A DNA stretch of 64,000 nt, taken from positions 62,001 through 126,000 of the forward strand of contig JAJEAN010000001.1 of the NCBI GenBank assembly GCA_022822725.1. The letters are read 5' to 3'. The position numbers and the translations under genes were made by a program. The DNA comes from Candidatus Latescibacterota bacterium. Its GTDB lineage: Bacteria > JAAXHH01. This document shows positions 1 through 64,000 of this stretch, piece by piece. Positions within the stretch are counted from its first letter, which is position 1; every line of letters starts with the position of its first letter. The notes under the pieces are model-generated. The model was not told the DNA's origin. It was given only the letters and a program-made list of their open reading frames with translations, and made no database searches.

Positions 1-870
1 CTTGTCCTGCGCGGGTTCGTAGCCCTTCCAGGCATAGGGGTCGGTGCCGGAGACCGGGACGATGACGCGCCGGTCGGCCGTGGCGGGGCGCTCGCCCTCT
101 TCGATGCCCCAGGGCAGGAGGCTCCACGCGTTGCAGTAGTGGTTTACCAGCACGCGTCGGGTCTGGTCGCTGCGGTTCTTGTAGGACCGGTGCAGGAGGT
201 AGCCGTTGAAGAAAACCAGGGCCCCGGCGCGGACCTCGACCGGCACTTCCACGGACTCGTCGAAACCGTAGCTCTCAGGCGCGAAATCGAATTCGTCGGG
301 GTTCTCGTGCGCGTGCTGGGGGTACAGGTAGCCGTTGCGGTGGGAACCGGGAATGACGTAAAGGCAGCCGTTCTCGATCGTCGCGTCGTCCACGGCGATC
401 CACGCGCCGATCAGGGACCGGTCCCGCGTGGGGATGAAGATCTCGTCCTGGTGCCAGGCCTGGCCCTGGAACCGGGGCGGCTTGATGAAGTACATGGATT
501 GCATGCACTTGACGCTCCCGTCCCAGTAGGGCAGGTGGGCGGCGGTGATCTGGCTCAAAACGCCGCAGATCTTCGGATGGCGCACGTACTTCTCGATCAC
601 CTCGCTGACGAAGTGGGGCTGGTGGATGCACAGGATACGTTGCAGCACGTCGTCGTCGGAATCTTCCGGGCCGGGCGGATCGAGCCCCCTGCAGGGATAC
701 TTGCCCCGGGCCACGTTGACCAGGTCGTCCTTCAATTCCTGGAGTTCGTCGGCGCTCATCAGGTCGGGTATCACGAGATAACCGTTGTCCACGTAGAACT
801 GGATCTGCTCATCGTCCACGATCCGGGGGACTTCGATCGCGGGTTCGGTCTGCTGGGAAAGGTCTGTCAT
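1..870 (-). CDS. Phytanoyl-CoA dioxygenase (PhyH) family protein, 3' end cut by window
   Basis: Translating the minus strand from the ATG at 868-870 gives 290 codons without a stop before the window edge, so the C-terminus is missing. The protein carries the Fe(II)/2-oxoglutarate oxygenase facial triad of the PhyH family: WHQDE (His140, Asp142) and the distal GYLLHRSYKNRSDQTRR segment (His227 plus a downstream Arg that would bind 2-oxoglutarate). IAVDDATIENGCLYVIPGSH between them is the usual PhyH core. The family hydroxylates varied small molecules, and the substrate cannot be read from sequence. A sigma70-like promoter lies about 80 bp upstream, and the gene is divergent from the aldehyde oxidoreductase gene. 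A second, distant PhyH lies at 17908-18729. Confidence 0.9.
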   Translation of the reverse strand, partial: MTDLSQQTEPAIEVPRIVDDEQIQFYVDNGYLVIPDLMSADELQELKDDLVNVARGKYPCRGLDPPGPEDSDDDVLQRILCIHQPHFVSEVIEKYVRHPKICGVLSQITAAHLPYWDGSVKCMQSMYFIKPPRFQGQAWHQDEIFIPTRDRSLIGAWIAVDDATIENGCLYVIPGSHRNGYLYPQHAHENPDEFDFAPESYGFDESVEVPVEVRAGALVFFNGYLLHRSYKNRSDQTRRVLVNHYCNAWSLLPWGIEEGERPATADRRVIVPVSGTDPYAWKGYEPAQDK

Positions 871-958
871 CAATGGCCTCGGCCCCTGGACTGCTCAGGT
901 TCGCATAAAGGTTAATGGTGATGATTTCGCTGGATGAATTCGAGTTGTTCTGACGGTT

Positions 959-988
959 ATTCTACAAGAAGAGAGGGGGGAATGTCAA
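959..988 (-). promoter_or_regulatory. Sigma70-like promoter of the PhyH gene
   Basis: On the minus strand TTGACA (983-988) is followed after 18 bp by TAGAAT (959-964). The predicted transcript starts near 952, about 80 nt before the PhyH start codon. Consensus match only. Confidence 0.65.
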
Positions 989-1110
989 CCGCGCATTGAA
1001 CGGTCGGGGTTATCCCTTGAACGTCCTGCCCGGATGATACCCGTTACTCCGTACGGATTATTGCTGTTTTTGCGCGTATATTCCTTTATATTATGACATT
1101 CCTGTATCAC

Positions 1111-1171
1111 ATACGACGCTGCGCGATGATACGGCGCGCGACGATACGACGCTGCGTGATGATACGGCGCG
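1111..1171. repeat. Two-copy 28-bp direct repeat, period 33
   Basis: 1111-1138 and 1144-1171 are identical except for one base (C at 1124, T at 1157). The repeat lies between the divergent PhyH gene and the aldehyde oxidoreductase gene, ending about 65 bp before the latter's start. It could be a duplicated protein-binding site or one of the short-period repeats common in this window. Confidence 0.8.
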
Positions 1172-1237
1172 GTCCCGTTCAGATTCCAAAGCTATGACGA
1201 TGATAACAGATACCCGTGCAACAGCGAGGGGGATACT

Positions 1238-3175
1238 GTGCTGAAACCCGTAAACGGCACGCCGGGAGACGTGACCGATTATTCCTGCACCCGCATTGAA
1301 TACGACCTGGCTGCCGGCCGCGAAGTCAGCGTCGAGGACCACCGCGTCCAGGACGACATGGACTTCCTGGGAGGCATCGGCCGGTCCTTCAAGATCCTCT
1401 CGGGCTATGACGTGAGCGATCCCTTCGCGCCGGATGCCCCGCTGGTCATCAATACGGGCTGCTTCACCGGCACGCAGTTCATGACCGGGCTGCGTGCGTA
1501 TTTCTCGGGCTACTCTCCGCTGAAACGCACCCGGGCGGGGATGCCTATGCCGGTCTGGTCGGCCATGAGCGGGAGTTTCGGCCGAAAGTTCTCCTATACC
1601 GGCATCGGCGACCTGATTCTCACCGGACGCGCCGCCGTACCCAGCTTCCTGGTGATCAGGCAGACCGACGACGGCCCGGATATTTCCGTGGTCGAAGCCC
1701 CGTCTCACCTGGTCGGCGCACGGGTCCGGGAAAAGATGTTCTACCTGGATGAGCGCTACAACGACGGCGACAAGAACTACCACGCCCATTTCGCCGTGCT
1801 CGGACCGGCCGGTGAAAACTGGGAAACGGTCTGGTACGCTGCCGTGGTGGGGTCGACCCAGGAACAGTTGATGAGCGGGGAAGACAAGTGGCGTTTCGCG
1901 GGCCGGCTCGGCATGGGATCGGTGCTCGGTTCCAAGAACATCCTCGGCATCGTGGCAAGGGCGGAGACGGACTATTACCGCAAGGGCGACGACCGGCTCA
2001 AGGCCATAAACAACGAGATCGGACGAGGTGAGCAGAGCCGGGGATACCGCCATCCCAACAACCGGAACGGATTGGGCGGCACGGGCAAGAACAGCAAGAT
2101 CCTCGACGGGTTCGGCGTGCTGCCCTATCGAAACTTCGAGCCGCCCGGCGAGAACGTGGCCGTCCCGGTCCACCTGGAGACCATGCGGGAATCGGACGAC
2201 TTCATCGTCATCGACAAAAGCTGCTACGGCTGCCAGATTACCTGTCACCAGGACTTCTACGACGTCCCGGAAGGCGGCAAGGACCCCGACTGGCGCAAGG
2301 CGCGGAGGAACCATGGGGAATACCTCGGCCGGTTCGAGTTCGAGCCCATGGAACTGTCCGGCGCCAACCTCGGCATCCTGGACCCCCATGACAACCTGGA
2401 GCTCGCCCGGCTGGATGACGACCTGGGGTTCGATACCATCTCCGCCAACGTCGTAATCTCCTTCCTGATGGACTACAATGCCCGGGGCAACGGTACCGTC
2501 GCGGACGGCGTCACCTTCGGGGACGCGGAAGGCGTGCGCCGGTTGAAGGAAGATATCGCCTACGGCCGCGAGCGCCTCTTCGGCAAGGGCGTCCGGGCGA
2601 TCGCCGAAGAGATCGGGGGCGAGGCCTTCGCCATGCACGCCAAGGGGGTCGAGTTCTCCGCCTACCTGGGACAGACCAATCCGGGCTACCCCTTCGCCGT
2701 GGCGGGCGGCCACATGTCCATGCGCACCTTCCTGCTGTACGTGATGGACCCGGACTGCAAGCCCGATTCGGCGGACTACTGGGTCCGCAACATCACCGAG
2801 GAAGGCTGGAAGATGGTCAACAAGGACCTGCACGGGGGATGCCTGTTCACCATGGCCCCACCGGACCAGGTCAGCGAAGGCATCGAGGCCGTTTTCGGCG
2901 TGCCCTTCTCGGCCGAGCGGGTGCTGGACGCCACCTACCGGGCCCACATCCTGGGTTTCGCCCTCGAGCAGAAGCAGGGGATAACCCCGGACGAATACGA
3001 TCTGCCTTCCGACATCTTCGTTGGCCAGTCCAAGGGCGACCTGCCCGGAGTGCGTTTCCTGACCCGGGAGCTGTTCGAAGAGGTGCGGACCAGGGTGCTG
3101 GAACGCCTGCACCGGGACGTGGAAACCCTCGGCTACGGCGATCACGCGGCGCCAGCGTCCGTCCAGGCGGTTTAG
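1238..3175 (+). CDS. Aldehyde:ferredoxin oxidoreductase (AOR) family, tungsten-pterin enzyme
   Basis: A 645-residue protein, close to the usual AOR length of about 600-650. The family oxidises aldehydes or related substrates using a tungsten bis-pterin and one [4Fe-4S] cluster, with ferredoxin as electron acceptor. The cluster motif is visible as CYGCQITC (Cys329, Cys332, Cys336), and GGCLF (Cys535) is the likely fourth ligand. GRLGMGSVLGSKN fits the N-terminal pterin domain, and LGFDTISANV matches the family DxxGxDTIS segment with Phe in place of Leu. The start is GTG with GAGGGGG 5 bp upstream; no in-frame ATG lies nearby. The sequence is clearly divergent from classical AOR, so the substrate is open. 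No pterin-synthesis genes lie in the window; a ferredoxin is encoded at 53822-54067. Confidence 0.85.
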   Translation: MLKPVNGTPGDVTDYSCTRIEYDLAAGREVSVEDHRVQDDMDFLGGIGRSFKILSGYDVSDPFAPDAPLVINTGCFTGTQFMTGLRAYFSGYSPLKRTRAGMPMPVWSAMSGSFGRKFSYTGIGDLILTGRAAVPSFLVIRQTDDGPDISVVEAPSHLVGARVREKMFYLDERYNDGDKNYHAHFAVLGPAGENWETVWYAAVVGSTQEQLMSGEDKWRFAGRLGMGSVLGSKNILGIVARAETDYYRKGDDRLKAINNEIGRGEQSRGYRHPNNRNGLGGTGKNSKILDGFGVLPYRNFEPPGENVAVPVHLETMRESDDFIVIDKSCYGCQITCHQDFYDVPEGGKDPDWRKARRNHGEYLGRFEFEPMELSGANLGILDPHDNLELARLDDDLGFDTISANVVISFLMDYNARGNGTVADGVTFGDAEGVRRLKEDIAYGRERLFGKGVRAIAEEIGGEAFAMHAKGVEFSAYLGQTNPGYPFAVAGGHMSMRTFLLYVMDPDCKPDSADYWVRNITEEGWKMVNKDLHGGCLFTMAPPDQVSEGIEAVFGVPFSAERVLDATYRAHILGFALEQKQGITPDEYDLPSDIFVGQSKGDLPGVRFLTRELFEEVRTRVLERLHRDVETLGYGDHAAPASVQAV

Positions 3176-3249
3176 CCGACCCAGGCAGGCGACCCAGGCG
3201 GATCGGGCGGGCCGGCAGGCCTGGCGGACCCAGGCGACCCGGGCAACCC
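3176..3249. repeat. Degenerate GACCCAGGC-type repeats between convergent genes
   Basis: The 74 bp between the AOR stop and the convergent glycosidase stop consist almost entirely of degenerate 9-10-bp units around GACCCAGGC/GGCGGACC. CAACCCCT occurs twice next to the glycosidase stop. This is one of many gene-end repeats in the window. Confidence 0.6.
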
Positions 3250-4365
3250 CTACAACCCCTGCCGAAGCGTCCTCAGAAACCGCTCCATGCCGTTGACGGC
3301 GTAGTCCAGGACGTTGGCGTTGTTCGGGAGGCTGCGGTACCAGTCCCGCACGACCCCTTCCGCCGGTTTTCCCGCGAAACCGTAACCGCGATCCGCCGTG
3401 CCCTGTTTGTCCGGTTCCCAAATCCACAGGTAAAGGCCGCCAAAGTACTCTTCCCCTTCCCAGGCCAATCGCAGGGCTTCGTAGCACCGCCGCTGCGCCT
3501 CCAGGTTCAGCGGGTTATTCGATACGTAATTCCAGGGGTGGCCCGCAACGCCATCCTGGCTCATGTAGCCGACCTCCGTGAACACCAGGGGCTTGTCCCA
3601 CCGGGCCCGCCACCGCATCAGCCGGTCCTTTATCGGTCCCCAGCCGGAGACCAGTTCCTCCACGGTGGGATCCTCTGATTCCGATAACTCATAGTAGGCC
3701 GAGATGCTCAGGTAGTCGAGCTTATCCCAGAAGGCGACCTGGTCATACCGGTCCCAGTTGGCCGAATAGGTGAGTTGTCCGGGAAAGATTCCCCGCACTT
3801 CGGCGATGGTCTCGCGCCACTGCCCGGTATAGCCTTCGGACGATACGAGTTCGGTCCCCACGCTCAGGTACTCCACGTCCGTTTCCGCTGCCAGCTGTGC
3901 GTAATGCCGGAGGAATCCGCGGTAGCTTTCGAACCACGCGTCCCAGTTGAGGGGAGCGATGGTCCCGCGCCATTCCGCCTTCCGGGGTTGATCAATGTTG
4001 ACGATGGGCGTCAGCAGGACTTTCAACCCCAGCCGGTGTCCGTAATCGATGACCTCGCGCACCACGCGATCGTGCTGTTCGGGCGTGGCGCCGTCCGACG
4101 GCCGGGAAAAATGGGTAACGGAACGTACGGAGTCCTGCAGGAAGAAAACGGGGACGGAAAGGTGGGACGCGCCCAGGGCGGCGATCTCGTCCAGGGAGGA
4201 CTTGTAATAGGACATCCCTTCAGAGGCCCTGAAAACCCCCAGCGTGACCCCCTTCTGCATCACGGGCCGGATGGCCGTGCGTCCCGACCAGAGAATGGTC
4301 AGGTCGAAAAGCAGCAGGCTGGTGGCGAGGAGCAGGCCCAGTAAGGGGAGGACGAGACGGCGCAT
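3250..4365 (-). CDS. GH113-like glycoside hydrolase, membrane-anchored or secreted
   Basis: A 371-residue protein with an N-terminal hydrophobic segment after MRR (residues 4-27), which looks like a signal anchor or signal peptide. The rest fits the TIM-barrel of GH113 (beta-mannanase-like) proteins. LSVGTEL (Glu172) is the candidate acid/base and VFTEVGY (Glu264) the candidate nucleophile, and LYLWIW near the end is also typical. The start is the ATG at 4363-4365, one base after the kptA stop, which favours this start over one 13 codons upstream and implies translational coupling. The substrate is uncertain: a beta-mannan-like glycan is possible, and many GH113-like proteins are uncharacterised. 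Confidence 0.72.
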   Translation of the reverse strand: MRRLVLPLLGLLLATSLLLFDLTILWSGRTAIRPVMQKGVTLGVFRASEGMSYYKSSLDEIAALGASHLSVPVFFLQDSVRSVTHFSRPSDGATPEQHDRVVREVIDYGHRLGLKVLLTPIVNIDQPRKAEWRGTIAPLNWDAWFESYRGFLRHYAQLAAETDVEYLSVGTELVSSEGYTGQWRETIAEVRGIFPGQLTYSANWDRYDQVAFWDKLDYLSISAYYELSESEDPTVEELVSGWGPIKDRLMRWRARWDKPLVFTEVGYMSQDGVAGHPWNYVSNNPLNLEAQRRCYEALRLAWEGEEYFGGLYLWIWEPDKQGTADRGYGFAGKPAEGVVRDWYRSLPNNANVLDYAVNGMERFLRTLRQGL

Positions 4366-4366
4366 G

Positions 4367-4969
4367 CTATCTGCGCGGAGGGGCCTTCCGCTTCCGCCGG
4401 CCAAACTCGGCGGGAGGAGGCGGGGCCTCCTTCAGGACATCGATGAACTCGGAGGGCACACCCGTCGTAAGAATGACCGGAGAGCGATCGTAGAAGTCAA
4501 CGCCTCCCTCAGTGGCCTCCCGGGCCTTGATGCGAAAAACGACCGGCGTCTCCGTCTGGTTCCGGGCGACCTGCTCTGCGATCTCTTCGGAGAGGGACAG
4601 GTGGACGTACTGCCGGTCGCTGGGCTGCAGGCCGCCGTTGGTGACCACCGAAGCTCTTGAAGGTACCGTCGCGTAGTAGAGAAACTCAGGGGGTTCTATG
4701 GGGGCCAACCCCAGGTCGACAGGAAAACTGTGTCCGTAGCGCGCGCGGATGCGGTCCTCTTCCACCTCGAACCTTCTCTTCTCGGCGCCGTCGGCGATCT
4801 CCAGGATTTCATCCCGTGTCAAATCGTCGAACTTCTCCTGGGCGGCTTCGACAATGTCGTCGATCCGCGCGTATCCCCGGTCGTCGAGGACGATGGAGAA
4901 TCTCTCGGGCTTGTGACGGAGTATCAGGGAGAGGAGCTTGGACAGTCTTTCGCGTCTTCTGGGATCCAT
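4367..4969 (-). CDS. kptA: RNA 2'-phosphotransferase, Tpt1/KptA family
   Basis: A 200-residue protein of normal KptA length. The family moves an internal RNA 2'-phosphate to NAD+, giving ADP-ribose 1'',2''-cyclic phosphate; its role in bacteria is unclear. The N-terminal winged-helix part begins LSKLLSLILRHKPE with the catalytic Arg-His pair. IRARYGHS and the C-terminal GLQPSDRQYVHLS (NAD-binding Arg and His) are conserved. The usual LYHGT is LYYAT here, so one normally conserved His is Tyr. The gene has its own consensus promoter, a palindrome over the predicted transcription start, and runs straight into a GH113-like gene. A proline/basic tail (about residues 182-200) looks disordered. Confidence 0.88.
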   Translation of the reverse strand: MDPRRRERLSKLLSLILRHKPERFSIVLDDRGYARIDDIVEAAQEKFDDLTRDEILEIADGAEKRRFEVEEDRIRARYGHSFPVDLGLAPIEPPEFLYYATVPSRASVVTNGGLQPSDRQYVHLSLSEEIAEQVARNQTETPVVFRIKAREATEGGVDFYDRSPVILTTGVPSEFIDVLKEAPPPPAEFGRRKRKAPPRR

Positions 4970-5005
4970 TGGAAGTGTCTTTCCTGTGGCTGGCCTGTGC
5001 GGTGT

Positions 5006-5035
5006 GTAGGTTCAAACTGTGGATTTGGAACCTAC
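5006..5035. promoter_or_regulatory. Perfect 8-bp inverted repeat over the kptA transcription start
   Basis: GTAGGTTC (5006-5013) pairs with GAACCTAC (5028-5035). The arms extend three more pairs (AAA/TTT) if one G bulges. It overlaps the predicted transcription start (about 5031), so it could be an operator or a hairpin at the 5' end of the kptA mRNA. Confidence 0.6.
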
Positions 5036-5037
5036 CG

Positions 5038-5066
5038 AGTATATGGCGGGCTTTCCGTACTGTCAA
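5038..5066 (-). promoter_or_regulatory. Sigma70-like promoter of the kptA-GH113 operon
   Basis: On the minus strand TTGACA (5061-5066), 17 bp, TATACT (5038-5043). Both hexamers and the spacing are near ideal. The predicted start is about 60 nt before the kptA ATG. Confidence 0.78.
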
Positions 5067-5207
5067 GATCATTCCCGGCCGGCCGAACCAGGGCGGATTC
5101 GGGGTCGACCCGGCCGGCCGTAATGCACCGGCCGTTGTGCGTCGGCCGTGCGGCGGGCGCCTGTCGTGTGGCGGGTGCCGGTCCCGTGGCGCACACCGGC
5201 CGCAGCC

Positions 5208-6002
5208 TCAGTTCATTTCCATGCCGCCGTCGACATTGATTGCCTGGCCGGTGATCAGCGTGTTCTCGTCGGAGGCGACGAACACGGCCGCGGCCGCGAT
5301 TTCTTCGGGTTCGGATACCCTTTTGAGGGGGATCTTCTCCACGAGCCGGGCGCGGGCCGTTCCCCGTTCGTAGCCGAACAGGCGGGCGCGGTCCTCGTCG
5401 ATATGATCCCACATGGGCGTGGCCACGACGCCAGGGCACAGCGCGTTGACCAGGATCCCGCGTTCGGCAAGGGCGAGCGCCGCGGACTGCGTGATGCTGA
5501 TGATGGCCATCTTGCTGGCGGCGTACACGCTGGAGTCGGCCCGCCCGTGACGGCCCGAGATGGAGGACATGTTGATGATGCGGCCGCCCCCACCCTGCCG
5601 GATCATCTGGCGCGCCCCGGCCTGCATGCAGAAGTACGCCCCCTTCAGGTTGAGGTCCATGACCTGGTTCCATTCCGTTTCGGTGACGTCGAGGAAAGGC
5701 TTGATCTCGACGCGTCCCGCGTTGTTGACCAGGATGTCCAGCCTGTCCAGGAACGAGACGGCTTCTTCGATCATGGGTTCTATGCGGTCGGTCCGGGTCA
5801 GGTCGGCCGCCAGCGCCACCGCTTCGCCCCCTCCGTCCCGAATCAGTCCGGCCGTCGCTTCAGCGCTTTCCCGGTCGATGTCCACCGCGGCGACCCGGGC
5901 GCCTTCCTGTGCGAACCGCACGGCCATGGCCTGGCCGATCCCGCGGCCCGCACCGGTAACGATCGCTCCCTTGTCCGCCAGGCGGCACTCCGACTTACTC
6001 AC
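5208..6002 (-). CDS. SDR-family NAD(P)-dependent oxidoreductase, polyol-dehydrogenase-like
   Basis: A 264-residue classical short-chain dehydrogenase. TGAGRGIG (residues about 16-23) is the cofactor-binding loop, VDID after the second strand suggests NAD(H) preference, NNAG lies near residue 92, and Ser...YAASK is the catalytic centre. PGVVATPMWDHID followed by an inserted helix resembles sorbitol/meso-polyol dehydrogenases of this family, so a sugar-alcohol substrate is a reasonable guess only. VDGGMEMN is the usual C-terminus. The gene is followed by GC-rich sequence with repeated CGGCCG motifs. A 19-bp tandem repeat separates it from the upstream Gfo/Idh gene; co-transcription is possible but unproven. 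Confidence 0.88.
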   Translation of the reverse strand: MSKSECRLADKGAIVTGAGRGIGQAMAVRFAQEGARVAAVDIDRESAEATAGLIRDGGGEAVALAADLTRTDRIEPMIEEAVSFLDRLDILVNNAGRVEIKPFLDVTETEWNQVMDLNLKGAYFCMQAGARQMIRQGGGGRIINMSSISGRHGRADSSVYAASKMAIISITQSAALALAERGILVNALCPGVVATPMWDHIDEDRARLFGYERGTARARLVEKIPLKRVSEPEEIAAAAVFVASDENTLITGQAINVDGGMEMN

Positions 6003-6059
6003 GTTCGATCACCTGTTTCTCCCATCATACTTGTGCTTGATCCTGACCTATGATTAAAT

Positions 6060-6154
6060 GGCCGACTGTCGTTCATCTGGCCGACTGTCGTTCAGCAGGC
6101 CGACCATCGTTCAGCAGGCCGACCATCGTTCAACAGGCCGACCGCCTTTCTACC
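6060..6154. repeat. Five 19-bp tandem repeats at the 3' end of a Gfo/Idh gene
   Basis: Units beginning GGCCGAC start at 6060, 6079, 6098, 6117 and 6136. The first four are near-identical and the fifth is diverged. The fifth unit contains the stop codon of the Gfo/Idh gene (6150-6152), as if the gene's 3' end had been amplified downstream. The array fills most of the gap to the SDR gene. Confidence 0.85.
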
Positions 6155-7133
6155 CTTCGACCCGAACCGGCCGTCCTTCCGCTACCGACTTGTAAGCCGC
6201 CTCGCTGACCTGGGAAACGGCGAGCGCGAAGTGGGGAAGTTCGTAGCCCCGTCCTCCGTTGCGAATCATGCGGAAGAACGCGGCGTCCGGCGTGTCCTCC
6301 CGGATCCTGGCCGGGACCTTCAACGGCTCGTCGTTCAACAGGACCGATTTGACGTGCCACTGGTGCAGGTGAAAGACCAGGCTGCCCTTGCTGCCGTGGA
6401 TCGCGATGCGTTCGTCATGCCGGGATGCGTTGCCGAAGGTGTTCAGCGTTCCGTAGGCGCCTTCCTCGAACCGCACGGCGACCACCATGTTGATATCCAC
6501 CTCTTTGTCCACCCGGTCCAGGAACGCACTCACCTCGAGGGGCTTCAGATCCGTGATCCACAGCGTGGAGGCCACGAGATGGCTGCCCGTGTCCAGGAAC
6601 ATGCCGCCGCCGGAGAGGACCGGATCGAGCCTCCACCCCTGCACGCCGCCCCAGTTCTGCGTGACATAGGCCACCACGCCGCGCACCTCGCCGATGGCGC
6701 CTTCTCGGATCAGCTCCCGGGCGTAGACATGCGGGGCCATGAAGTTCCGCTGGTAGCTGACCAGGAGTATCCGGTCCCGCGCTGCCGCCTTTTCGATCAG
6801 GGCGCGCGTATGGCCGGATGAAATGGTGAGGGGCTTCTCGACGAGGGCGTGCAGGTTGCGGTCGAGGACGTAATCCACCTGCTCGTAGTGCATGGCGTGG
6901 GGAGAACTGACCATCACTGCGTCGAGACGGTGACTTTCGATCATTTCCCTGTAATCGGTATGGAAGGGCACCTCGCCGCCCCACCGGTCCATCAGTGCCG
7001 ATGCCGCATCCTCCGAAGTATCCGCGACCGCGGCAATGTCCACCGCCCCGTCGTCCTTGATGCGCGGCACGTGGGCGCCCCGCATGTTGCCGCCGCAACC
7101 GATCAGACCGATTTTCAAACGCTTTCGAGCCAT
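6150..7133 (-). CDS. Gfo/Idh/MocA family oxidoreductase
   Basis: A 327-residue protein starting at the ATG at 7131-7133; GGAGTG lies 8 bp upstream, and the sequence before this ATG does not resemble the family. IGLIGCGGNMRG (residues about 7-18) is the Rossmann nucleotide-binding loop. LVEKPLTIS contains the EKP motif with the lysine typical of glucose-fructose oxidoreductase/inositol dehydrogenase relatives, and LDTGSH supplies the active-site Asp and His. The family oxidises or reduces sugars, inositols and related compounds with NAD(P); the substrate is not determinable. The gene stops inside a 19-bp tandem repeat. It is the first of three members in the window (also 22682-23773 and 25058-26101). 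Confidence 0.9.
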   Translation of the reverse strand: MARKRLKIGLIGCGGNMRGAHVPRIKDDGAVDIAAVADTSEDAASALMDRWGGEVPFHTDYREMIESHRLDAVMVSSPHAMHYEQVDYVLDRNLHALVEKPLTISSGHTRALIEKAAARDRILLVSYQRNFMAPHVYARELIREGAIGEVRGVVAYVTQNWGGVQGWRLDPVLSGGGMFLDTGSHLVASTLWITDLKPLEVSAFLDRVDKEVDINMVVAVRFEEGAYGTLNTFGNASRHDERIAIHGSKGSLVFHLHQWHVKSVLLNDEPLKVPARIREDTPDAAFFRMIRNGGRGYELPHFALAVSQVSEAAYKSVAEGRPVRVEG

Positions 7134-7200
7134 AAAGTAAGCACTCCATGTTGTCCAGAAAAACCTGATATCGACTGGAAAGAATCCCGGATCGGCAATC

Positions 7201-7494
7201 CTACGATGCCTGGTCGCGTACCGCCTGTACTTTCGCCTTCTTTTCCTCTTCCAGCCGTTCCCGTTCCTGTGCAAGCTGCTCCTGCAGGGCGTGTACCTGC
7301 TGCTGAAACTCGGGTCCCGTCGCCTGGGCCGCGAGTTGCCTGATCTTCGACTCGGTCATGATCTCCTGTTCCGCGATCTTGGCCTGGTATTCCTTTTCCA
7401 GGTCGCCGATCGCCGAACGCTGCTCGTCCGTCAACCTGCCGGCCTCCTGCGTCCCGGCGGTCTTCTCCATGGCGATTTCCAATGCGCTCTTCAT
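7201..7494 (-). CDS. Small charged coiled-coil protein, function unknown
   Basis: A 97-residue protein from the ATG at 7492-7494 (MKSALEIAMEKTAG), with AGGTCC about 6 bp upstream. A short amphipathic N-terminus is followed by a long Glu/Lys/Gln-rich helix (about residues 20-95, heptads around EYQAKIAEQEI and LQEQLAQERERLEEE) likely to form a coiled coil. There is no signal peptide, no cysteine and no recognised domain. It sits 36 bp after a YdjM-like gene and 67 bp before a Gfo/Idh gene, so it is probably the last or next-to-last gene of the dtd-maf operon. Length, orientation and lack of a better reading on the opposite strand support a real gene. Confidence 0.7.
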   Translation of the reverse strand: MKSALEIAMEKTAGTQEAGRLTDEQRSAIGDLEKEYQAKIAEQEIMTESKIRQLAAQATGPEFQQQVHALQEQLAQERERLEEEKKAKVQAVRDQAS

Positions 7495-7530
7495 AGGACC
7501 TCCGATTTGATGTTTAACCGCCCGGGCCAC

Positions 7531-8049
7531 CTATTTCGCGCCAAGCAGCCGGCGAAACCGTCTGGCGGTTTCATCGATGTAGCCGTCGAGTATCAAGTGG
7601 CTGGCATAGGCCGATACCGACACGACGTAGCAGACGATCGGAAAGGACTCGACGGTCTGTCTCAGATACATGGGGACGAGCAGGAAGAGCGCCGGCACCA
7701 GCAGCATGGCGAGCCAGGTGTGGGTCCACCCCCGGTGCTTGCCGAGTAAGGGAAGCATCGCGCCGAGACCCAGCAGGGCCGCGGTCCTGTAGTCCCCGAT
7801 CAAGATAAACCATATATCGAGCAGAATCAATAAACGGTAGAACAGACGCTGCGATTTGCTCTCGGTGTCCACGTCCGGGAAACAGGCCGACAACATCCCG
7901 ATGGCGATCAGCAGCAACACTTTCGGCCAAACGTCGAGGGTCCGGTAGGCGTCGAGACTTTCCGTCCACCAGAGGCCGGCAACGCAAAGCGCGCCCGACA
8001 GCAGGATGGCGGAGAAACCGCCCCAAAGATGTCCACGGAAATCGGCCAT
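7531..8049 (-). CDS. YdjM/DUF457-type membrane-bound metal-dependent hydrolase
   Basis: A 172-residue integral membrane protein with about four hydrophobic segments. It has the family's polar motifs in order: an N-terminal His (FRGHLWGG), FPDVDTESKSQR, KHRGWTHTWL and SHLILDGYID. These histidines and aspartates are thought to form a metal site, and the family is annotated as putative metal-dependent hydrolases such as YdjM. The physiological reaction is unknown. It follows maf by 31 bp, so it is probably part of the dtd-maf transcript. Confidence 0.8.
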   Translation of the reverse strand: MADFRGHLWGGFSAILLSGALCVAGLWWTESLDAYRTLDVWPKVLLLIAIGMLSACFPDVDTESKSQRLFYRLLILLDIWFILIGDYRTAALLGLGAMLPLLGKHRGWTHTWLAMLLVPALFLLVPMYLRQTVESFPIVCYVVSVSAYASHLILDGYIDETARRFRRLLGAK

Positions 8050-8080
8050 GGGTCCTTATTCCGTTGAACGTGCGGCGACG

Positions 8081-8737
8081 CTATCGACCGCCGGCGGCAT
8101 CGACGTCTCCGGCATCGACGTCGCCGGCATCGACGTCTCCGGCATCGACGTCGCCGGCACTGTCAAAGTCCTTCAGGGTCACCAGCAGACGGGCCAGGGG
8201 AAGGCCGATCACGTTGTAAAAACATCCCTCGACACGCGTGACAAAACCGGCGCCCAGGGCGTGGGCGCCATAGGACCCGGCCTTGTCGAGAGGCTCGCCG
8301 GTGTCCACGTAAGCCCGGATCTCTTCGTCCGTGCAGTCGCGCATGCATACCGTCGTCCATTCATGCCCCGTCACGGATCGATCCGTCCCGGCATCCAGCA
8401 GCGCGAACCCCGTAAGGACCCGGTGGGACCGGCCGGTCAGTCTGCGCAACATGGCGCATGCGTCCTCCGCGTCTTTCGGCTTGCCGATGGCCTGGCCTTC
8501 ATGCAGGACCACCGTGTCGGCCCCGAGTACCAGGCGGTCCCGGCCGCGGACGCCGGGCCGATCCGCGACGCTCCGCGCCTTGGCCAGGGCAAGACGTTCG
8601 GCGGTGCCCGCCGGGTTGTCGTCAAAGGAAAACAGGGACTCATCGACGTCAGGAGGGGTGACTTCGAAGGGTATCCCGATCTGTCGGAGCAGGTCAGAAC
8701 GCCGGGGTGAGGTCGAGGCCAGGATGATCTTTTTCAT
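8081..8737 (-). CDS. maf: Maf-family nucleoside triphosphate pyrophosphatase
   Basis: A 218-residue protein with [11 protein letters not shown] at residues 7-17, [18 protein letters not shown] and the C-terminal [13 protein letters not shown]...NVIGLPL, all hallmarks of Maf. These enzymes hydrolyse non-canonical or excess NTPs (dTTP, UTP or modified pyrimidines, depending on subgroup) to NMP and pyrophosphate. The ATG overlaps the upstream dtd stop as ATGA, so the two are translationally coupled, pairing two quality-control enzymes. Oddly, the last 25 residues are AGDVD repeats from four 15-bp tandem units, so the real domain ends near residue 190 and the tail is a recent low-complexity addition. 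Confidence 0.92.
8096..8155. repeat. Four 15-bp tandem repeats inside the 3' end of maf
   Basis: Units starting GGCATCGACGTC begin at 8096, 8111, 8126 and 8141 and differ only at one base (CTCC versus CGCC). They encode the AGDVD tail of Maf and keep the frame because 15 is divisible by 3. Confidence 0.9.
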
Positions 8738-9177
8738 CGGCGAGACTCAACGGTTAAAGTCACGGGGCCGTCGTTGACCAGGGCCACTTCCATGAAGGCC
8801 CCGAACCGCCCGGTGGCGACCTTCAGCCCGTGTTCCCGGAGGCGCTCAACCGCCAGTTCGTACAGGGGTTCGGCATGTTCCGGCGGCGCGGCGCGCTCGA
8901 AACTGGGCCGGCGGCCTTTGCGGGTATCGCCGAATAGCGTGAACTGCGAAATCGCCAGCACTTCGCCCGCCACGTCGATCAGGGATCGGTTCATCTTTCC
9001 GTTCTCGTCACCGAAGATTCGAAGCCCGACGCACTTGCCTACGACATATTCCACGTCCTCCGACGTATCGTCCTTCGCGATGCCGATGAGCAGGACGAGG
9101 CCGGGACCGATTGCTCCGGTTGACTCACCATCGATTTTGACCGAGGCGCTTGAAACGCGTTGCAGTACGACTCGCAT
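8734..9177 (-). CDS. dtd: D-aminoacyl-tRNA deacylase
   Basis: A 147-residue protein of normal DTD length, starting at the ATG at 9175-9177 ([13 protein letters not shown]). It removes D-amino acids mis-attached to tRNA. The active-site segment [17 protein letters not shown] and the C-terminal VNDGPVTL, containing the cross-subunit Gly-Pro motif, are both intact. The stop codon overlaps the maf start by 4 bp. A CATAAT -10 candidate lies 22 bp upstream and a 21-bp palindrome covers the expected -35 position, suggesting regulated transcription of dtd-maf-ydjM. Confidence 0.95.
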
Positions 9178-9216
9178 TGTACCCAACCCAGGTTTTCGAT
9201 TATGCGGAAAGCGTGC

Positions 9217-9237
9217 TGAACGTCTCATTGACGTTCA
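9217..9237. promoter_or_regulatory. 21-bp palindrome upstream of dtd
   Basis: TGAACGTC (9217-9224) and GACGTTCA (9230-9237) form a perfect 8-bp inverted repeat with a 5-bp spacer. A minus-strand CATAAT (9199-9204) lies just downstream, so the palindrome covers the -35 region of the presumed dtd promoter. This fits an operator or activator site. Confidence 0.6.
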
Positions 9238-9314
9238 ATCTGGCACTATCAGATCAGTCGTCCGACTACCGCCTGTCAAACCGGATCCGGACGTGGATTT
9301 CACATCTGGATTGC

Positions 9315-10658
9315 CTAGATCGCCACGCGTTTCCAGCGTCCACGCCGGAACAGGAACCAGGCGATCACCAGGCGGATGCCCCAGTCCAGCGCGGTGCCGT
9401 ACCATACACCCGGCAACCCCCAGCCCAACTCGATCACCAATAGGTACATCATGCCGATCCGCAGGAAGATCGCGCCGAAGATGCTGATCAGCATGGGACT
9501 CAGGGTGTCTCCGGCGCCCCGCATGGCGCCGGTGTAGATCATCAGCAAGGCCGACGTCGGCAATTCCAGGGCGGCGATACGCACGCAGAGCACGGCCAGT
9601 CCGTACACCTCGGGCGACGGGCTGTAGATACCGACGAGCAGGCCGGGCACCGCGACGAAGATCAGGCCCAGCGCACTCATGGCGAGCAGGCCGATTCGGG
9701 CGGCTTTCTTGACGGCCAGTTCCGCGATCTCGGGACGTTCCGCGCCGAGGCTCTGTCCGACGACGGTGGCCACGGCCATGGAAAGTCCGAATACGGGCAT
9801 GAAGGACACCATTTCCACCCGGATGGTCATGAAATGCGCGGTGAGCGCGGTCGTACCCAGGCTGGTCACGATCCACATGAACGAGAAATAAGCGCTTTGC
9901 ATGACCATCTGTTCGCCGAGATTCGGGACGGCGATCCGAACGATGGTCCGCAGGTGACCCGATCTGATTTTCCCCAGGTCGCTGCCGCACAGTCTGAATC
10001 TCGCGTGTCGGCGAAACAGTCTGAACACCAGCAGGGAAGCGCCCAGGACATAGGCGGTTCCGGTAGCGAGGGCCGCCCCCGTTATGCCCAGTTCCGGGAA
10101 GGGTCCGATCCCGAAGATCAGCACCCAGTCGGCGAAGATGTTATATACGTTCATGACGCCCGTGATCCACATGGGCGTCTTGGTGTCGCCGGCCGCCCGC
10201 AGGATGCCGCTGGCGGTGTAGATGAACAGCCGCAACACGCTGAACGCGAAAACGATGGGCATGTACTCCTGGGCCCGTGCGACGACTTCCGGCTCCGTAC
10301 CCAGGAATACCATGAGATCCTCGCCGAACATCAGGCCCAGCGCGGCCACCATCAGGCCGATGGACGTGCCGAGTATGATCCCCTGGCCGGCGGCCTCGCA
10401 GGCGGTCTTGCTGTCGTTTCGGCCCAGGTTCCTCGCCACGACGGCGCCGGTCGCCACCCCGATGCCGTAGAATACGAACACCACGGTAAAGAGGATCATG
10501 GAGCTCTGGCCGACGGCGGCGAAGGCCAGCGTGCCCAGGGATCCGATGAAGATGCTGTCGACGATGTAGACCGACGTGTGCATCAGGTTTTCGAGTATGG
10601 CGGGCCAGGCGAGGTTGAGGATGGTACGGTTGAGGCGTTTTCTGGAGAGGTCGAGCAT
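9315..10658 (-). CDS. MATE-family efflux transporter
   Basis: A 447-residue inner-membrane protein with about 12 hydrophobic helices in two related halves. Its N-terminus (SRKRLNRTILNLAWPAILEN) and GAMRGAGDT near residue 370 are typical of MATE exporters, which expel cationic drugs or metabolites in exchange for Na+ or H+. The ATG at 10656-10658 is preferred because conserved similarity begins there. An in-frame ATG at 10719-10721 would add 21 unusual residues, and neither has a strong ribosome-binding site. A promoter with TTGACA, 18 bp, TATCAT precedes both. The substrate is unknown. Confidence 0.9.
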   Translation of the reverse strand: MLDLSRKRLNRTILNLAWPAILENLMHTSVYIVDSIFIGSLGTLAFAAVGQSSMILFTVVFVFYGIGVATGAVVARNLGRNDSKTACEAAGQGIILGTSIGLMVAALGLMFGEDLMVFLGTEPEVVARAQEYMPIVFAFSVLRLFIYTASGILRAAGDTKTPMWITGVMNVYNIFADWVLIFGIGPFPELGITGAALATGTAYVLGASLLVFRLFRRHARFRLCGSDLGKIRSGHLRTIVRIAVPNLGEQMVMQSAYFSFMWIVTSLGTTALTAHFMTIRVEMVSFMPVFGLSMAVATVVGQSLGAERPEIAELAVKKAARIGLLAMSALGLIFVAVPGLLVGIYSPSPEVYGLAVLCVRIAALELPTSALLMIYTGAMRGAGDTLSPMLISIFGAIFLRIGMMYLLVIELGWGLPGVWYGTALDWGIRLVIAWFLFRRGRWKRVAI

Positions 10659-10744
10659 GGGGTGTCCGAACGATCGGAGGCGTCGAAGAGCGGTCGGTGT
10701 AAAACCCGAGAAAATGGTCACTTACCAGGCATTGAAATCTCACC

Positions 10745-10774
10745 ATGATAGCCGTTGAAGTCCCTGGATGTCAA
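10745..10774 (-). promoter_or_regulatory. Sigma70-like promoter of the MATE gene
   Basis: On the minus strand TTGACA (10769-10774), 18 bp, TATCAT (10745-10750). The predicted start near 10738 is compatible with either start codon of the MATE gene. Confidence 0.65.
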
Positions 10775-10840
10775 GGGCATATGCGGTTTGCACGCGCACA
10801 TGGATTGTGGAATGACACAACTTGGGCTCTACAACAGTTT

Positions 10841-10858
10841 AAGACCTCTAATGGTCTT
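10841..10858. promoter_or_regulatory. Inverted repeat next to the ahcY -35 element
   Basis: AAGACC and GGTCTT form a perfect 6-bp inverted repeat around TCTAAT, ending on the first bases of the ahcY -35. A second one, ATGTC/GACAT (10869-10882), lies inside the promoter spacer. Both are candidate operators. I see no match to the SAH or SAM riboswitch consensus in the leader. Confidence 0.45.
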
Positions 10859-10885
10859 GACGCGTACCATGTCAATGGACATAAT
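10857..10885 (+). promoter_or_regulatory. Sigma70-like promoter of ahcY
   Basis: TTGACG (10857-10862), 17 bp, CATAAT (10880-10885). The predicted transcript starts near 10892, leaving a leader of about 100 nt before the ahcY ATG. With the MATE promoter and the inverted repeats this explains the 334-bp gap between the divergent genes. Confidence 0.7.
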
Positions 10886-10992
10886 GGCAGGTAACCACCC
10901 GGCCAGGGCTGAGTTCCGCGGAAAGGACGAAAAGTCTTGTCCAGCTGGAATACACCTGAGTGGCTTTCGACAGCATCCTGAACGGTGAATCA

Positions 10993-12240
10993 ATGGAATC
11001 TGACATCAGGGATCCGGGTCTCGCCGAGTCCGGCGCAACACGCATGGAATGGGATGCCCGCGAGATGCCGGTACTGCAGTCGATAAAAAACCGGTTCGCG
11101 CAGGAACAGCCCTTACGCGATCTGCGCGTCGGCGTGTGTCTGCACATCTCGACCAAGACGGCCAACCTGGTCGCGGCGATCAAGGCCGGCGGGGCGACGC
11201 CCATCGTCTGCGCTTCCAATCCCTTAAGCACGCAGGACGACGTGGCAGCCAGCCTGGTGGTGCACCATCGCATCCCCGTGTTTGCGAAAAGAGGGGAAGA
11301 CACCGGCACCTTCAACCGGCACCTGCACATCGTGCTGGACGCGCAACCGGACATCCTGCTGGATGACGGGGCCGACCTGGTCACCGCGCTGCACCGGGAT
11401 CCTCGCTACAATCCGGACCGTGTAATCGGGGGAACGGAAGAGACGACTACGGGAATAACCCGTCTCCGCGGCATGGTCCGTGAAGACGCACTGCGCTTTC
11501 CCGTTATCGCGGTGAATGAATCCAGAACCAAGCACCTCTTCGACAACCGGTTCGGCACCGGACAAAGCGCGCTCGACGGCATCCTCCGGGCCACCAATAC
11601 GCTGATCGCGGGAAAGACCGTGGTGGTGTGCGGCTACGGCTGGTGCGGCCGTGGCGTGGCGTCTCGCGCGAGAGGACTGGGCGCCGGTGTGATCGTCACC
11701 GAAGTGAACCCCGTCGCGGCCCTGGAGGCCGCCATGGAAGGATACCGGGTACTGCCCATGGCCGAAGCGGCCGCGCTGGGCGACCTGTTCATCACCGTGA
11801 CCGGCAACCGCGGGGTGATCGGGCGAAATCACCTGGAATCCATGAAAGACGGCGCCTTACTGGCCAACGCGGGGCATTTCGACGTGGAAATCGACCTCGA
11901 AGCGCTGGACAGTCTGGCGGTCGGCCGACGTCCCGTGCGGCCCTTCGTGGAGGAATACACCCTGGCCGCCCGACGCAGGCTGTATGTCCTGGGCGAGGGA
12001 CGCCTTGTAAACCTGGTTGCCGGCGAAGGCCACCCGGCGGCCGTAATGGACATGTCCTTTGCGAACCAGGCGCTCGCGGCCGAACACCTGGTGAGGCACC
12101 GCGGCGACCTGGCACCGGGCCTGCACACGCTGCCCGACCATATCGACACGGATATCGCCCGTCTGAAGCTTGAAAGCATGGGATTGTCCTGCGATGCAAT
12201 GACAAAGGAACAGAAGGAATACCTGTCGTCCTGGAAGTAA
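10993..12240 (+). CDS. ahcY: Adenosylhomocysteinase (S-adenosyl-L-homocysteine hydrolase)
   Basis: A 415-residue protein. It splits S-adenosylhomocysteine into adenosine and homocysteine, recycling the by-product of SAM-dependent methylation. The catalytic region GGTEETTTGITRLRGM, NESRTKHLFDNRFGTGQS and the NAD-binding VVCGYGWCGRGVA are intact. The length is that of the shorter form found in archaea and many thermophiles, without the roughly 40-residue insert of the 460-470 residue form. The ATG at 10993 with GGTGA upstream is preferred over an in-frame GTG 33 bp earlier. Several methyltransferases in this window would generate its substrate, but no methionine-cycle genes are adjacent. Confidence 0.95.
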   Translation: MESDIRDPGLAESGATRMEWDAREMPVLQSIKNRFAQEQPLRDLRVGVCLHISTKTANLVAAIKAGGATPIVCASNPLSTQDDVAASLVVHHRIPVFAKRGEDTGTFNRHLHIVLDAQPDILLDDGADLVTALHRDPRYNPDRVIGGTEETTTGITRLRGMVREDALRFPVIAVNESRTKHLFDNRFGTGQSALDGILRATNTLIAGKTVVVCGYGWCGRGVASRARGLGAGVIVTEVNPVAALEAAMEGYRVLPMAEAAALGDLFITVTGNRGVIGRNHLESMKDGALLANAGHFDVEIDLEALDSLAVGRRPVRPFVEEYTLAARRRLYVLGEGRLVNLVAGEGHPAAVMDMSFANQALAAEHLVRHRGDLAPGLHTLPDHIDTDIARLKLESMGLSCDAMTKEQKEYLSSWK

Positions 12241-12243
12241 ACC

Positions 12244-12281
12244 GGAGGTCGGCAGGATGTCTAACCTCCCCGGCAGTTTTT
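12244..12281 (+). terminator. Weak candidate terminator after ahcY
   Basis: GGAGGT (12244-12249) pairs with ACCTCC (12264-12269), followed after 7 nt by a run of five T (12277-12281). The stem is short and the T-run offset, so read-through into the decarboxylase gene is likely. Confidence 0.3.
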
Positions 12282-12328
12282 CAAAGTACGATTCGGTCCG
12301 GGATTGAACCTCAGGGAGGTACCACGAG

Positions 12329-13831
12329 GTGCCAGCCAAGCACAGCATGCAAGAGTCGCCGGAAAACCGGCAGATCCCGGCCGATGCGCAAGGATCAGGC
12401 AGCGATAGTGGAGCCTGCGGCGACCTGCAGATGTCTCCCGATATCATGCTCGACCTCGCAAACCGTACGGCGGAGCTGATCATCGAGCGTATCACGAAGC
12501 TTCCCGACGAAAATGCCTGGGACGGCGAGTTCAAGAAAGAGCTGGAAGACCGGCTTATGGAAGATCCGCCCGAACACGGCAGCCCCGCGCTGGAGGTCCT
12601 GGAAAGGGCGGCAAAGGAAATCCTCCCCATGGGAGCCCGCCTCGATCACCCCAGGTCCTTCGCGTTCATCCCGTCGGCGCCGACCTGGCCCGGCATACTG
12701 GCCGACTTCATGGTCTCCGCGTACCATGTCAACCAGTGTACATGGCTCACCGCAAGCGGAGCAAGCCAGATGGAACTGGTCGTCACAGACTGGTTTCGAC
12801 GCTGGCTGGGATATCCGGATACCGCTGGAGGACTCATAGCTTCAGGAGGCTCCGCGGCCAGCCTGGAAGCCCTGGTCGCCGCGCGGGAGTCCGCGGGCGC
12901 GCCCGAAGGCGGCACGGTCTATATGAGCGACCAGAGCCACAGCGCGCTGGTCCGAGCGGCCAGGATCATGGGCGTCAGGCCCGATCGCGTCCGCATGATC
13001 GAATCGGACGCTCTCTTCCGGTTGGACGTGGAAACTCTCATTCGCACTGTGGCACAGGACCGCGCCGCGGGATTCAATCCGGTCGCGGTCTGCGCCAACG
13101 CCGGCACAAGCAGCACGGGCGCCATCGATCCGCTGGAGCCCATGGCGGATTTCTGCGAGGCGGAAGGCATCTGGTTTCACGTCGACGCCGCCTATGGCGG
13201 TTTTACGATCATTACCGAGCAGGGGAAGCGTCTCCTGCGTGGCATCGAACGCGCCGACTCCATCGGACTGGACGCGCATAAGTTGTTCTTTCAACCCTAC
13301 GAAGCGGGTTGCCTGCTGGTCAAGGACTTAAGTACCCTGGAGAGGGCATTCGCGGTACGTCACGATGTGCTGCAGGACACGGTTTGGGGCGCGAATCATC
13401 CCAACTTCGCGGACCGGGGGTTGCAACTGAGCCGGTCGGTGCGGGCCCTGAAGATCTGGGTATCCGTAAAGACCTTCGGACTGGCGCCGTTCCGAAACGC
13501 CATATCCAGAAGCATGGAACTGGCCGCGCGGGCCGAAGTGCATGTCCGAAACAACGAAACCCTGGAAATGCTGATACCGGCTTCACTCGGGATCGTATGC
13601 TTCCGTGTCAACCCCGATCATGCGGCACTCGATGAGGAGTCGCTCGAAAAGATCAACCGGAAAGTGCTGGCCCGCGTCTTCTGGGAGGACCGCGCCCTGG
13701 TGTCATCGACTATGCTACGGGGCAAGTTCTCGCTCAGGCTCTGCATCGTCAACCATACGACTGACTGGGACGATGTGCGAGAGACGCTGGAAGCCATCGA
13801 ACGGTTCGGAAACGAGGCGTTGTCCGATTAG
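12329..13831 (+). CDS. PLP-dependent group II (aromatic-L-amino-acid type) decarboxylase
   Basis: A 500-residue fold-type I PLP enzyme. HVDAAYGG and the lysine motif DAHKLFFQPYEAGC (Lys318 forms the Schiff base) are those of the group II decarboxylase family, which includes aromatic amino acid, glutamate and diaminobutyrate decarboxylases. TVWGANHPNFADRGLQLSR and the C-terminal small domain are complete. The GTG start has AGGGAGG 9 bp upstream. The first 35 residues are low-complexity and not part of the fold. It lies 88 bp after ahcY in the same direction, so a shared transcript is possible. Substrate choice cannot be made from the sequence, although an aromatic amino acid is the default guess. 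Confidence 0.88.
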   Translation: MPAKHSMQESPENRQIPADAQGSGSDSGACGDLQMSPDIMLDLANRTAELIIERITKLPDENAWDGEFKKELEDRLMEDPPEHGSPALEVLERAAKEILPMGARLDHPRSFAFIPSAPTWPGILADFMVSAYHVNQCTWLTASGASQMELVVTDWFRRWLGYPDTAGGLIASGGSAASLEALVAARESAGAPEGGTVYMSDQSHSALVRAARIMGVRPDRVRMIESDALFRLDVETLIRTVAQDRAAGFNPVAVCANAGTSSTGAIDPLEPMADFCEAEGIWFHVDAAYGGFTIITEQGKRLLRGIERADSIGLDAHKLFFQPYEAGCLLVKDLSTLERAFAVRHDVLQDTVWGANHPNFADRGLQLSRSVRALKIWVSVKTFGLAPFRNAISRSMELAARAEVHVRNNETLEMLIPASLGIVCFRVNPDHAALDEESLEKINRKVLARVFWEDRALVSSTMLRGKFSLRLCIVNHTTDWDDVRETLEAIERFGNEALSD

Positions 13832-13920
13832 ACAGCATACCTGATAAGTAAACAGAATCCCTGCGATAAGGTCTGGCGTAAGCCGCAGATGCGCGCAAAC
13901 ATTCACGGGAGACCCAATTG

Positions 13921-16900
13921 ATGATTTCCTCTATCTCTGGTAGATCGATGGTATCTATGCTGGTTTTAGGGGTGATGACTGGACTCATTGGATGGCTTTA
14001 CGGAACGAAGCCGGTACTTGCCCAGGACATGCCGACCGGGCCGCCCAAGGCCAGCGAGGTCGTGGACCGGGAGACGCTCGCGACTTTCGTGGAAGGCGCG
14101 AAAACCCACATCGAAGGAATATACGACTCAGGCGACGCGCTTGCGCCGTTCCTCAACAGTACCCGGGAAGAAGGAGACTGGAAACACGGAAACACCTTTC
14201 TCATGCTTATGCTCCTGGACGGTACCGTCCTGTTCCACGCGGACGACGTTACCGCCAGCGGCAAGAACCTGTTCGAACTCGAAGACGACACGGGAAAGAC
14301 CGTGGTGCGGGATCTTATAGAGACGGGCAGACTGGGCGGCGGCCACGTCGATTACACCTGGGACGATCCGAACGACGACGAAGACGATCCTGCCAAAGTA
14401 GCCTACGCCACCAGTTTCTTCGGAAACAACTACGGCAACCAGGTCATCCTGGTCGGCGGTTTCTACCAGGACGTGTCCCGGATCGAACCGCCCGTGTACG
14501 ATGCCTCGCTCATTCCCGAGCCCGAGGTGACGGCGGTGGAAGTGATGGACCGCGCAACGCTGCAGCAGTTCGTCATCGGGGCCATGAGAGGCTATATAGG
14601 CGCATTGCAGGAGCACGGGACCGATCGCTATAACGACATATTGGACGTCTTCCGGATCGAGGACGGGCACTGGCGGCACGGACCCATCTATCTGTTTATC
14701 CTGAACGACCAGGGTTACGTGATATTCCACGGCGCCGACCGAACGCTGGAAGCGCGGAACCAGTCCCACCTGGAGGACATCAACGGCGTCAGATTCGTCC
14801 AGGAATTCATCCAGGTGGCCAAAGCCGGGGGAGGCTTTGTCGAATACCAGTATGACGATCCGTCGGTGCCTGGAGACGAGGTAACCGGTACGCCGAAGCT
14901 GAGCTTCGTACAGTCTTTCGAAGCCCGTAGCGGGCGGCGGGTGATCTTTGGCGCCGGGATATACTTCGATCCTGCCGACTACGACCGGGAGACCATGCTG
15001 GCGGTGGATCCCTCCGTGCTCACCGAAGGCGGAGGGCCCCAGACCGTGACGGTGACCGCCACCCAGACCGGAGATCCATTGCCGGTAACGACCAGACTGT
15101 CGCTGAACCTGTCCGGCACCGCAACCGGCGACGACTACACGGTGACCGGAGACATGCATATCCTGATACCCCCGGAAGGCACAACGGGCACGACAAAGTT
15201 GTCCTTCACCGTCGCGGACGACGGGGTGGAGGAAGTCGGCGGCGAGTCCATTGTCGTCACAGCCAGTTACACCATGGAGGAATTGGCATCCGCCGCGATT
15301 ACCGTCAACGACAGGACTGTCCCGGTTCTGGAGCCCGGAACGGTCACCGCTGCCGACATAGTAGACCGAACGACCCTGAAGACTTTCGTCCGTGCGGCGG
15401 CGGCCGCGTATACCGAAGCTATCGACGAGGTCGGATTCGATCATCACGAGGAGGTCGTAGAGGCCTTCCGGGTCGAAGACGGCATTTGGCGGGTGGGTGA
15501 GATATACATTTTCTTCCTGCAGACAGACGGGTTGTTGTTCTTTCACGGTGCCAATCCGTCGATCGAAAACATGAACATCATCGACGCCCAGGACCTGAAC
15601 GGGGTCTATTATACCCGGGACCTCATCGCGGCGGCACAGGCCGGAGGTGGTTACGTCGAGTACTATTTCGACAACCCGGCCGTTGTGGGAGACGAAGAAC
15701 TGGGATCACCCAAGGTGAGTTACGCGGAATCTGTCGTCGTCGACGGGATGGAACTCGTCATCGGATCCGGGTTCTATTTCGACTTCACCGGATACACCCC
15801 GGAGGTTACCCTTTCCGTGAACCCGGCGACGGTGTCGGAGGAAGGCGGAGCGCAGACCGTGACGGTGACCGCCACGCAGACGAGCATGGCCATACCGGTC
15901 CAGACCGTGATCCCGCTTTCGCTTTCCGGGACGGCCGGCAGCGACGACTACCGCGTGAGCGGCGACTTGAGCGTCACGATTCCCGGCGAGGCCAAGGAAG
16001 GTTCGACACAACTGGCCATTGCGGTCGTCAACGACGATGTGTATGAGTCCGGTGGCGAAGCAATCATCGTAACGGCGAGTTTCGATGACCGGGATCTCGA
16101 CTCCGCCACCGTGGTGGTGACCGATTCCTACGATGCGCCAGCGACCGTGGGCACTTCGCGAGCGGTAACACTGGACGCCGGCGAATCCAGGACGATCGAC
16201 GCGGGTGCGCTATTCAGCGGCACCGACCTGGGCTTTTCGGCTGCTTCATCGGATAATGGCGTGGCCGAAGCCGTCATATCCGGCGCCACGGTGACCGTTA
16301 CCGGCGTCCGCAAGGGCTCCGCAACGGTGACGATCGCCGCCCGGAACGCGGCCGGAACGGCCAGCGTAGACGTGGGCGTGACGGTCACGGCCATCGCGGC
16401 GGAGCGGATGGCCTACGAGAACATCCTGGGCGCCATGGGCCGTAACATGCTGTCCAGCGTCTCGACGACAATCGGCGGCCGGTTTACCGCCGGCGCGGGT
16501 GCTCAAGGGATCACCGTGGGCGGCCGCAGAATAGACGGATTCGCGTCCAGCGTGTCGGCGTTGGCCGACATTACGGGCCACGGGCGCCAGGCTCAGGAGA
16601 AACATTCGGCCCTGTTGAACGACGCCGGACACCGGCACAACGCAGGCGGCGATTACCTGCTGCAGACGAGTTCGTTCTCCTATGCACTCGAGGACCATAC
16701 GGCCACCGGCGGACCAAGGTGGTCCGTCTGGGGCGCAGGTGACCTGCAAAGCTTCCAGGGTGAACCCGATGCCGGCACCAGTTACGATGGAAACCTCAAG
16801 ACGGTGTATCTCGGGTTCGACGTGGCCTTGCAACGCAACTGGACGGCCGGAATCGCCCTTTCGCACGCGACCGGCCAGTCCGATTACGACGTAACCGTCG

Positions 16901-17820
16901 CAAGCGGCAGCCTGGAATCGCGTCTTACCAGCGTGCTGCCCTACGTACGCTGGTTATGCAGCACCGGTCTTTCGGAAGCGTGGTCCATCGTGGGACTCGG
17001 CACCGGCGAGGTCGAAGTGGAGGATGCCGTGAGCGATCTCTCCATGCGCATGGCCATGGTGGGCATACGTACTCGATTGGCGGGCAGCGGGGGCAGCGGG
17101 GGCACAGGTCTTGACGTCATCGGGGACGCCGGGCTACTTTATCTGGCGACCGCCGAAAGTGAATCTGCCTCGCTGGGCGACATAGACAGCGACGCACAGC
17201 GGGTGCGCATCGGCCTGGAAGGATCGCGTTCTACGAAACTCGCCGGAGGAACGACCATCACCCCCTATGCCCAGGTGGCCGGCCGATACGACGGGGGCAC
17301 CGGCCAGACCGGCCAGGGCCTGGAGGTTGCGGGAGGCCTGCGACTGTCCGGCGGCCGGGTGGGCATAAACGCGCAGGGCAGGTTCCTGGCCGTCCATACC
17401 GGCGAGGGGTACCGTGAGCAGAGCGTTTCGCTCGTCGCCTACCTGAGTCCGGGCGCGGGCGGGACGGGCCTCTCCATGTCGGTCGCGCCCCGCATGGGAG
17501 CGGGTACCGGCGCTTCGGGTATGATGTGGCGCGAAAGACCGCTCGAGGATACCTCCATGGACGGCCGACGCAATGCCCGCACACTCAGGGCGGAGGTCGG
17601 TTACGGATTCACATATCCCTCCCTGGGCCTTTTGATGACGCCCTTCGGAGAGATGCACCTCCACGGCGAAGACCGGCGGCATATGCGGCTGGGTGCCCGG
17701 TTCGGCGCGGCAGATGCCATTGCCGGCGGTGCATCTCTAGAATTTGCCGGTATGCGGACCGACCGGCATGGCACGGCATCCGAACACCGTATCGGCCTGC
17801 TGGCCCGTATGCGTTTCTGA
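13921..17820 (+). CDS. Autotransporter with three Cache-like modules and Calx-beta-like repeats
   Basis: A 1299-residue secreted protein with an N-terminal hydrophobic signal (about residues 8-35). Three homologous modules of about 145 residues (46-186, 207-355, 479-625) each begin with a DR-TL--FV motif, contain FHADD, FHGAD or FHGAN, and end with a G-FY or G-YF strand. This pattern resembles Cache ligand-binding domains. Two beta-sandwich modules (about 360-460, 633-735) with EGG-QTVTVTATQT look Calx-beta-like, and a third Ig-like module follows (738-825). After a helical linker, residues about 923-1299 form alternating strands ending ...HRIGLLARMRF, a terminal aromatic residue expected of a BamA-inserted barrel. 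The ATG at 13921 has GGGAG 9 bp upstream. Passenger repeats are at most partly identical, so duplication is old. Confidence 0.82.
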   Translation: MISSISGRSMVSMLVLGVMTGLIGWLYGTKPVLAQDMPTGPPKASEVVDRETLATFVEGAKTHIEGIYDSGDALAPFLNSTREEGDWKHGNTFLMLMLLDGTVLFHADDVTASGKNLFELEDDTGKTVVRDLIETGRLGGGHVDYTWDDPNDDEDDPAKVAYATSFFGNNYGNQVILVGGFYQDVSRIEPPVYDASLIPEPEVTAVEVMDRATLQQFVIGAMRGYIGALQEHGTDRYNDILDVFRIEDGHWRHGPIYLFILNDQGYVIFHGADRTLEARNQSHLEDINGVRFVQEFIQVAKAGGGFVEYQYDDPSVPGDEVTGTPKLSFVQSFEARSGRRVIFGAGIYFDPADYDRETMLAVDPSVLTEGGGPQTVTVTATQTGDPLPVTTRLSLNLSGTATGDDYTVTGDMHILIPPEGTTGTTKLSFTVADDGVEEVGGESIVVTASYTMEELASAAITVNDRTVPVLEPGTVTAADIVDRTTLKTFVRAAAAAYTEAIDEVGFDHHEEVVEAFRVEDGIWRVGEIYIFFLQTDGLLFFHGANPSIENMNIIDAQDLNGVYYTRDLIAAAQAGGGYVEYYFDNPAVVGDEELGSPKVSYAESVVVDGMELVIGSGFYFDFTGYTPEVTLSVNPATVSEEGGAQTVTVTATQTSMAIPVQTVIPLSLSGTAGSDDYRVSGDLSVTIPGEAKEGSTQLAIAVVNDDVYESGGEAIIVTASFDDRDLDSATVVVTDSYDAPATVGTSRAVTLDAGESRTIDAGALFSGTDLGFSAASSDNGVAEAVISGATVTVTGVRKGSATVTIAARNAAGTASVDVGVTVTAIAAERMAYENILGAMGRNMLSSVSTTIGGRFTAGAGAQGITVGGRRIDGFASSVSALADITGHGRQAQEKHSALLNDAGHRHNAGGDYLLQTSSFSYALEDHTATGGPRWSVWGAGDLQSFQGEPDAGTSYDGNLKTVYLGFDVALQRNWTAGIALSHATGQSDYDVTVASGSLESRLTSVLPYVRWLCSTGLSEAWSIVGLGTGEVEVEDAVSDLSMRMAMVGIRTRLAGSGGSGGTGLDVIGDAGLLYLATAESESASLGDIDSDAQRVRIGLEGSRSTKLAGGTTITPYAQVAGRYDGGTGQTGQGLEVAGGLRLSGGRVGINAQGRFLAVHTGEGYREQSVSLVAYLSPGAGGTGLSMSVAPRMGAGTGASGMMWRERPLEDTSMDGRRNARTLRAEVGYGFTYPSLGLLMTPFGEMHLHGEDRRHMRLGARFGAADAIAGGASLEFAGMRTDRHGTASEHRIGLLARMRF

Positions 17821-17868
17821 CACCCGACGACCGGGTCGTGACCTGCCCGTCGCGGCGGGAGCCGGTCC

Positions 17869-17900
17869 ACAGGTAAAGGACTTCAACAGGTAAAGGACTT
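17869..17900. repeat. 15-bp direct repeat upstream of the second PhyH gene
   Basis: ACAGGTAAAGGACTT occurs at 17869-17883 and 17886-17900 (period 17). The second copy ends 7 bp before the PhyH ATG and supplies a Shine-Dalgarno-like AAAGGA, so the duplication has copied the ribosome-binding region. Confidence 0.8.
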
Positions 17901-17907
17901 TCATAAG

Positions 17908-18729
17908 ATGACATTGACAAGCGAAGAAGTCGCCCATTTCAGGACCCACGGTTACGTGGCCAAACCGGGATTCTTCTCAGACCGGGAGACCCGGGCATTC
18001 CAGGCCGAGATCGATCGTCTCATGGAAGACGGCGCGCTGCGCAACGTCGCAACGGCGGGCGACGGGAAGACGACGTCCACCACGCAGCGCAACCTGCAAC
18101 TGTGCCCGATGTACCGTCACAGCGACCTGTTCAGGGCCCTCCCGTTCCAGCCCGGCGTGGTCGATACCATCTCCCGGTTGATCGGCGATCCCTTTATTCT
18201 CCACCTGGACCAGGTCTTTCTCAAACCGGGCGGAGACGGCATGGGCACCCACTGGCACCAGGACAACGCCTATTTCAAGATCCGTGATCCGCTCATGGGC
18301 ACGGCCATGTGGATCGCCGTGCACGACGCCACCGTCGAAAACGGCACCATGCAGGTGATTCCCGGCAGTTATCGGACACCCTACGAGCACAGCCGTGACC
18401 CTTACAGCGACCACCACATCCGCTGTTATCCGCCGGAGGAGAAGGCCGATATCATCGAACTGAAGGCGGGCGGCGCCCTGTTCTTCTGCTACGGCACCGC
18501 TCATTGCACCGGCCACAACCGAACGGACCAGTCCCGCGCCGGCATCGCCTTCCACTTTCTGCGCGCGGACTACGCGCCTGAACAACTTATCGCGGACGGC
18601 CGCGACTATCGGCCCTATGTCACCGGATCACGGGCGACGGGCGGGGTAGCGGAGTACGGCATTCGCGTGGACGGCACATGGGAGTCCGAAGTGGAGAAGG
18701 CGCTGGAGCACGGCCAAGCCGTGGGTTGA
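17908..18729 (+). CDS. Phytanoyl-CoA dioxygenase (PhyH) family protein
   Basis: A complete 273-residue Fe(II)/2-oxoglutarate oxygenase. THWHQDN gives the HxD pair (His117, Asp119), and GTAHCTGHNRTDQSRAG gives the distal His199 and the 2-oxoglutarate Arg210. IAVHDATVENGTMQVIPGSY is the standard PhyH core. Length and motif order are normal, so it should be active. The substrate is unknown, and it is only distantly similar to the PhyH at 1-870. It lies alone between the autotransporter and the convergent P1 peptidase. The stop codon sits in the loop of a perfect 6-bp hairpin (18721-18735) that may help terminate transcription. Confidence 0.92.
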   Translation: MTLTSEEVAHFRTHGYVAKPGFFSDRETRAFQAEIDRLMEDGALRNVATAGDGKTTSTTQRNLQLCPMYRHSDLFRALPFQPGVVDTISRLIGDPFILHLDQVFLKPGGDGMGTHWHQDNAYFKIRDPLMGTAMWIAVHDATVENGTMQVIPGSYRTPYEHSRDPYSDHHIRCYPPEEKADIIELKAGGALFFCYGTAHCTGHNRTDQSRAGIAFHFLRADYAPEQLIADGRDYRPYVTGSRATGGVAEYGIRVDGTWESEVEKALEHGQAVG

Positions 18730-18845
18730 ACCCACCTCGCCGTCCCGGCGTGAGATCCTAAATTCCATAGACCGGCAGATGTGTGCGACACCGGCAGAGG
18801 TGTGCAGCGGATGGTACACCGTGCAGGCCGAGGGCTGCCCCTGGA

Positions 18846-19748
18846 TCACTCCCCCAGGCTGTTCAGCACGGCGTCCCAGGCCAGTTCCGAGGCGATCAAC
18901 CCGAAATCGGACGTGCTCTTCAGACGCCTGTTCTCCACCTCGCCCGTCGTCGCCGTAAACAGCACATCCCCGTCCCGCATCGTGTGAAAGGGCTGGATCG
19001 CCCGGGCCATGGACGCGTGGACCTGCCTGCCGATCTGGTTCAGTTCACCCTGGGTCCATTTCTGGTTGGTCACGACCAGCGTCAGCGTGGTGTGCCTGCC
19101 CACTTTGTCGGAACCGGATTTCGAGCCCCTGGCAAGGCGGGCTTCCAGCTTGTCGTAGGGATGGCGATGATCCCGCGTCCGGACCCGGCCTTCGCGGTCC
19201 ACGATATCACCCAGGGCGTTCACCACGGTAAACACACCGATCTTCGTCTCTCCAATCTCGCGAAAAGCACCTCCCTGGCCAACGCCCGCCCAGCGTCCCG
19301 CTCCGCGCCGGCCGTAGTAGAACCGGCCTGGCGATGCCGATTCCGCGGCCGCTTCGCCAAGTAATTTGTCCGGATACACGAAACCTTTCCGGTTGAACCA
19401 GTCGAAGATGATCGCGCCGGCGACGAGGGGGAGGGGCGGGGGATTGCTCGGCGTCGCTGCTGCGGTCAGGACGGCCCGCACGCCGGAAACGGCTTCCAGT
19501 CCGTGCAACGAACCCCCGGCGAAGCAAATGGCGTGGTGGAACTGGTATTCGGATTCGACCACGCCGGGCATGCCGCCGCGCACGTCGACGGCCGTGACGG
19601 CGCCTTCGTCGAAAAGGAAGACCGTGCATCCGGTCGGTCCTTCTTCGTACTCGGCGATACCGATGCGCAGGCGGGGGAAGTCAAACTCGAGCGAGGACGT
19701 GTTGAAACCGGTAACGGGAACGGGAACGGGTGAGTCTCTGCCGGGCAT
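18846..19748 (-). CDS. P1 family (DmpA/NylC-type) N-terminal-nucleophile peptidase
   Basis: A 300-residue protein matching peptidase family S58/P1. FDFPRLRIGIAEYEEGPTGCTVFLF, split here by a short turn, and FHHAICFAGGSLHGLEA are close to the nylon-oligomer hydrolase NylC subgroup. These proteins self-cleave so that a Ser or Thr becomes the new N-terminus and the nucleophile. The expected site is HTTL with Thr220 or Thr221. The residue before the first Thr is His219, whereas NylC has Asn, so processing efficiency is uncertain. There is no signal peptide. Likely activity is aminopeptidase or amide hydrolase on small substrates. Confidence 0.87.
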   Translation of the reverse strand: MPGRDSPVPVPVTGFNTSSLEFDFPRLRIGIAEYEEGPTGCTVFLFDEGAVTAVDVRGGMPGVVESEYQFHHAICFAGGSLHGLEAVSGVRAVLTAAATPSNPPPLPLVAGAIIFDWFNRKGFVYPDKLLGEAAAESASPGRFYYGRRGAGRWAGVGQGGAFREIGETKIGVFTVVNALGDIVDREGRVRTRDHRHPYDKLEARLARGSKSGSDKVGRHTTLTLVVTNQKWTQGELNQIGRQVHASMARAIQPFHTMRDGDVLFTATTGEVENRRLKSTSDFGLIASELAWDAVLNSLGE

Positions 19749-19792
19749 ACTGGCGTCTCCAGGGCGGCTCCGAAGGCGGCGTTAGATACACA

Positions 19793-19829
19793 ATAGCCCG
19801 TGTACTGTTCGGATCAGTCCACGGGCTAT
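19793..19829 (-). terminator. Strong hairpin downstream of the cold-shock gene
   Basis: ATAGCCCGTG (19793-19802) pairs perfectly with CACGGGCTAT (19820-19829). After one mismatch the stem continues with ACTG/CAGT, leaving a 7-nt loop. Read on the minus strand the hairpin is followed by TGTGTAT, a modest U-rich tail. Its position between csp and the P1 gene fits a csp terminator. Confidence 0.68.
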
Positions 19830-19860
19830 CACACTTGCGTACTGTGCTGTGCAGGCGTCT

Positions 19861-20067
19861 CTATCCGGACACCTTGGTTACGTTAGCGGCCTGGAGTCCC
19901 TTGGGACCTTCAGTAATGTCAAAGGTGACTTCATCGCCTTCATTCAGCGTCTTGAATCCCTGAGCGACGATCGCTGAATAGTGAACGAACACATCGTCCC
20001 CATCGTCTCGCGCGATGAATCCGAACCCCTTGCGTTCGTTGAACCACTTTACCGTGCCGCGTTCCAT
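19861..20067 (-). CDS. Cold-shock domain protein, CspA family
   Basis: A 68-residue protein starting at the ATG at 20065-20067 ([18 protein letters not shown]), with GGAGTG 5 bp upstream. It has both RNA-binding motifs, KGFGFI and VFVHYSAI, and the usual [11 protein letters not shown]-terminus. Such proteins bind single-stranded RNA and DNA and act as RNA chaperones. A promoter about 150 bp upstream gives a leader of about 144 nt, typical of cold-shock genes whose leader controls translation. A strong hairpin follows, so the gene is probably monocistronic. Confidence 0.96.
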
Positions 20068-20211
20068 ACTGACACTCCTGCCCTTCTTAGGAAGAAATGT
20101 TCTCCGGGACAAACCTCATAAATAAATACGCGGCACCGACAAAGACGGTGGGATGCCTGGTCACGGTCGCGCATGAGGTTGTCGGGGAGAGGATTAAGAG
20201 ATTTGCTCCTT
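20068..20211 (-). promoter_or_regulatory. Long 5' leader of the cold-shock gene
   Basis: About 144 nt lie between the predicted transcription start and the csp ATG with no ORF of note. Long leaders of cspA-type genes act as thermosensors in enterobacteria. Whether this one does is inference from position and length, because I see no sequence match to the E. coli cold box. Confidence 0.45.
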
Positions 20212-20217
20212 CGGGCA

Positions 20218-20245
20218 AATATACGGAAGAGGGGTCTCTTGTCAA
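20218..20245 (-). promoter_or_regulatory. Sigma70-like promoter of csp
   Basis: On the minus strand TTGACA (20240-20245), 16 bp, TATATT (20218-20223). A weaker plus-strand candidate, TTGCCT, 17 bp, CATAAA (20277-20305), could serve the divergent aminotransferase gene about 100 bp downstream. Confidence 0.72.
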
Positions 20246-20413
20246 GTGATTTCTTGGCCTTCGAGCCAAAAACATGTTGCCTGATACCGTGCCGTGTCGC
20301 ATAAATAAGAGTATCTCTTCACCAACTGATCCCTTTCGCCTTCAACCGATAAAAACCGTGCCGGAATCACCCGGTACGTCACCGGTTGCGGACGGTCATT
20401 CGGAGGTACTCCC

Positions 20414-21838
20414 ATGAACACCCTCTTGCCGGATCTGAACTTCGATCCCAGATACGAAGACCCCAGGGAACTGGCGGCACTCAACCGCAGGGGTTTCCTG
20501 GGCCGCTTTCTCGGCGGCACGCTGGCCGGCGCCGCCCTGCTGTCACTCGGAACGAAATCCGCCAGTGCGTCGGTGGACATGAACGATATGGGCGCGGCGG
20601 CCGCGCCTGATGACGAGCAATTCTGGAAACTGGTCACCAAACAGTTCCTGATCCGACCGGATCTCGCCTACATGAATACCGGTACGCGGGGACCGTCGCC
20701 GCGCAGCGTCCACATGGCGCAGATCGACGCGTTGAATCGCATCAACAACGATTACGTGGATTTCAGACAGAATCACTATACCTCGGACTATGCCGACGAG
20801 TTCATGGCCAAATTTGCCGGGTACATCGGCTGCAAACCCAATGAAATCGCCCTGGCGAACAATACGACGGACGGGATGATCACGGGTACTTTCGGCCCCG
20901 TCCTCGAACCCGGCGACGAGATCCTCTATACCAACCACGATCACGGCGCCGGAACGAACCCCGTGCTGAACAGGGCGCACCGGGACAAGCTGAACATAGG
21001 CGTCATCGACCTTTCCGACCCGAAGCTTCACCCGCCCAAATCGCCGGACGACCTCCTGAAGGCCTTCGAAGCCGCGATCACGCCACGGACCAAGCTGCTC
21101 AGCTTCTGCCACACGAACTATACGGACGGACTGTTCATGCCGGTCAAGGAGATCTGCGAGATGGCGCGGTCAAAGGGTGTCATCACGCTGGTGGACGGCG
21201 CCCAGCCGCCGGGCATGGTCAAGCTCGACATGCACGACCTGGGATGCGACATGTACGCCGGCCCGTCGCACAAGTGGATGCTGGCCTCCATGCAGTCCGG
21301 TTTCTTCTATGTGAAAGAGGACATGTTCGACCGGATTCAGCCGGTTATCTCTACCACGCCCTTCGCCGGTAAGAACATGTACGGCGGGGATCTTTCCACG
21401 AACGAACGGTGGCTCGACCGCATGGGTTCGGCTAGGCAGTATACGAGCCGCGGTTCCAGCTGCTATGCAAAGTGGACAGCCGTCAACGCGGCGCTCGACT
21501 TCCACAATCACCTGACCCCTGAAGGCATCGAGGCCCGCATCCGCTACCTGGCCGGCAAGCTGGGCAACGGACTCCGTAATATCGACGGTGTGGAGGTATT
21601 CGCTTCCGAGGACCCGAGGCTTCACGCGGGCCTGGTTCCGTTCAGGATCAAGGGCGTGCCGACGCGGGATCTGAATATGAAGCTTATGGAGGATTACAAC
21701 ATCTACATCCGCAGCGTGACCCACCTGCAGGTCGGATGGGACGCCAACCGCGCCTCGATGCACATCATGGTCACGGCAGCCGAGGTGGACAGGCTACTCG
21801 GCGCGGTCGAGGAGATTTCCAAATCGGTGAACGGATAG
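20414..21838 (+). CDS. Tat-exported class V PLP aminotransferase-like protein
   Basis: A 474-residue protein. The N-terminus LNRRGFLGRFLGG, then a hydrophobic stretch and ASAS near residue 52, is a twin-arginine signal, so the protein is probably exported folded with its cofactor. The rest is a class V aminotransferase fold related to isopenicillin-N epimerase-like proteins: TDGMITGTFGPV, VDGAQPPGMVKLD (PLP aspartate) and SHKWM (Lys287, Schiff base). The start has GGAGGT 7 bp upstream. An exported PLP enzyme is unusual. Candidate activities include desulfuration, epimerisation or lyase reactions on extracytoplasmic amino acids, none of which can be chosen from sequence. It is followed by a good hairpin. 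Confidence 0.86.
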   Translation: MNTLLPDLNFDPRYEDPRELAALNRRGFLGRFLGGTLAGAALLSLGTKSASASVDMNDMGAAAAPDDEQFWKLVTKQFLIRPDLAYMNTGTRGPSPRSVHMAQIDALNRINNDYVDFRQNHYTSDYADEFMAKFAGYIGCKPNEIALANNTTDGMITGTFGPVLEPGDEILYTNHDHGAGTNPVLNRAHRDKLNIGVIDLSDPKLHPPKSPDDLLKAFEAAITPRTKLLSFCHTNYTDGLFMPVKEICEMARSKGVITLVDGAQPPGMVKLDMHDLGCDMYAGPSHKWMLASMQSGFFYVKEDMFDRIQPVISTTPFAGKNMYGGDLSTNERWLDRMGSARQYTSRGSSCYAKWTAVNAALDFHNHLTPEGIEARIRYLAGKLGNGLRNIDGVEVFASEDPRLHAGLVPFRIKGVPTRDLNMKLMEDYNIYIRSVTHLQVGWDANRASMHIMVTAAEVDRLLGAVEEISKSVNG

Positions 21839-21847
21839 GCCGGATCT

Positions 21848-22675
21848 TCAGGGCGGGTCTTCCTTGCCCGCCCTTTCGGTCTTCTTTCTGTCAATCCGCA
21901 TCCAGAGGTGCTTCATGATCCATTCCAGGAGTCGGGGCGACAGCCAGTGGAAGAAGACGAAGAACTTGCCGTAGAAGGATACCACGACTTCACGGCTTCC
22001 CCGGCGGGCGGCGCGGACGATGGCCGCGGCCACGTATTCGGCGGAGATCGAAGGGGCGCTCATCCGCTGCCCCTTCTGTCTCATCAGGGGCGTGTCGTGG
22101 AAGGTCGTGTCGACCCGGGGCGGACACAGGACCGTAACGGTGATCCCGTGTTCGGCCACTTCCATGCGCAGGCTGTCCGAAAAGGCCTGTACGGCGAATT
22201 TGCTCGCGCAGTAGGCCGAGATGTGGGGCAGCGCCCGCTTGCCTGCGACGGATGAGATATTGACGATCCGGCCGCTTTTCTGCCTGATCATGTGGGGCAG
22301 CACCGCCTGCGTGCACCAGATCAGGCCGAAGAAATTCACTTCGAAGATCCGCTTCAATTCCTCCGGATCCATACCGTCCACCGGACTCAGCAGGCCGATT
22401 CCCGCGTTGTTGACCAGTACGTCTATACTTCCCAGGGACGCCGCGACCTCTTTCATCTTTTTGAACGCGGCGGACCGGTCCGTGACGTCCACGGCCATGG
22501 GGACCGCCCGTCCACCCGCCTTCTCGATGTCCGCGGCGATACGGACCAGCCTCCCCTCCGAACGGGCCGTCAGGACGACCGTGGCGCCTTCGCGGGCAAA
22601 GGCCTCGGCCGCCGCCTGCCCGATACCGGTCGATGCGCCGGTAACCACCACCACTTTGCCACGCACCGAAGCCAT
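21848..22675 (-). CDS. SDR-family oxidoreductase
   Basis: A 275-residue classical short-chain dehydrogenase: TGASTGIG near residues 13-20, TARSE after strand two (suggesting NADP(H)), NNAGIG, and SSVAG...YCASK as the catalytic site. The C-terminal 40 residues include an aromatic segment (FYGKFFVFFHWLSPRLLEWIM) that may associate with membrane, as in SDRs acting on lipids or acyl chains. It is six bases from the upstream Gfo/Idh stop codon, so it is in the same minus-strand operon. The substrate is unknown. Confidence 0.9.
   Translation of the reverse strand: MASVRGKVVVVTGASTGIGQAAAEAFAREGATVVLTARSEGRLVRIAADIEKAGGRAVPMAVDVTDRSAAFKKMKEVAASLGSIDVLVNNAGIGLLSPVDGMDPEELKRIFEVNFFGLIWCTQAVLPHMIRQKSGRIVNISSVAGKRALPHISAYCASKFAVQAFSDSLRMEVAEHGITVTVLCPPRVDTTFHDTPLMRQKGQRMSAPSISAEYVAAAIVRAARRGSREVVVSFYGKFFVFFHWLSPRLLEWIMKHLWMRIDRKKTERAGKEDPP
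21850..21874 (+). terminator. Terminator after the aminotransferase gene
   Basis: AGGGCGGG (21850-21857) pairs with CCCGCCCT (21867-21874) around a 9-nt loop, followed by the pyrimidine-rich TTCGGTCTTCTTTCT. The hairpin lies within the last codons of the convergent SDR gene, so it also covers that gene's 3' end. Confidence 0.58.
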
Positions 22676-22681
22676 GAGCGC

Positions 22682-23773
22682 CTAACCCTCCCGGTCCTGT
22701 TCCAGGGAAACCATATGGCCCGTTTCACTGGAACGGTACGCGGCTTCTATGATCTGCAAAACGCGCAGGGCGTTCTCCCCGTCGTCGCAAGGGCCGGCCG
22801 ATTGATCGACCCCCATGGCCGAAGCGATGAACCGGCCGACGAAATCCTGACCGTACCGGCCCCCGTATGCCTCGGATTCCGCGACGACGTACTTCAGCTC
22901 ACGGCGGGGCGTGGCGTTCCAGGCCTCCGACGTGCTCTCGACGACGACGGGCCGATCGTCCTCGGTGGGATACCAGGTGATGTTGCCCTCCAGGCCACGG
23001 AAACCCAGGTAGGTGTCGTAGCTGCCCGACAGGTATCCGGCCTGGCTGATGGGCAGAAGGTATCCCGCGTGAAGCGTGGCGATCGCGCCGCCGCCCATCC
23101 GCATGACCACCCCGGCCGTATCCTCCACGTCGATGGGCTGTTCGTTCAACGTATCCACGATGGCGGTAACGGACGCGACCTCGTCCCGCGTGATATACCG
23201 GATCGCGTCGATCCAGTGGCAGCCCAGCCAGCTGAGGATGCCGCCCCCGGCTATCCGCCTGTTGAACAGCCAGTGCGCAGGATCGCGGAAACGGACCTGG
23301 GAAGTGACCATCCGGCCCTCCACGGACAACAGCTTTCCGATTACCCCCGCGTCGATCAACGCTCTGAGTTCATTGACGATGGGGTGGGACCGCCAGGTGT
23401 AATAGACCCCCAGGCGGACTCCGGCGCCGCGAACCGCGTCGAGCATGGGAGCCATGTCCGCGCTGCTGGCCGCGACCGGCTTCTCCGTCAGGACGTGCTT
23501 TCCCGCTTTCGCCGCCCGGATCACCCACTCCGGGTTCCGGTCGTTCGTCGCCAGCGAGACGACGATGGGTATGTCCTCCCGCTCCATGATCCGGTCGAAG
23601 GTGGGGCGTCCCGGTTCCAGCTTGGGATGATCTTCGCTCCGCAACCGTTCCAGTACCGTGTTGTCCTCGTCCCAGGCCACGATATCCGACACCTCGTCAA
23701 GCAGTTCCAGGGTGCGAAAATGGGGACGTGCGTGTGGATGGGCTACGCCCAGGAAACCGACCTTGACCTTCAT
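22682..23773 (-). CDS. Gfo/Idh/MocA family oxidoreductase
   Basis: A 363-residue protein starting at the ATG at 23771-23773, with AAGGA 10 bp upstream. VGFLGVAHPHARPHF is an altered Rossmann loop (GxAHxH in place of GxGxxG), seen in one branch of the family. VLTEKPVAAS gives the EKP motif, and GCHWIDAIRYI the catalytic His region. It probably acts on a sugar or cyclitol derivative. It lies directly upstream of the SDR gene (6-bp gap), so the two may catalyse successive oxidation/reduction steps. Confidence 0.88.
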   Translation of the reverse strand: MKVKVGFLGVAHPHARPHFRTLELLDEVSDIVAWDEDNTVLERLRSEDHPKLEPGRPTFDRIMEREDIPIVVSLATNDRNPEWVIRAAKAGKHVLTEKPVAASSADMAPMLDAVRGAGVRLGVYYTWRSHPIVNELRALIDAGVIGKLLSVEGRMVTSQVRFRDPAHWLFNRRIAGGGILSWLGCHWIDAIRYITRDEVASVTAIVDTLNEQPIDVEDTAGVVMRMGGGAIATLHAGYLLPISQAGYLSGSYDTYLGFRGLEGNITWYPTEDDRPVVVESTSEAWNATPRRELKYVVAESEAYGGRYGQDFVGRFIASAMGVDQSAGPCDDGENALRVLQIIEAAYRSSETGHMVSLEQDREG

Positions 23774-23842
23774 CGTACCATTCCTTTCACGGACCGCCGG
23801 GGCCACGCGCGTCGTGGTCCGGCCAAATCCGCGCTGGCCGCA

Positions 23843-24187
23843 CTAGCCTTCCCCGTCGAGGTCCTGCCCTGTTCCATACAGGTACTCGTACGTGTAGATG
23901 CCGGTGTTGTGGCCGTCTTTCCAGGTAAACTGCAGGGCGTAGCGGCCGACGGTATTCATGTCGATCACCTCGACGCTCGGATCCAGCGATTCGGTGGCAA
24001 GCAGGGTCAATCCGCCGGTGGAGGACAACTGATCCCGCAGATCGCGGCAGGTGGCGCAGGGACAGGCTTTTCGAAGATCGGCCAGGGCGTATTTTCTTGC
24101 GCTGCCGTCGTTCCAGAAAACGGTCAGTTCGCCCTTCTTCGGGTGATCGAGCGCCAAGTGTTCGGGCGAAGGTGGTGCGGTGGACAT
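23843..24187 (-). CDS. DUF971 domain protein
   Basis: A 114-residue protein from the ATG at 24185-24187. It carries the DUF971 signature: LTVFWNDGSARKYALADLRKACPCATCRD near residues 21-49 (split here by a loop), and the C-terminal YALQFTWKDGHNTGIYTYEYL. The same fold forms the N-terminus of gamma-butyrobetaine hydroxylase, and stand-alone members are linked to iron-sulfur cluster handling. CPCATC could bind metal. It starts 10 bp after the lipoprotein gene stops, so the two are co-transcribed. Confidence 0.88.
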   Translation of the reverse strand: MSTAPPSPEHLALDHPKKGELTVFWNDGSARKYALADLRKACPCATCRDLRDQLSSTGGLTLLATESLDPSVEVIDMNTVGRYALQFTWKDGHNTGIYTYEYLYGTGQDLDGEG

Positions 24188-24197
24188 GACGGCGCTA

Positions 24198-25076
24198 TCA
24201 CTCCGAGCCTTCGGCAGGCTGTGTGGTGGCGGGACGGGTGGTTTGCTCACGTACCATCTCGGGGGTTACCGGATCGGGCGAATTGAATACCTGATCGTCC
24301 ACGTACTCGAGCACGGCCAGGTCTTCGTGGGACCGCTTCTGGCCGTCCATCCGCTCGCGTTCCGCGGACAACAGGATGTCACCATGCCTGCGCCAGTCGT
24401 TCCACTTCCATTCGCCCCGGCTTCGCTCGTCCTGGCCTTCCCGCAACTGCAGGAGATAGACCCATTTGTCCATGAGGCGGGTTTCCCGATTTACATAGGC
24501 CCAGTACTCGTCTCCGGGCGTATTCCCCACTTCATTGAAACTGAGATGCAGCTTGTCGTATACGGTGCCGTCTACGACTTCCTCGCCATCGTAGGCCAGG
24601 TCAACGCCCGGGTCCTGCAGCTTGTAAGGCATCAGCAGCCAGTACGTGTCGTTTATCCACGCGCCGCGGGCACGTTCCAGGGACCGGTTCCGCTCCTCGG
24701 CGTCCGTGACCTCCGTGCCGTCGATGAACGCCCTTCCTTCCCCCGTGTTCAGATTCATCAGGATCACGTGGGACTGCCCGCTCTCACGGTCGGTCCAGGA
24801 TAGGCGGTACCGGCCGTCGTGCTTGTCCCAGTAGTGGGTGCGGAACCCGAAGAACGAAAACCGGATGTACCGTGTGGCGTTCCAGTTTTCAAGGCCCCCC
24901 ATGGCCTCCATCACCTCTTCCGCAATGACCCGGGCCCTCTCGCCGCCCGCGTCCGCGGCTTCCGGCTCCGGATCGGGGCCGGCGCAGCCAGGGATCAGGA
25001 CGAGGAACAGGGGGATCATCAGCAAGCTGGTTATCCGGGGCGGAACCCGCCGCGGTGTCAGGAAAGGGATACCCAT
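24198..25076 (-). CDS. Lipoprotein of unknown function, LolA-like beta fold possible
   Basis: A 292-residue protein starting at the ATG at 25074-25076; the 140 codons open upstream in this frame only shadow the Gfo/Idh gene. A hydrophobic segment ends in a lipobox (LIPGC, Cys31), predicting lipid attachment. The mature part has alternating strands (YIRFSFFGFRTHYWDKHDGRY, broken here by a loop; WINDTYWLLMPYKL; YWAYVNRET) reminiscent of LolA/LolB-type half-barrels. The C-terminus is Thr/Pro-rich (TTRPATTQPAEGSE). The start overlaps the upstream Gfo/Idh gene by 19 bp. A second possible start 19 codons on would shorten only the n-region. I do not recognise a specific family. Confidence 0.75.
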   Translation of the reverse strand: MGIPFLTPRRVPPRITSLLMIPLFLVLIPGCAGPDPEPEAADAGGERARVIAEEVMEAMGGLENWNATRYIRFSFFGFRTHYWDKHDGRYRLSWTDRESGQSHVILMNLNTGEGRAFIDGTEVTDAEERNRSLERARGAWINDTYWLLMPYKLQDPGVDLAYDGEEVVDGTVYDKLHLSFNEVGNTPGDEYWAYVNRETRLMDKWVYLLQLREGQDERSRGEWKWNDWRRHGDILLSAERERMDGQKRSHEDLAVLEYVDDQVFNSPDPVTPEMVREQTTRPATTQPAEGSE

Positions 25077-26101
25077 GTCTGCTGCTCCTCCGAGGTTGTT
25101 ATGGCGTCGGCGACCCGCTGCACGCAGAACCCTTCGTGGAAACTCGGATCGGCTTCGACGCCGGACCGGATCGCTTCGACGAAGTGCCGCTGCGGAGACA
25201 GCGCACCTTGCTGGGACGGTACGGACAACGGCTGGAGGCTGCCTCGCAGACCCTGGCCGCCCTTCAGGCTGGCCTGCATGGTGTCCCGGACGAACTGGAA
25301 ATGCAGCGCGCCGTCGCTCCCGTGGATGTCGATGTGAATGAAGTCCGTGTACAGTGCGCAGCGGCTCACGTGGAACACGGCCTGGATACCACCCTCCATC
25401 TGGGCGATGAAGGCGCAGGCGTCTTCGAGCTCGGATTCCCGCATGGCGGAGGAGTCCGGTGCGCGGCGTTCGGGGATGAGCGTGTGCATCAGCGCACACA
25501 CCCGTTCGAACTCACCGGCCCACCACCGCGTCATGTCGATCAGGTGCACGCCGAGGTCGCCCATGGCACCGAGTCCAGCCTCCAGGCGCCGCTCCCGCCA
25601 GCTGTGTTCTTTCCGCGGACTCGCCCGGTAACCCATCATGTATCGTGCGTTCAGGTGGTACACTCTGCCGATGTAGCCCTCTTCGAGCAGGGATTTCATG
25701 CGGAAGGCCGGACCATTGAACCGCCAGCCGAAGTTGGTCATGTGGACCTTACCGCTCCGACGGGCGCTTTCGAGCATGTCTTTCGCTTCTTCGGCGTTCA
25801 ATCCGAGCGGCTTCTCGCAAAGCACGTGCTTGCCGGCTTCCAGGGCCTCCATGACCATCTGCCGGTGCAGGTTCACGGGCGTGCAGATGCTTACCGCGTC
25901 GATGTCCCCGCGATCCAGCACGGCTCGGTAATCCGTGTGGGTCTCGGCGATCCCGTAGTCCTTCGCCACGCGCTGTGCGGTCGCTGCCGTCCTGCTGCAG
26001 ATGGTATCGACCACCACGCCGGGGCAGGCCTGGTAGCCGCGGACGTGGTACTGGCCGAATCCAAGCCCGATCACACCCACGCGCAACGGGTCGGATGCCA
26101 T
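25058..26101 (-). CDS. Gfo/Idh/MocA family oxidoreductase
   Basis: A 347-residue protein. RVGVIGLGFGQYHVRGY is the Rossmann loop, CEKPLGLN the EKP motif, and MGDLGVHLIDMTRWW supplies the Asp-His active-site pair, all standard. The protein is complete and of normal length. Its 3' end overlaps the lipoprotein gene by 19 bp, which suggests an operon of Gfo/Idh, lipoprotein and DUF971. The substrate is unknown; a sugar or inositol-like compound is the family default. Confidence 0.92.
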   Translation of the reverse strand: MASDPLRVGVIGLGFGQYHVRGYQACPGVVVDTICSRTAATAQRVAKDYGIAETHTDYRAVLDRGDIDAVSICTPVNLHRQMVMEALEAGKHVLCEKPLGLNAEEAKDMLESARRSGKVHMTNFGWRFNGPAFRMKSLLEEGYIGRVYHLNARYMMGYRASPRKEHSWRERRLEAGLGAMGDLGVHLIDMTRWWAGEFERVCALMHTLIPERRAPDSSAMRESELEDACAFIAQMEGGIQAVFHVSRCALYTDFIHIDIHGSDGALHFQFVRDTMQASLKGGQGLRGSLQPLSVPSQQGALSPQRHFVEAIRSGVEADPSFHEGFCVQRVADAITTSEEQQTWVSLS

Positions 26102-26217
26102 GTATGGTTCCTTTGCGTTCTATACCTGCCCGGATGCAATGAAACGACACTGAATCCTACGCGCGCAGCGGGTCCTTGTCAAGCAGATTGGCGGCTCGAT
26201 CCGGCCCGGTCCCGGCG

Positions 26218-26940
26218 CTATCCGGTCCGTTCGGCGACGATGACCAACTGGTTCGTTTCCCAGTCGTACGGCCTGAAATCGAGTCCGCCGTGGACCGCTG
26301 CGATCGTCATGCCCGCGGCGGCCAGGAGCAGGTCCAGTTCGGTCACCGTGTAGACTCGGATGGAAGATTCATACGCCCGTTTTTCGGCGCCGTTCAGTAC
26401 GGTCGACTGCGTATGAACGCGGTTGGCCACCGGATCGAATTCGCGCTCTTCGAGCAGGATGCGGCCGTCCCGTCGATGGACTTCCTGGGCGACGAAGTGG
26501 CGGACGAGGTAGTCGCGGTTGACGAGCTGGCACACGAGCCGTCCGCCGGGCCGCAGTGCCTCGGAGACAGACTTCAACACCCTGAAATTCTCGTCTTCCT
26601 CTTCGAAATATCCCAGGGTGTTGAACAGGCTGATGACCGTGTCGAACTGCCCGGAAAAAGGCAGGTCGCGCATATCGCCCCTTACCCAGGTACCCGCGGG
26701 GTCCCTCGCCCGGGCGTGTTTCAGCAGCACGGGAGACAGGTCGTATCCCACGACCCGGAATCCACGTTTTCCAAGCGGCGTGCTCACGCGTCCGTAACCG
26801 CAGCCGAGGTCCAGGACCATGCTCCCCTCCGGACGTCCGATCAGGCGCGCGAGGCCGTCCACCTCCAGGTCCGTATCCTCGTGGTGGTCGAAGTTGTAGT
26901 AATCTTCGCCGAAGTAGTCGACGTACCAGGGATTGGTCAT
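26218..26940 (-). CDS. Class I SAM-dependent methyltransferase
   Basis: A 240-residue protein from the ATG at 26938-26940 (MTNPWYVDYFGEDYYNFDHH). MVLDLGCGYGRVSTPL is motif I, GYDLSPVLL motif II, RGDMRDLPF and TVISLFNTLGYF follow, and GGRLVCQ is motif III. The fold is complete, so it should transfer a methyl group from SAM to a small molecule, but the acceptor is unknown. Ahead of it lies a tandemly duplicated 49-bp segment and a weak promoter; the gene is divergent from uvrA. Confidence 0.87.
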   Translation of the reverse strand: MTNPWYVDYFGEDYYNFDHHEDTDLEVDGLARLIGRPEGSMVLDLGCGYGRVSTPLGKRGFRVVGYDLSPVLLKHARARDPAGTWVRGDMRDLPFSGQFDTVISLFNTLGYFEEEDENFRVLKSVSEALRPGGRLVCQLVNRDYLVRHFVAQEVHRRDGRILLEEREFDPVANRVHTQSTVLNGAEKRAYESSIRVYTVTELDLLLAAAGMTIAAVHGGLDFRPYDWETNQLVIVAERTG

Positions 26941-26950
26941 GATTGCTCCG

Positions 26951-27048
26951 GTCGCGGGCCGGTGCCGCTTCGGGGGACGCACGGTCGAAATCCACGACCG
27001 TCGCGGGCCGTTGCCGCATCGTTGGACGCATGGCCGAAATCCACTACC
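26951..27048. repeat. Imperfect 49-bp tandem duplication between methyltransferase and uvrA
   Basis: 26951-26999 and 27000-27048 differ at seven positions. Further on, TCCGCCGACCCGCGA is repeated around 27182-27220. Together these fill much of the 300-bp divergent intergenic region, in which I see no other gene. Confidence 0.75.
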
Positions 27049-27057
27049 GACCGCCTC

Positions 27058-27086
27058 AGATTAACCTCCGCCGCCATGTATTACAA
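27058..27086 (-). promoter_or_regulatory. Candidate promoter of the methyltransferase gene
   Basis: On the minus strand TTGTAA (27081-27086), 17 bp, TAATCT (27058-27063). Hexamers are partial matches. The duplicated 49-bp segment would lie in the transcript leader. Confidence 0.35.
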
Positions 27087-27240
27087 GCGTCTTTTCCGAG
27101 ATTCCCCGGCTGCAGTGAAAATACCTTGATTTCTAAACACGCGTATAGCAACTTCCGGTTGCTGTGCCGGCGCACGACAGACCGGTCCGCCGACCCGCGA
27201 CAACCTGATCCGCCGACCCGCGAAATCCAGTCTTTTACCC

Positions 27241-30200
27241 ATGGCCAGAACGACCATACAGATCAAGGGAGCCCGCGTTCACAACCTGAAGAACGTGAAC
27301 CTGGACCTGCCGAAAGACGCACTGATCTGCTTTACCGGCGTATCCGGTTCCGGCAAGTCCTCGCTGGCCTTCGATACGCTCTACGCCGAGGGTCAGCGGC
27401 GCTACGTCGAATCCCTTTCCGCCTACGCGAGGCAGTTCCTCGGCCAGATGCAGAAACCCGATGTCGACCGGATAACGGGACTGGCGCCCGCCATTTCCAT
27501 CGAACAGAAGGCTTCCGGTCTGAACCCGAGGTCCACGGTCGGGACGATTACCGAGATCTACGACTTCCTTCGCGTGCTCTTCGCTCGCGTGGGAACGCCT
27601 CACTGTACGAAATGCGGGGCCGAGATCGGGGCGCAGACGCTCGAACAGATCGTCGCGCGCATTCTGGCGCTCCCTATTGGAACCAGGCTGCTCGTCATGG
27701 CGCCGGTGATCCAGGGGCGCCGCGGCGAGTATCGGGACTTGTTCGAAGACCTGCGCCGGCAGGGCTATCTGCGCGCGCGGGTGAACGGCGAGGTCGTCGA
27801 CCTCTCCGAAGATCCCGATCTCGACCGCAACATGCGGCATACGATCGAGGTGGTGACGGACCGGCTCATTTTGCGGGAGAATATACGCACCCGGCTGGTC
27901 GAAGCCGTTGAAGGCGCGCTGCACCTGGGACAGGGCACCATGATGATCCAGCTGGAGGAAGACGGCCGGACCTCCGACCAGCTCTTCAGCACCCGGTACG
28001 CCTGCACCAGGTGTGATCTGAGTTACGAGGAACCCACGCCGCAACTGTTCTCCTTCAACAGTCCCCAGGGCATGTGCCCGAACTGCCACGGCCTGGGCAC
28101 CATGATGCGGATCGAGCCGCGGCTTATCATACCCGATCCGACGAAGTCCATCAACGAAGGAGCGATCGAACCCCTCGGAACGATCGCCAATCTCTGGAAA
28201 CGGCACTTCTACGAAGGGATCGCCCAGCACGTGGGATTCAGCCTGGACACGCCGTGGGAACAGCTGTCCGAAGAGGCGAGGCGGGTAGTGCTGTACGGGC
28301 TGGGTTACAAACGCATCCAATTTACCTTCCGGAACGGGAAGGGCGGCGAATGGACCCACAAGGACCGGTTCAACGGAGTCGTGAACGACCTTGAAAAACG
28401 GTACCATACGCTGAAGTCCCAGCGGCACAAGGCGGAACTCGAACGGTACATGGCCATCGGCAAATGCGACCAGTGCCAGGGCGAACGCCTGAAGCCCGAG
28501 GCGTTGTCCGTCACCCTCGGCGGCCGCTCCATCGCCGCGCTGTGCCGCCTGCCCGTCCTGGATATCCGCTCATTCTTCGGGAAACTGTCCCTGTCGGACG
28601 CCGAACGCCAGATCGGCGACGAAGCGCTCAAGGAGATCGTCGCGCGGCTCGACTTCCTGCTCAACGTGGGGCTCGAATACCTGACGCTGGAACGCACGGC
28701 GCCGACGCTTTCCGGCGGGGAGGCGCAGCGCATACGTCTCGCGAGCCAGATCGGCCGCGGGCTCGTCGGCGTGATGTACGTGCTCGACGAGCCGAGCATC
28801 GGCCTGCATCCCCGGGACAACCGGCGGCTGCTGGATACCCTGGGCCAGTTGCGGGACCAGGGCAATACGGTCATCATCGTCGAACACGATGAAGAGACCA
28901 TGTGGGCGTCCGACCACATCGTGGATTTCGGCCCGGGCGCCGGCGTCAACGGCGGGGAGATCGTGGCCGAGGGCCGTCCCGGCGCCGTGGCCGCCAGCAC
29001 GGCTTCGCTGACCGGGCAGTACCTTTGCGGGAAGAAGACGATCCCCGTTCCGGCGGCCCGCCGCGGCGTGGAGGACAGGTGGCTTACGATCCTGGGCGCA
29101 CGCCAGAACAACCTCAAGAACCTGGACGTCCGGCTGCCGGTGGGACGGTTCACGTGCGTCACGGGCGTGTCCGGTTCGGGCAAAAGCTCGCTGATCAACG
29201 ATATCCTGTACGCGGCCCTGGCCCGGTCGCTGAACAAGGCCGGCACCCAACCGGGCGAATTCGACGGCCTCAAGGGCGTGAGCCACCTGGATAAGGTCAT
29301 CAACATCGACCAGGCGCCCATCGGCCGCACGCCGAGATCGAACCCGGCAACCTACACGAAGGTCTTCGACGCGATCCGCGCACTCTTCGCCGAAACCCCG
29401 GAGGCCAGGCTGCGCGGCTACAAGCCCGGCCGGTTCAGCTTCAATGTGCGGGGCGGCCGGTGCGAGGCCTGCGAAGGCAACGGCGCGACGCGGGTGGAGA
29501 TGGATTTCCTGGCGGAAATGTGGGTGACCTGTCCGGTCTGCGAGGGCAGGCGGTTCGACCGGGAGACCCTGGAGGTGAAGTACAAGGGGCATTCCATTGC
29601 CGACGTACTCGGCCTGGACGTGCAGGAAGCGCTGAACCTCTTCGAACACGTTCCGTCCATCGCCCGGGTGCTCCGGACCCTTTACGACGTGGGTCTGGGG
29701 TATATCAAACTGGGCCAGCCCGCACCCACGCTGTCGGGCGGCGAGGCGCAGCGCATCAAGCTGGGGCGCGAACTGTGCAAGCGAAGCACGGGGCGGACCA
29801 TGTACGTGCTGGACGAACCGACGACCGGCCTGCACTTCGAAGACATCACCCACCTGCTCGCCGTGCTGAACGCCTTCGTGGACAAGGGCAACACCGTCGT
29901 CGTCATCGAGCACAACATCGACGTGATCAAGACGGCCGACTGGATCATCGACCTGGGGCCGGAGGGCGGAGAGGGGGGCGGACTCGTCATCGCCGAGGGT
30001 ACACCGGAGACCGTCGCGGAAGTCGCCGGATCGTCCACCGGACAGATCCTGGCCAAAGTGCTTAGGCCTCCCGGGTCTCAAGGGACTTTGCCGGCGACGC
30101 CGGTACTTCCGGAGTCATCGCGGACCGCCGGCGAGGACGACCGGACCGCCGGCGAGGACGACCGGACCACCGGCGAAAACGACCGGACCGCCGGCGAAAA

Positions 30201-33033
30201 CGACCACATCCGGGAGATCACCGTGCGCGGCGCGCGGGAACACAACCTGAACGATCTCTCCGTGACGATCCCCCGGGACCGTATGACGGTATTCACGGGC
30301 GTATCAGGCTCGGGGAAGACCTCCCTGGCCCTCGATACGATCTACGCGGAAGGCCAGCGGCGGTACGTGGAATCACTGTCCGCTTATGCTCGGCAATTCC
30401 TCCAGCAGATGCAGAAACCGAAGGTGGACCACATCGTCGGCCTGTCCCCGGCCATTTCCATCGAACAGAAGTCCCCGGGCCGGAACCCCCGTTCCACGGT
30501 AGGCACCATCACGGAGATCTACGAGTACCTGCGCGGGCTCTACGCCCTCGTGGGCGTCCCCCACTGTCCGGTGTGCAGGGTGCCCATCGGCGCACAGACA
30601 CCCAGCCAGATCGTGGACCGTATCATGACCCTGCCGGAAGGGACCCGCGCCACGCTCCACGCCCCGCTGGAACCGGAAGGCGCCGAGGGGTATGACGTCC
30701 TTCTGGACCGGGCCCGCCGGAACGGGTTTATCCGGGTGCGGATCGACGGAGAACTGCGGAGGCTCGAAGAGGACATAGAGATCGACCGGCGGCGGCGTCA
30801 CGAGCTGTGCGTGGTGGTGGACCGGATCGTCATGCGGGGCGACGTGCGCCAGCGCCTGGCAGAATCGGTGGAAACGGCCCTGGAACTGTCGGGAGGGTTG
30901 ATGATCGCCGAAGTGGAAGAGTCTGATGCCGCCGGGCCCCGCGACATCCGATTCAGCCGGTACTATTCCTGTCCGTCCTGCGGGAACAGCTACGACGAAC
31001 CCACGCCCCAGAGCTTTTCCTTCAATCACCGGTCGGGCATGTGCCCAAAATGCGAGGGACTCGGGACCCAGCCCGGCATCGACCTCGACCTGTTGATACC
31101 TCATCGCACGAAACCGGTGCGTGAAGCCGTGGCCGCGATCTGGGGTGAAGACGCAGCGGGTGAAAGCGCCATGGGCGTGCGGTCCATGCTCGACCTGCTG
31201 GAACAGGTGGCGTCCTCGAGTGGATTTACCCTCGAAACGCCGGTCGACGCCCTGTCTCCGGAACAGCTCCAGGTGTTACTCTATGGAAGCGACCGGTGGG
31301 TGGACGACCGGCGGGTACCCGGCCTGTCCTTCCAGTTCCGGGGTATCTTCCCGACGGTGGAACTGGTCGCCCGGTACGCGAACCGCTTCCCTGAACTGGC
31401 CCGTATGCTGCAGCCGACGCCCTGTTCGGCCTGCGAGGGCGGGCGGCTCAGGTCCGAAAGCCTCTCCGTGCTGATCGACGGTGTATCCATCGCCGGTCTC
31501 TGTGCCATGCCCATTGACCGCGCCATGGACTTCATCGAGAAGCTGGAACTCTCCGCGTCCCAGCGGGAAATCGCGGGCGAGGTGTTGACCGAAATCCGAA
31601 ACCGCGTGCGCTTCCTGCTGGACGTAGGACTGGAGTACCTGACGCTCGACCGCCGGGCGCCCACGCTTTCGGGCGGCGAGGCACAGCGGATCCGCCTGGC
31701 CAGCCAGATCGGGTCGGGACTGACGGGCGTGCTCTACGTGCTGGACGAGCCCACGATCGGACTCCACCCGCGGGATAACCTCAGGCTGATCGAGGCCCTG
31801 GAGAACCTGCGCGATCTCGGCAATACTCTCATCATGGTCGAACACGACCGCGACACACTGGAGCATGCCGACAACCTTGTGGATTTCGGCCCGGGGGCCG
31901 GCGTGTACGGAGGCCGGATCGTGGGCCAGGGCGCACCCGATACCCTCAAGGGACACGAGGCTTCGCTCACCGGGCGTTACCTCGCCGACCGGCTGCGCAT
32001 CGAAGTACCCACGGACCGCCGCAGGCCGGGCCGCAACAGCCTGCGTATCCTCGGCGCACGTCAGAACAACCTGAAGAACATCGACGTGACGCTGCCCCTC
32101 GGCCTTTTCATCTGCGTCACGGGCGTGTCCGGGTCGGGAAAGAGTTCCCTCGTCAACGATATCCTGTACCCCGTGCTGGCCTCTACCCTGCACCGAGCGC
32201 AGGTAAATCCCGGACCCCACGACGAGATCAAGGGACTGCGGTTCGTGGACAAGGTCATCAACATCGACCAGACGCCCATCGGCCATTCCCCCCGGTCGGA
32301 CCCGTGCACCTACGTCGGGCTCTTCGCGCCGATCCGCTCGCTTTTCGCCCGGACCGTTGAGGCCCGGATGCGGGGCTACGAGCCGCGCCGGTTCAGCTTC
32401 AACGTGCCCGCGGGCCGGTGCGAGGCCTGCCAGGGACTCGGCGTGCGCAAGATCGAAATGCACTTCCTGGCGGACGTGTGGATGACCTGCGAAGTCTGTG
32501 ACGGGAAGCGTTTCATGAAGGAAACGCTGGAGGTGACCTACAAGGGGAAGACCATCGCCGACGTCCTGGACATGACCGTGGCCGAGGCCCTCGAGCACTT
32601 CGAGAACGTGCCGCGCATCCGGCGCATGCTACAGACGCTGTACGACGTGGGACTCGACTACATCAAACTCGGCCAGTCGGCCGTCACGCTGTCGGGCGGC
32701 GAGGCACAGCGCGTCAAGTTGGCAAAGGAACTGTCACGGCCGGGCACTGGCAAGACGATCTACCTGCTGGACGAGCCGACCACGGGGCTTCACTTCGACG
32801 ACATCCGCAAACTGCTGGACGTCCTGAACAGGCTGGTGGACAAGGGGAACACGGTAGTGGTGATCGAGCACAACCTGGACATCATCAAGACGGCCGACTG
32901 GATCGTCGATCTCGGACCGGAAGGCGGCAACCGGGGCGGTCACGTTGTTGCCGCAGGGACGCCCGAGGAGATCGCCGGCTCGATGTCCCATACCGGAAAG
33001 ATCTTGTCACGGGAACTGGCGGTGGCCGACTAG
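27241..33033 (+). CDS. uvrA: Double-length UvrA: two complete UvrA units fused in tandem
   Basis: A 1930-residue protein, twice the usual 940 or so. UvrA recognises bulky DNA damage in nucleotide excision repair. Four Walker A motifs GVSGSGK(S/T)S lie near residues 34, 642, 1020 and 1627, and four signatures occur (LSGGEAQRIRLASQ twice, LSGGEAQRIKL, LSGGEAQRVKL). Each half has zinc-finger cysteine pairs (for example CTRC...CPNC and CEAC...CPVC in the first), so both look functional. Residues 961-988 joining the halves are four 7-residue repeats (RTAGEDD-type) from a 21-bp tandem repeat. Chlamydiae also encode double-length UvrA. Normal UvrA dimerises, so this chain could form an intramolecular pseudo-dimer. 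The halves differ at many positions, arguing against an assembly error. The last 4 bp overlap the convergent radical SAM gene. Confidence 0.95.
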   Translation: MARTTIQIKGARVHNLKNVNLDLPKDALICFTGVSGSGKSSLAFDTLYAEGQRRYVESLSAYARQFLGQMQKPDVDRITGLAPAISIEQKASGLNPRSTVGTITEIYDFLRVLFARVGTPHCTKCGAEIGAQTLEQIVARILALPIGTRLLVMAPVIQGRRGEYRDLFEDLRRQGYLRARVNGEVVDLSEDPDLDRNMRHTIEVVTDRLILRENIRTRLVEAVEGALHLGQGTMMIQLEEDGRTSDQLFSTRYACTRCDLSYEEPTPQLFSFNSPQGMCPNCHGLGTMMRIEPRLIIPDPTKSINEGAIEPLGTIANLWKRHFYEGIAQHVGFSLDTPWEQLSEEARRVVLYGLGYKRIQFTFRNGKGGEWTHKDRFNGVVNDLEKRYHTLKSQRHKAELERYMAIGKCDQCQGERLKPEALSVTLGGRSIAALCRLPVLDIRSFFGKLSLSDAERQIGDEALKEIVARLDFLLNVGLEYLTLERTAPTLSGGEAQRIRLASQIGRGLVGVMYVLDEPSIGLHPRDNRRLLDTLGQLRDQGNTVIIVEHDEETMWASDHIVDFGPGAGVNGGEIVAEGRPGAVAASTASLTGQYLCGKKTIPVPAARRGVEDRWLTILGARQNNLKNLDVRLPVGRFTCVTGVSGSGKSSLINDILYAALARSLNKAGTQPGEFDGLKGVSHLDKVINIDQAPIGRTPRSNPATYTKVFDAIRALFAETPEARLRGYKPGRFSFNVRGGRCEACEGNGATRVEMDFLAEMWVTCPVCEGRRFDRETLEVKYKGHSIADVLGLDVQEALNLFEHVPSIARVLRTLYDVGLGYIKLGQPAPTLSGGEAQRIKLGRELCKRSTGRTMYVLDEPTTGLHFEDITHLLAVLNAFVDKGNTVVVIEHNIDVIKTADWIIDLGPEGGEGGGLVIAEGTPETVAEVAGSSTGQILAKVLRPPGSQGTLPATPVLPESSRTAGEDDRTAGEDDRTTGENDRTAGENDHIREITVRGAREHNLNDLSVTIPRDRMTVFTGVSGSGKTSLALDTIYAEGQRRYVESLSAYARQFLQQMQKPKVDHIVGLSPAISIEQKSPGRNPRSTVGTITEIYEYLRGLYALVGVPHCPVCRVPIGAQTPSQIVDRIMTLPEGTRATLHAPLEPEGAEGYDVLLDRARRNGFIRVRIDGELRRLEEDIEIDRRRRHELCVVVDRIVMRGDVRQRLAESVETALELSGGLMIAEVEESDAAGPRDIRFSRYYSCPSCGNSYDEPTPQSFSFNHRSGMCPKCEGLGTQPGIDLDLLIPHRTKPVREAVAAIWGEDAAGESAMGVRSMLDLLEQVASSSGFTLETPVDALSPEQLQVLLYGSDRWVDDRRVPGLSFQFRGIFPTVELVARYANRFPELARMLQPTPCSACEGGRLRSESLSVLIDGVSIAGLCAMPIDRAMDFIEKLELSASQREIAGEVLTEIRNRVRFLLDVGLEYLTLDRRAPTLSGGEAQRIRLASQIGSGLTGVLYVLDEPTIGLHPRDNLRLIEALENLRDLGNTLIMVEHDRDTLEHADNLVDFGPGAGVYGGRIVGQGAPDTLKGHEASLTGRYLADRLRIEVPTDRRRPGRNSLRILGARQNNLKNIDVTLPLGLFICVTGVSGSGKSSLVNDILYPVLASTLHRAQVNPGPHDEIKGLRFVDKVINIDQTPIGHSPRSDPCTYVGLFAPIRSLFARTVEARMRGYEPRRFSFNVPAGRCEACQGLGVRKIEMHFLADVWMTCEVCDGKRFMKETLEVTYKGKTIADVLDMTVAEALEHFENVPRIRRMLQTLYDVGLDYIKLGQSAVTLSGGEAQRVKLAKELSRPGTGKTIYLLDEPTTGLHFDDIRKLLDVLNRLVDKGNTVVVIEHNLDIIKTADWIVDLGPEGGNRGGHVVAAGTPEEIAGSMSHTGKILSRELAVAD
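30121..30204. repeat. Four 21-bp tandem repeats coding the UvrA inter-unit linker
   Basis: Units beginning CGGACCGCCGGCGA start at 30121, 30142, 30163 and 30184, with changes in units 3 and 4. They encode an acidic, flexible linker exactly at the junction of the two UvrA units. Confidence 0.9.
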
Positions 33034-34136
33034 ACTCCGGCTTTCCAGACCCTTTCCAGGCCTTCCAGCAACCTTCCGATCTTCAACGACGATTCCGTCT
33101 CGCCCCGGCAACTGTACCAGCACCGGTTGCAGTCGATCTTCCTGGAAACCTTCTTGAAATTGGCATATCCGGACTGTACGGGCAGTTCCGCGCAGGGCTT
33201 TATGTCACCGTCGGGGGTCAACTGCACCAGCCACTTGCCGGCCGCCGTGCAGGAGCGTGGTAGGGAATCCTGGAAATAGGCGGGGACGCGGCGCAGGTAC
33301 CAGGAGGAACTGACGATGTTACCCAGGCGGGACTTCTGGTAAATCAGATCCTCGATCACCGATTCCAGCCGTTCGGCGTGGGCGGGATCCACCAGGTGGG
33401 TTTCATTCCCGTTCTTGAAGTCGCTGTAGCAGCTGTAGGAAACCTTCGCGCCCATGGTTCGCGCCAGGTGCGCTATGGGTACGACGTGGTCCAGGTTCTC
33501 CCGCATGATCACCGTGTTGAAGACCACGTTGATCCCCCGGGCCGTCAACCGGGGCACGAGCGTGGAGATATGCTCGTACAGACCCTCGATGCCCCGTTCC
33601 TCGTCATGTTCGCGTCCGATGTAATTCAATGAAATCGAGATGTGGTCCAGGCCGGCATCCCACAGGGCCATGGCCTTTTCCTCGGTCAGAAGAGATCCGT
33701 GGGTGACCATGCCGATGTAGACGAATCCCAGGGATTCCTTGATGCGCCTGACCGCCTCGGGCAGTTGCTTGTTGATCGTGGGTTCCCCGCCGGTCAGGGT
33801 GACCGACAGGGGGTTCAGCTTCCGCAGTGCCGCCACGTAGTCGTAGTCGCCTAGCTTGCCCGATCGTTTCACCTTCCAGTAATCACAGAAATCGCAGGTG
33901 GCGTTGCAGAGGTAGGTCACCTCCATGTTCACCGTCATCGGCCCGCCCTTAAGCCGCACCCAGAGGTATTTGAGCAAGGCTCGAAGCTTCGTGGCGAGGG
34001 ACATGGGCCGCAACAACGCCCGGTCGTACCCGAGATATCCCGCGTCCGGCTGCAGTACGGGCGGCGCGGGTGCCAACGGTGCGGGCGCCGGGGGGACGAG
34101 CTCCGACGTGGAAGCGATCTGAATCTGTTCGGACAT
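33030..34136 (-). CDS. Radical SAM protein with C-terminal SPASM-like cysteines
   Basis: A 368-residue protein. CNATCDFC (Cys77, Cys81, Cys84) binds the SAM-cleaving [4Fe-4S] cluster, and TLTGGEPTIN is the GGEP motif. Six further cysteines lie in the last 75 residues: one each near RSCTAAG and IKPCAELP, and CNRCWYSCRGE. They look like a SPASM/twitch auxiliary-cluster domain. A Pro/Ala-rich stretch precedes the barrel (residues about 15-30). It is the last gene of the 46.7-33 kb minus-strand cluster, 10 bp after the phosphodiesterase gene, so it is almost certainly co-transcribed with it. The natural role may be modifying the lipid- or glycan-linked product of the cluster. Some B12-free relatives act in hopanoid or peptide maturation, but nothing here fixes the substrate. 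Confidence 0.85.
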   Translation of the reverse strand: MSEQIQIASTSELVPPAPAPLAPAPPVLQPDAGYLGYDRALLRPMSLATKLRALLKYLWVRLKGGPMTVNMEVTYLCNATCDFCDYWKVKRSGKLGDYDYVAALRKLNPLSVTLTGGEPTINKQLPEAVRRIKESLGFVYIGMVTHGSLLTEEKAMALWDAGLDHISISLNYIGREHDEERGIEGLYEHISTLVPRLTARGINVVFNTVIMRENLDHVVPIAHLARTMGAKVSYSCYSDFKNGNETHLVDPAHAERLESVIEDLIYQKSRLGNIVSSSWYLRRVPAYFQDSLPRSCTAAGKWLVQLTPDGDIKPCAELPVQSGYANFKKVSRKIDCNRCWYSCRGETESSLKIGRLLEGLERVWKAGV

Positions 34137-34146
34137 GAATACGCTC

Positions 34147-35589
34147 CTACGCCACCGCGCGTGTGGCGGCGGTGACCGAATCTCTGCCGTCTATGGTCCC
34201 TCTGACAGTACGTCCCGTCAGGTTCAGCATGGCGGGAAACACGTCCACGGTGCGGACGCATTCCGCCGCGATGTCCGAGTTCATCATCAGAGGTACGTGC
34301 ATATGGTCGCGATGCAGTGAACCGTGGGTCGACTTGTGCTCGGGATGTTCATGCCGGAATCTCAAATCGTAGCCGTTCCGGGCGCTGACGATCAGGTCTC
34401 CGGACCGCGGCGAACCGAATACGCGCAGCAGTTGGTAAGGCGCGTCGGGGTATTCCGTGTCGAACGTTGCGGAGAGCATCTGCTCATCGGACGCTTCGGC
34501 CGGCATGCCGCCGTAGCCGAATGGATCCTTGCCCTCGAGCACCCGGTAGGCGATTCCGCCGGGTATCTCCCTGATTTCACTGGTTCCCCGGCGTCCGCAG
34601 ACGATGACCGCGTCTTCCCGGGTCGCCGCCACCAGGTCCACCGCCTCCTGTTCGAGCAGGGCTTCTATGGGATCGGTCTGCCTCAATGTGCGGATTTCAT
34701 CGTATGTCGGCCTTTCCTCCCATGTCTCGCCCATTTTAAAATAGATATGCGCCATGCCGTTGCCTGAGACCATCGTTGCCGCGTCGCATCCACTGCGCAG
34801 GATCCGGGGATAGTACAGCGTATTGAATCCGATCTCGTCGAGAAAGGACCATAACTCGAAATGCGTGTGGGTGGCGGTCAGGCCATGATCGCTGGAGACC
34901 ACGAAAAGCGTGTCGTCCAGCCTGTTCAGCCGCTGAAGCCGCTCCGCCAGCCTGCCGAACCCCCGGTCGAATGCCCGGTAAGCCTCCAACGTGGCGTCCG
35001 AAAAAGGATCGTTGTAGTGGGAATATTCGTCCACCGCCGGGAATACGACCGACAGGAAATCAACGGCCTGGTCGACGGCCCGGTCGATGTACCTCCAGGC
35101 CGCGTCGTCCATGACCTGCCACCGGCCGGATAGATGTGCGTAATACAGGTACCAGTTCCTGGTCAGCAACGTCCGGTTTTCGAATAGGCCCAACCCCTTG
35201 TTGACCAGGCTGAACACGCCCGCCGGGCGCTCGAAGTATTCGAAGATGGTGTGAATCCCGTCCCGGAGATCGCTGTCGATATACAGACCACCCGGCCCCA
35301 CGTAACTGCGCGCCTGCCGGTAATGGGTGAGTCCCTCCGGCTGGGACCGGTCGAACCATCGGATGCCGGGGAGATTGCACGAACCGGGCGTACAGCCGGT
35401 CAAAAACGGCACATGGGCCGGACCGGTCGTGGACGGGAACGAGGTAACCGCTTTACGGTAGTCTCCCCGGTCGAGGATGTACCGCCGCAGGGACGGTAGT
35501 TCGCCGGTCTCGATCATTCTCCGCATGACGTCTTCGCGTGCGCCGTCGACGAGGAAAAAGATACACCGGTTGTAGGCCGTCGCCGCCAT
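34147..35589 (-). CDS. Alkaline-phosphatase-superfamily phosphodiesterase/phosphatase
   Basis: A 480-residue protein starting at the ATG at 35587-35589, with AGGAG 6 bp upstream. CIFFLVDGARED supplies the first metal aspartate and SFPSTTGPAHVPFLTG the nucleophile Thr. VFPAVDEYSHYN and VVSSDHGLTATHTHFE supply the other Asp/His metal ligands, as in type I phosphodiesterase/nucleotide pyrophosphatase proteins. There is no obvious signal peptide, so it is probably cytoplasmic. Related enzymes hydrolyse phosphodiesters or transfer phospho-head-groups, which fits a cluster containing two CDP-alcohol phosphotransferase fusions. A double AGTATACT palindrome lies 43 bp upstream. Confidence 0.85.
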   Translation of the reverse strand: MAATAYNRCIFFLVDGAREDVMRRMIETGELPSLRRYILDRGDYRKAVTSFPSTTGPAHVPFLTGCTPGSCNLPGIRWFDRSQPEGLTHYRQARSYVGPGGLYIDSDLRDGIHTIFEYFERPAGVFSLVNKGLGLFENRTLLTRNWYLYYAHLSGRWQVMDDAAWRYIDRAVDQAVDFLSVVFPAVDEYSHYNDPFSDATLEAYRAFDRGFGRLAERLQRLNRLDDTLFVVSSDHGLTATHTHFELWSFLDEIGFNTLYYPRILRSGCDAATMVSGNGMAHIYFKMGETWEERPTYDEIRTLRQTDPIEALLEQEAVDLVAATREDAVIVCGRRGTSEIREIPGGIAYRVLEGKDPFGYGGMPAEASDEQMLSATFDTEYPDAPYQLLRVFGSPRSGDLIVSARNGYDLRFRHEHPEHKSTHGSLHRDHMHVPLMMNSDIAAECVRTVDVFPAMLNLTGRTVRGTIDGRDSVTAATRAVA

Positions 35590-35631
35590 TCCGTCTCCTA
35601 AATATATAGGACATTGATACATTACTCAATT

Positions 35632-35662
35632 CAAGTATACTGTACAGGCTTGCAAGTATACT
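35632..35662. promoter_or_regulatory. Two CAAGTATACT sites spaced 21 bp
   Basis: CAAGTATACT occurs at 35632-35641 and 35653-35662. Each contains the perfect 8-bp palindrome AGTATACT, and the spacing is about two helical turns. They lie in the 80-bp gap between the MlaC-like and phosphodiesterase genes, in an AT-rich patch unlike its surroundings. Either a dimeric regulator site or overlapping -10 elements (TATACT on the minus strand) is possible. Confidence 0.5.
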
Positions 35663-35669
35663 CGTTTCG

Positions 35670-36269
35670 CTATTCGATTTCAAGGGTTTTCGCGCGCAGG
35701 ATGTTAAGCAACTCTTCGTAGGAGGTCCTGCTGATCTTCTTGTAGAATGCGTCCCGGTTGGCCAGCGCGACGCTTGCTCCGTCGATGACCATGTCATAGA
35801 TGAGCCATTCCCCTTCATTGAGCTCCATCTTGTAGTCGACGAGCGTTTTGGTGCCCTTGTACCATACCGTCGTTCTCACCAGCGACCGGCTGCCCCGGGT
35901 CTCTTCCCCGTCGTAGGTCGTCCTGTCCGACCGCTTGCGCAGCTTGTCCAGGGCCCGGTTTTCGGTCCACCTGCGCAGGACCGAAACGAACTCCTCCCGC
36001 TCGGTGTCCGTCCGCTCCCGCCAGTGCCGGCCGAGTGAAATGCGGCTGTGCCGTTCGAAATCGAACCCGGAGACGACGGCCTCGCGCACCAGGCTGTCCT
36101 GCGCCGCTTCGGTGGCGACCCCGTCCAGGGCGCGTAGCGTGGCATCCCGCTGCTTCAACGTCTCGATGGGCGAGTATTCCTGCGCGTAACTCCCGAAAGC
36201 CAGCAGCGACACCGTCACCCAGGCGGCAACGCGTCCCAGGCGGCGGACCGCACGGCGATTCGCATGCAT
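35670..36269 (-). CDS. MlaC/Ttg2D-like periplasmic phospholipid-binding protein
   Basis: A 199-residue protein from the ATG at 36267-36269, with GGAGGTGGG just upstream; an ATG seven codons earlier lacks this spacing. The N-terminus has a signal peptide ending AFGSYAQ. The mature part fits the MlaC fold: REAVVSGFDFERHSRISLG, WRERTDTEREEFVSVLRRW, VWYKGTKTLVDYKMELNEG and EWLIYDMVIDGAS. MlaC carries phospholipids between inner and outer membranes. No mlaD, mlaE or mlaF gene is adjacent, so this copy probably serves a lipid transport step specific to the cluster. Confidence 0.87.
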   Translation of the reverse strand: MHANRRAVRRLGRVAAWVTVSLLAFGSYAQEYSPIETLKQRDATLRALDGVATEAAQDSLVREAVVSGFDFERHSRISLGRHWRERTDTEREEFVSVLRRWTENRALDKLRKRSDRTTYDGEETRGSRSLVRTTVWYKGTKTLVDYKMELNEGEWLIYDMVIDGASVALANRDAFYKKISRTSYEELLNILRAKTLEIE

Positions 36270-36295
36270 TTCCCACCTCCATCCTTGCATTCATA

Positions 36296-36412
36296 CGGCC
36301 TGATCGACCGGATTGGCCCGATCGCACGAACCGGCCGGGTTATCCGGATAGCCCTTTTCGCAGGGACCGGCCTGATCGACCCAATTGGCCCGATCGCACG
36401 AACCGGCCGGGT
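36296..36412. repeat. Two 45-bp direct repeats abutting the DUF3047 stop codon
   Basis: 36296-36340 and 36368-36412 differ at two bases (period 72). The second copy ends at 36412, the first base (plus-strand order) of the DUF3047 stop codon, so the repeat again starts at a gene's 3' end. It fills the gap to the MlaC-like gene. Confidence 0.85.
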
Positions 36413-37425
36413 CAGGACCCGGTGTCCCGGCGATGAACTACGAAGTCGTCATAATCCCCCTTCGAATCCGATCCCGTCGCGTTTCCATCTGTCAGAATGC
36501 CGATCCCAACGGCCTTCCGCGGCGGCTTTTTCCCGAAGATCCGTACATAGTCCGCGTAAACGTTTACCGACTCCTCGACCCACTGTCCGAGCTTCTCCTC
36601 CCCGCTCTGGAGCACGATCACATGGGGGCGGCCGATGCCTTCACGGCGATAGTGGGTGCCGACCGGCACGGTGGTGCTCCAGACGTATTTCAGGGTCCTG
36701 GGCACGCCGATGAAGTTCTGATCAAGGACCACGTACACGGCCACGGAACTGTCATTCCTTGAACGGATGCGTTCATCACCGCCTTCGGGCAGGACCGCCG
36801 CCCTCCAACGCCAGGACAGCACCGGATATTCGTTCGCATCCCAATCACTGACTTGCTTGCGTATGATGATGGAGGAACCGTCGTCTGCCGCGTGGAGATA
36901 ACGGTTGCCGTTTTCCTCCCGGATCGTGTACAGATTGCGGGCCAGGTCGTCATCGCCCCGCCAGGCTTTCCAGGTCAGCGGGAAACCGCCCAGGTCCGAA
37001 TTGTCGAAGTCATCGATTGTGATTGACTTTGGATGATCATCGCCCCGCTGGGGAGGGCCCGCAGCATCCGCATGGTCCGCCCACGCGACGCCTGGTACGA
37101 AAGTGCCGGTTTGAGGCCAGGCTGACCAGGCCGACCAGGCTGACCAGGCCGACCGTGACTCCCGGAACTCCCGGTGCGACGACGCCTGTGTCTCCGTGTC
37201 CTTGCGAAGGACGGAAGTCGGATCGATAAACGCGGCGGAGATCAGCAGTACGGCGCCTGCCAGCAAACCGAACATCCCGCCCGATTGCGTGCCACGCGCC
37301 CTGCCCACCGGCATGGTACGCACCTTGCCTGCTTGTGTGCCTCGCGACGGGCCTGTTTGCCAAACACGTGGCCACCATTTCGACAAACCACGCCCCATGC
37401 CCGTCCTCGCAGGCCTATGTTTCAT
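36412..37425 (-). CDS. DUF3047 domain protein, probably exported
   Basis: A 337-residue protein. The DUF3047 domain covers about residues 130-330: IDDFDNSDLGGFPLTW, LSWRWRAAVLPEGGDE, SVAVYVVLDQ, KYVWSTTVPVGTHY and a final GDYDDFVV. It is a carbohydrate-binding-like beta-sandwich domain of unknown function. A hydrophobic segment (MFGLLAGAVLLISAAFIDP, about residues 51-69) is the likely signal or anchor. GGAGG is ideally placed before the ATG at 37425, but starts at 37398 and 37314 are also possible, so the N-terminal 50 residues are uncertain. SAWSAWSAWSAW at about 92-103 comes from a 9-bp tandem repeat. It sits between the TolC and MlaC-like genes in the envelope cluster. Confidence 0.77.
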   Translation of the reverse strand: MKHRPARTGMGRGLSKWWPRVWQTGPSRGTQAGKVRTMPVGRARGTQSGGMFGLLAGAVLLISAAFIDPTSVLRKDTETQASSHREFRESRSAWSAWSAWSAWPQTGTFVPGVAWADHADAAGPPQRGDDHPKSITIDDFDNSDLGGFPLTWKAWRGDDDLARNLYTIREENGNRYLHAADDGSSIIIRKQVSDWDANEYPVLSWRWRAAVLPEGGDERIRSRNDSSVAVYVVLDQNFIGVPRTLKYVWSTTVPVGTHYRREGIGRPHVIVLQSGEEKLGQWVEESVNVYADYVRIFGKKPPRKAVGIGILTDGNATGSDSKGDYDDFVVHRRDTGS

Positions 37426-37500
37426 GCCCGTCCTCCGTTCCGTGTCTCAACGTTGTACCAGGTCATATCGCCGTCCCAAGTCATACCGCCGCCCGGTGTC

Positions 37501-38946
37501 TCAACGCCATGCACTACCAATCCCGTCGCCAGTCACGTGATCGAGTTCGGCCAGCGAAACCCGGTACTGGTACAGCGCCTGCCGGTGCGCATGCTGCATC
37601 TTCGCATGCGCGGTAAAGGCGTCCAGCAGTTCCGAACTGTCTCCGGTAACGTCGAAACCCAGTTGGGCCGATGTCAACCATCCCCTGGCGGAACGAAGCG
37701 CCCGGTCGCTGTTGACCACGTTGGTACGAGCCTCGATTACGTCGCGGTAGGTCTGCTCCACCTGCAGCGCGACCGCGCCTATCGCCTGGGATTCCCTGCT
37801 CACCAGTGCTTCCAGCTCCACTTTCCGTGCAAGGTACTTGGCGCGCGTAAGGCCGAAATTGAAATTCTGGCGCAAAGTAATCACGGCACCGCCGCGAAGG
37901 AAATTGAATTCGTCCCTGAGAAATGGGTTGTCGAGCTCCGGCCGGTGTGGCGCGATGCCCCACTGGAGGGACCCCGCCAGGGCGATCTGGGGGTAGAAGT
38001 CGCTCCTGGCTACCTTCAACAGCGCCCGGCGGGCCAGCACGCCCGCCCTCAGCTGCCGGATGTCGTACCGCCGGTTCTTTGCCCGTTCTATGTAGACGTC
38101 CAGTTCTTCGAAGGCGTCCGGTTCTTCGAGGTCCGCCGATTCGGTTCCCGCGGCCGTATGGACGATATCGAAATCGCTGGAGCGATCGATTTCGAGTATG
38201 GTCTTCAACGCCGTCTTGCCCATTTCGATCGACTTCTCGGCCCGCGCCCGGCTCTGGAGCACTTCGAATTCAAAGACATCGATTCTCAACAGGTCGTTCT
38301 GGCCGACGTCTTCCGAATCCTCCTCGATCATCTCGTTTACGCGGTCACGGGCCTCCTGGACCTTTTCTTCGCTTTCCAGGATGATGTCCCTGAGTTCCCT
38401 GGCCAGCACGAGCCCGTAGAACAGCTTCTTCACCTGGAACGCCACGTCGATCTTCCGGGATTCAACGGCCGCTTCGCCCGCTTCGAGACCGTATTCGGCC
38501 GCCTTCTTCGCGTTACTGAGCTTTCCGAAGGTGTATATAGGCTGGACCAGTTCGATCTGCGTGCGAGAGAAAACGCCAAGATCGGTCAGGTCGCTCCGGA
38601 TGGTCTCGATCTTTTCCGTATCGCCCTCTATGCCCGGCGCGGGACCGAAGATATTGGTCCACTCCAGCCGAGGGGTGATGCCGGCGAATCTCGCCTCGCT
38701 CAACCTGGCTTCCAGGCCTTCGACGGCAATGACCGCCTGTTCGATGTCCGGACTGACCCGCAACGCGCGGTCCACGCACTGGTCCAGCGTCATCCGGACA
38801 ACCGGTACAGCCGGGACGGCCGGGTCAACCTGATCAGCCTGGGCGGTCCGGACGGGTCCACTTGGGGCCTGCGCGAATACCGGCCCCGTGAATACCGGTC
38901 CCGCGATCAGCGATCCCGCCAGGATCTGGGCCAGAAATCGAATCAC
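37501..38946 (-). CDS. TolC-family outer-membrane efflux protein
   Basis: A 481-residue protein from a GTG at 38944-38946 with GGGAG 5 bp upstream; an upstream GTG would add 11 charged residues before the signal peptide. The signal ends PVFTGPVFA, its last part itself a short repeat. The mature protein has two related long-helical halves with TolC features: MTLDQCVDRALRVSPDIEQA, IYTFGKLSNAKKAAEYGLEAG (split by a turn), QLRAGVLARRALLKVARSDFYPQIALAGSL (likewise) and LVSRESQAIGAVALQVEQTY. It would form the outer-membrane exit duct. No RND or MFP partner is encoded nearby, so it is presumably fed by the cluster's own transport step. Confidence 0.9.
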   Translation of the reverse strand: MIRFLAQILAGSLIAGPVFTGPVFAQAPSGPVRTAQADQVDPAVPAVPVVRMTLDQCVDRALRVSPDIEQAVIAVEGLEARLSEARFAGITPRLEWTNIFGPAPGIEGDTEKIETIRSDLTDLGVFSRTQIELVQPIYTFGKLSNAKKAAEYGLEAGEAAVESRKIDVAFQVKKLFYGLVLARELRDIILESEEKVQEARDRVNEMIEEDSEDVGQNDLLRIDVFEFEVLQSRARAEKSIEMGKTALKTILEIDRSSDFDIVHTAAGTESADLEEPDAFEELDVYIERAKNRRYDIRQLRAGVLARRALLKVARSDFYPQIALAGSLQWGIAPHRPELDNPFLRDEFNFLRGGAVITLRQNFNFGLTRAKYLARKVELEALVSRESQAIGAVALQVEQTYRDVIEARTNVVNSDRALRSARGWLTSAQLGFDVTGDSSELLDAFTAHAKMQHAHRQALYQYRVSLAELDHVTGDGIGSAWR

Positions 38947-39195
38947 GTTGTCTCCCGCTTCTCGCAGACGTCGTCTCACCTTGAAGGTCGACGCGCCGAA
39001 AATGCAAGCACACCGATATCGACGACGCGCCGTAATCGCCGGACCTCAGTGATCACCGACGCGCCGTATTCGCCGGCTCGCAATACGAATCAACCCAGCG
39101 TAATCGCAAACGCACGCATGTTCAAGTTTATTAGACGCAACTATCCACTTATTGATCCAACAAATAGTGATGGCTGATCCATCTACGCAGCGGAA

Positions 39196-40470
39196 TCAAG
39201 ACCTGTCCGCCGACGACGGTTGCGACAGCAGCCAGATCGCCCGCGTCCAATGGAACGCCGCCGTTATCACCGTCCATATGGCCACACAGGTGAACGCTTC
39301 CTCCAGCATCCCGACCGCCAAACCCGCGAGCAGCAGCAGGACGTTTGTGTTTCGCCGGGCGCCGATACGGCGAAAGAAGCGGTCCACGGGCGCGTAGTCA
39401 AACAGTTCTTTACCTTGCCTGGACTTGAACATCCCTGTGGCCGCCTTGTCAAGCAGATAGAACAACGTGATCACCGTGGCGAGCACAAAGGGACCGGCCA
39501 CCTCGCCGCCGGCACTGAGCATCCACCCCAATGCCCAGTACCAGGTCAGTTCCCAGACCACGTCCAGGATGTGTTCGTAACGGTCCCCGAACCGGGTGCA
39601 TCGCACCGTCACGCGGGCCAGCTTGCCGTCTACGCCGTCCAGTACCCCCACGATGAATGCGATGACCAGTCCGGCGGCCAGGTATCCCGTTCCCATCTGC
39701 CCCGCGGCCAGGAGCCCGGTAGTCAGGAAGGCGAGCAGTATGGAGAAAGTGGTAACATGGTTCGGTGTCACGGAACTGGGCGAAATCCATTTCGTAAGCA
39801 GGTTCTCCAGGGGCGGATGGATGAATTCAGCCGGAAAATCCAGCGTACCCTTTTGCGCGGCGTCGGTAAGCAGGGCTTCCGCCCGGTGGATCTTCCGGTC
39901 CGAATCGACGACCAGCCACCAGGGGGGGAGGCTTCGGCGAAGATCCACGATATAGGGATCCATTTCGCGCAGGTCGAATACCGGACAGGTCGACTCCTGT
40001 GCCGAGTCCAGCGCAGACCAGAGCGACTCGGAGCCGGACCAGGACGCCGTGAGCCCTGCGAGGAAGTCGCCGTTGGTCACCAGCAGCCTGCAGGATTCCC
40101 TGGCCGCCGAGTCCACGGCTCGCTGGATCGATCCGCCGTCGATCAAGGCCCTCAATACCCGCGGGTCGTAAAGGTGTCCGGCGTCCATGACCAGTGCCTT
40201 TTCGTCCTCCCCGGGCAGCCAGCGGGCGGGGCTTTCGTCCGTCCGCACGTAATCGACGGCGGCCAGTTCCCGGTACCAGCGATCGTCGAATCCGTCGCCC
40301 CGTACGTCCGGTCCCTGCCCGGACGAAGGTCCGACAACCGTGACCTGCCGTGCCCCCAGGGAAGCGAATACCCGGAGGTGCCGCTCCAGCAGCGAAATGC
40401 CGTAAATCGACCGGCCGGCGCCGGCCGCCGAGGCTTCCGTATCCGCGAACAGGACTACGCTGAAATTCAT
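39196..40470 (-). CDS. Degenerate nucleotidyltransferase fused to CDP-alcohol phosphotransferase
   Basis: A 424-residue protein from the ATG at 40468-40470. Residues 1-210 have a nucleotidyltransferase-like order of strands (VVLFADTEAS...QVTVVGPS...KALVMDAGHLYDP) but lack the GGxGxR and PKP catalytic motifs, so this half is probably inactive or binds only. Residues 225-424 are membrane helices with the CDP-alcohol signature: D281-G-K-L-A-R286, eight residues, G295, three residues, E299, three residues, D303. The third signature Asp is Glu299, an unusual change. The enzyme family joins a CDP-activated alcohol to a phospho-acceptor. It pairs with the complete fusion at 42886-44337, suggesting two different acceptor steps. 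Confidence 0.8.
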   Translation of the reverse strand: MNFSVVLFADTEASAAGAGRSIYGISLLERHLRVFASLGARQVTVVGPSSGQGPDVRGDGFDDRWYRELAAVDYVRTDESPARWLPGEDEKALVMDAGHLYDPRVLRALIDGGSIQRAVDSAARESCRLLVTNGDFLAGLTASWSGSESLWSALDSAQESTCPVFDLREMDPYIVDLRRSLPPWWLVVDSDRKIHRAEALLTDAAQKGTLDFPAEFIHPPLENLLTKWISPSSVTPNHVTTFSILLAFLTTGLLAAGQMGTGYLAAGLVIAFIVGVLDGVDGKLARVTVRCTRFGDRYEHILDVVWELTWYWALGWMLSAGGEVAGPFVLATVITLFYLLDKAATGMFKSRQGKELFDYAPVDRFFRRIGARRNTNVLLLLAGLAVGMLEEAFTCVAIWTVITAAFHWTRAIWLLSQPSSADRS

Positions 40471-40565
40471 TGCCAATGGTTCTCCATATAAATGAAGCCC
40501 GGAGTCTGGGCTTCTCTTTCTTTCCCGGTGCGCGACCATTCTTTTTCAGGAAAGAACATCTGGCT

Positions 40566-42119
40566 TCATGGTCCGCCCGGTCCGCCTGGTCCGCCTGGTC
40601 CGCCTGGTCTGCGCAGGCGCCGAAGGGCGATCCGGTCATCCTCTTCCAACCCCAGAAGACCCAGTACGCCCAGGTAGGCGGCCAGGAAGATCGTGGGCAG
40701 CGCGGCCATGCGCAGCCACGGGAATTCCGGCGCGTAGACGCCCGCCAGATAAGCGCATGCGAAGGCGGGTACTGCCGCGGCACAGGGCTTCAGGATGCGC
40801 CAGGACAGGGGAAGGATCCGGAACAGATGATACACTTCGGCCAGCCGGATCAGCGTCAACAGCCCAAAGGCCGCCAGCGTTCCCAGGGCGGCGCCCAGGA
40901 TACCCAGGGCTGGTATCAGCCAAAGGTTCAGGACAAAATTTACCGCCACGACCGCGACCGTATTCACGAGATTCAGCCAGGGCCGGCCCGACATGATGAG
41001 CACAGTATCGCCCGAACCCATGGCGGAATAGACGACCTGGCTCATGGCCAGGACGACCATCGTCATGAATCCCGCGACGAATTCGGCTCCAAAGAGTCCG
41101 AGCAGTTCATTTCCGACCAGTGACACCACGCAGAGGAACGCCAGGCCTATGGTCAGCACCCACCGGGTGACCAGCCGCAGATTGAGCTCAAGCCGCCGCA
41201 GGTCGTTGCGATGATTCAGTTCGGCCACGATGGGGCTGAAAACGGGGTCGAACCACTGGCGGACTTTCTTGGTCACCAGGGCGATCTCAACCGCGATTAC
41301 GTAAATGCCCACCTGTGCGGCCGGCAGAAAGTAGCCGACCATGAGCACATCCAGCCGGATCATGAACATATAGACCAGTTCATAGCCCATGACCGGCAGC
41401 GAGAAGCGGGTCAGCGGGGTGACGGCCCGCAGCGCACGCAGGTGTGCGAGGCAGGCCCGCCAGGAATAGAACCTGGTGAATATGTAAACGGCGTATAGCA
41501 GGCCGCAGGCCAGCGCGGCCAGGTGGGCGGCGGCGATACCGTAGGTGCGCCAGCCCGCGTAGAACAGGACACAGGCCGCCCCGAACAACACGAGCGGCTC
41601 GACGGCGCCCCGGACCATGGCGTCGTGCTTCATGACCTTGTGCGCCCGGGTGACGCCCAGGATGATCTGGGTCAGGGCGATGAGCGGCAGGCCGATCGCC
41701 AGCAGTCGCAGCATGCCGGTGAGACGGGGCTTATCGAGCAGGCCGTCCGCCAGCGCGGCCGCACCGGCGTAGAGCGCGGCGCCGATCCCCGCGCTCAGCA
41801 GCAGACCCACGCCCAGGGCCTGGGCGATGGTCCGGTGGATGGCCTCCGTTTCCCCGTCCTCGCGCATGCGCGGGATGAAATTGACCAGTCCCTTGTCCAG
41901 CGAGAACTGGCCGACCTTGGACACGAGGTCCACGATGGTCCACCCGAGCATGTACAGCCCGAAGATCTCGGCACCGAACAGGCGCGTAAGGACGATGAAC
42001 GATACGGACTTGATCAGCCGCGCTACCGTTCCGATGAAATTGACGGCCGCGCCCCGGGCGATCGTCGATGCGTCGGATGGGGACCGGACCGGATCCGGCC
42101 GCTCCTGGGTACGCGTCAT
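40566..42119 (-). CDS. Polysaccharide/lipid-linked flippase, MOP superfamily
   Basis: A 517-residue integral membrane protein from the ATG at 42117-42119, overlapping the methyltransferase stop as ATGA. It has about 12-14 hydrophobic helices and the N-terminal pattern of Wzx/RfbX-type oligosaccharide flippases (ARGAAVNFIGTVARLIKSVS...LTRLFGAEIFGLYML). Such proteins move lipid-linked sugars or lipid intermediates across the inner membrane. The position between two CDP-alcohol phosphotransferase fusions makes the cluster's own product the obvious cargo. The C-terminus is RRPGGPGGPGGPGGP, coded by 9-bp tandem units that run to the stop codon. Confidence 0.87.
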   Translation of the reverse strand: MTRTQERPDPVRSPSDASTIARGAAVNFIGTVARLIKSVSFIVLTRLFGAEIFGLYMLGWTIVDLVSKVGQFSLDKGLVNFIPRMREDGETEAIHRTIAQALGVGLLLSAGIGAALYAGAAALADGLLDKPRLTGMLRLLAIGLPLIALTQIILGVTRAHKVMKHDAMVRGAVEPLVLFGAACVLFYAGWRTYGIAAAHLAALACGLLYAVYIFTRFYSWRACLAHLRALRAVTPLTRFSLPVMGYELVYMFMIRLDVLMVGYFLPAAQVGIYVIAVEIALVTKKVRQWFDPVFSPIVAELNHRNDLRRLELNLRLVTRWVLTIGLAFLCVVSLVGNELLGLFGAEFVAGFMTMVVLAMSQVVYSAMGSGDTVLIMSGRPWLNLVNTVAVVAVNFVLNLWLIPALGILGAALGTLAAFGLLTLIRLAEVYHLFRILPLSWRILKPCAAAVPAFACAYLAGVYAPEFPWLRMAALPTIFLAAYLGVLGLLGLEEDDRIALRRLRRPGGPGGPGGPGGP

Positions 42120-42889
42120 GATGGGGGATGCACCGGTCCGGAGGTCATCCTGTCCGCTTCGATCAACAGGGTCCAACCCCGTTGGTTCCCGGTGAACAGG
42201 TTAAAGACCGCGGATACCAACCTGCCGGCCGTTACCAGCCCCAACCGGATCACCGCCGCCGGAACCGCGTGCATGCGCTCCGTGGCGTAGCTCAGTCTGA
42301 TCAACGCCAGGTCCAGCCGGGAACGAAGCAGGTATCGGTGTCGGGCCAGCCTGAATCCACAGGACTCCAGCAACGAGCCGACCGAGGGGTGCGTGTAGAA
42401 CTGCAGGACGCTGTGGCGTTTCCGGTGCGCGTCGCGCCACGGCTCGCTGATCTCCTCGAGGCTCAGGCTGTCCAGGGTCAACAGGATGCGTCCCCCGGGC
42501 CGCAACACGCGCCACATCTCGCGGAGCGTCTGCCGGTCGTCCGGCAGGTGCTCGAAGACACACAGGCTCATGACCGTGTCGAACTGCCCGGAGCGAAGGG
42601 GGAACGCGTCCGAATGGGCGCAGACGAAACCCGTGAAGGGCGTCTTGTGGTGGACTCGCGCGCGTCGCAACTGCTTCCGGTCCAGGTCGAATCCGTATAC
42701 CAGGGCGCCCCGCAGGGCAACCCGGTAGTCATAGGTCCCTTCTCCGCAGCCGATATCGAGAATACGCTCGCCCTTGCGCGGCTTCAGCCAGCGTAACGCG
42801 GGAACCGTTTCCTGGGTCCTGCGGAAGTTGAAGTCCTTCCTGAGCCGGAGGGCGAAGAGTCCCCTTGCACGGTGCAGCAACCCGCTCAT
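42116..42889 (-). CDS. Class I SAM-dependent methyltransferase of the envelope cluster
   Basis: A 257-residue protein from the ATG at 42887-42889. The ATG overlaps the stop of the upstream fusion gene by 4 bp (ATGA), and its own stop overlaps the flippase start in the same way. The open frame further upstream to 43738 is only a shadow. RILDIGCGEGTYDYRVA is SAM motif I, GFDLDRKQL motif II, TVMSLCVFEHLPDD motif post-I, and LRPGGRILLTLDSL motif III. The C-terminal third (LDLALIRLSYATERMHAVPAAVIRLGLV, with a break) is hydrophobic and may lie on the membrane. It probably methylates the lipid-linked or phospho-alcohol intermediate. Confidence 0.88.
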   Translation of the reverse strand: MSGLLHRARGLFALRLRKDFNFRRTQETVPALRWLKPRKGERILDIGCGEGTYDYRVALRGALVYGFDLDRKQLRRARVHHKTPFTGFVCAHSDAFPLRSGQFDTVMSLCVFEHLPDDRQTLREMWRVLRPGGRILLTLDSLSLEEISEPWRDAHRKRHSVLQFYTHPSVGSLLESCGFRLARHRYLLRSRLDLALIRLSYATERMHAVPAAVIRLGLVTAGRLVSAVFNLFTGNQRGWTLLIEADRMTSGPVHPPS

Positions 42890-44337
42890 GAGCTCAAATC
42901 CCCGGCCACCGTCCGGTCCCGCGCCAGCAGCCTCTTCGTCGAAACACATATGGCCAGTCCCATGGCCAGGCCGCCGGCCGTAACGGTCCAGAACATCCAG
43001 CTCAGCAGGTCGAGGGCGGCGAAACACAGCAGCAGCATGGTAAAGAAATCTCTTTTGGCCATCATCCTGAACAGGTTGAGCATTCTGGCGGCGAGGCGGC
43101 GCCGCCGCCCGGCGGCGTGCTCTCCGAAGGCCCGGTTGAACCGGACCAGGCTGCCGCTCCCGCCGGTCTGCAGCAGATAGTAGTACATCACGAGCATCGA
43201 AGCGGCCACCACGGCGACGGATCCCAGTCCGAGAAACCGGATTTCCGTTTCCCCGGAGCCGCCTGCGTAGGCCCAGACCACGGCCGCGAAGAATGCCAGG
43301 TAGGTCAGGTTGTCCGTGATGGTGTCGAGCCACGAACCGTATTTCGATTCGCGGTAGGTCAGCACCGCCACCTCCCCGTCGCATCCGTCGAGGATGGACG
43401 AGAACTGGAACAGCAACGCACCCAGCAGCACCGGCCAGTAGGTGCCGTCCAGCACGAACCACGCCCCGGCCAGGCCGGTGAGGAATGTGACCAGGGTCAC
43501 CATGTTGGGGGTGACCGGCGTCCGGACCAGCCATCGGCTGATGCGGGTCGAAACCGGCCGGTTGATATACCGGGATACCCAGCCATCGGTGGGTTTTACG
43601 AGGCGTCCCAGCAGGGCCTTTTCGCCCTGGGCCAGCATCTCGGGCGTATCCACGTCCTGCCAGTAGCCGTCGCCCACGTCGAAGGCCCGCATCCGCCCTT
43701 CCGCGGCAAGCGCACGGATGCCGTCGCTCAACGCACAACCCTCCGGTCCGTCCACGGTATCGAGGGCGTCGAACAGGGCCGGCGTACAGAGGAACATGCC
43801 GGTGTCGACCGCGTTGTACGCTTGCAGAGCCTTGTCGATGCGCACCACTTTATCCCCGCGCACTTCGACCTTGGTCGCGTCGTCCACGTCGTACACGCGG
43901 TCGATTTTCCGGTCGATGGCGAGCAGGCACTCGTCCTCGGCCACCGGTTCCTCGAGCAGACGCTCCAGCGTCCGCTGCTCGAAGAGGTGATCGGCCATGA
44001 GCAGCACGAACGGTTCGGCCAGGCGGGAACGGGCGGCCAGGGCGGAAACCCCGTTGGGCAGATGCCACCGTTCGTTGTGCACCCATTCGATTTCGAGGGC
44101 GTCCAGGCCGGGATCGTTTGAAAGGACCTCGTGAAATCGGTCCGCCTCGTACCCCGTTACGATCACGAATCGCGTTACGCCGGCCCGAGCGGCCGTCAAA
44201 ATGATCCGCTTGATCAACGGCAACCCGCATAACTTCATCAGGGGTTTGGGCACCGGGCCGGTGACCGCCTGCAGGCGCACACCCGCGCCGCCGGCGATGA
44301 TGAGCGCCGGGGCCGCTCTTCTGTTCTGATGATCCAT
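42886..44337 (-). CDS. Nucleotidyltransferase/CDP-alcohol phosphotransferase fusion, IPCT/DIPPS-like
   Basis: A 483-residue two-domain protein. Residues 8-240 are an intact nucleotidyltransferase: IIAGGAGVRL, PVPKPLMKL, LLMADHLFE, and DVDTPEM near the end. Residues 270-480 are a membrane CDP-alcohol phosphotransferase: SSILDGCDGEVA, then G334, D338 and D342. The order and the DGCDGE motif match bifunctional CTP:inositol-1-phosphate cytidylyltransferase/di-myo-inositol-phosphate-phosphate synthases of thermophiles. The normally invariant Arg of the DGxxAR signature is Val325. The likely reaction is making CDP-inositol (or a similar CDP-alcohol) and transferring it to a phospho-acceptor. No inositol-phosphate synthase gene lies in the window. 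It starts 40 bp after the M56 gene. Confidence 0.83.
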   Translation of the reverse strand: MDHQNRRAAPALIIAGGAGVRLQAVTGPVPKPLMKLCGLPLIKRIILTAARAGVTRFVIVTGYEADRFHEVLSNDPGLDALEIEWVHNERWHLPNGVSALAARSRLAEPFVLLMADHLFEQRTLERLLEEPVAEDECLLAIDRKIDRVYDVDDATKVEVRGDKVVRIDKALQAYNAVDTGMFLCTPALFDALDTVDGPEGCALSDGIRALAAEGRMRAFDVGDGYWQDVDTPEMLAQGEKALLGRLVKPTDGWVSRYINRPVSTRISRWLVRTPVTPNMVTLVTFLTGLAGAWFVLDGTYWPVLLGALLFQFSSILDGCDGEVAVLTYRESKYGSWLDTITDNLTYLAFFAAVVWAYAGGSGETEIRFLGLGSVAVVAASMLVMYYYLLQTGGSGSLVRFNRAFGEHAAGRRRRLAARMLNLFRMMAKRDFFTMLLLCFAALDLLSWMFWTVTAGGLAMGLAICVSTKRLLARDRTVAGDLSS

Positions 44338-44377
44338 TTGCTTAAGATTCAGATGGCCATGTGGACGAAGGAAGAAG

Positions 44378-46264
44378 CTAGAAGATCGCGGAAAAGCCCA
44401 GCGTCATCTCCGGGTAAGGACGAGAGATGACATCCAGTTCCTTCCGGTAGGATGCCTGCATGACCACGGCGACGTGCCGCTCCCAGAAGTAACGCAGCCC
44501 GACCCCGGCGTCGATCATGGTCATGTTCCGGTTCTGAGGCCGAATCTCCAGGCCGGCGCCCCATCCGAAAAAAGGTGTGAATGAATCGCCCGGAACGAGC
44601 AGATTGTACCGGTAGAAGGCACCGATCCGGGTGATCCGTTCGGCCTGTTCTTCCCCTGCGGTCTCAAGTATCGTCTCCTGCGCCGACGAGGTCTCGAAAC
44701 CGGCCAGCCTCCGGGCTCGAAGGAGGGACCCGCCGTACGGGGCGCCGGAAGGCTGCTGTGTATCTTCAAAGGCTTCCGTGTCGTTGGGCTGCCGGATGGA
44801 AAACACGCCGCCGAACTGGTGGGTCGGTGTAATGAAATAGCCGGCGCTCAGGGAGACCGTGCCGGGATCGAACAGCTCGTTGCCGGTCCGGCCCACGCCC
44901 TGCACCTCGATACGTCCCTGCCTGGCGTGGTTCCCCGTCGATAGCGTCCGATCCGGGATGACCGGGGCGGCGGCATGTCCGAGCACGGCGGGGTTGATCC
45001 GTTCGCGCTCCGTGGATTCGAGCATCCCGTCCCGGGGAAGTACAACCGGTTTCGTCATCATGGCGGCCATGGATCTGCGCGGCGCGGGCCGACCGTCTAC
45101 CATGGACCGGCGATCGACTTCCCTTTCAGGCGGCAGGGATTGGTCTGCGACCAACGCAACCTGCGTCGCCGGATTGGATCCTTCACGATGTTGTGCACCG
45201 GACGCCGAATCAATCCGGAAGGAAACCGCCGGTTCGGCAGGCATGCCCGTCCGCGGCGGAACGGGCGCGTCTCGGGGGACCTCGACCGCCGGACGCAACA
45301 GGGGCATGACCGCGATCAGCGAGCAGATACCGGCGGCCAGCAGCGGGAAGAAGGCGCGGTCCTTCCGGCTCGCGGTCGGACCGAGCACGTCCCGGATACG
45401 CTGGGCCGCCATGGAGGCCGACTGCGCCAGTTCGAGGGCGGCCTGCCATTGCGTCCGGATCCTGCCCGTGGCTACCTTCAACAGAGTGGAAGCATAGCAC
45501 TCCGGCTGCCTGGAAACACGGACGACGTCCGCGTCGCAGGCCCGCTCCGCCTCGATCCCGGCTCGGTGCGCGGCGTACCAGACCGCCGGGTGGAAGAAAA
45601 AGAAGAACCTGCTGAACTGGACCAGGTAGACCGTAAGGTGATCCCGCCGGGCATAGTGGGCCAGTTCATGAAGCAGGACCTGTCTCAGTTCCGCGCTGGA
45701 AAGCTCCAGGATGCACCAGGAGGGGATCACGACGGTGGGACGCCCGGCGGCGATCAGGACGGGCACTTCGAACTCATCGGAGACCCGCAGGGCCACGTTG
45801 CGCTTCAAGCCCGATTCGGCCAGGCAGCGGTCGAATAACGCGCTTACCCGGGGGACGGCGACCGGGACCGACCGCCGCCGTCTACGGGTCATGGTGATGA
45901 CCGATGAAACTATGCGGTACAGGCCGAATCCGGCGAAGCCCATCCATACCAGACCCGCGACGGTGTAGACTCCGGATGCCGGGGCGTTGTGACCGCCCGC
46001 GGCGGACACGCCGTGGCTCGCCATCGACGCCCACGGTATTTCGAACGGTCCATGCCAGGGCAGCACGAGGGTCAATAGCGGTTTGGCCAGAACCAGCAGC
46101 CAGAGGAAGTGCCGTATCCTGGCTGGGCATCCCGGGTTCACGAACAGCAGGATCCATACCAGCACACCCAGCAGCAACGCTTCAAGGCTCGGTAGCCACA
46201 ACAGGCCTGCGACCTCCCGGCCGAACCGCTCGAAGAAGCCTACGGCGTAAACGGTATCAAGCAT
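44378..46264 (-). CDS. M56 (BlaR1-type) membrane metallopeptidase fused to a beta-barrel-like domain
   Basis: A 628-residue protein. Residues 1-325 are an M56 peptidase: hydrophobic segments near 22-42, 50-70, 98-121 and 306-325, HELAH (His199, Glu200, His203) and the downstream EAERACDAD that supplies the third zinc ligand. In BlaR1/MecR1 such a domain triggers loss of the BlaI/MecI repressor when a signal binds outside. Here the outer part is not a penicillin-binding domain. After a polar linker of about 120 residues, residues 446-628 are alternating strands (TVSLSAGYFI, TRIGAFYRYNLL, FFGWGAGLEI, MIDAGVGLRYFW, AVVMQASYR) ending in TLGFSAIF, like an outer-membrane barrel. Its start overlaps the repressor gene by 8 bp. 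Confidence 0.82.
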   Translation of the reverse strand: MLDTVYAVGFFERFGREVAGLLWLPSLEALLLGVLVWILLFVNPGCPARIRHFLWLLVLAKPLLTLVLPWHGPFEIPWASMASHGVSAAGGHNAPASGVYTVAGLVWMGFAGFGLYRIVSSVITMTRRRRRSVPVAVPRVSALFDRCLAESGLKRNVALRVSDEFEVPVLIAAGRPTVVIPSWCILELSSAELRQVLLHELAHYARRDHLTVYLVQFSRFFFFFHPAVWYAAHRAGIEAERACDADVVRVSRQPECYASTLLKVATGRIRTQWQAALELAQSASMAAQRIRDVLGPTASRKDRAFFPLLAAGICSLIAVMPLLRPAVEVPRDAPVPPRTGMPAEPAVSFRIDSASGAQHREGSNPATQVALVADQSLPPEREVDRRSMVDGRPAPRRSMAAMMTKPVVLPRDGMLESTERERINPAVLGHAAAPVIPDRTLSTGNHARQGRIEVQGVGRTGNELFDPGTVSLSAGYFITPTHQFGGVFSIRQPNDTEAFEDTQQPSGAPYGGSLLRARRLAGFETSSAQETILETAGEEQAERITRIGAFYRYNLLVPGDSFTPFFGWGAGLEIRPQNRNMTMIDAGVGLRYFWERHVAVVMQASYRKELDVISRPYPEMTLGFSAIF

Positions 46265-46736
46265 CCGTTACCTCCGGGTTCGATTCCGACGCGTCCGACG
46301 ACTCCGAGGCGTCCTGCGATTCCGACGCGTCCGACGACTCCGACGCGTCCGACGACTCCGCGGCTATCCGGTCCAGCAGTTTGCGCAGGCTTTCGGCTTC
46401 TTCCGCGGTCAAGGCATCCGATTCGATCAGGTGCAGCACCAGGGACTGCGATGATCCGGCGAACAACTTGTCCACGACGGCCCGGACGGTCTCCCGGCGC
46501 ACGCCCTCGGGTTTCAGGATGGCGGTGTAGACATAGGCCCGGCCTTCGCGGGTATACCGGACGACGCCTTTCTGCGTGAGTATGGTCAGGACCGTTTGAA
46601 CCGTGGTATACGCCAGGGGACGCTGGTTTCGAAGCGAATCGACAATCTGGCGCACCGTCGCCCGACCCAGCCGCCAGACGACGTTCATGATGTCGATTTC
46701 CAGGTCCGTCAAAGACGAAAGTTTCTTTCTCGCCAT
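46257..46736 (-). CDS. BlaI/MecI/CopY-family transcriptional repressor
   Basis: A 159-residue protein from the ATG at 46734-46736, with GGGGA 9 bp upstream; an ATG three codons earlier and a GTG further up are less well placed. LTDLEIDIMNVVWRLGRATV and LAYTTVQTVLTILTQKGVV form the winged helix typical of BlaI, followed by the dimerisation helices. The last 25 residues are SDASES repeats from tandem DNA. BlaI proteins dimerise on palindromes and are inactivated when an M56 partner is triggered. The M56 partner overlaps this gene by 8 bp. An AT-rich inverted repeat lies about 80 bp upstream. Confidence 0.9.
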   Translation of the reverse strand: MARKKLSSLTDLEIDIMNVVWRLGRATVRQIVDSLRNQRPLAYTTVQTVLTILTQKGVVRYTREGRAYVYTAILKPEGVRRETVRAVVDKLFAGSSQSLVLHLIESDALTAEEAESLRKLLDRIAAESSDASESSDASESQDASESSDASESNPEVTDA

Positions 46737-46815
46737 CCGATCCATTCCCCGGTTTGCCACTCCGATGCTTCGGAGCGCAAGGTGTTCGCACGCTGCGGTT
46801 GCGGCCGAAGATTTC

Positions 46816-46852
46816 GTTAGTTAAATATATGCCCTATTGTATTTTAATTAAC
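46816..46852. promoter_or_regulatory. Candidate BlaI-type operator between the repressor gene and lpxH
   Basis: GTTAGTTAAATA (46816-46827) and TATTTTAATTAAC (46840-46852) form a 12-13-bp inverted repeat with one mismatch and one unpaired base, spaced by 12 bp. The site lies in the only AT-rich patch of the 207-bp divergent region and covers possible -35/-10 elements of the repressor gene. BlaI-family operators are palindromes of this size. Binding by this repressor is inferred. Confidence 0.6.
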
Positions 46853-46943
46853 GCGCGCACGTCTTTATGTCAATCCAAAGTTAAACCCCCTGGATCCTCG
46901 GGAAACCGGCGTTTGCCGGCCTGTTTCCGTCCTGGTGCCTGAT

Positions 46944-47699
46944 ATGAGTTCTGAACCTGTCTACTTCATTTCCGATGCCCACTTCGGAGTCGACGATTAC
47001 GGGGCGGAAGAAGAGAGAAGGGACCGGTTGCTGGGATTCCTTCGAAGTCTCAGGGGCCGTACCGGTCATCTGTATATCGTGGGCGATCTGTTCGATTTCT
47101 GGTTCGAGTACCGCACCGTGGTGCCTCGACAGCATTACACGGTGCTTCACGCGCTGAGTTCGCTGGTCGAAAGCGGCGTCCGGGTAACCTACCTCGCGGG
47201 AAACCACGACTTCTGGCTGGGGACCTTCCTGGACGAGCAGGTCGGTGTGGTAACGGCCCAAGGCCCACTGACCGTTACCCATCACGGCCGGAAAATCTAT
47301 ATCGCCCATGGTCACGGACTCATATCCAGGGACCTTGGATACCGCCTGCTTTCGAAGATCATGCACAGCCCCTTAAGCATACGCCTGTTTCAGCTGATCC
47401 ACCCGGACTGCGGCTTCAGGATCGGCCGCCTGGCATCACGGCTTAGCAGGCGCCACGGAAAACTCACGGCGTGGGATCCGCGGGAAGCTTACAGGGACCT
47501 GGCCTTTTCACTGCTCGAACAGGATTACGATGCGGTGGTCTTCGGGCACAACCACTGCCCGACGCTGGAGCATAAGGAGGACAAGGTCTATATCAACCTG
47601 GGAGACTGGCTGGAGCACGACACTTATGGCGTGTTGCGCGACGGGGAAATGACCCTGGAACGGTACGTGGTCGCGGGGAATAAGCGCGGAACAAAATAA
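46944..47699 (+). CDS. lpxH: UDP-2,3-diacylglucosamine diphosphatase, LpxH type
   Basis: A 251-residue calcineurin-like phosphoesterase. It carries the metal motifs in order: FISDAHFG, VGDLFDFWFEY, LAGNHDFWLG, IAHGHG and VFGHNHCP. GDLFDFWFEYR is characteristic of LpxH, especially of Bacteroidota-type homologues, which cleaves UDP-2,3-diacylglucosamine to lipid X in lipid A synthesis at the inner membrane. The ATG at 46944 is chosen over a GTG 9 bp earlier; neither has a strong ribosome-binding site. It is divergent from the BlaI-type repressor and shares its control region. It indicates that the organism makes lipid A. Confidence 0.85.
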   Translation: MSSEPVYFISDAHFGVDDYGAEEERRDRLLGFLRSLRGRTGHLYIVGDLFDFWFEYRTVVPRQHYTVLHALSSLVESGVRVTYLAGNHDFWLGTFLDEQVGVVTAQGPLTVTHHGRKIYIAHGHGLISRDLGYRLLSKIMHSPLSIRLFQLIHPDCGFRIGRLASRLSRRHGKLTAWDPREAYRDLAFSLLEQDYDAVVFGHNHCPTLEHKEDKVYINLGDWLEHDTYGVLRDGEMTLERYVVAGNKRGTK

Positions 47700-47720
47700 G
47701 CGGAACATCCTGAAAAGACA

Positions 47721-47750
47721 AAGCCCCGGCACGTTTCAGCGCCGGGGCTT
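47721..47750. terminator. Bidirectional terminator between lpxH and the collagen-like gene
   Basis: AAGCCCCGGC (47721-47730) and GCCGGGGCTT (47741-47750) form a perfect 10-bp stem with a 10-nt loop. On the minus strand it is followed by TGTCTTTT, a good U-tract for the collagen-like gene; on the plus strand the tail is poor. The remaining gap 47751-47999 holds only an unconvincing 76-codon frame and nothing else I can support. Confidence 0.78.
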
Positions 47751-47999
47751 CTGTATGTCAGGCCGCTCGCCCCTTTCAGTGGCCGTGGCTCCTACTCAGG
47801 GCGAACGGGAAGGTGTTCTAAGGTGCCTGATACAAATGCATGAGGCTTCCACGAAGGCTGATCCTCCAGAGAGAATCCTGACCCCATTTTGGATAATCCC
47901 AGGCGACACCTCGGAACTTTCGCGGTACTTCCAGGACTCTGTCAGCACCCTGGCTACGGGCCCGGATTATCCCGAACCGTGTTAACTGTTGCGGTGCGC

Positions 48000-49367
48000 C
48001 TATTCAGGCTCGTTGATCATGATCGGAGCCAGTGGTAAATCCTCGGCGCCTGCAATCGATACCACCAGGTACGCCGTACCATGACCTGCAATCCAGTCGG
48101 TATCGATGACTATCGTCCCGAGCGCGTTGGCGACCGTAGCCGGAGTAGCATTGTCGGGAATGGCGATCACCTCCGGGTTCTGGCTTCGGACCGTCGCCGT
48201 CACGGTTTCGTCATTGTTTGAAGTCTTGCCGTCCGGACCGACCTTCAGCACCTGAATTCGAAACTCGATGTTTACAGCAGGCGCAACGGCCCTGGCCACT
48301 GTTTCATCGACGTCAGTGGTGGCCGGATCGTCCACGACGGCAGAGGTAAGGGTCCTTGTACGTTGTGCTTCGCTGGAGGGGTAGGGATTCATCACGTACC
48401 TGATGACACCGGTACCGCCAGCGACGGTGACCGCGATCTTGGCCTTGGACGTAACGCCCTGTCCCTGGGCCGTGATCTCGGCTTTGCCTCGGCCTTCCGC
48501 CGTGATCGTGTTACCGTCCACGCTGACTATGTCGGGATCGGAACTTACCCAGTCAATCAGCGCTTCGGCGCCGTCGATTACGTCGCCGTCTTCTTCCTCA
48601 TTGTAGGCAACGGGAGTCATAAGTTCGATCGAACCGCCGACCGGCAGCACATAAGAGGTCGCCTGGTCCGAAGCGAACTCGATCCGCCTGATCAGGTCGA
48701 GCACTTTGATGGTCAGGTCGATTTCCACACCTCTTCCGACAGCGGAAACCGTAACCGTCGCCTTGCTGGTCGAAGCCACGGCGTCGATGGCGCCCCCGTC
48801 TACCGAAACGGCGTCTGAATCGGAAACCCAGTCGAACGTGATGGGCAACGCCACACCGCTCTGGCTGGCGGCCTTTGCGGTGATCATGGTCATATCGCCC
48901 ACGGCCATGATCAGGTCCATGGCGTTTTCCGTACCTTCCCTGAGTCCATAATCAGGCGCGTCGAACACGGCGATCTTCTTGTCGTTACCGTCCTGCATCA
49001 GCTTGATGTGATGTATGTCGGACAGCACGCCGCTACCGATGATCTGATCCGCGTCGATGCCCTCGCCCTGGGGTCCCTGGGGACCTTGCGGGCCGGCAGG
49101 ACCGGCGGGACCTTCGGGACCGGCGGGACCGGCGGGACCGGCGGGGCCTTGCGGACCGGCGGGACCCTGATCACCCTGGTCGCCCTTGGGACCTTGCGGG
49201 CCTTCGGGGCCTTGCGGACCGACCGGACCTTGAGGACCGGTAGAGCCGGCTACGCCCTGCGGACCGGCTGCGCCCTGAGGACCGGTAGGGCCGGCGGGGC
49301 CTGTCTTGCCTTCGCATCCCATCACGGATAGCGCGAACGCAATCACAATAACTATGAGGTAATGCAT
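48000..49367 (-). CDS. Collagen-like repeat lipoprotein with Ig-like domains
   Basis: A 455-residue protein. [18 protein letters not shown] is a lipoprotein signal with lipobox VMGC (Cys18). Residues about 21-104 are uninterrupted Gly-X-Y triplets ([23 protein letters not shown] and so on) able to form a collagen triple helix. Residues about 150-460 contain beta-sandwich modules with VTVSAVGRG and [15 protein letters not shown], resembling bacterial Ig-like (Big2-type) domains. The protein is probably a trimeric stalk on the cell surface carrying adhesive heads. Its gene stands alone with an AT-rich upstream region and a strong terminator, implying independent regulation. Confidence 0.88.
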
Positions 49368-49886
49368 TGTCGTCTCCCGTTTATCGAACGTTACTTTTTG
49401 CTGTTAAAGGCTGTTGCTTAACGGCACCGTCCTATATGTCCTCCTTTCCCGTCCAGTGCATTTCGCGTAATGGACAGTCGCTTAACTGTCGCAGATAGTG
49501 CGGATTCGGGTGTCGTCCGACGTGAGTCTCCCTGTTGCGGGCGTATTCAATTCAATCAAACGAATCTTAATTTAATATTGCTTAGCGTAAATTATGCTAC
49601 GATTAATCTAAGTCAACACTTTTTTGAGTTTTTTTGATTGGAACAGCCGTTCCAGGCCCGTATTGCCGGGGCGACAGGTCCGATCACGCGTTGAAAGCGG
49701 ACCGCGCGTTCGCAGACAGTCCTGGACCTTCCGGCTGTAGTCATGCAGGCACATCCGCATTCAATACATTATATTTAATTTTATTTATTGTAGTATATGC
49801 TTCGGGATCGCGGTAAGCCCCCCGGCACGTGTTCTGGCACGGAAACGAGCGGTGATGGGCCCGCGAACGCTGGCGAGGGCGGCTGA
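49368..49886. other. 519-bp intergenic region upstream of the collagen-like gene
   Basis: I find no convincing gene. About 49540-49640 and 49755-49800 are strongly AT-rich against GC-rich surroundings. The first block contains a palindrome and a candidate minus-strand promoter. The second (TTATATTTAATTTTATTTATTG) resembles an AT-rich upstream element; the run is broken here at 49769-49790. GGAACAGCCGTTCC (49640-49653) is a short hairpin without a usable T-tract. Confidence 0.5.
49583..49616 (-). promoter_or_regulatory. Palindrome and candidate promoter of the collagen-like gene
   Basis: TAGCGTAAATTATGCTA (49583-49599) is a 17-bp palindrome with two imperfect pairs. On the minus strand TTGACT (49611-49616) lies 16-17 bp before an AT-rich -10 candidate (TAATTT/AATTTA) inside the palindrome, so a bound regulator would block transcription. 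The predicted leader is about 210 nt. Confidence 0.42.
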
Positions 49887-50900
49887 CTATGACCTGGGTA
49901 CTATCCCGATTCCCGGTCTATCCGGCAGAGTGAGGCGACCCTGCCGTACGGCTGCCCCGCTGAAGGGATCGTTGGAGATCAACAGGTTGCCGTCCAGGTC
50001 GGCATAGTCGGCCAATGGGGAGAGGTGGGCCGCGGCGGTGATGGCGACGGAGGATTCGATCATGCAACCGATCATGACGCGCATGCCGTGAGCCCGGGCG
50101 GTGTGGATAAGGCGGAGTGCTTCGCGAACCCCGCCGCACTTCATGAGTTTGACGTTGACGCCGTCCACCAGACCGGCCATAGCGGGCACGTCCGGGGATT
50201 CCAGCACGCTTTCGTCGGCGAAGACCGGCATGGACGCCGCTTCCCGCACCCTGCGCCAGTCCGAGGGCGAACCGGGGGGCAGGGGCTGTTCCACCAGTTC
50301 CACGTCGAACTCGGACAGGCGGCCGACCATTTCCACGGCCTGGTCCGCCGTCCAACCGGCGTTGGCGTCGATCCGGATGCGCGCATCCGTTTCCTCCCGG
50401 ATCGTGCGCATGATTTCGAGGTCCTTTTCCGATCCGAGTTTGATCTTCAACGCCGGGTACCCGGCGGCTTCGCGCACTTTGCGGCGGACGGCCGCAGTCT
50501 CGTCGATGCCGATGGTGAATGACGTAACGGGCGTTTTCGCGTGATCGAATCCGAGCCACCGGTAAAGCGGAACACCGAGCCGCTGTGCGGCCAGGTCGTG
50601 CAGTGCGATGTCCACGGCCGCGCGTGCCGAGGGATCGCCCGGAAGCGCGGACGCGAGGCGACCGGTCGCTTCCTCGAGTTCGAAGGGATCACCACCCAGC
50701 AGCGGCGGCACTTTCTCCAGCGCGCGGATGACCGTACCGGCGTCCTCTCCGTAGTAGCGGGAAGGCGCGGCTTCGCCCGTGCCGGTCAACTCGCCGTCGG
50801 AGATGCGCACGAGCACGTTGTGCTTGTGATCGCTGACCTCGCGGGCGATGCGAAAGGGATGGATGAGGTCCAGGCGGACCGTTTCTACACTCAGCCGCAT
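49887..50900 (-). CDS. Dipeptide epimerase (L-Ala-D/L-Glu type), enolase superfamily
   Basis: A 337-residue protein. YPALKIKLG carries the KxK acid/base lysine. RIDANAGW, LVEQPL and FADES give the Asp-Glu-Asp metal ligands, NVKLMKCGG the second catalytic lysine, and LDGNLLISNDPF the C-terminal dipeptide-binding motif. This combination marks the L-Ala-D/L-Glu epimerase branch, which recycles peptidoglycan-derived dipeptides, though related members epimerise other dipeptides. It precedes a site-2 protease gene in the same minus-strand operon (11-bp gap). Confidence 0.9.
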   Translation of the reverse strand: MRLSVETVRLDLIHPFRIAREVSDHKHNVLVRISDGELTGTGEAAPSRYYGEDAGTVIRALEKVPPLLGGDPFELEEATGRLASALPGDPSARAAVDIALHDLAAQRLGVPLYRWLGFDHAKTPVTSFTIGIDETAAVRRKVREAAGYPALKIKLGSEKDLEIMRTIREETDARIRIDANAGWTADQAVEMVGRLSEFDVELVEQPLPPGSPSDWRRVREAASMPVFADESVLESPDVPAMAGLVDGVNVKLMKCGGVREALRLIHTARAHGMRVMIGCMIESSVAITAAAHLSPLADYADLDGNLLISNDPFSGAAVRQGRLTLPDRPGIGIVPRS

Positions 50901-50911
50901 GAAGCTCCCGC

Positions 50912-51559
50912 TTAGAAGCTGCTGAAGATTTCGCTCATCAGAGTCAGGCTGATCTGGGCAGGTACGGCGATCCAGGTCCGGATGATGCCCAGCCCGAGCA
51001 TCTGGTCCGCGATGATCAGGCCGATCAGCAGCATGGGGCCGTACATCTCCAGCTGGCCGTACCGCTGCGCCTGCGCCGGGGGCAACAGCCCTTTTAAGAC
51101 CCGCGACCCGTCCAGCGGTGGGATCGGCAGCATGTTGAAGAAGGCCAGCGCCAGATTGATGATGATGCCGTACCGGATCATCTGGCGCAGCGTGTCGGTC
51201 AGGGCGCCGCCCGAGGGCATGTGGGTGAAGACCCCCACCAGGATGAAGGCCAGGATGATATTGGACACCGGCCCGGCCAGGGCGATCCAGAGCATGTCCT
51301 TCCGGGGATTGCGCAGGTAGCGGGGATCCACCGGCACGGGTTTAGCCCAGCCGATGCCGAACCCGCTCATGACGGTGATGACCAGCATTATGGTCCCGGC
51401 CGGGTCGAGATGCACCAGGGGGTTAAGCGAAAGCCGCCCCATGCTGCGCGCCGTGGGGTCGCCCAGTTTCCAAGCCGCCCAGGCATGGGCGTACTCGTGA
51501 AAGGTCAGGGCGAACAGGATCGCAGGCATGGCGACGAACAGGATCGTTAAGTCGGGCAT
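50912..51559 (-). CDS. Site-2 protease family (M50) membrane metalloprotease
   Basis: A 215-residue polytopic protein from the ATG at 51557-51559, with AGGAGT about 7 bp upstream. FHEYAHAW is the HExxH zinc motif, NPLVHLDPAGT follows, and FNMLPIPPLDGSRV supplies the third ligand (Asp). It is the small, PDZ-less type close to Bacillus YwhC-like proteins, which cut transmembrane substrates within the bilayer. The neighbouring gene cca is upstream by 31 bp and the epimerase gene downstream by 11 bp, so all are probably co-transcribed. Confidence 0.92.
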   Translation of the reverse strand: MPDLTILFVAMPAILFALTFHEYAHAWAAWKLGDPTARSMGRLSLNPLVHLDPAGTIMLVITVMSGFGIGWAKPVPVDPRYLRNPRKDMLWIALAGPVSNIILAFILVGVFTHMPSGGALTDTLRQMIRYGIIINLALAFFNMLPIPPLDGSRVLKGLLPPAQAQRYGQLEMYGPMLLIGLIIADQMLGLGIIRTWIAVPAQISLTLMSEIFSSF

Positions 51560-51590
51560 GGACACTCCTTTGCTGTGACAGCGGATCCAT

Positions 51591-52901
51591 TCAGGGTTCG
51601 GGACGGTGAAGGCGCGACCCGAGTTCTTGTGCGGCGCGGCGTTCTTCTTCCCCGGTGCCGATTTCACCGTTTATCTTCATTGAAAGCACGTCGTCCAGGA
51701 TCCGGCCGTAAGCCGGACCTTCCGCGATGCCCAGGTCCTTGAGCGTGCCTCCGTCGATGGACAGGCGCACGTGGCGGTGCTGGTGGTAATAGGCTTCGCA
51801 ACGCTTCCGCATGCCTTCGTCCGAATGGGTCAGCGTGACGAACAGCATGGTGTCCTCCGAGATCGTACGCACCGCGCGGAAGAAGTCCGCCGGGCTGTCG
51901 ATTTCACCCGACTCGACGGCCCGCTCCACGGCGGACCACCGGGACATGTCCTCGATGGCTTTCCGAAGGCGCCGGTTGGGCTTCAGCCGGTCCACGACGC
52001 CCTGCAGCGTCTCCGCCCGCTGCGGTCCGAACAGCGCCACCAGGTAAAGGATCCACCAGCCGTCGCCGGCCGGGGACGCCGGAGACGGCGGAGACGGCGG
52101 AGACACCGGAGACACCGGACCGCCGGACGCACTGATCTCCCGTACCAGCGTCTTCAGTCCCTCGTCGGATCCCAGGGCGGGGTGGATGGCGCCGAGGACC
52201 GCGAGTTCCTCCAGCCGGTTGAAGACCAGCCAGGGATCGGGTTCGAAGCAGACCAGCTTCAACTGCTCGAGTAACCGGGGCCCCGAGAGGTTCCCGATCA
52301 TGCCCCCGGCGACTGCTTCCCGGTACCTTCGTTCCGTCCCGCGCTCGAGCCTGAACTGAAGGCGCTGTTCGAAACGGACGGCCCGGAAGAGGCGGGTCGG
52401 ATCGTCGATGAAGCTCCGGTCGTGGAGGATGCGGATCCGTTTCTTCCGCAGGTCGGCCCTGCCCTCGAACGGATCGACCAGTTCGCCGAAGCTCCGCCCG
52501 TTCAGCGAGACCGCCATGGCATTGATCGTGAAGTCCCGACGAGACAGGTCCACTTCCATCGTCGCGGACGCCACCCTGGGCAGCGCGCCCGGGTGCTCGT
52601 AGGTCTCGCTGCGGGCCGTCGCCACGTCCATGCTGCGGCCTTCGGGCATTTCCACGGTGGCCGTCAGGAACCGGGGATTCGGCGTGCAACGTCCTCCCGA
52701 GACCCTGGCCAGCCGGGCGGCGAACCCCATGCCGTCTCCTTCCGCCGCCAGGTCGATGTCCGTCCTGGAACGTCCCAGCAGCAGGTCCCGCACAGTCCCG
52801 CCGACCAGATACAGCGCCAGCCCCGATTCATCGGCCAGGCGGCCGGCGCGGCGCAGTTGCTCACGGATCTCCTCCGGCAGTTGGTCGATGGTTTCGTTCA
52901 T
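51591..52901 (-). CDS. cca: CCA tRNA nucleotidyltransferase, class II (poly(A) polymerase family)
   Basis: A 436-residue protein from the ATG at 52899-52901; the open frame above it is a shadow of the methyltransferase gene. LVGGTVRDLLLGR and DIDLAAEG are the nucleotidyltransferase motifs, SRRDFTINAMAV motif B, DPFEGRADLRKKRIR motif C and DDPTRLFRAVRFEQR motif D. It adds or repairs the 3' CCA of tRNA. The C-terminal part contains a Pro/Ser run (PVSPVSPPSPPSPASP, near residues 259-274) coded by 9-bp tandem units, an insertion within the helical tail region. No HD domain motif is evident. Confidence 0.88.
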   Translation of the reverse strand: MNETIDQLPEEIREQLRRAGRLADESGLALYLVGGTVRDLLLGRSRTDIDLAAEGDGMGFAARLARVSGGRCTPNPRFLTATVEMPEGRSMDVATARSETYEHPGALPRVASATMEVDLSRRDFTINAMAVSLNGRSFGELVDPFEGRADLRKKRIRILHDRSFIDDPTRLFRAVRFEQRLQFRLERGTERRYREAVAGGMIGNLSGPRLLEQLKLVCFEPDPWLVFNRLEELAVLGAIHPALGSDEGLKTLVREISASGGPVSPVSPPSPPSPASPAGDGWWILYLVALFGPQRAETLQGVVDRLKPNRRLRKAIEDMSRWSAVERAVESGEIDSPADFFRAVRTISEDTMLFVTLTHSDEGMRKRCEAYYHQHRHVRLSIDGGTLKDLGIAEGPAYGRILDDVLSMKINGEIGTGEEERRAAQELGSRLHRPEP

Positions 52902-52939
52902 GTCCTTTCCGATCCGGGCAGCGGTCCGGGGCGACGGGC

Positions 52940-53629
52940 TCAGGCTTCCTTCAGAAACCGGTGGACGATGATGCGGTTTTCCTGCTTTTCGAATTTCACC
53001 TTCCGGGGCTGCGCGCTGTGGCGGTATCCCCCGGCGATCATGGACTCGACGAAGGGAGCGGCCGCCCGTCGGTCGGGATCGCTCGCGAGGAACATGCCGC
53101 CCGGTTCCAGTGTTTCGTGCAGCAGGCGCTGGATCGGGGCGTGATTCGGCCTTTCGTACAGGATGTCCGAGCCGATAACAATAGCGTACTTGCGGTCGAG
53201 ATCCGGGTTTCTCCAGTCCAGGAAGCGGAAGGACACACGGCCATCCAGGGCGTTCAACCGGGCGTTGAACCGGGCGAAGTCCAGTGCGTCTTCTTCGTAA
53301 TCGCACGCGGTGACCACCAGTCCGGCCGCGGCCGCGGCGATACCGGCCAGGCCGATGCCGCAGCCCAGTTCCAGGATCCGGGAACCGGCGGGGGCGGGGT
53401 ACTCGAACAGGTGGCGGCCGAGACCGATCGCCGAGGGCCAGATCTCCGCCCAGTAGGGCAGGCGTTCATCCTCATCGTAGTATTCCGGGTCGATTTCGTC
53501 GATGAGCACATCCGGATCGCGTACCGCCAGCATGTCCAGGTTCACCCACTTGCCAATGGCTATAGACTTGAAACAGACGTCGTAACGGCGGGCCAGCTCG
53601 GTGGGTACGGCGAACGTTGGCATGGCCAT
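52940..53629 (-). CDS. METTL21/NNT1-like SAM-dependent methyltransferase
   Basis: A 229-residue protein. LPYWAEIWPSAIGLGRHLF and ILELGCGIGLAGIAAAAAG followed by ACDYEEDALDFARFN and IVIGSDILYE is the arrangement of the methyltransferase family 16 (METTL21, NNT1-like). These methylate protein lysines or small molecules. The C-terminus (RKVKFEKQENRIIVHRFL) matches the family pattern. The start may be at 53629 or two codons later. It lies 38 bp upstream of cca and probably heads the minus-strand operon. Confidence 0.85.
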   Translation of the reverse strand: MAMPTFAVPTELARRYDVCFKSIAIGKWVNLDMLAVRDPDVLIDEIDPEYYDEDERLPYWAEIWPSAIGLGRHLFEYPAPAGSRILELGCGIGLAGIAAAAAGLVVTACDYEEDALDFARFNARLNALDGRVSFRFLDWRNPDLDRKYAIVIGSDILYERPNHAPIQRLLHETLEPGGMFLASDPDRRAAAPFVESMIAGGYRHSAQPRKVKFEKQENRIIVHRFLKEA

Positions 53630-53672
53630 TGAAATTAAGGGAGAACCGGCCCGCGGTCAAACGAATTCAGGC

Positions 53673-53701
53673 TTGACAGGCCATGGAGCGACGGCTATTA
53701 T
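53673..53701 (+). promoter_or_regulatory. Sigma70-like promoter of the ferredoxin gene
   Basis: TTGACA (53673-53678), 17 bp, TATTAT (53696-53701). The spacing is ideal and the predicted start near 53708 gives a leader of about 113 nt before the ferredoxin ATG. Confidence 0.8.
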
Positions 53702-53821
53702 ACTACGGTATTTTTGGCGGCGGAACCGTTGCCCTTATTTGATTGCTCACGACGGTACCGGGTTCGACGCATCCTCAAAGCCGGTTTGTTTCAAGACAGC
53801 GTGTTTAGCGAGGAGTCTCGT

Positions 53822-54067
<246 letters not shown>

Positions 54068-54130
54068 CGGACCGGCACCGGTCAAGCCTGGACGGAGCGC
54101 CCTCCGGCGCCCGCCAGCGTCCGGTCGGTC

Positions 54131-54200
54131 CTGCCTGATCCCGCCCGGTCCCGCCTGGACCCGTCTGATCTTGCCTGATCCTGCCTGGTCCCGCCCGCCG
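54131..54200. repeat. Seven 10-bp tandem units after the ferredoxin gene
   Basis: Seven consecutive 10-bp units of the type CCGCCTGGTC (54131, 54141, ... 54191), each with one to three changes. The period is close to one helical turn. They lie between the ferredoxin stop and purU. Confidence 0.85.
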
Positions 54201-54323
54201 CTCCAAGGCAACCGCACCTGGCGGCATGATCCGCGTGCATGCCCTCTTCAACATCAATCTTGCCCACCGGAGAGGAACGCGGTTCGCAGCCATTCCACCA
54301 ACCCACGGTAACGGTCTCCTTAC

Positions 54324-55181
54324 ATGAAGGCACGCACCGTAAAGAACTTCCTGCTGGCCCTGTCCTGTCCCAAGCGCACGGGACTGATCTACACTGTGAC
54401 CCGCTGGCTGGCGGAACAGGGCTGCCACGTCATCGAAAGCGACACGTACATCGATCCGCACAGCGAGCGGTTCTTTATGCGGGTGCATTTCGGCGGCAAA
54501 GTCACCCTGGGTTCGCTGTGGCGGACCTTCGCGCCCCTGGCGGATGAACTCGAGATGCAGTGGGACCTGTCCGCCGACGACACCCGGCCCCGGGCGCTCA
54601 TCATGGTGTCACGGGAACTGCACTGCCTGCTGGACCTGCTGAACCGCACCCGTATGGACAAGCTCCGGCTGGATATCCCGCTGATCATCTCCAACCACCC
54701 GGACGCCGGGCAGCTGGCGGAGGAATCGGGCATCAATTTCCTGCACCTGCCCATCACGCCGGAGAACAAGGACGAGCAGGAGGAGCGCCTGATCGACGAG
54801 ATCGAGGAAAACAACATCGATTTCGTCGTGCTGGCCCGTTACATGCGGATCATCGGCCCCGATGTCTGCGAGCGGATGGCGGGCCGCATCATCAACATCC
54901 ACCACTCGTTCCTGCCGGGATTCAAGGGTGCCCGGCCCTACCACCAGGCCCATCGGCGCGGCGTGAAGCTGATCGGCGCCACAGCCCATTACGTGACGGC
55001 CGACCTGGACGAAGGTCCGATCATCGAACAGGACGTGGAGGCCGTGACCCATCGCATGTCCCCGGCGGAGCTGACGGCCGTCGGCCACGACATCGAACGC
55101 ATCGTGCTCGCGCGGGCCGTACTCTACCACATACAGCGGCGCGTGTTGATCAACGGACGCCGTACCGTGGTGTTCCGGTGA
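54324..55181 (+). CDS. purU: Formyltetrahydrofolate deformylase
   Basis: A 285-residue protein of normal PurU length. An N-terminal ACT domain (LALSCPKRTGLIYTVTRWLA) is followed by the formyltransferase-like catalytic domain: PLIISNHPDAG, LARYMRIIGPDV, INIHHSFLPGFKGARPY and AHYVTADLDEGPIIEQDV. The catalytic Asn, His and Asp are present. It hydrolyses 10-formyl-tetrahydrofolate to formate and tetrahydrofolate, balancing one-carbon pools and feeding PurT-type purine synthesis. The ATG at 54324 has a weak ribosome-binding site. It is convergent with korAB across a repeat-rich region. Confidence 0.95.
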   Translation: MKARTVKNFLLALSCPKRTGLIYTVTRWLAEQGCHVIESDTYIDPHSERFFMRVHFGGKVTLGSLWRTFAPLADELEMQWDLSADDTRPRALIMVSRELHCLLDLLNRTRMDKLRLDIPLIISNHPDAGQLAEESGINFLHLPITPENKDEQEERLIDEIEENNIDFVVLARYMRIIGPDVCERMAGRIINIHHSFLPGFKGARPYHQAHRRGVKLIGATAHYVTADLDEGPIIEQDVEAVTHRMSPAELTAVGHDIERIVLARAVLYHIQRRVLINGRRTVVFR

Positions 55182-55214
55182 TGCCGCGGTAATATTCCGG
55201 TGATGCTGTGGATT

Positions 55215-55440
55215 GAAGAGTGAGCCCGGACCGGGCGGACCGGGCGGACTACGCGTTCAAGGCGGACTATGCGTTAGAGACGGACTATGCGGCCGGGCCG
55301 CAGGCTCAGGCGTACTACGTGTTCCGGGCGTTCCGGGCGGACCATGCGGTCCGGGCCCGCAGGCTCAGGCGTACTACGTGTTCCGGGCGTTCCGGGCAGA
55401 CCATGCGGCCGGGCCGCAGGCTCAGGCGTACTGGTCCATC
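55215..55440. repeat. Roughly 58-bp tandem repeats with palindromes, including the korB 3' end
   Basis: CAGGCTCAGGCGTACT recurs at 55301, 55360 and 55417 (periods 59 and 57), and the sequence between the copies is nearly the same. The third copy contains the korB stop codon (55422-55424). Copies 1 and 3 contain the palindrome GCGGCCGGGCCGC, which copy 2 has partly lost. Shorter GACCGGGCG/GGACTA-type units precede them. The array fills the gap to purU. Confidence 0.88.
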
Positions 55441-56387
55441 AAGGCGTCGATGGTCGCCTGCTCGTCGCCATAGGCCTTGGCGTACACGTCCTGCAGCTTG
55501 TCGGTATAGGTGCGGTACACGTCCTGGAAGAACACGCCGCTGTGGAAGACACCGTCGCCGACCTCTTCCATGGCCATGTCGATCGCCTTGATCCGGTCGC
55601 TGGTGTCCCACTCGTCCGGCAACGGCATGAAAGACTCTTTCCAGGGGTCGTAGGTGTTGTAGAAGGTGGGGCAGGGACTCATCGCGTGGACGAAGGCGAA
55701 CCCGGGGTGATCGAGCCCCCGGCCGATGGTTTTCGCCATTTCCGTCGCCTGGCTGGAAAACGTGCGCGCGACGAAACTGCAGCCATACACGATCACCATG
55801 GCCAGGATATTCAACTGGCCTTCCAGCACGCCTTCGTAAGGCGCCATCTTGGGCATGGAAACGCTGCGCCGAAGCGCCTGCATCCCCGTGGGCGTGCTGG
55901 GTGACGGCTGGCCCTTGGTCAGACCGTACACCTGGTTGTCCATCACGATGTAGGTGATGTCCTGGTTGCGGCGCACGGCGTGGGGCACGTGGCCGCCGCC
56001 GATGGCGAATCCGTCGCCGTCGCCGCCGACGGCGATGACGGTCAGTTCGGGATTGGCCGCTTTGACGCCCTGGGCCGCGGGCAGCGCCCGCCCGTGCACC
56101 ACGTGCAGGCCGTAGGCGTTGACGAATTCAGGCAGGCGGCCGGAACAGCCGATGCCCGACACGATGACCACGTCTTTGGGATCCAGGTTTCGTTCGGCAA
56201 GGGCGCGCTGCAGCGCGGCAAGCACGCCGAAATCCCCGCAGCCGGGACACCAGGTGGGCTTGACTTCGCTCCGGTAGTCCTTGAGCGATCGTTTTGCGGC
56301 CGGCTTGGCCGGGCCGGCCTGACCGGTTTTCCCGGGTCGCTCGGGCGCCGTGGTACTGGCCGTGTCGGCCGTACGTACTTCAGCCAT
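55422..56387 (-). CDS. korB: 2-oxoacid:ferredoxin oxidoreductase, beta subunit
   Basis: A 321-residue protein. PTWCPGCGDFGVL and GIGCSG carry cluster-ligand cysteines, and GGDGDGFAIGGGH is the TPP-Mg motif (GDG). DNQVYGLTKGQPSPST is the substrate-site segment typical of KorB/two-subunit 2-oxoacid:ferredoxin oxidoreductases. It decarboxylates a 2-oxoacid (probably 2-oxoglutarate) with CoA, passing electrons to ferredoxin, or runs in reverse to fix CO2. Its start overlaps korA by 8 bp. The N-terminal 35 residues are low-complexity, and its 3' end is part of a tandem repeat array. Confidence 0.92.
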   Translation of the reverse strand: MAEVRTADTASTTAPERPGKTGQAGPAKPAAKRSLKDYRSEVKPTWCPGCGDFGVLAALQRALAERNLDPKDVVIVSGIGCSGRLPEFVNAYGLHVVHGRALPAAQGVKAANPELTVIAVGGDGDGFAIGGGHVPHAVRRNQDITYIVMDNQVYGLTKGQPSPSTPTGMQALRRSVSMPKMAPYEGVLEGQLNILAMVIVYGCSFVARTFSSQATEMAKTIGRGLDHPGFAFVHAMSPCPTFYNTYDPWKESFMPLPDEWDTSDRIKAIDMAMEEVGDGVFHSGVFFQDVYRTYTDKLQDVYAKAYGDEQATIDALMDQYA

Positions 56388-58116
56388 ACTGCAGCACTCC
56401 TTCGATGTATTCCTCTATTTCGCCCGCCTTGAAGGGCAGTCCCGTTATGATGTTGAAACGCTTGAGCGAAACGGCCAGGCGTCCCTGCAGGTAGTTCGCA
56501 AACTGCCCGCTGGCGTTCAGTTCCACCACCGAGACCACCGGGATGGACTCGATGAAGGCGCGGGCCTCCTTCTCCGGCAGGGGATGGAGCATCTTGAAAA
56601 TCAGGGCAGCCACCTTGTACCCTTTCGCCAGGGTCCGGTCCAGGGCTTCCAGAATGGGCCCCTCCGACGACCCCCAGCCGATCAGCCCGAGCTGGGCGTC
56701 CTCCGCGCCGTACCGCTGTACGAATCCGGGCTCGTTCACCGCGGATTCGATTTTCTGATGCCGCTTTTCGGTCATGCGGATATGGGCTTCGGGCGAGTAA
56801 TCGATGTGGGCGTGCTCGTCGTGTTCCAGGCCCGTGGCCACGTAATGCTGTCCATGACGGCCCGGCAGGGGCATGGGGGAAATGTAGTCGTCCGTCATCT
56901 CGTACCGGTCGAATTCCTGGGGAGATACGCTCCCGTTTCCGTCTGGCTGCTTGCGCTCGACGACCTCGACCTGGCTCAGATCGGGGCGGGACATGACCTG
57001 CGCACGCTGCGAAAGATGCTGGTCGCTGAGCAGGATGACCGGGGTCTGGTACTTTTCGGCGAGATTGAAGGCCTTGACCGCCGTATAGAAACAGTCTTCG
57101 GTATTGGTGGCCGCGATCACGATGCGGGGCGCCTCGCCGTGAGCGCCGTGGATGGCCAGATTCAGGTCCGACTGCTCCGTCTTGGTGGGCATGCCGGTGC
57201 TCGGACCGCCGCGCATGACGTCGACGACGACGAGGGGGATCTCCTCCATGGTCGCCAGGCCGAGGGCCTCGACCATGAGGGACAGGCCCGGTCCCGCCGT
57301 GGCGGTCATCACCTTCGCGCCCGTGAAAGATGCGCCGATGGAAGCGGTAATGGCCGCGATCTCGTCTTCGGTCTGCATCAGGACGCCGCCCACCCTGGGC
57401 ATCGCTTTCGCCAGCGTCTCCATCACGTCGCTGGCCGGCGTAATGGGATACCCGGCGTAGTACCGGCAACCGGCGGCCAGCGCGCCCATGCAAAGCGCGT
57501 CGTTTCCCGTCATGATCAACTGGGCATGGCCGTTCCGCTGGTTCACCGGGACCCGAAGCCCCAGATCGATATCATTGTCGTCGACGTAGATGTAGGCCTG
57601 CTTAAGCGCGTTGATATTGGACTCGAGAAACTCCTTGCGTCGGCCCCACCGGCTTTCGGCGACCATCTGTTTCGCCGAATCGAAAGGAATGCCCAGGCAG
57701 GCGGTCAGGATCCCGAAAGCCAGCACGTTCTTGGACTTCATCGTCTTGATGACGGTCTTCGTGATCGTCTGGAGCGGTACGCCGATCTGCGTCAGCGCCA
57801 GGCTCTCGTCCGCGTCGCATTCGTCCGGATCGTAGATCACGACGCCCGTAGGCTTGACCTCGCCCACGTGAATGTCGTAGTTCTCCTGGTTCCATACCAT
57901 CAGGATGTCCAGGGCGTCGCCCGGCGAGCGCACGGGCGTGTCCTGCACTCTGACCTGGGTCATGGACGCGCCGCCCTTGATTTCGGCGGGAAGGTTCTTG
58001 AAGGTATAGATGTACAGACCGGACCGGGCCAGCGCTTCGGCCAGCACGTCGCCGACGGTAAGCACGCCTTCGCCGTTCTCGCCGGCGATGCGTATAGTCA
58101 GGTCAAGCTGATCCAT
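56380..58116 (-). CDS. korA: 2-oxoacid:ferredoxin oxidoreductase, alpha subunit (gamma-alpha fusion)
   Basis: A 578-residue protein. Residues 1-190 are the gamma domain (IRIAGENGEGVLTVGDVLAEA, IKGGASMTQVRV), which binds CoA and lies at the N-terminus in fused KorA proteins. Residues 200-578 are the alpha domain (GNDALCMGALAAGCRYYAGYPITPASDVM, split by a strand; TATAGPGLSLM). It forms the active enzyme with KorB. The strong promoter upstream has exactly consensus -35 and -10 hexamers. Substrate preference (2-oxoglutarate, pyruvate or branched) cannot be proved from sequence, but overall similarity fits the Kor type. Confidence 0.93.
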   Translation of the reverse strand: MDQLDLTIRIAGENGEGVLTVGDVLAEALARSGLYIYTFKNLPAEIKGGASMTQVRVQDTPVRSPGDALDILMVWNQENYDIHVGEVKPTGVVIYDPDECDADESLALTQIGVPLQTITKTVIKTMKSKNVLAFGILTACLGIPFDSAKQMVAESRWGRRKEFLESNINALKQAYIYVDDNDIDLGLRVPVNQRNGHAQLIMTGNDALCMGALAAGCRYYAGYPITPASDVMETLAKAMPRVGGVLMQTEDEIAAITASIGASFTGAKVMTATAGPGLSLMVEALGLATMEEIPLVVVDVMRGGPSTGMPTKTEQSDLNLAIHGAHGEAPRIVIAATNTEDCFYTAVKAFNLAEKYQTPVILLSDQHLSQRAQVMSRPDLSQVEVVERKQPDGNGSVSPQEFDRYEMTDDYISPMPLPGRHGQHYVATGLEHDEHAHIDYSPEAHIRMTEKRHQKIESAVNEPGFVQRYGAEDAQLGLIGWGSSEGPILEALDRTLAKGYKVAALIFKMLHPLPEKEARAFIESIPVVSVVELNASGQFANYLQGRLAVSLKRFNIITGLPFKAGEIEEYIEGVLQYG

Positions 58117-58167
58117 GAAACGGCCCTCGGCGATCTCAAGGCGGGTTCAAATCCACAAAACCATTTG

Positions 58168-58197
58168 ATTATATGGGGTTAGGTACCTGAATGTCAA
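58168..58197 (-). promoter_or_regulatory. Perfect-consensus sigma70 promoter of korAB
   Basis: On the minus strand TTGACA (58192-58197), 18 bp, TATAAT (58168-58173). Both hexamers are exactly consensus, predicting strong constitutive expression with a leader of about 45 nt. Confidence 0.85.
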
Positions 58198-58299
58198 TCC
58201 TATTCGTCATGGAATCGCAACAATTCCCGCACCCTCGCGCGCCAGGTGTACCGGCTGCCTGAAGCGCCTTCCTGCCGGGTGTCCGGCTGCCATGAACGC

Positions 58300-60249
58300 C
58301 TACCAGCCGTGTATCCGGTGTCCCTGTCCCGGGAACCAGAAGATGTCCACGAGGTTGGACAGGACGAGTCCCGTGCAGAATCCGACCAGCATCCCCATGA
58401 TCAGCGGCTGGGTGCTGCGGAACAGGCTGATGCCGCCGGAACGGAGCAGCAGGACCTTGACCGCCCAAGCGACGAAGAGGGTGAAGGCCCCGTTGTCGAT
58501 CGCCACCCCGCGGGCAATGGTGAGTCCCACGGGATGGAGCGGCCAGCCCGGAAACTTGTACCGGAGGAAGATCAGCACCATCATGGCGAATCCTCCGAGG
58601 AAAAACCAGGCGGCCTCCAGCACCGACATCCGGGTCGGGTTCTGGATCCATATCTTGACGCTCTCGAAGAAATGGATGTTCCCGGTGGTGAACGCCCACT
58701 GGTCGAACTGCGACGCGCCGACGGTTTCATACCCGGAATAGATCGTGTACGCCGCGCCGATCAGGAAGGCCAGGGCGAAGGCCCCGCAGATCACGGTGAA
58801 CATCAGCTTCTTGTCGGTCCAGACCCGGTCCCCGATCCGGGTGATGTGGGATACGGAGACCATGGTAAAGGTCTTCCAGTTTCGCGCGAAGGCGTTGGTC
58901 AGGCCGAAGACCGTGAGGGACGAAGGATCTATGCCGGCGGAGCCCACCCCGCGTATGAGGAACTCGTGGGAGTTCATGGGCAGGTCGAGGGCGACCAGGC
59001 CGGTTTCCGCCACGATCCGGGCCACGCCGACGTAGAAGATGAACAGCAGGAACAGGAAGGGCGCCATGATGGCGATCCCCATGCCGGCCATGTGCAGGAA
59101 GGCCGCCATGTAGGCGACGCCCAGCAACACGCCGAGGACGGCCGCCCGGTAGGAGAAGAACTCTTCGGAATCGTCCACTTCCGGCGCCCGTCCCAGGCCG
59201 CCCAGCGCCTTCCGCGCCACGTCCCACAGGTGGCGCCGGGCGACCCAGAACCCCCACAGCACGAATACGATCAGGGCGCCGATTTCCTGCAGCCGCACCG
59301 CGGCGTCCGGCGAAGCACCGGTTTCGAGAAGGCCCACGGCGTTCATGCCGCCGGATTCGAGGATGGCCAGCAAGTGAAAGACCCAGATGCTGAACAGGAT
59401 GTCCACCGGTGAGAAGAGGGCGAAGCAGAGGAGGTAGATGTTGATCTTGATCTTGATGGCGGGAAACAGGTGGCCGATGACCAGGTCCGTCGCGTAGGGT
59501 TGTCCGATGGGGATCACCCCGACCGGCGTAAAGTAATCGACGATGTTCCAGCCGATCACGACCAGCGGCAGCGAAAAGCCGATCCAGAAGAGCCTTCCCC
59601 GCATGAACCGCGGCAGGAACGAACGGCCGCCGGGTTCGTCAATGACCTGGGCGAGGACCTGGGCCAGCGGGAAGCTCAGTTTCTCGTGGACGATCCACTG
59701 TTTCCGCAGGATCACCACCAGGCAGGACCCCGCGAAGAACAGGGCGATGAAGAACGTGCCCCACCAGAAGAGCGGGACGATCCAGGGCCGCCACGGCAGC
59801 CGGGCGTAGGCGGGCCGTCCTTCGTAGAACCAGCGGATGGTATGGTCCGCGGGGTCGACCAGCAGCCATGACGGGAGGTATTGGAAGAAAACCTCTACCC
59901 ACTGGTTTTCGGGAGATGCAAAATAGTACGGTGTGGTGATCACGCCGATGAAATAGCTCATGAAGGCGTGGGACGGCACCGTGGACGCGATCAGTCCGAA
60001 GGAGAGGATGACGAGGAGCTCAGCCGTAGTGAACGTGGCCGCGGGGCGGTACTTGCGCAGCAGGCCGTTCACGACAATGACGAAGAACAGGAAGGGCGCC
60101 ATCAGGGACGCCGAGACGTGCTCGAAGTCCATGAACGTCCCGCGCACGACCCAAACGTTGTAGGGGATCCACAGGCCGATGAAGACGGCCAGGGCGATCC
60201 CGATCAGGATCGATCGGAGGGTCACGCGACGGTGGTCTTGTGTTTCCAT
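58300..60249 (-). CDS. DUF6785/DUF6784-type multi-pass membrane protein
   Basis: A 649-residue protein starting at the ATG at 60247-60249. It has about 14-16 hydrophobic helices with conserved polar motifs (ILRKQWIVHEKLSFPLAQV, split here as the long N-domain loop; VGVARIVAETGLVALDLPMN; NAFARNWKTFTMVS; KFPGWPLHPVGL). The layout matches the DUF6785 (N-terminal) plus DUF6784 (C-terminal) family, distantly like OPT oligopeptide transporters and frequent in planctomycetes and related environmental genomes. It is probably an importer, but the substrate is unknown. It is divergent from the hydrolase gene. Confidence 0.82.
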   Translation of the reverse strand: METQDHRRVTLRSILIGIALAVFIGLWIPYNVWVVRGTFMDFEHVSASLMAPFLFFVIVVNGLLRKYRPAATFTTAELLVILSFGLIASTVPSHAFMSYFIGVITTPYYFASPENQWVEVFFQYLPSWLLVDPADHTIRWFYEGRPAYARLPWRPWIVPLFWWGTFFIALFFAGSCLVVILRKQWIVHEKLSFPLAQVLAQVIDEPGGRSFLPRFMRGRLFWIGFSLPLVVIGWNIVDYFTPVGVIPIGQPYATDLVIGHLFPAIKIKINIYLLCFALFSPVDILFSIWVFHLLAILESGGMNAVGLLETGASPDAAVRLQEIGALIVFVLWGFWVARRHLWDVARKALGGLGRAPEVDDSEEFFSYRAAVLGVLLGVAYMAAFLHMAGMGIAIMAPFLFLLFIFYVGVARIVAETGLVALDLPMNSHEFLIRGVGSAGIDPSSLTVFGLTNAFARNWKTFTMVSVSHITRIGDRVWTDKKLMFTVICGAFALAFLIGAAYTIYSGYETVGASQFDQWAFTTGNIHFFESVKIWIQNPTRMSVLEAAWFFLGGFAMMVLIFLRYKFPGWPLHPVGLTIARGVAIDNGAFTLFVAWAVKVLLLRSGGISLFRSTQPLIMGMLVGFCTGLVLSNLVDIFWFPGQGHRIHGW

Positions 60250-60308
60250 GTTCAATAAAGCTCGGTTCGGGCCATCCGCCCCGGACCAGACGCGCGGGAG
60301 GTCGCCCG

Positions 60309-61508
60309 GTGACCGGAAACGTGTACGAGCCCGATACGTTGAACCGGCTGTACCGGAAGGGTGGCGATCCCGCTGACGACGGCCGCTTCCGGCTGCGCCG
60401 CCCGCGTTTCGAATCCCGCTGGACCGGCCTGCTGCTGCCGGAGGACCGGGACATCGAGGAGAACCGCGGTTTCGGTTACCTCATGGTGGAACCGGTCGAT
60501 CTGCCCGCAGCGGGCGCCGACGAGGTCCTGGTCATCTTCCACGGGCTGAACGAAGGCAGCTACGCCAGGATGCTGCCCTGGGCCAGCAGCTTCGCCCTGC
60601 GGCTCGGTATCCCCGTCATCCTCTTCCCCCTGTCCTTCCACGTGGGGAGGCGGTCGGATCTCTGGAGCGTGCAGGAACAGACCCGGATCGCCGCCCGCCG
60701 CGCCGCCATGACCGGCAACGGACGGACCAGCCCCTTCAACGGCCGGATCAGCGAACGGCTGGACCTGGCGCCCGAACGGTACTGCCTGGGCGGGCTGCAG
60801 TCCTGCTTCGACGCTGCGGACCTGGTCGCGCGTATCGAAGCAGGCGAGCATGTATCCTGCAGGGCCGGAGCGCGGGTGCGCTTCCTGGGTTATTCGGCGG
60901 GCGGCTACCTGGCCCTGGTCCTGTTGCTGGCCGATCCCTTCGGACGGTTCTCCAACACACGGGCCGCCCTCTTCGCGTCCGGCGCTCCACTCGGCGGCAT
61001 CCGGCCCGGAAGCCTGTTCATCATGGACGATGCGGCCGCGGAAGGGTTGTCGGCGTACCTTCGCGGGGCGTCGTTTCCGAACGGGGTGTCAAAAGTCCGC
61101 CAGGGAAACCTGGTCGATGGCCGCCACCGCCGATTGGTCGATCCCCCGCTGCGCTGGCTGAAAGAGGTGCTGTTTCACGGCGACGCCCTGGCAGCGCGCA
61201 TGAAGGACATGCAGGACCGGTTGCTGGTCGTCGTCAATCCCGCCGACCGGGTCATATCGGCGGATCAGGCCGAACGGAATCTGTATCCGGCGCCCGTCCT
61301 GCGCCTGGAGCTGGGCGTGCACGAGTTCCCCTTCACCACGGGAGAACCGTTGCCGGACCGCTACGAACGGCGCGCGAAGGAGACCCGGTCCATGATCAGG
61401 AACCTCCGGAACGCCCACCGCATCGGACCGGAATACCGATCCGCCTTCGATCGATTCGTCCACGACGTATCGACTTTCCTGTTCCCCGACCTGTCAAATC
61501 CGGCTTGA
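60309..61508 (+). CDS. Alpha/beta-hydrolase-fold protein, DUF6051-like
   Basis: A 399-residue protein from the GTG at 60309-60311, chosen because GGGAGG lies 7 bp upstream and residues before it do not resemble the family. VLVIFHGLNEGSYARMLPWA is the strand-turn with the oxyanion residues, and VRFLGYSAGGYLALVLLLAD carries the GxSxG nucleophile elbow (Ser near residue 198). A late LLVVVNPADRVI and an ELGVHEFPF segment supply candidate Asp and His of the triad. It resembles the DUF6051 group of serine hydrolases, whose substrates are unknown. There is no signal peptide. Confidence 0.72.
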   Translation: MTGNVYEPDTLNRLYRKGGDPADDGRFRLRRPRFESRWTGLLLPEDRDIEENRGFGYLMVEPVDLPAAGADEVLVIFHGLNEGSYARMLPWASSFALRLGIPVILFPLSFHVGRRSDLWSVQEQTRIAARRAAMTGNGRTSPFNGRISERLDLAPERYCLGGLQSCFDAADLVARIEAGEHVSCRAGARVRFLGYSAGGYLALVLLLADPFGRFSNTRAALFASGAPLGGIRPGSLFIMDDAAAEGLSAYLRGASFPNGVSKVRQGNLVDGRHRRLVDPPLRWLKEVLFHGDALAARMKDMQDRLLVVVNPADRVISADQAERNLYPAPVLRLELGVHEFPFTTGEPLPDRYERRAKETRSMIRNLRNAHRIGPEYRSAFDRFVHDVSTFLFPDLSNPA

Positions 61509-61525
61509 CAACAGCCCATTTCCCC

Positions 61526-61628
61526 GGTTATCTAAAAGGATATAAGATAACCTATTGTAAATAAGAAACGTTACACGCGCATTCCGCGTCGGCTGACCAA
61601 TGGGGCAAGCATTAGTTTAAAATGCCCC
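61526..61628. promoter_or_regulatory. Two inverted repeats in the rel leader/upstream region
   Basis: GGTTATCT/AGATAACC (61526-61552) is a perfect 8-bp inverted repeat with an 11-nt loop. GGGGCA/TGCCCC (61602-61628) is a second, with an alternative inner GCATT/AATGC pairing. They lie in the 175 bp between the hydrolase gene and rel, in an AT-rich island. They may terminate the hydrolase transcript or regulate rel; I cannot place a good promoter among them. Confidence 0.5.
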
Positions 61629-61683
61629 GCAGCCCTGTCAAGCACGTTCAGGCCCCTGTCGGGCCGTCGAGGCGAGTGTCCCG

Positions 61684-63939
61684 ATGACTGCCACGGTTGA
61701 AAACGCCCCTTCACACGCTTCGATCGTTCCGGTCCAGGTACTGCTGGAGCAGTACGCCATTTCCCATCCGGAGATCGACTCCGACGAGGCGCTGGAAGCC
61801 CAGTTGGACCTCATCGAACGGGCCTATCATTTCAGCGCAATGCACCACGCCGGCCAGGTCCGCAAGTCCGGCGAGCCCTTCATGGTGCACTGCACGCAGG
61901 TGGTGCTTACGCTGATCGGCCTGCAGCTGGACGCTGTGACCATCGCGGCGGGGCTGCTGCACGACGTGGTGGAAGACGTGGAAGAAGTGACCATCGAACA
62001 GCTGGCCGCGGAATTCGGTGAGGAAGTGGCCGTCCTGGTAAACGGCGTCACCAAGATCACCGGGCTGTCCTTCAGGAGCCAGGAGGAGCTGCAGGCCGAG
62101 TATTTCCGCAAGATGCTCGTTTCCATGGCGAAGGACGTGCGCATCATCCTCATCAAGCTCGCGGACCGGCTTCACAACATGCGTACGCTGTCCTTCCTGG
62201 AAGCGCAGAAGCAGCAGCGGATCTCTCTTGAAACCCGGGAGATCTACGCCCCCCTCGCCCACCGGTTCGGCATGGCCAAGATCAAGTCCGAACTGGAAGA
62301 CCTCAGCCTGAAATACCTGTCTCCCGAAGTTTACCGGGACCTCGCGAGCAAGCTGGACCAGAAGCGAGTGGAGCGGGAAAAGCTGATCGAAGAGATCCGC
62401 CAGCCCATCGTCAAGGCCCTGAAGGACGCGGGCATCGACGCCACGGTGAACGGCCGGGCAAAGCACTTCCACAGCATCTACACGAAGATGCAGCGCCGCA
62501 ACCGGCCCTTCGAGGAGATCTACGACCTGCTGGCGCTGCGCGTCGTGACCGACACGGTGCCCAACTGCTACCATGCGCTCGGGATCATACATACCCTCTA
62601 CACACCCCTCTTCGACCGCTTCAAAGACTACGTTTCCCGGCCCAAGATGAACATGTACCAGTCCCTGCACACCACGATTATCGCGTCGAATGGGGAAACG
62701 GCCGAGATCCAGATCCGCACGCGGGAAATGGACCGGATCGCGGAAGTGGGGATCGCCGCCCACTGGCTTTACAAGGAAGGGAAAGAGGAGGTCAAGGACG
62801 GCGAGAGCCGCGAAGACTGGCTCAGCCAGGCGCTGGACTGGCAGACCGACATGACCGATCCGAAGGAGTTCATGAGTTACCTCCGCATGGACCTTTACGA
62901 CGACGCCATCTTCGTCTTCACCCCGCGCGGGGATCTCAAGGAACTGCCGCAGGGCGCCAGCGTGCTGGATTTCGCCTTCGCCATCCACACCGACATCGGA
63001 CTTCACTGCAGCGGGGCGAAGGTGAACGGCAACATCGCACCGCTGGCCGGGAAGCTGCAAAACGGCGACACCGTCACCATTTTCACCTCGCCGCACCAGA
63101 CGCCGAGTTCGTACTGGCTGGATATCGTCAAGACGACCAAGGCGTCCTCCAAGATCCGGTCCTGGTTCAGAAAGGCCACGCTGGAACAGAGCATCAGTCT
63201 CGGCGAAGATCTGTTGGACCGGGAGCTGAAACGGCTCAAGGTCAAGCGCAAGGTTTCGGAAGAACTGGAAGCGCTCGCGAAGGAGTACGGGCTGCCCGAC
63301 GCGAATCGTCTCTATGCCGCGATCGGCCGCGGAGAGTATTCCGCGGCCCAGGTCGCCCAGAAGCTGCTTCCGGAGGAACCTTCCGGAGAAGAGCCTTCCA
63401 AAACGTCGGTGCTGACGCGGTTCGTGGACCGGGTGCGCCGTCCCCGGGGCGGGGTCAAGGTCACGGGCATCGATAACCTGATGATCCGCTTCGCCCAGTG
63501 CTGCCAGCCGGTACCGGGGGATCCCATCGTCGGCTTCATCACCCGCGGACGCGGCGTTACCGTACATAACAAGGAATGCACAAACATCGTGGACGATCTC
63601 GAGCGGCGCCTCGAGGTGCACTGGGACGTGGAGAAGGACCAGTTCTTCGTCGTCGGACTGCGCATCTTCGGCACCGACCGGCCCGGCCTGCTGAACGAGA
63701 TCTCCAGGACGATTTCCGATGCGGGCATCAACATCACCCACGCCGCGATGGACACGACGGACGGGATGGCGAACGGCAATTTCGGCATCGAGGTGGAGCA
63801 TCTCAGCCAGCTGGACCGGCTGATCGTCCGCATCAAGAAGGTCAAGGGCGTGGACCGGGTGGAACGGGAAAAGGGCGTTAAATACGGCAACGTTTCGGAG
63901 GACGTCTTCGACCACCTCGAGCAGGATCCCGGCAAATGA
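61684..63939 (+). CDS. rel: Bifunctional (p)ppGpp synthetase/hydrolase, Rel/SpoT
   Basis: A 751-residue protein of normal length. The hydrolase HD domain (residues about 45-200) has HHAGQVRKSGEPF, LLHDVVED (His93-Asp94) and VTKI. The synthetase domain (about 240-370) has RAKHFHSIYTKMQRR, EEIYDLLALRV, RFKDYVSRPK (the RFKD type seen in bifunctional enzymes), NMYQSLHTT and EIQIRTREM. TGS (about 395-455), a helical/zinc-finger region with CCQPVPGD, and a C-terminal ACT domain (about 670-745) follow. Both catalytic centres look intact, so the enzyme should make and degrade the stringent-response alarmone. The stop overlaps the next gene's ATG by 4 bp. Confidence 0.95.
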   Translation: MTATVENAPSHASIVPVQVLLEQYAISHPEIDSDEALEAQLDLIERAYHFSAMHHAGQVRKSGEPFMVHCTQVVLTLIGLQLDAVTIAAGLLHDVVEDVEEVTIEQLAAEFGEEVAVLVNGVTKITGLSFRSQEELQAEYFRKMLVSMAKDVRIILIKLADRLHNMRTLSFLEAQKQQRISLETREIYAPLAHRFGMAKIKSELEDLSLKYLSPEVYRDLASKLDQKRVEREKLIEEIRQPIVKALKDAGIDATVNGRAKHFHSIYTKMQRRNRPFEEIYDLLALRVVTDTVPNCYHALGIIHTLYTPLFDRFKDYVSRPKMNMYQSLHTTIIASNGETAEIQIRTREMDRIAEVGIAAHWLYKEGKEEVKDGESREDWLSQALDWQTDMTDPKEFMSYLRMDLYDDAIFVFTPRGDLKELPQGASVLDFAFAIHTDIGLHCSGAKVNGNIAPLAGKLQNGDTVTIFTSPHQTPSSYWLDIVKTTKASSKIRSWFRKATLEQSISLGEDLLDRELKRLKVKRKVSEELEALAKEYGLPDANRLYAAIGRGEYSAAQVAQKLLPEEPSGEEPSKTSVLTRFVDRVRRPRGGVKVTGIDNLMIRFAQCCQPVPGDPIVGFITRGRGVTVHNKECTNIVDDLERRLEVHWDVEKDQFFVVGLRIFGTDRPGLLNEISRTISDAGINITHAAMDTTDGMANGNFGIEVEHLSQLDRLIVRIKKVKGVDRVEREKGVKYGNVSEDVFDHLEQDPGK

Positions 63940-64000
63940 CCGCTGACGAATACATCGGCGACGATCCCGTATCGCGCAGGGACTTCCTCCGCGGCGGCCT
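63936..64000 (+). CDS. Start of a Tat-exported protein, cut by the window edge
   Basis: The ATG at 63936-63938 overlaps the rel stop codon (ATGA). The 21 complete codons visible read MTADEYIGDDPVSRRDFLRG plus one more residue. SRRDFL is a textbook twin-arginine motif, so a folded cofactor-containing protein is likely to be exported. The identity cannot be told from this stretch. Confidence 0.7.
   Translation, partial: MTADEYIGDDPVSRRDFLRGG

Follow-up and report, generated by a model that had tools for sequence, protein, structure and literature searches.

The window analysed here, a stretch of 64,000 nucleotides from a Candidatus Latescibacterota genome, contains two genes for fusion proteins, named A and B below, with a methyltransferase gene and a flippase gene between them (Table 1). 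Each protein joins a nucleotidyltransferase-like domain to a membrane domain of the CDP-alcohol phosphotransferase (CDP-AP) type. The genes that follow B are found in the same cluster within the genus. In genome G029, too, the A gene has a homologue of the radical SAM protein (234 bits) immediately upstream. The start of protein B was set at position 40470, Met24 of the longer ORF 39196-40539, because its relatives start there and residues 1–19 of the long ORF are modelled at pLDDT <50. With this numbering Glu299 of B (codon 39574-39576) corresponds to Glu322 of the long ORF.

Table 1. Genes, domains and variant codons of the A/B locus (positions in the window)
Feature	Position	Strand	Remarks
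Protein A	42886-44337	-	ORF confirmed; 483 aa
Protein A N-terminal nucleotidyltransferase domain, residues 1-245	43603..44337	-	CTP:inositol-1-phosphate cytidylyltransferase-like, motifs intact; Pfam PF12804 2.3e-12, PF00483 1.5e-10
Protein A C-terminal CDP-alcohol phosphotransferase domain, residues 246-483	42886..43602	-	PF01066 3.2e-07; signature D..DGE.AV...G...D...D
Val325 codon of protein A	43363..43365	-	at signature Arg position
SAM-dependent methyltransferase (Methyltransf_11)	42116..42895	-	overlaps end of A
MOP-superfamily flippase (Polysacc_synt)	40566..42119	-	
Protein B	39196-40470	-	ORF confirmed
Protein B decayed nucleotidyltransferase domain	39850..40470	-	GGxGxR and PKP lost; annotated ORF starts 40539
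Protein B CDP-alcohol phosphotransferase domain	39196..39849	-	PF01066 4.9e-08; signature DG.DGK.AR...G..[.]EH..D
Glu299-His300 codons of protein B (322-323 of long ORF)	39571..39576	-	Glu at third signature Asp, then His
TolC-like outer membrane protein	37501..38979	-	same cluster in genus
DUF3047 protein	36412..37425	-	same cluster; also in Calditrichota clusters
MlaC/HpnM-like periplasmic lipid carrier	35670..36290	-	PF05494 5.1e-28, HpnM 3e-13; same cluster
Type I phosphodiesterase/pyrophosphatase-family protein	34147..35622	-	same cluster in genus and in G013
Radical SAM protein	33030..34136	-	same cluster

Domains and active-site motifs of the two proteins

PF00483, PF12804 and PF01066 each exceed their curated Pfam cut-off in protein A, and in protein B Pfam finds PF01066 only, with no match for the N-terminal domain. 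At 31.3 bits for A and 33.9 bits for B, against a gathering cut-off of 22, both membrane domains are class I CDP-alcohol phosphotransferases. An earlier note on this DNA had described A as keeping the nucleotidyltransferase motifs with Val325 in place of the signature Arg, and B as having lost GGxGxR and PKP with Glu299 in place of the third signature Asp. Both descriptions are correct. Inspection of the sequences found the nucleotidyltransferase motifs, GGAGVR and PKP, in A alone, and the CDP-AP signatures read DGCDGEVAV...GSWLDTITD in A and DGVDGKLAR...GDRYEHILD in B. The eight-residue signature D1xxD2G1xxAR...G2xxxD3xxxD4 is thus incomplete in both, with Val at Arg in A and Glu at D3 in B, yet on their other features both belong to the CDP-AP superfamily. 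Because Glu is also able to coordinate metal, Glu299 need not make B any weaker.

The nearest solved relatives of protein A are IPCT/DIPPS and IPCT enzymes (PDB sequence matches 4mnd, 1.7e-51; 4jd0, 9.5e-25; 2xme, 8.4e-22). Its model (pLDDT 87.2) superposes on 4mnd with Z 33.6 over 406 residues, on the T. maritima IPCT 4jd0 with Z 28.9 and on 2xme with Z 27.4. The top NCBIfam model for A is NF041135 (IPCT/DIPPS), which matches the whole protein at 2.4e-70 and 237.6 bits, under its equivalog cut-off of 580; B reaches 58.8 bits against the same cut-off. A profile of the B family nevertheless matches 4mnd along its full length (7.4e-26). The B model (pLDDT 88.6, pTM 0.86) contains six long TM-like helices and matches AF2299 with Z 26.4 over 331 residues, versus Z about 15–17 for nucleotidyltransferases.

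Conservation of the unusual residues

A tree of CDP-AP domains separates a 29-row clade that contains B (support 99/99) from an A/DIPPS-like clade (95/95). In the latter, A belongs to a bacterial subclade (87/79) that adjoins the DIPPS-like rows without being nested in them. The tree comprises sequences matching the motif filter, and L052, L029, the second CDP-AP of L115 and the own-genome CDP-APs L175 and L178 had no such match. Members of the B type come from no fewer than ten phyla of bacteria and archaea, and one carrier is an isolate, Kordiimonas marina (L146:9899-11341). The third signature Asp is Glu in 72 and Asp in 4 of 76 B rows, and His directly follows this acidic residue in 74 of them; D1, D2, G1, Arg, G2 and, mostly, D4 are conserved as well. 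These counts refer to 76 of 79 scored rows, as L170, L172 and L173 fall in the A/DIPPS clade (L174, in which no ORF was found, was dropped beforehand), and the rows are not independent, 7 of the 76 being close relatives of the window protein. All 15 B genes of the order have Glu at this place. Val325 of A is kept in 12/12 genomes of the genus, and outside the genus the order yielded four A genes (G012-G015), all with Lys. More widely, among 32 A-type rows 20 keep the signature Arg and 12 have Lys, Val, Ile or Asn instead, with Lys, Ile and Asn found in relatives from other phyla, so that this position looks relaxed, not killed, in A-type relatives of several lineages. Comparison with same-genus genomes gave omega values of 0.09–0.35 across all four domains, indicating purifying selection; the range is for the closer pairs, those with the more distant L013, L014, L043 and L044 giving 0.08–0.47 or undefined values at partly saturated synonymous sites.

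The departures from the signature are therefore clade-bound and fixed in the genus rather than scattered, though some relatives keep the Arg or the Asp. Clades, fixation and purifying selection rule out random decay of two recent duplicates. A misaligned motif is likewise ruled out, as the alignments shift the motif of neither protein. The odd active-site residues of A and B are inherited features of two old families across bacteria and archaea, not random damage. The idea of diverged paralogues with distinct steps holds in so far as A and B are homologous fusions with different jobs; that they form a recent pair with complementary losses is not supported, given the separate clades, the Glu rule in the B family and the relaxed Arg position among A relatives.

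A putative CDP-inositol pathway and its alternatives

INO1, the inositol-phosphate synthase, is encoded in the window genome, where it adjoins neither A nor B, and in all 12 genomes of the genus. At other B loci the genes are closer together. Two Aerophobetes loci (L138, L144) have the order INO1, cytidylyltransferase, B, and two Lokiarchaeota loci (L155, L158) the order cytidylyltransferase, B, INO1, while in Altiarchaeales (L133) INO1 is followed by an intact cytidylyltransferase fused to a B-type domain. An INO1 above cut-off was found in 48/50 B-carrying genomes versus 13/42 B-less unrelated bacteria (Fisher 2e-11, kinship uncorrected), and among bacteria alone in 28/30 B-carrying genomes (Fisher 5e-8, kinship uncorrected). 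A separate IPCT-like ORF (at least 90 bits) is present on 29 B loci, two of these sequences having helped build the profile. Neighbours on the lipid side include flippase, MlaC/HpnM-like, TolC and MMPL proteins. Nine loci of Verrucomicrobia/Acidobacteria have B in the vicinity of genes for a serine-palmitoyltransferase/BioF-type synthase, a GNAT protein and another CDP-AP, a combination resembling bacterial ceramide synthesis. The GNAT marker was found in 0/16 genomes of the window's order, so that ceramide as a general acceptor is not supported for this order.

Gene context and INO1 co-occurrence together point to CDP-inositol. We give an even chance to the reading that A and B are partner enzymes of a CDP-inositol pathway, A making CDP-inositol and B transferring phosphoinositol to a lipid. 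INO1 would provide inositol phosphate, which the intact N-terminal domain of A would convert with CTP into CDP-inositol. B would have lost cytidylyltransferase activity, keeping the domain only as a scaffold, and its membrane domain would transfer phosphoinositol from CDP-inositol onto a lipid hydroxyl. Glu299 may bind metal where the third Asp otherwise would, and His300 may assist in deprotonating the lipid hydroxyl, a role suggested for the histidine in eukaryotic choline/ethanolamine phosphotransferases (PMC10182977, PMC10156783). The membrane domain of A, for which the Arg would be dispensable, probably catalyses another, distinct transfer, onto an acceptor that is soluble or that already carries inositol. 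Modification of the lipid and its export would be the task of the methyltransferase, flippase, MlaC-like and TolC proteins. The earlier suggestion that one protein charges and the other only transfers is supported as the simplest division of labour, the charging domain being intact in A and decayed in B. Several observations count against a CDP-inositol route to lipids. INO1 lies apart from A and B in the window genome, which also encodes a PIP-synthase-like CDP-AP (L178; 142 bits, under the NF045883 cut-off of 170), which could use the INO1 product instead, and the lipid genes of the cluster could serve another pathway sharing the operon. Moreover, the B model has six TM helices, whereas eukaryotic lipid-acceptor CDP-APs have about ten (PMC4634129, PMC10182977).

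Val325 could also mean that the membrane domain of A is dead, in which case A would only charge inositol phosphate and provide an anchor, and B would carry out the single transfer, perhaps complexed with A. In MjPSS every CDP-AP motif mutation tested lowered or abolished activity, and Arg49, whose equivalent is present in B and absent in A, compensates the CDP phosphates (PMC8633023). However, this domain of A retains all four metal Asp and both Gly, it is under purifying selection in the genus (omega 0.17–0.32), and the position of the Arg is relaxed in other phyla. We regard a dead domain as unlikely. Production of soluble di-myo-inositol phosphate as in hyperthermophiles, with A a full IPCT/DIPPS and B an auxiliary or regulatory copy, appears quite improbable. 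The end-to-end alignment of A with 4mnd and its top NCBIfam model agree with it, and a six-TM architecture suits soluble acceptors (PMC4634129), but A scores well under the NF041135 cut-off, lacks the signature Arg and branches beside the DIPPS-like rows, the neighbours are lipid-transport genes and the catalytic residues of B are conserved. That the activated headgroup is another phosphate, e.g. glycerate, choline or aminoethylphosphonate, is the least probable alternative: the fold is common to PntC, LicC, IspD and CpgD-type cytidylyltransferases (PMC12275187) and A lies under the cut-off of every specific NCBIfam model, but INO1 adjoins B and a cytidylyltransferase in several phyla, its co-occurrence with B is near-universal, and the best sequence matches are inositol-phosphate enzymes.

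On the CDP-inositol reading, a wider and clearly more tentative proposal is that the B family could be a so far unrecognised prokaryotic branch of histidine-assisted Kennedy-type headgroup transferases, with CDP-inositol as the donor for inositol phospholipids in many uncultivated phyla of bacteria as well as in archaea, Asgard lineages among them. It would usually stand beside a charging enzyme and often with an A-type transferase, two phosphoinositol groups being added in sequence, and the charging partner may hand CDP-inositol to the decayed domain. Should the CDP-inositol reading hold, the motif DG[VL]DGK..AR...[E/D]H..D beside INO1 or a cytidylyltransferase would be a marker predicting CDP-inositol use in Latescibacterota, Verrucomicrobiota, Calditrichota, Chloroflexota, Myxococcota, Acidobacteriota, Aerophobetes and several archaeal phyla. 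A and B also offer natural variants for testing how the Arg, the third Asp and the extra His contribute in the CDP-AP superfamily.

Comparison with known systems

A pathway of this type is known in Rhodothermus and has been proposed for Bacteroides, while the B family and its pairing with A appear uncharacterised; the literature searched, which misses most subscription journals, gave no prior description of the B family. Jorge, Borges and Santos reportedly described in 2015 a CDP-inositol-dependent inositol phospholipid synthesis in Rhodothermus marinus, with a CDP-inositol:dialkylglycerol transferase as synthase. Bacterial inositol phospholipids are relatively rare (PMC9246714). In the pathway proposed for Bacteroides/Prevotella, INO1, cytidylyltransferase and CDP-AP are clustered (PMC9246714). 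At the level of the pathway, both systems would share with our proposal a CDP-inositol donor and a lipid acceptor; unlike the A/B locus, neither is known to pair such enzymes with a decayed-domain fusion. No Rhodothermus locus was among the 77 loci collected. Phosphatidylinositol-phosphate synthases (PgsA1, RsPIPS) have the CDP-AP fold and an inositol lipid product, but they activate the lipid (CDP-DAG) instead of inositol and have no cytidylyltransferase domain.

The IPCT/DIPPS of A. fulgidus (4mnd; NF041135) has the same two-domain architecture as A and B, and A aligns with it over 443 residues (32% identity in the structural alignment). A differs from it by lacking the signature Arg and by falling far short of the equivalog cut-off, and B by its decayed first domain and a signature with DGK and Glu-His. 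Among the matches listed, the closest fold to B is AF2299 (PDB 4o6m, 4o6n, 4q7c; 331/341 chain residues aligned), a match of fold only, the function of AF2299 being unsettled. It carries a CDP-AP and a cytidylyltransferase-like N-terminal domain in the same arrangement as B (PMC4634129), but identity is 18% and its signature, DGCDGE...WLDGVLD, lacks both DGK and the His. Cholinephosphotransferase 1/CEPT1 share with B the DGK.AR and a His that follows the acidic residue at D3 (3.7e-08 in the profile comparison), and Glu299-His300 aligns with the D-H of cholinephosphotransferase 1. Unlike B they have about ten TM helices, Asp at D3 and no cytidylyltransferase-like domain. The B family keeps the His of the extended motif G2ExxD3HxxD4 (PMC10182977) and departs from it at D3. 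The Glu at G2+1 that pairs with the His in CHPT1 is Asp in the window protein, at a position that is not conserved in the B family, which also counts against the proposed reading. No eukaryotic CDP-AP structure was among the 50 matches listed in either of two structure comparisons, which does not exclude a likeness. Should DGK and His be common by descent with the eukaryotic choline/ethanolamine phosphotransferases, the B family would be relevant to how the Kennedy pathway of eukaryotes arose.

Two families of CDP-alcohol phosphotransferases

Judged by their sequences, the fusion proteins A and B are members of two old families. In a maximum-likelihood tree of 67 CDP-alcohol phosphotransferase (CDP-AP) domains, midpoint-rooted and with very long branches for its two outgroup rows, the 29 B rows group together (support 99/99) and all 32 A rows share a clade with DIPPS-like enzymes and three Asgard outliers (95/95). 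The position directly behind the first signature Gly separates the two families: 31 of the 32 A rows have Glu there, and every one of the 29 B rows in the tree has Lys. Bacterial B rows come from Latescibacterota (including records titled Gemmatimonadetes and Zixiibacteriota), Verrucomicrobiota, Calditrichota, Chloroflexota, Acidobacteriota, Myxococcota, Thermodesulfobacteriota, Nitrospirota, Pseudomonadota and Aerophobetes, and archaeal ones from Heimdall-, Loki-, Bathy-, Brock-, Alti-, Geotherm- and Thermoprotei archaea. The Asgard CDP-APs at loci L170, L172 and L173, in the A/DIPPS clade, carry DGA..AR and D-S where B has DGK and E-H; at the latter two, a cytidylyltransferase-like gene is also nearby. 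No earlier account of the B family, of the Glu-His signature or of a pairing with A-type enzymes came up in a literature search.

Signature residues and domain make-up

The earlier note had placed Val325 of A at the signature Arg and Glu299 of B (322 in the long ORF) at the third signature Asp, correctly in both cases. Val is fixed in 12/12 genus genomes, and the order's other four A genes have Lys. The 32 A-type rows show Arg (20), Lys (7), Val (3), Ile (1) and Asn (1), requiring at least three changes on the tree; Glu replaces the third Asp in 3/32 and none of the 32 has His after the third acidic residue. In B, this Glu is found in 15/15 genes of the order and in 72/76 rows of the wider family (Asp in 4/76), directly followed by His in 74/76, with the signature Arg retained in 76/76 and the fourth Asp in 73/76. 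Since the family-finding scan used two other stretches of B as search patterns, the Glu-His conservation is not their product. In CDP-APs the fourth signature Asp is regarded as the catalytic base; in two Calditrichota rows (L112, L116) and in Kordiimonas (L146) Gly or Thr takes its place, and the His remains.

A combines an intact nucleotidyltransferase domain with a CDP-AP domain. Among solved structures A comes closest to the IPCT/DIPPS enzyme of A. fulgidus (4mnd, 1.7e-51), which the A model matches with a Z of 33.6 over 406 residues. In B, Pfam finds only CDP-AP. The reading, proposed earlier, of its N-terminal half as a decayed nucleotidyltransferase is borne out by the end-to-end alignment of the family profile with 4mnd (7.4e-26) and by the B model (pLDDT 88.6, pTM 0.86), which matches AF2299 across both domains (Z 26.4, 331 residues). 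This decay looks derived, since in Altiarchaeales and at two Bathyarchaeota loci the nucleotidyltransferase fused to the B-type domain is intact, and in an Anaerolineales protein the B-type transferase shares its chain with two cytidylyltransferase domains, an intact one ahead of a decayed one. The first domain is decayed in many A-type relatives too, where a separate cytidylyltransferase adjoins. Within the genus, all four domains of A and B are under purifying selection.

Features of the A/B region and related loci
Feature	Location	Strand	Remark
A	42886-44337	-	
B	39196-40470	-	long ORF 39196-40539
A/B cluster	39196-44337	-	four closely spaced genes; from 44337 downwards A, methyltransferase, MOP-type flippase, B
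Downstream of B	to 33030		TolC-like, DUF3047, MlaC/HpnM-like, phosphodiesterase, radical SAM
BlaR1/BlaI-type sensor-repressor pair	44378-46760		directly upstream of A
UvrA ORF, 1930 aa	27241-33033		two complete UvrA copies in tandem; Walker and LSAYARQFL segments each twice
Anaerolineales protein, 678 aa	L118:1-2034		
PIP-synthase-like CDP-AP, window genome	L178:1402-2013		NF045883 142 bits, cut-off 170

The BlaR1/BlaI-type pair, whose position is conserved within the genus as well as in G012 and G013 of the order, may regulate the A/B cluster.

Candidate substrate and acceptor

Inositol phosphate is a likely substrate, as suggested by the genomic links to inositol-phosphate synthase (INO1). 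INO1 adjoins B and a cytidylyltransferase in Altiarchaeales (L133), Aerophobetes (L138, L144) and Lokiarchaeota (L155, L158), and lies within 6 kb of B in Kordiimonas marina (L146). Pfam shows INO1 at L138/L061 and also, next to A-type genes, in genomes G020 and G036. INO1 scores above cut-off in 48/50 B-carrying genomes (50 of 62 candidate loci) versus 13/42 B-less unrelated bacteria (Fisher test, kinship uncorrected). The window genome encodes INO1, but apart from the A/B cluster, and its PIP-synthase-like CDP-AP is a putative rival user of the INO1 product. CDP-inositol is reportedly the donor for inositol phospholipids in Rhodothermus. For Bacteroides/Prevotella, PMC9246714 proposes the same.

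With regard to a possible lipid acceptor, flippase, MlaC/HpnM-like and TolC genes are present in the cluster of the window and of its order; Calditrichota clusters combine B with flippase, MMPL, DUF3047, TolC and MlaC genes, and in Kordiimonas an MMPL gene adjoins B. At nine Verrucomicrobia/Acidobacteria B loci there is a synthase of the serine-palmitoyltransferase/BioF kind with a GNAT protein and another CDP-AP, a set that resembles bacterial ceramide genes. Loci with this set (L115, L120, L122, L124, L125, L130, L131, L137, L142; also L224, L225), a list covering B-type (or A-type) genes next to it, are possible inositol-phosphoceramide loci. None of the 16 genomes of the window's order carries the GNAT marker.

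Eukaryotic lipid-acceptor enzymes share with B a His directly behind the third acidic residue; in them it is the proposed base, and CHPT1 loses nearly all activity without it (PMC10182977, PMC10156783). However, these enzymes have about ten transmembrane helices versus six in the B model, no conserved Glu follows the second signature Gly in the B family, and the third Asp is mostly Glu in B; all three differences count against a lipid acceptor. For the domain architecture, AF2299 is a precedent, described in PMC4634129 as carrying a cytidylyltransferase-like domain on a CDP-AP.

Follow-up and report, generated by a model that had tools for sequence, protein, structure and literature searches.

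A BlaR1-type M56 protease fused to an outer-membrane-type beta-barrel and encoded with a BlaI-family repressor: a candidate trans-envelope sensor

The window (the whole 64,000-nucleotide stretch of DNA that was analysed) contains a minus-strand open reading frame that runs from 46264 to 44378 and codes for a 628-aa protein composed of an M56/BlaR1-type protease, a linker and a C-terminal barrel. The original prediction had placed the gene at 44378-46264, coordinates that are right, with the strand now given as minus. The parts of the gene are as follows:

44378..46264, minus strand: M56-linker-barrel fusion protein of 628 aa (open reading frame; full length kept across the phylum)
45299..46264, minus strand: residues 1-322, four predicted transmembrane (TM) helices and the M56 gluzincin domain, predicted N-out/C-out
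45656..45670, minus strand: HELAH zinc motif, residues 199-203 (alignment against the BlaR1 residues of PMC9834060)
44924..45298, minus strand: linker, residues 323-447, polar, low-complexity and fast-evolving (identity, dN/dS, no confident structure)
44381..44923, minus strand: outer-membrane-type eight-stranded beta-barrel, residues 448-628, with a final Phe (AlphaFold2, Foldseek, weak TIGR04565 match)
44636..44791, minus strand: long variable loop that joins strands 3 and 4, residues 492-543 (pLDDT, length variation, dN/dS)

With respect to the N-terminal half, the M56 profile PF05569 matches residues 23-290 with an E value of 9.7e-35 (120.6 bits against a cut-off of 31), and the HExxH motif and downstream ExxxD of the M56 family are both present, with H199, E200, H203, E240 and D244 invariant. 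Specifically, an alignment of 15 sequences shows that H199, H203, E240 (the third ligand), D244, D208 and Y257 never vary, and these residues are the counterparts of BlaR1 H201, H205, E242, D246, D210 and Y261, respectively (PMC9834060). The sequence is hydrophobic at about 21-42, 53-70, 99-121 and 304-322; thus the HELAH zinc site and the membrane helices that had been predicted at the N-terminal end are there, the helices numbering four within the first 322 residues. Lys and Arg residues average 2.1 across the family in the loop after TM1, 0.3 in the TM2-TM3 loop and 4.2 in the stretch after TM3, a charge bias that predicts the N-out/C-out topology of BlaR1 and therefore predicts that everything after TM4, linker and C-terminal domain alike, is on the periplasmic side of the inner membrane. 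The N-terminal half of the full-length AlphaFold2 model is also matched by Foldseek to the BlaR1 cryo-EM structure 8exr (TM-score by target 0.64). The NF000326 (blaR1_generic) profile scores 81.8 bits, far below its 400-bit cut-off and over the N-terminal half only, and a Pfam profile search of the 628-aa protein found no penicillin-binding/transpeptidase domain. The membrane-protease part has a dN/dS of 0.17-0.31, indicating strong purifying selection, and this is the one M56 gene above cut-off in the genome.

The polar linker of about 120 residues that had been predicted measures 125 aa here and 125-164 aa in relatives, and is rich in Pro, Gly, Ser, Thr and Ala. AlphaFold2 assigns it no confident structure. 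Compared with the four most divergent members, the linker is 11-20% identical, the protease 54-59% and the barrel domain 31-45%, and the linker dN/dS of 0.35-0.75 indicates weaker constraint than on either of the other two parts. Two short motifs nonetheless stand out from this background, GRPxxRRS in most members and an AxLG-like one around 426-429, the short conserved stretches being located around 388-397 and 425-429; inspection by eye revealed no recognised signal-peptidase or lipoprotein site. From chain geometry, an extended linker of 125 residues could reach several hundred angstroms, more than a typical periplasm.

Structure prediction of the C-terminal domain, which had been proposed as a check, gave an eight-stranded barrel fold. 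The AlphaFold2 strands span residues 452-460, 470-477, 482-491, 544-554, 562-574, 581-593, 598-609 and 617-627. When the barrel was modelled alone the pTM was 0.64 and the pLDDT of most strands about 80-94; strands 3 and 4 are separated by a disordered stretch of roughly 45-50 residues with a pLDDT below 50. The underlying alignment is a shallow one of 15 sequences, 7 of which are >85% identical. In the full-length model, although its quality is low overall (pLDDT 46, pTM 0.27), the same eight strands appear. Foldseek matched the barrel model to OprF (E 1e-5, TM-score by target 0.77) and also to NspA, Ail, OmpA, OmpW and PagL, and the full-length model was matched to both outer-membrane barrels and BlaR1. 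OmpX is likewise among the Foldseek matches, whereas neither a lipocalin nor an avidin occurs in the best 50. The domain thus has eight antiparallel strands resembling solved OmpA/OprF/OmpX-type barrels, which bears out the proposal that a barrel-like module has replaced the sensor, the fold being of an eight-stranded outer-membrane type that matches OprF, NspA, Ail and OmpA.

By profile the barrel is much less conspicuous. The NCBIfam model TIGR04565 (OMP_myx_plus) matches it weakly (22.2 bits against a cut-off of 60, E 1.1e-4), a profile search assigned it no Pfam family, a comparison with PHROGs gave no match, and in 368 genomes from outside the phylum the barrel had no convincing relative, the matches having E values of 0.004 or weaker. 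Nor could the barrel be told apart from other tails by a simple strand-alternation score. Secondary short barrel-like matches in three genomes of the phylum (G001, G006 and G010) were rejected, as by eye they are antisense frames over a phytanoyl-CoA-dioxygenase-like gene.

Selection on the barrel is strong, with a dN/dS of 0.16-0.23 for the whole domain and 0.03-0.17 for the strands. The loop at 492-543 varies from 52 to 61 aa in relatives and has a dN/dS of 0.23-0.70; it is predicted to face the cell exterior. With a periplasmic N-terminus the outer-side loops are longer than the inner-side turns. The chain ends in Phe, as had been noted from the sequence, and this F628 is invariant in 15/15 aligned sequences, which is what a BAM client would be expected to show; at position -3 the final strand has Ala/Thr, not an aromatic residue. 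A BAM-type outer membrane is expected, given that LpxC and three Omp85-family proteins are encoded in the genome. From the fold, the final Phe, the loop asymmetry and the presence of Omp85 proteins, we infer insertion of the barrel into the outer membrane.

The fusion is not peculiar to this genome. A search for the same fusion in other genomes, a further check that had been proposed, found it in single copy in 16/16 genomes of the phylum, representing five genera and separate assemblies, at 34-100% identity. It is intact in 15 of these 16; in the remaining one, a 400-contig MAG, a frame change within the barrel, either a sequencing error or the mark of a true pseudogene, splits it (L053, at about 4638 of G009:C397). 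An independent scan of the genome collection also recovered the fusion in JAJEEG010000002.1 and two further records, apparently all among the same 16 assemblies (G005, G002 and G008). This conservation puts the fusion far outside what chance would give, and it decides against the idea that a chimaeric assembly or an annotation error brought together separate BlaR1 and OMP genes, an assembly error being one of the outcomes that the original prediction had named as undoing it. The unusual architecture is the sole point in favour of such an artefact, and we give it virtually no credence because all 16 independently assembled genomes carry the fusion. Profiles, AlphaFold2 and Foldseek together confirm that an M56 protease and an outer-membrane-type barrel are fused in one genuine chain.

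The genes surrounding the fusion are also conserved and consist of the following:

46257..46760, minus strand: blaI-family repressor (Penicillinase_R; PF03965, E 7.3e-33)
46818..46873, minus strand: probable promoter (TTGACA at 46873-46868) and conserved probable operator block (15-genome alignment)
46935..47699, plus strand: divergent LpxH-like UDP-diacylglucosamine diphosphatase (NF003743, E 7.7e-24, below the curated cut-off)
42886..44337, minus strand: nucleotidyltransferase and CDP-alcohol phosphatidyltransferase fusion (NF041135, E 2.4e-70, below cut-off)
42116..42895, minus strand: SAM-dependent methyltransferase (PF08241, E 1.2e-21)
40566..42176, minus strand: Wzx/MOP-type flippase (PF13440, E 3e-18)
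39196..40539, minus strand: second CDP-alcohol phosphatidyltransferase (PF01066, E 4.9e-8)
37501..38979, minus strand: TolC-like outer-membrane efflux protein (PF02321, E 2.4e-38; syntenic)

The blaI gene overlaps the start of the protease gene by 8 nt, lies upstream of the fusion in 16/16 genomes and is the single BlaI match in the genome; the locus thus shares with BlaR1/MecR1 systems a co-encoded BlaI/MecI-family repressor. The C-terminus of this BlaI (46257-46380, minus strand) is a low-complexity SSDASE repeat whose length and composition vary among relatives. In regards to the region upstream of blaI, the 15-genome alignment shows no exact classical BlaI operator (TACA/TGTA). The full 34-mer operator block (46818-46851), which is strongly conserved in the genus, occurs once in the genome, which is weak evidence on the regulon. 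Outgroups share a CTACTA-N6-TAGTT-like dyad upstream of blaI that in some of them overlaps a TTGACA box, versus a probable operator of TTAATTAARATACA...CATATATTTAACTA in the genus of the window. This difference suggests operator turnover for the same BlaI, as judged from the aligned promoters.

Where contigs suffice, the gene order is kept as lpxH-like, blaI, fusion, nucleotidyltransferase/CDP-alcohol phosphatidyltransferase, methyltransferase, flippase, second phosphatidyltransferase and TolC-like. The lpxH-like gene is adjacent in every genome with enough contig, and the nucleotidyltransferase gene, whose product resembles inositol-1-phosphate cytidylyltransferase/DIPP synthase, comes after the fusion in 16/16 genomes. 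One genome (G012) is an exception in that its cluster does not have the methyltransferase and has about 3 kb before TolC. The conserved operon contains no beta-lactamase, PBP or copper gene, and no sigma factor is found among the conserved neighbours. This arrangement, together with the region upstream of blaI, fits an autoregulated operon with a product destined for the envelope. The genome encodes one myo-inositol-phosphate (inositol-1-phosphate) synthase, and we would guess that the operon product is an inositol-type phospholipid or phosphoglycan, a guess because the enzyme family names score below curated cut-offs. Beyond the lpxH-like gene lies a lipoprotein-like open reading frame (48000-49367, minus strand) with collagen Gly-X-Y repeats (PF01391, E 3.3e-13).

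Computation directly establishes the fusion, the catalytic residues, the barrel fold, the co-encoded blaI and the conserved operon. The reading that we favour, and consider somewhat more probable than all others combined, is that of a dual-membrane-spanning sensor-protease that inactivates BlaI upon perturbation of its outer-membrane anchor and thereby derepresses its own envelope-lipid/glycan operon. The structural side of this reading is well supported, and we infer the functional side, namely outer-membrane insertion, BlaI cleavage, the nature and direction of the signal and the operon product. Specifically, the four helices and the M56 zinc site would be located in and under the inner membrane, from which the chain would exit TM4 into the periplasm on a flexible linker whose length suffices to traverse it. 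The eight-stranded barrel would be built into the outer membrane, its single long variable loop exposed outside the cell, and would take the place of the beta-lactam-binding sensor of BlaR1. With a barrel as the input module, what is sensed is probably the condition of the outer membrane or a ligand that binds the outer loop. A disturbance of the outer membrane, the barrel or the outer loop, for which tension, slack, mis-assembly or ligand binding are candidate triggers, would then be passed through the tether and TM4 to the protease. BlaR1 cleaves BlaI (PMC9834060), and by analogy the activated M56 domain should inactivate the co-encoded repressor and so derepress the operon, the enzymes of which might supply the envelope with an inositol-type phospholipid or phosphoglycan by making and flipping it.

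Several other readings of the same chain were weighed. The protein could be a cleaved two-in-one, in which the linker is cut to give an inner-membrane M56 protease and a free outer-membrane barrel, with release or failed assembly as the signal and no lasting bridge. The long fast-evolving linker offers two short conserved stretches as possible cutting or docking sites, and BlaR1 itself is cut during signalling (PMC9834060). However, the linker has no signal-peptidase or lipoprotein site recognisable by eye, separate products would not need a fusion kept throughout the phylum, and the Dma proteins carry the same kind of tether (PMC13088901); we thus regard cleavage as unlikely, though it is the strongest of these competitors. 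More doubtful is a barrel that stays periplasmic as a lipocalin-like or decoy beta-domain, binding a lipid or a chaperone of unassembled OMPs and signalling like the soluble sensor of BlaR1. With this arrangement the inner-membrane insertase and BAM would not both have to handle the one chain, and AlphaFold2 coordinates alone are no proof of membrane insertion. Against it, the Foldseek matches are transmembrane outer-membrane barrels rather than lipocalins or avidins, the strands are 8-13 residues long, a single outer loop is long and the terminal Phe never varies. We consider it improbable that the M56-BlaI pair answers to a conventional signal, such as an antibiotic or a metal, with the barrel as a passive anchor. 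Such signals have precedents in BlaR1, which senses beta-lactams, and PetP, which senses copper (PMC9834060, PMC7896320), but here there is no penicillin-binding domain, the barrel strands are under strong selection and the conserved operon is devoid of beta-lactamase or copper genes.

In Staphylococcus aureus BlaR1 cleaves BlaI and is also itself cut during signalling (PMC9834060). The likeness to BlaR1/MecR1 extends to the M56 gluzincin residues, four TM helices, the predicted N-out/C-out topology, an overlapping blaI-family gene and the Foldseek match, and the catalytic residues that BlaR1-type proteolysis of self and of BlaI would require are present. The difference is that BlaR1/MecR1 have a penicillin-binding sensor, whereas this protein has a 125-residue tether and an outer-membrane-type barrel in an operon that carries neither a beta-lactamase nor a PBP. 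The PetP/PetR pair of the cyanobacterium Synechocystis is likewise of the BlaR1/BlaI type (PMC7896320) and resembles the present system in joining a BlaR1-family protease to a BlaI-family regulator, with a non-antibiotic signal, in a host with an outer membrane. It differs in being copper-responsive, and PMC7896320 describes no barrel. The closest architecture is that of the Dma anti-sigma factors of Bacteroides, which consist of a TM helix, a long disordered tether and a C-terminal barrel and are described as restricted to Bacteroidota (PMC13088901). A cytosolic output, transmembrane part, tether and C-terminal barrel fold recur here, with one chain predicted to run from the cytosol to the outer membrane. 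The output modules are, however, unrelated, as in Dma proteins an anti-sigma domain, one TM helix and an ECF sigma factor as partner stand in place of M56, four TM helices and BlaI. The single chain bridging both membranes that the original prediction had called remarkable is therefore plausible by its predicted topology, and it is not unprecedented.

Two-membrane bacteria usually use several proteins to carry signals from the outer membrane to their genes, as in RseA/DegS, Rcs and TonB-dependent transducer systems. If the proposed reading is true, one chain bridging both membranes together with a repressor-cutting protease would constitute a minimal wiring, and the layout seen in Dma would seem to have arisen independently with an unrelated output. 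We judge the novelty to lie in the input, an outer-membrane barrel as sensor or anchor, which is joined to the already known BlaR1/BlaI output module and is fixed in the phylum; no description of an M56-barrel fusion was found in the literature searched. The further claim of a new class of trans-envelope signalling, in which a barrel is mechanically coupled to a repressor-destroying zinc protease with no partner proteins, controls a phospholipid/glycan operon and does so phylum-wide, seems to us evenly poised between true and false. The gene order suggests a role in balancing outer-membrane lipid supply, in a lineage known here from metagenome assemblies.

Among the families listed (25 of 103) for 55 M56 C-terminal tails from other phyla, TonB_C is the commonest (8), HEAT, TPR and STN also occur, and there is no outer-membrane barrel. 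The TonB C-terminal domain can reach outer-membrane proteins. M56-TonB_C proteins also have a periplasmic C-terminal domain, but it would contact the barrel of another protein, whereas here the barrel is in the same chain. One M56 protease in another phylum (L122, 1123 aa, G287:C1:558742-564289, minus strand) matches the Secretin domain over its C-terminal part (PF00263, E 1.5e-7, above cut-off) and, going by this domain match, may be a further case of M56 joined to the fold of an outer-membrane channel. Finally, two giant M56 proteins of 1537-1577 aa (L119 and L128, in G287 and G291) have long HEAT-repeat tails, and the C-terminal end of L128 is a SecDF P1-head-like domain.
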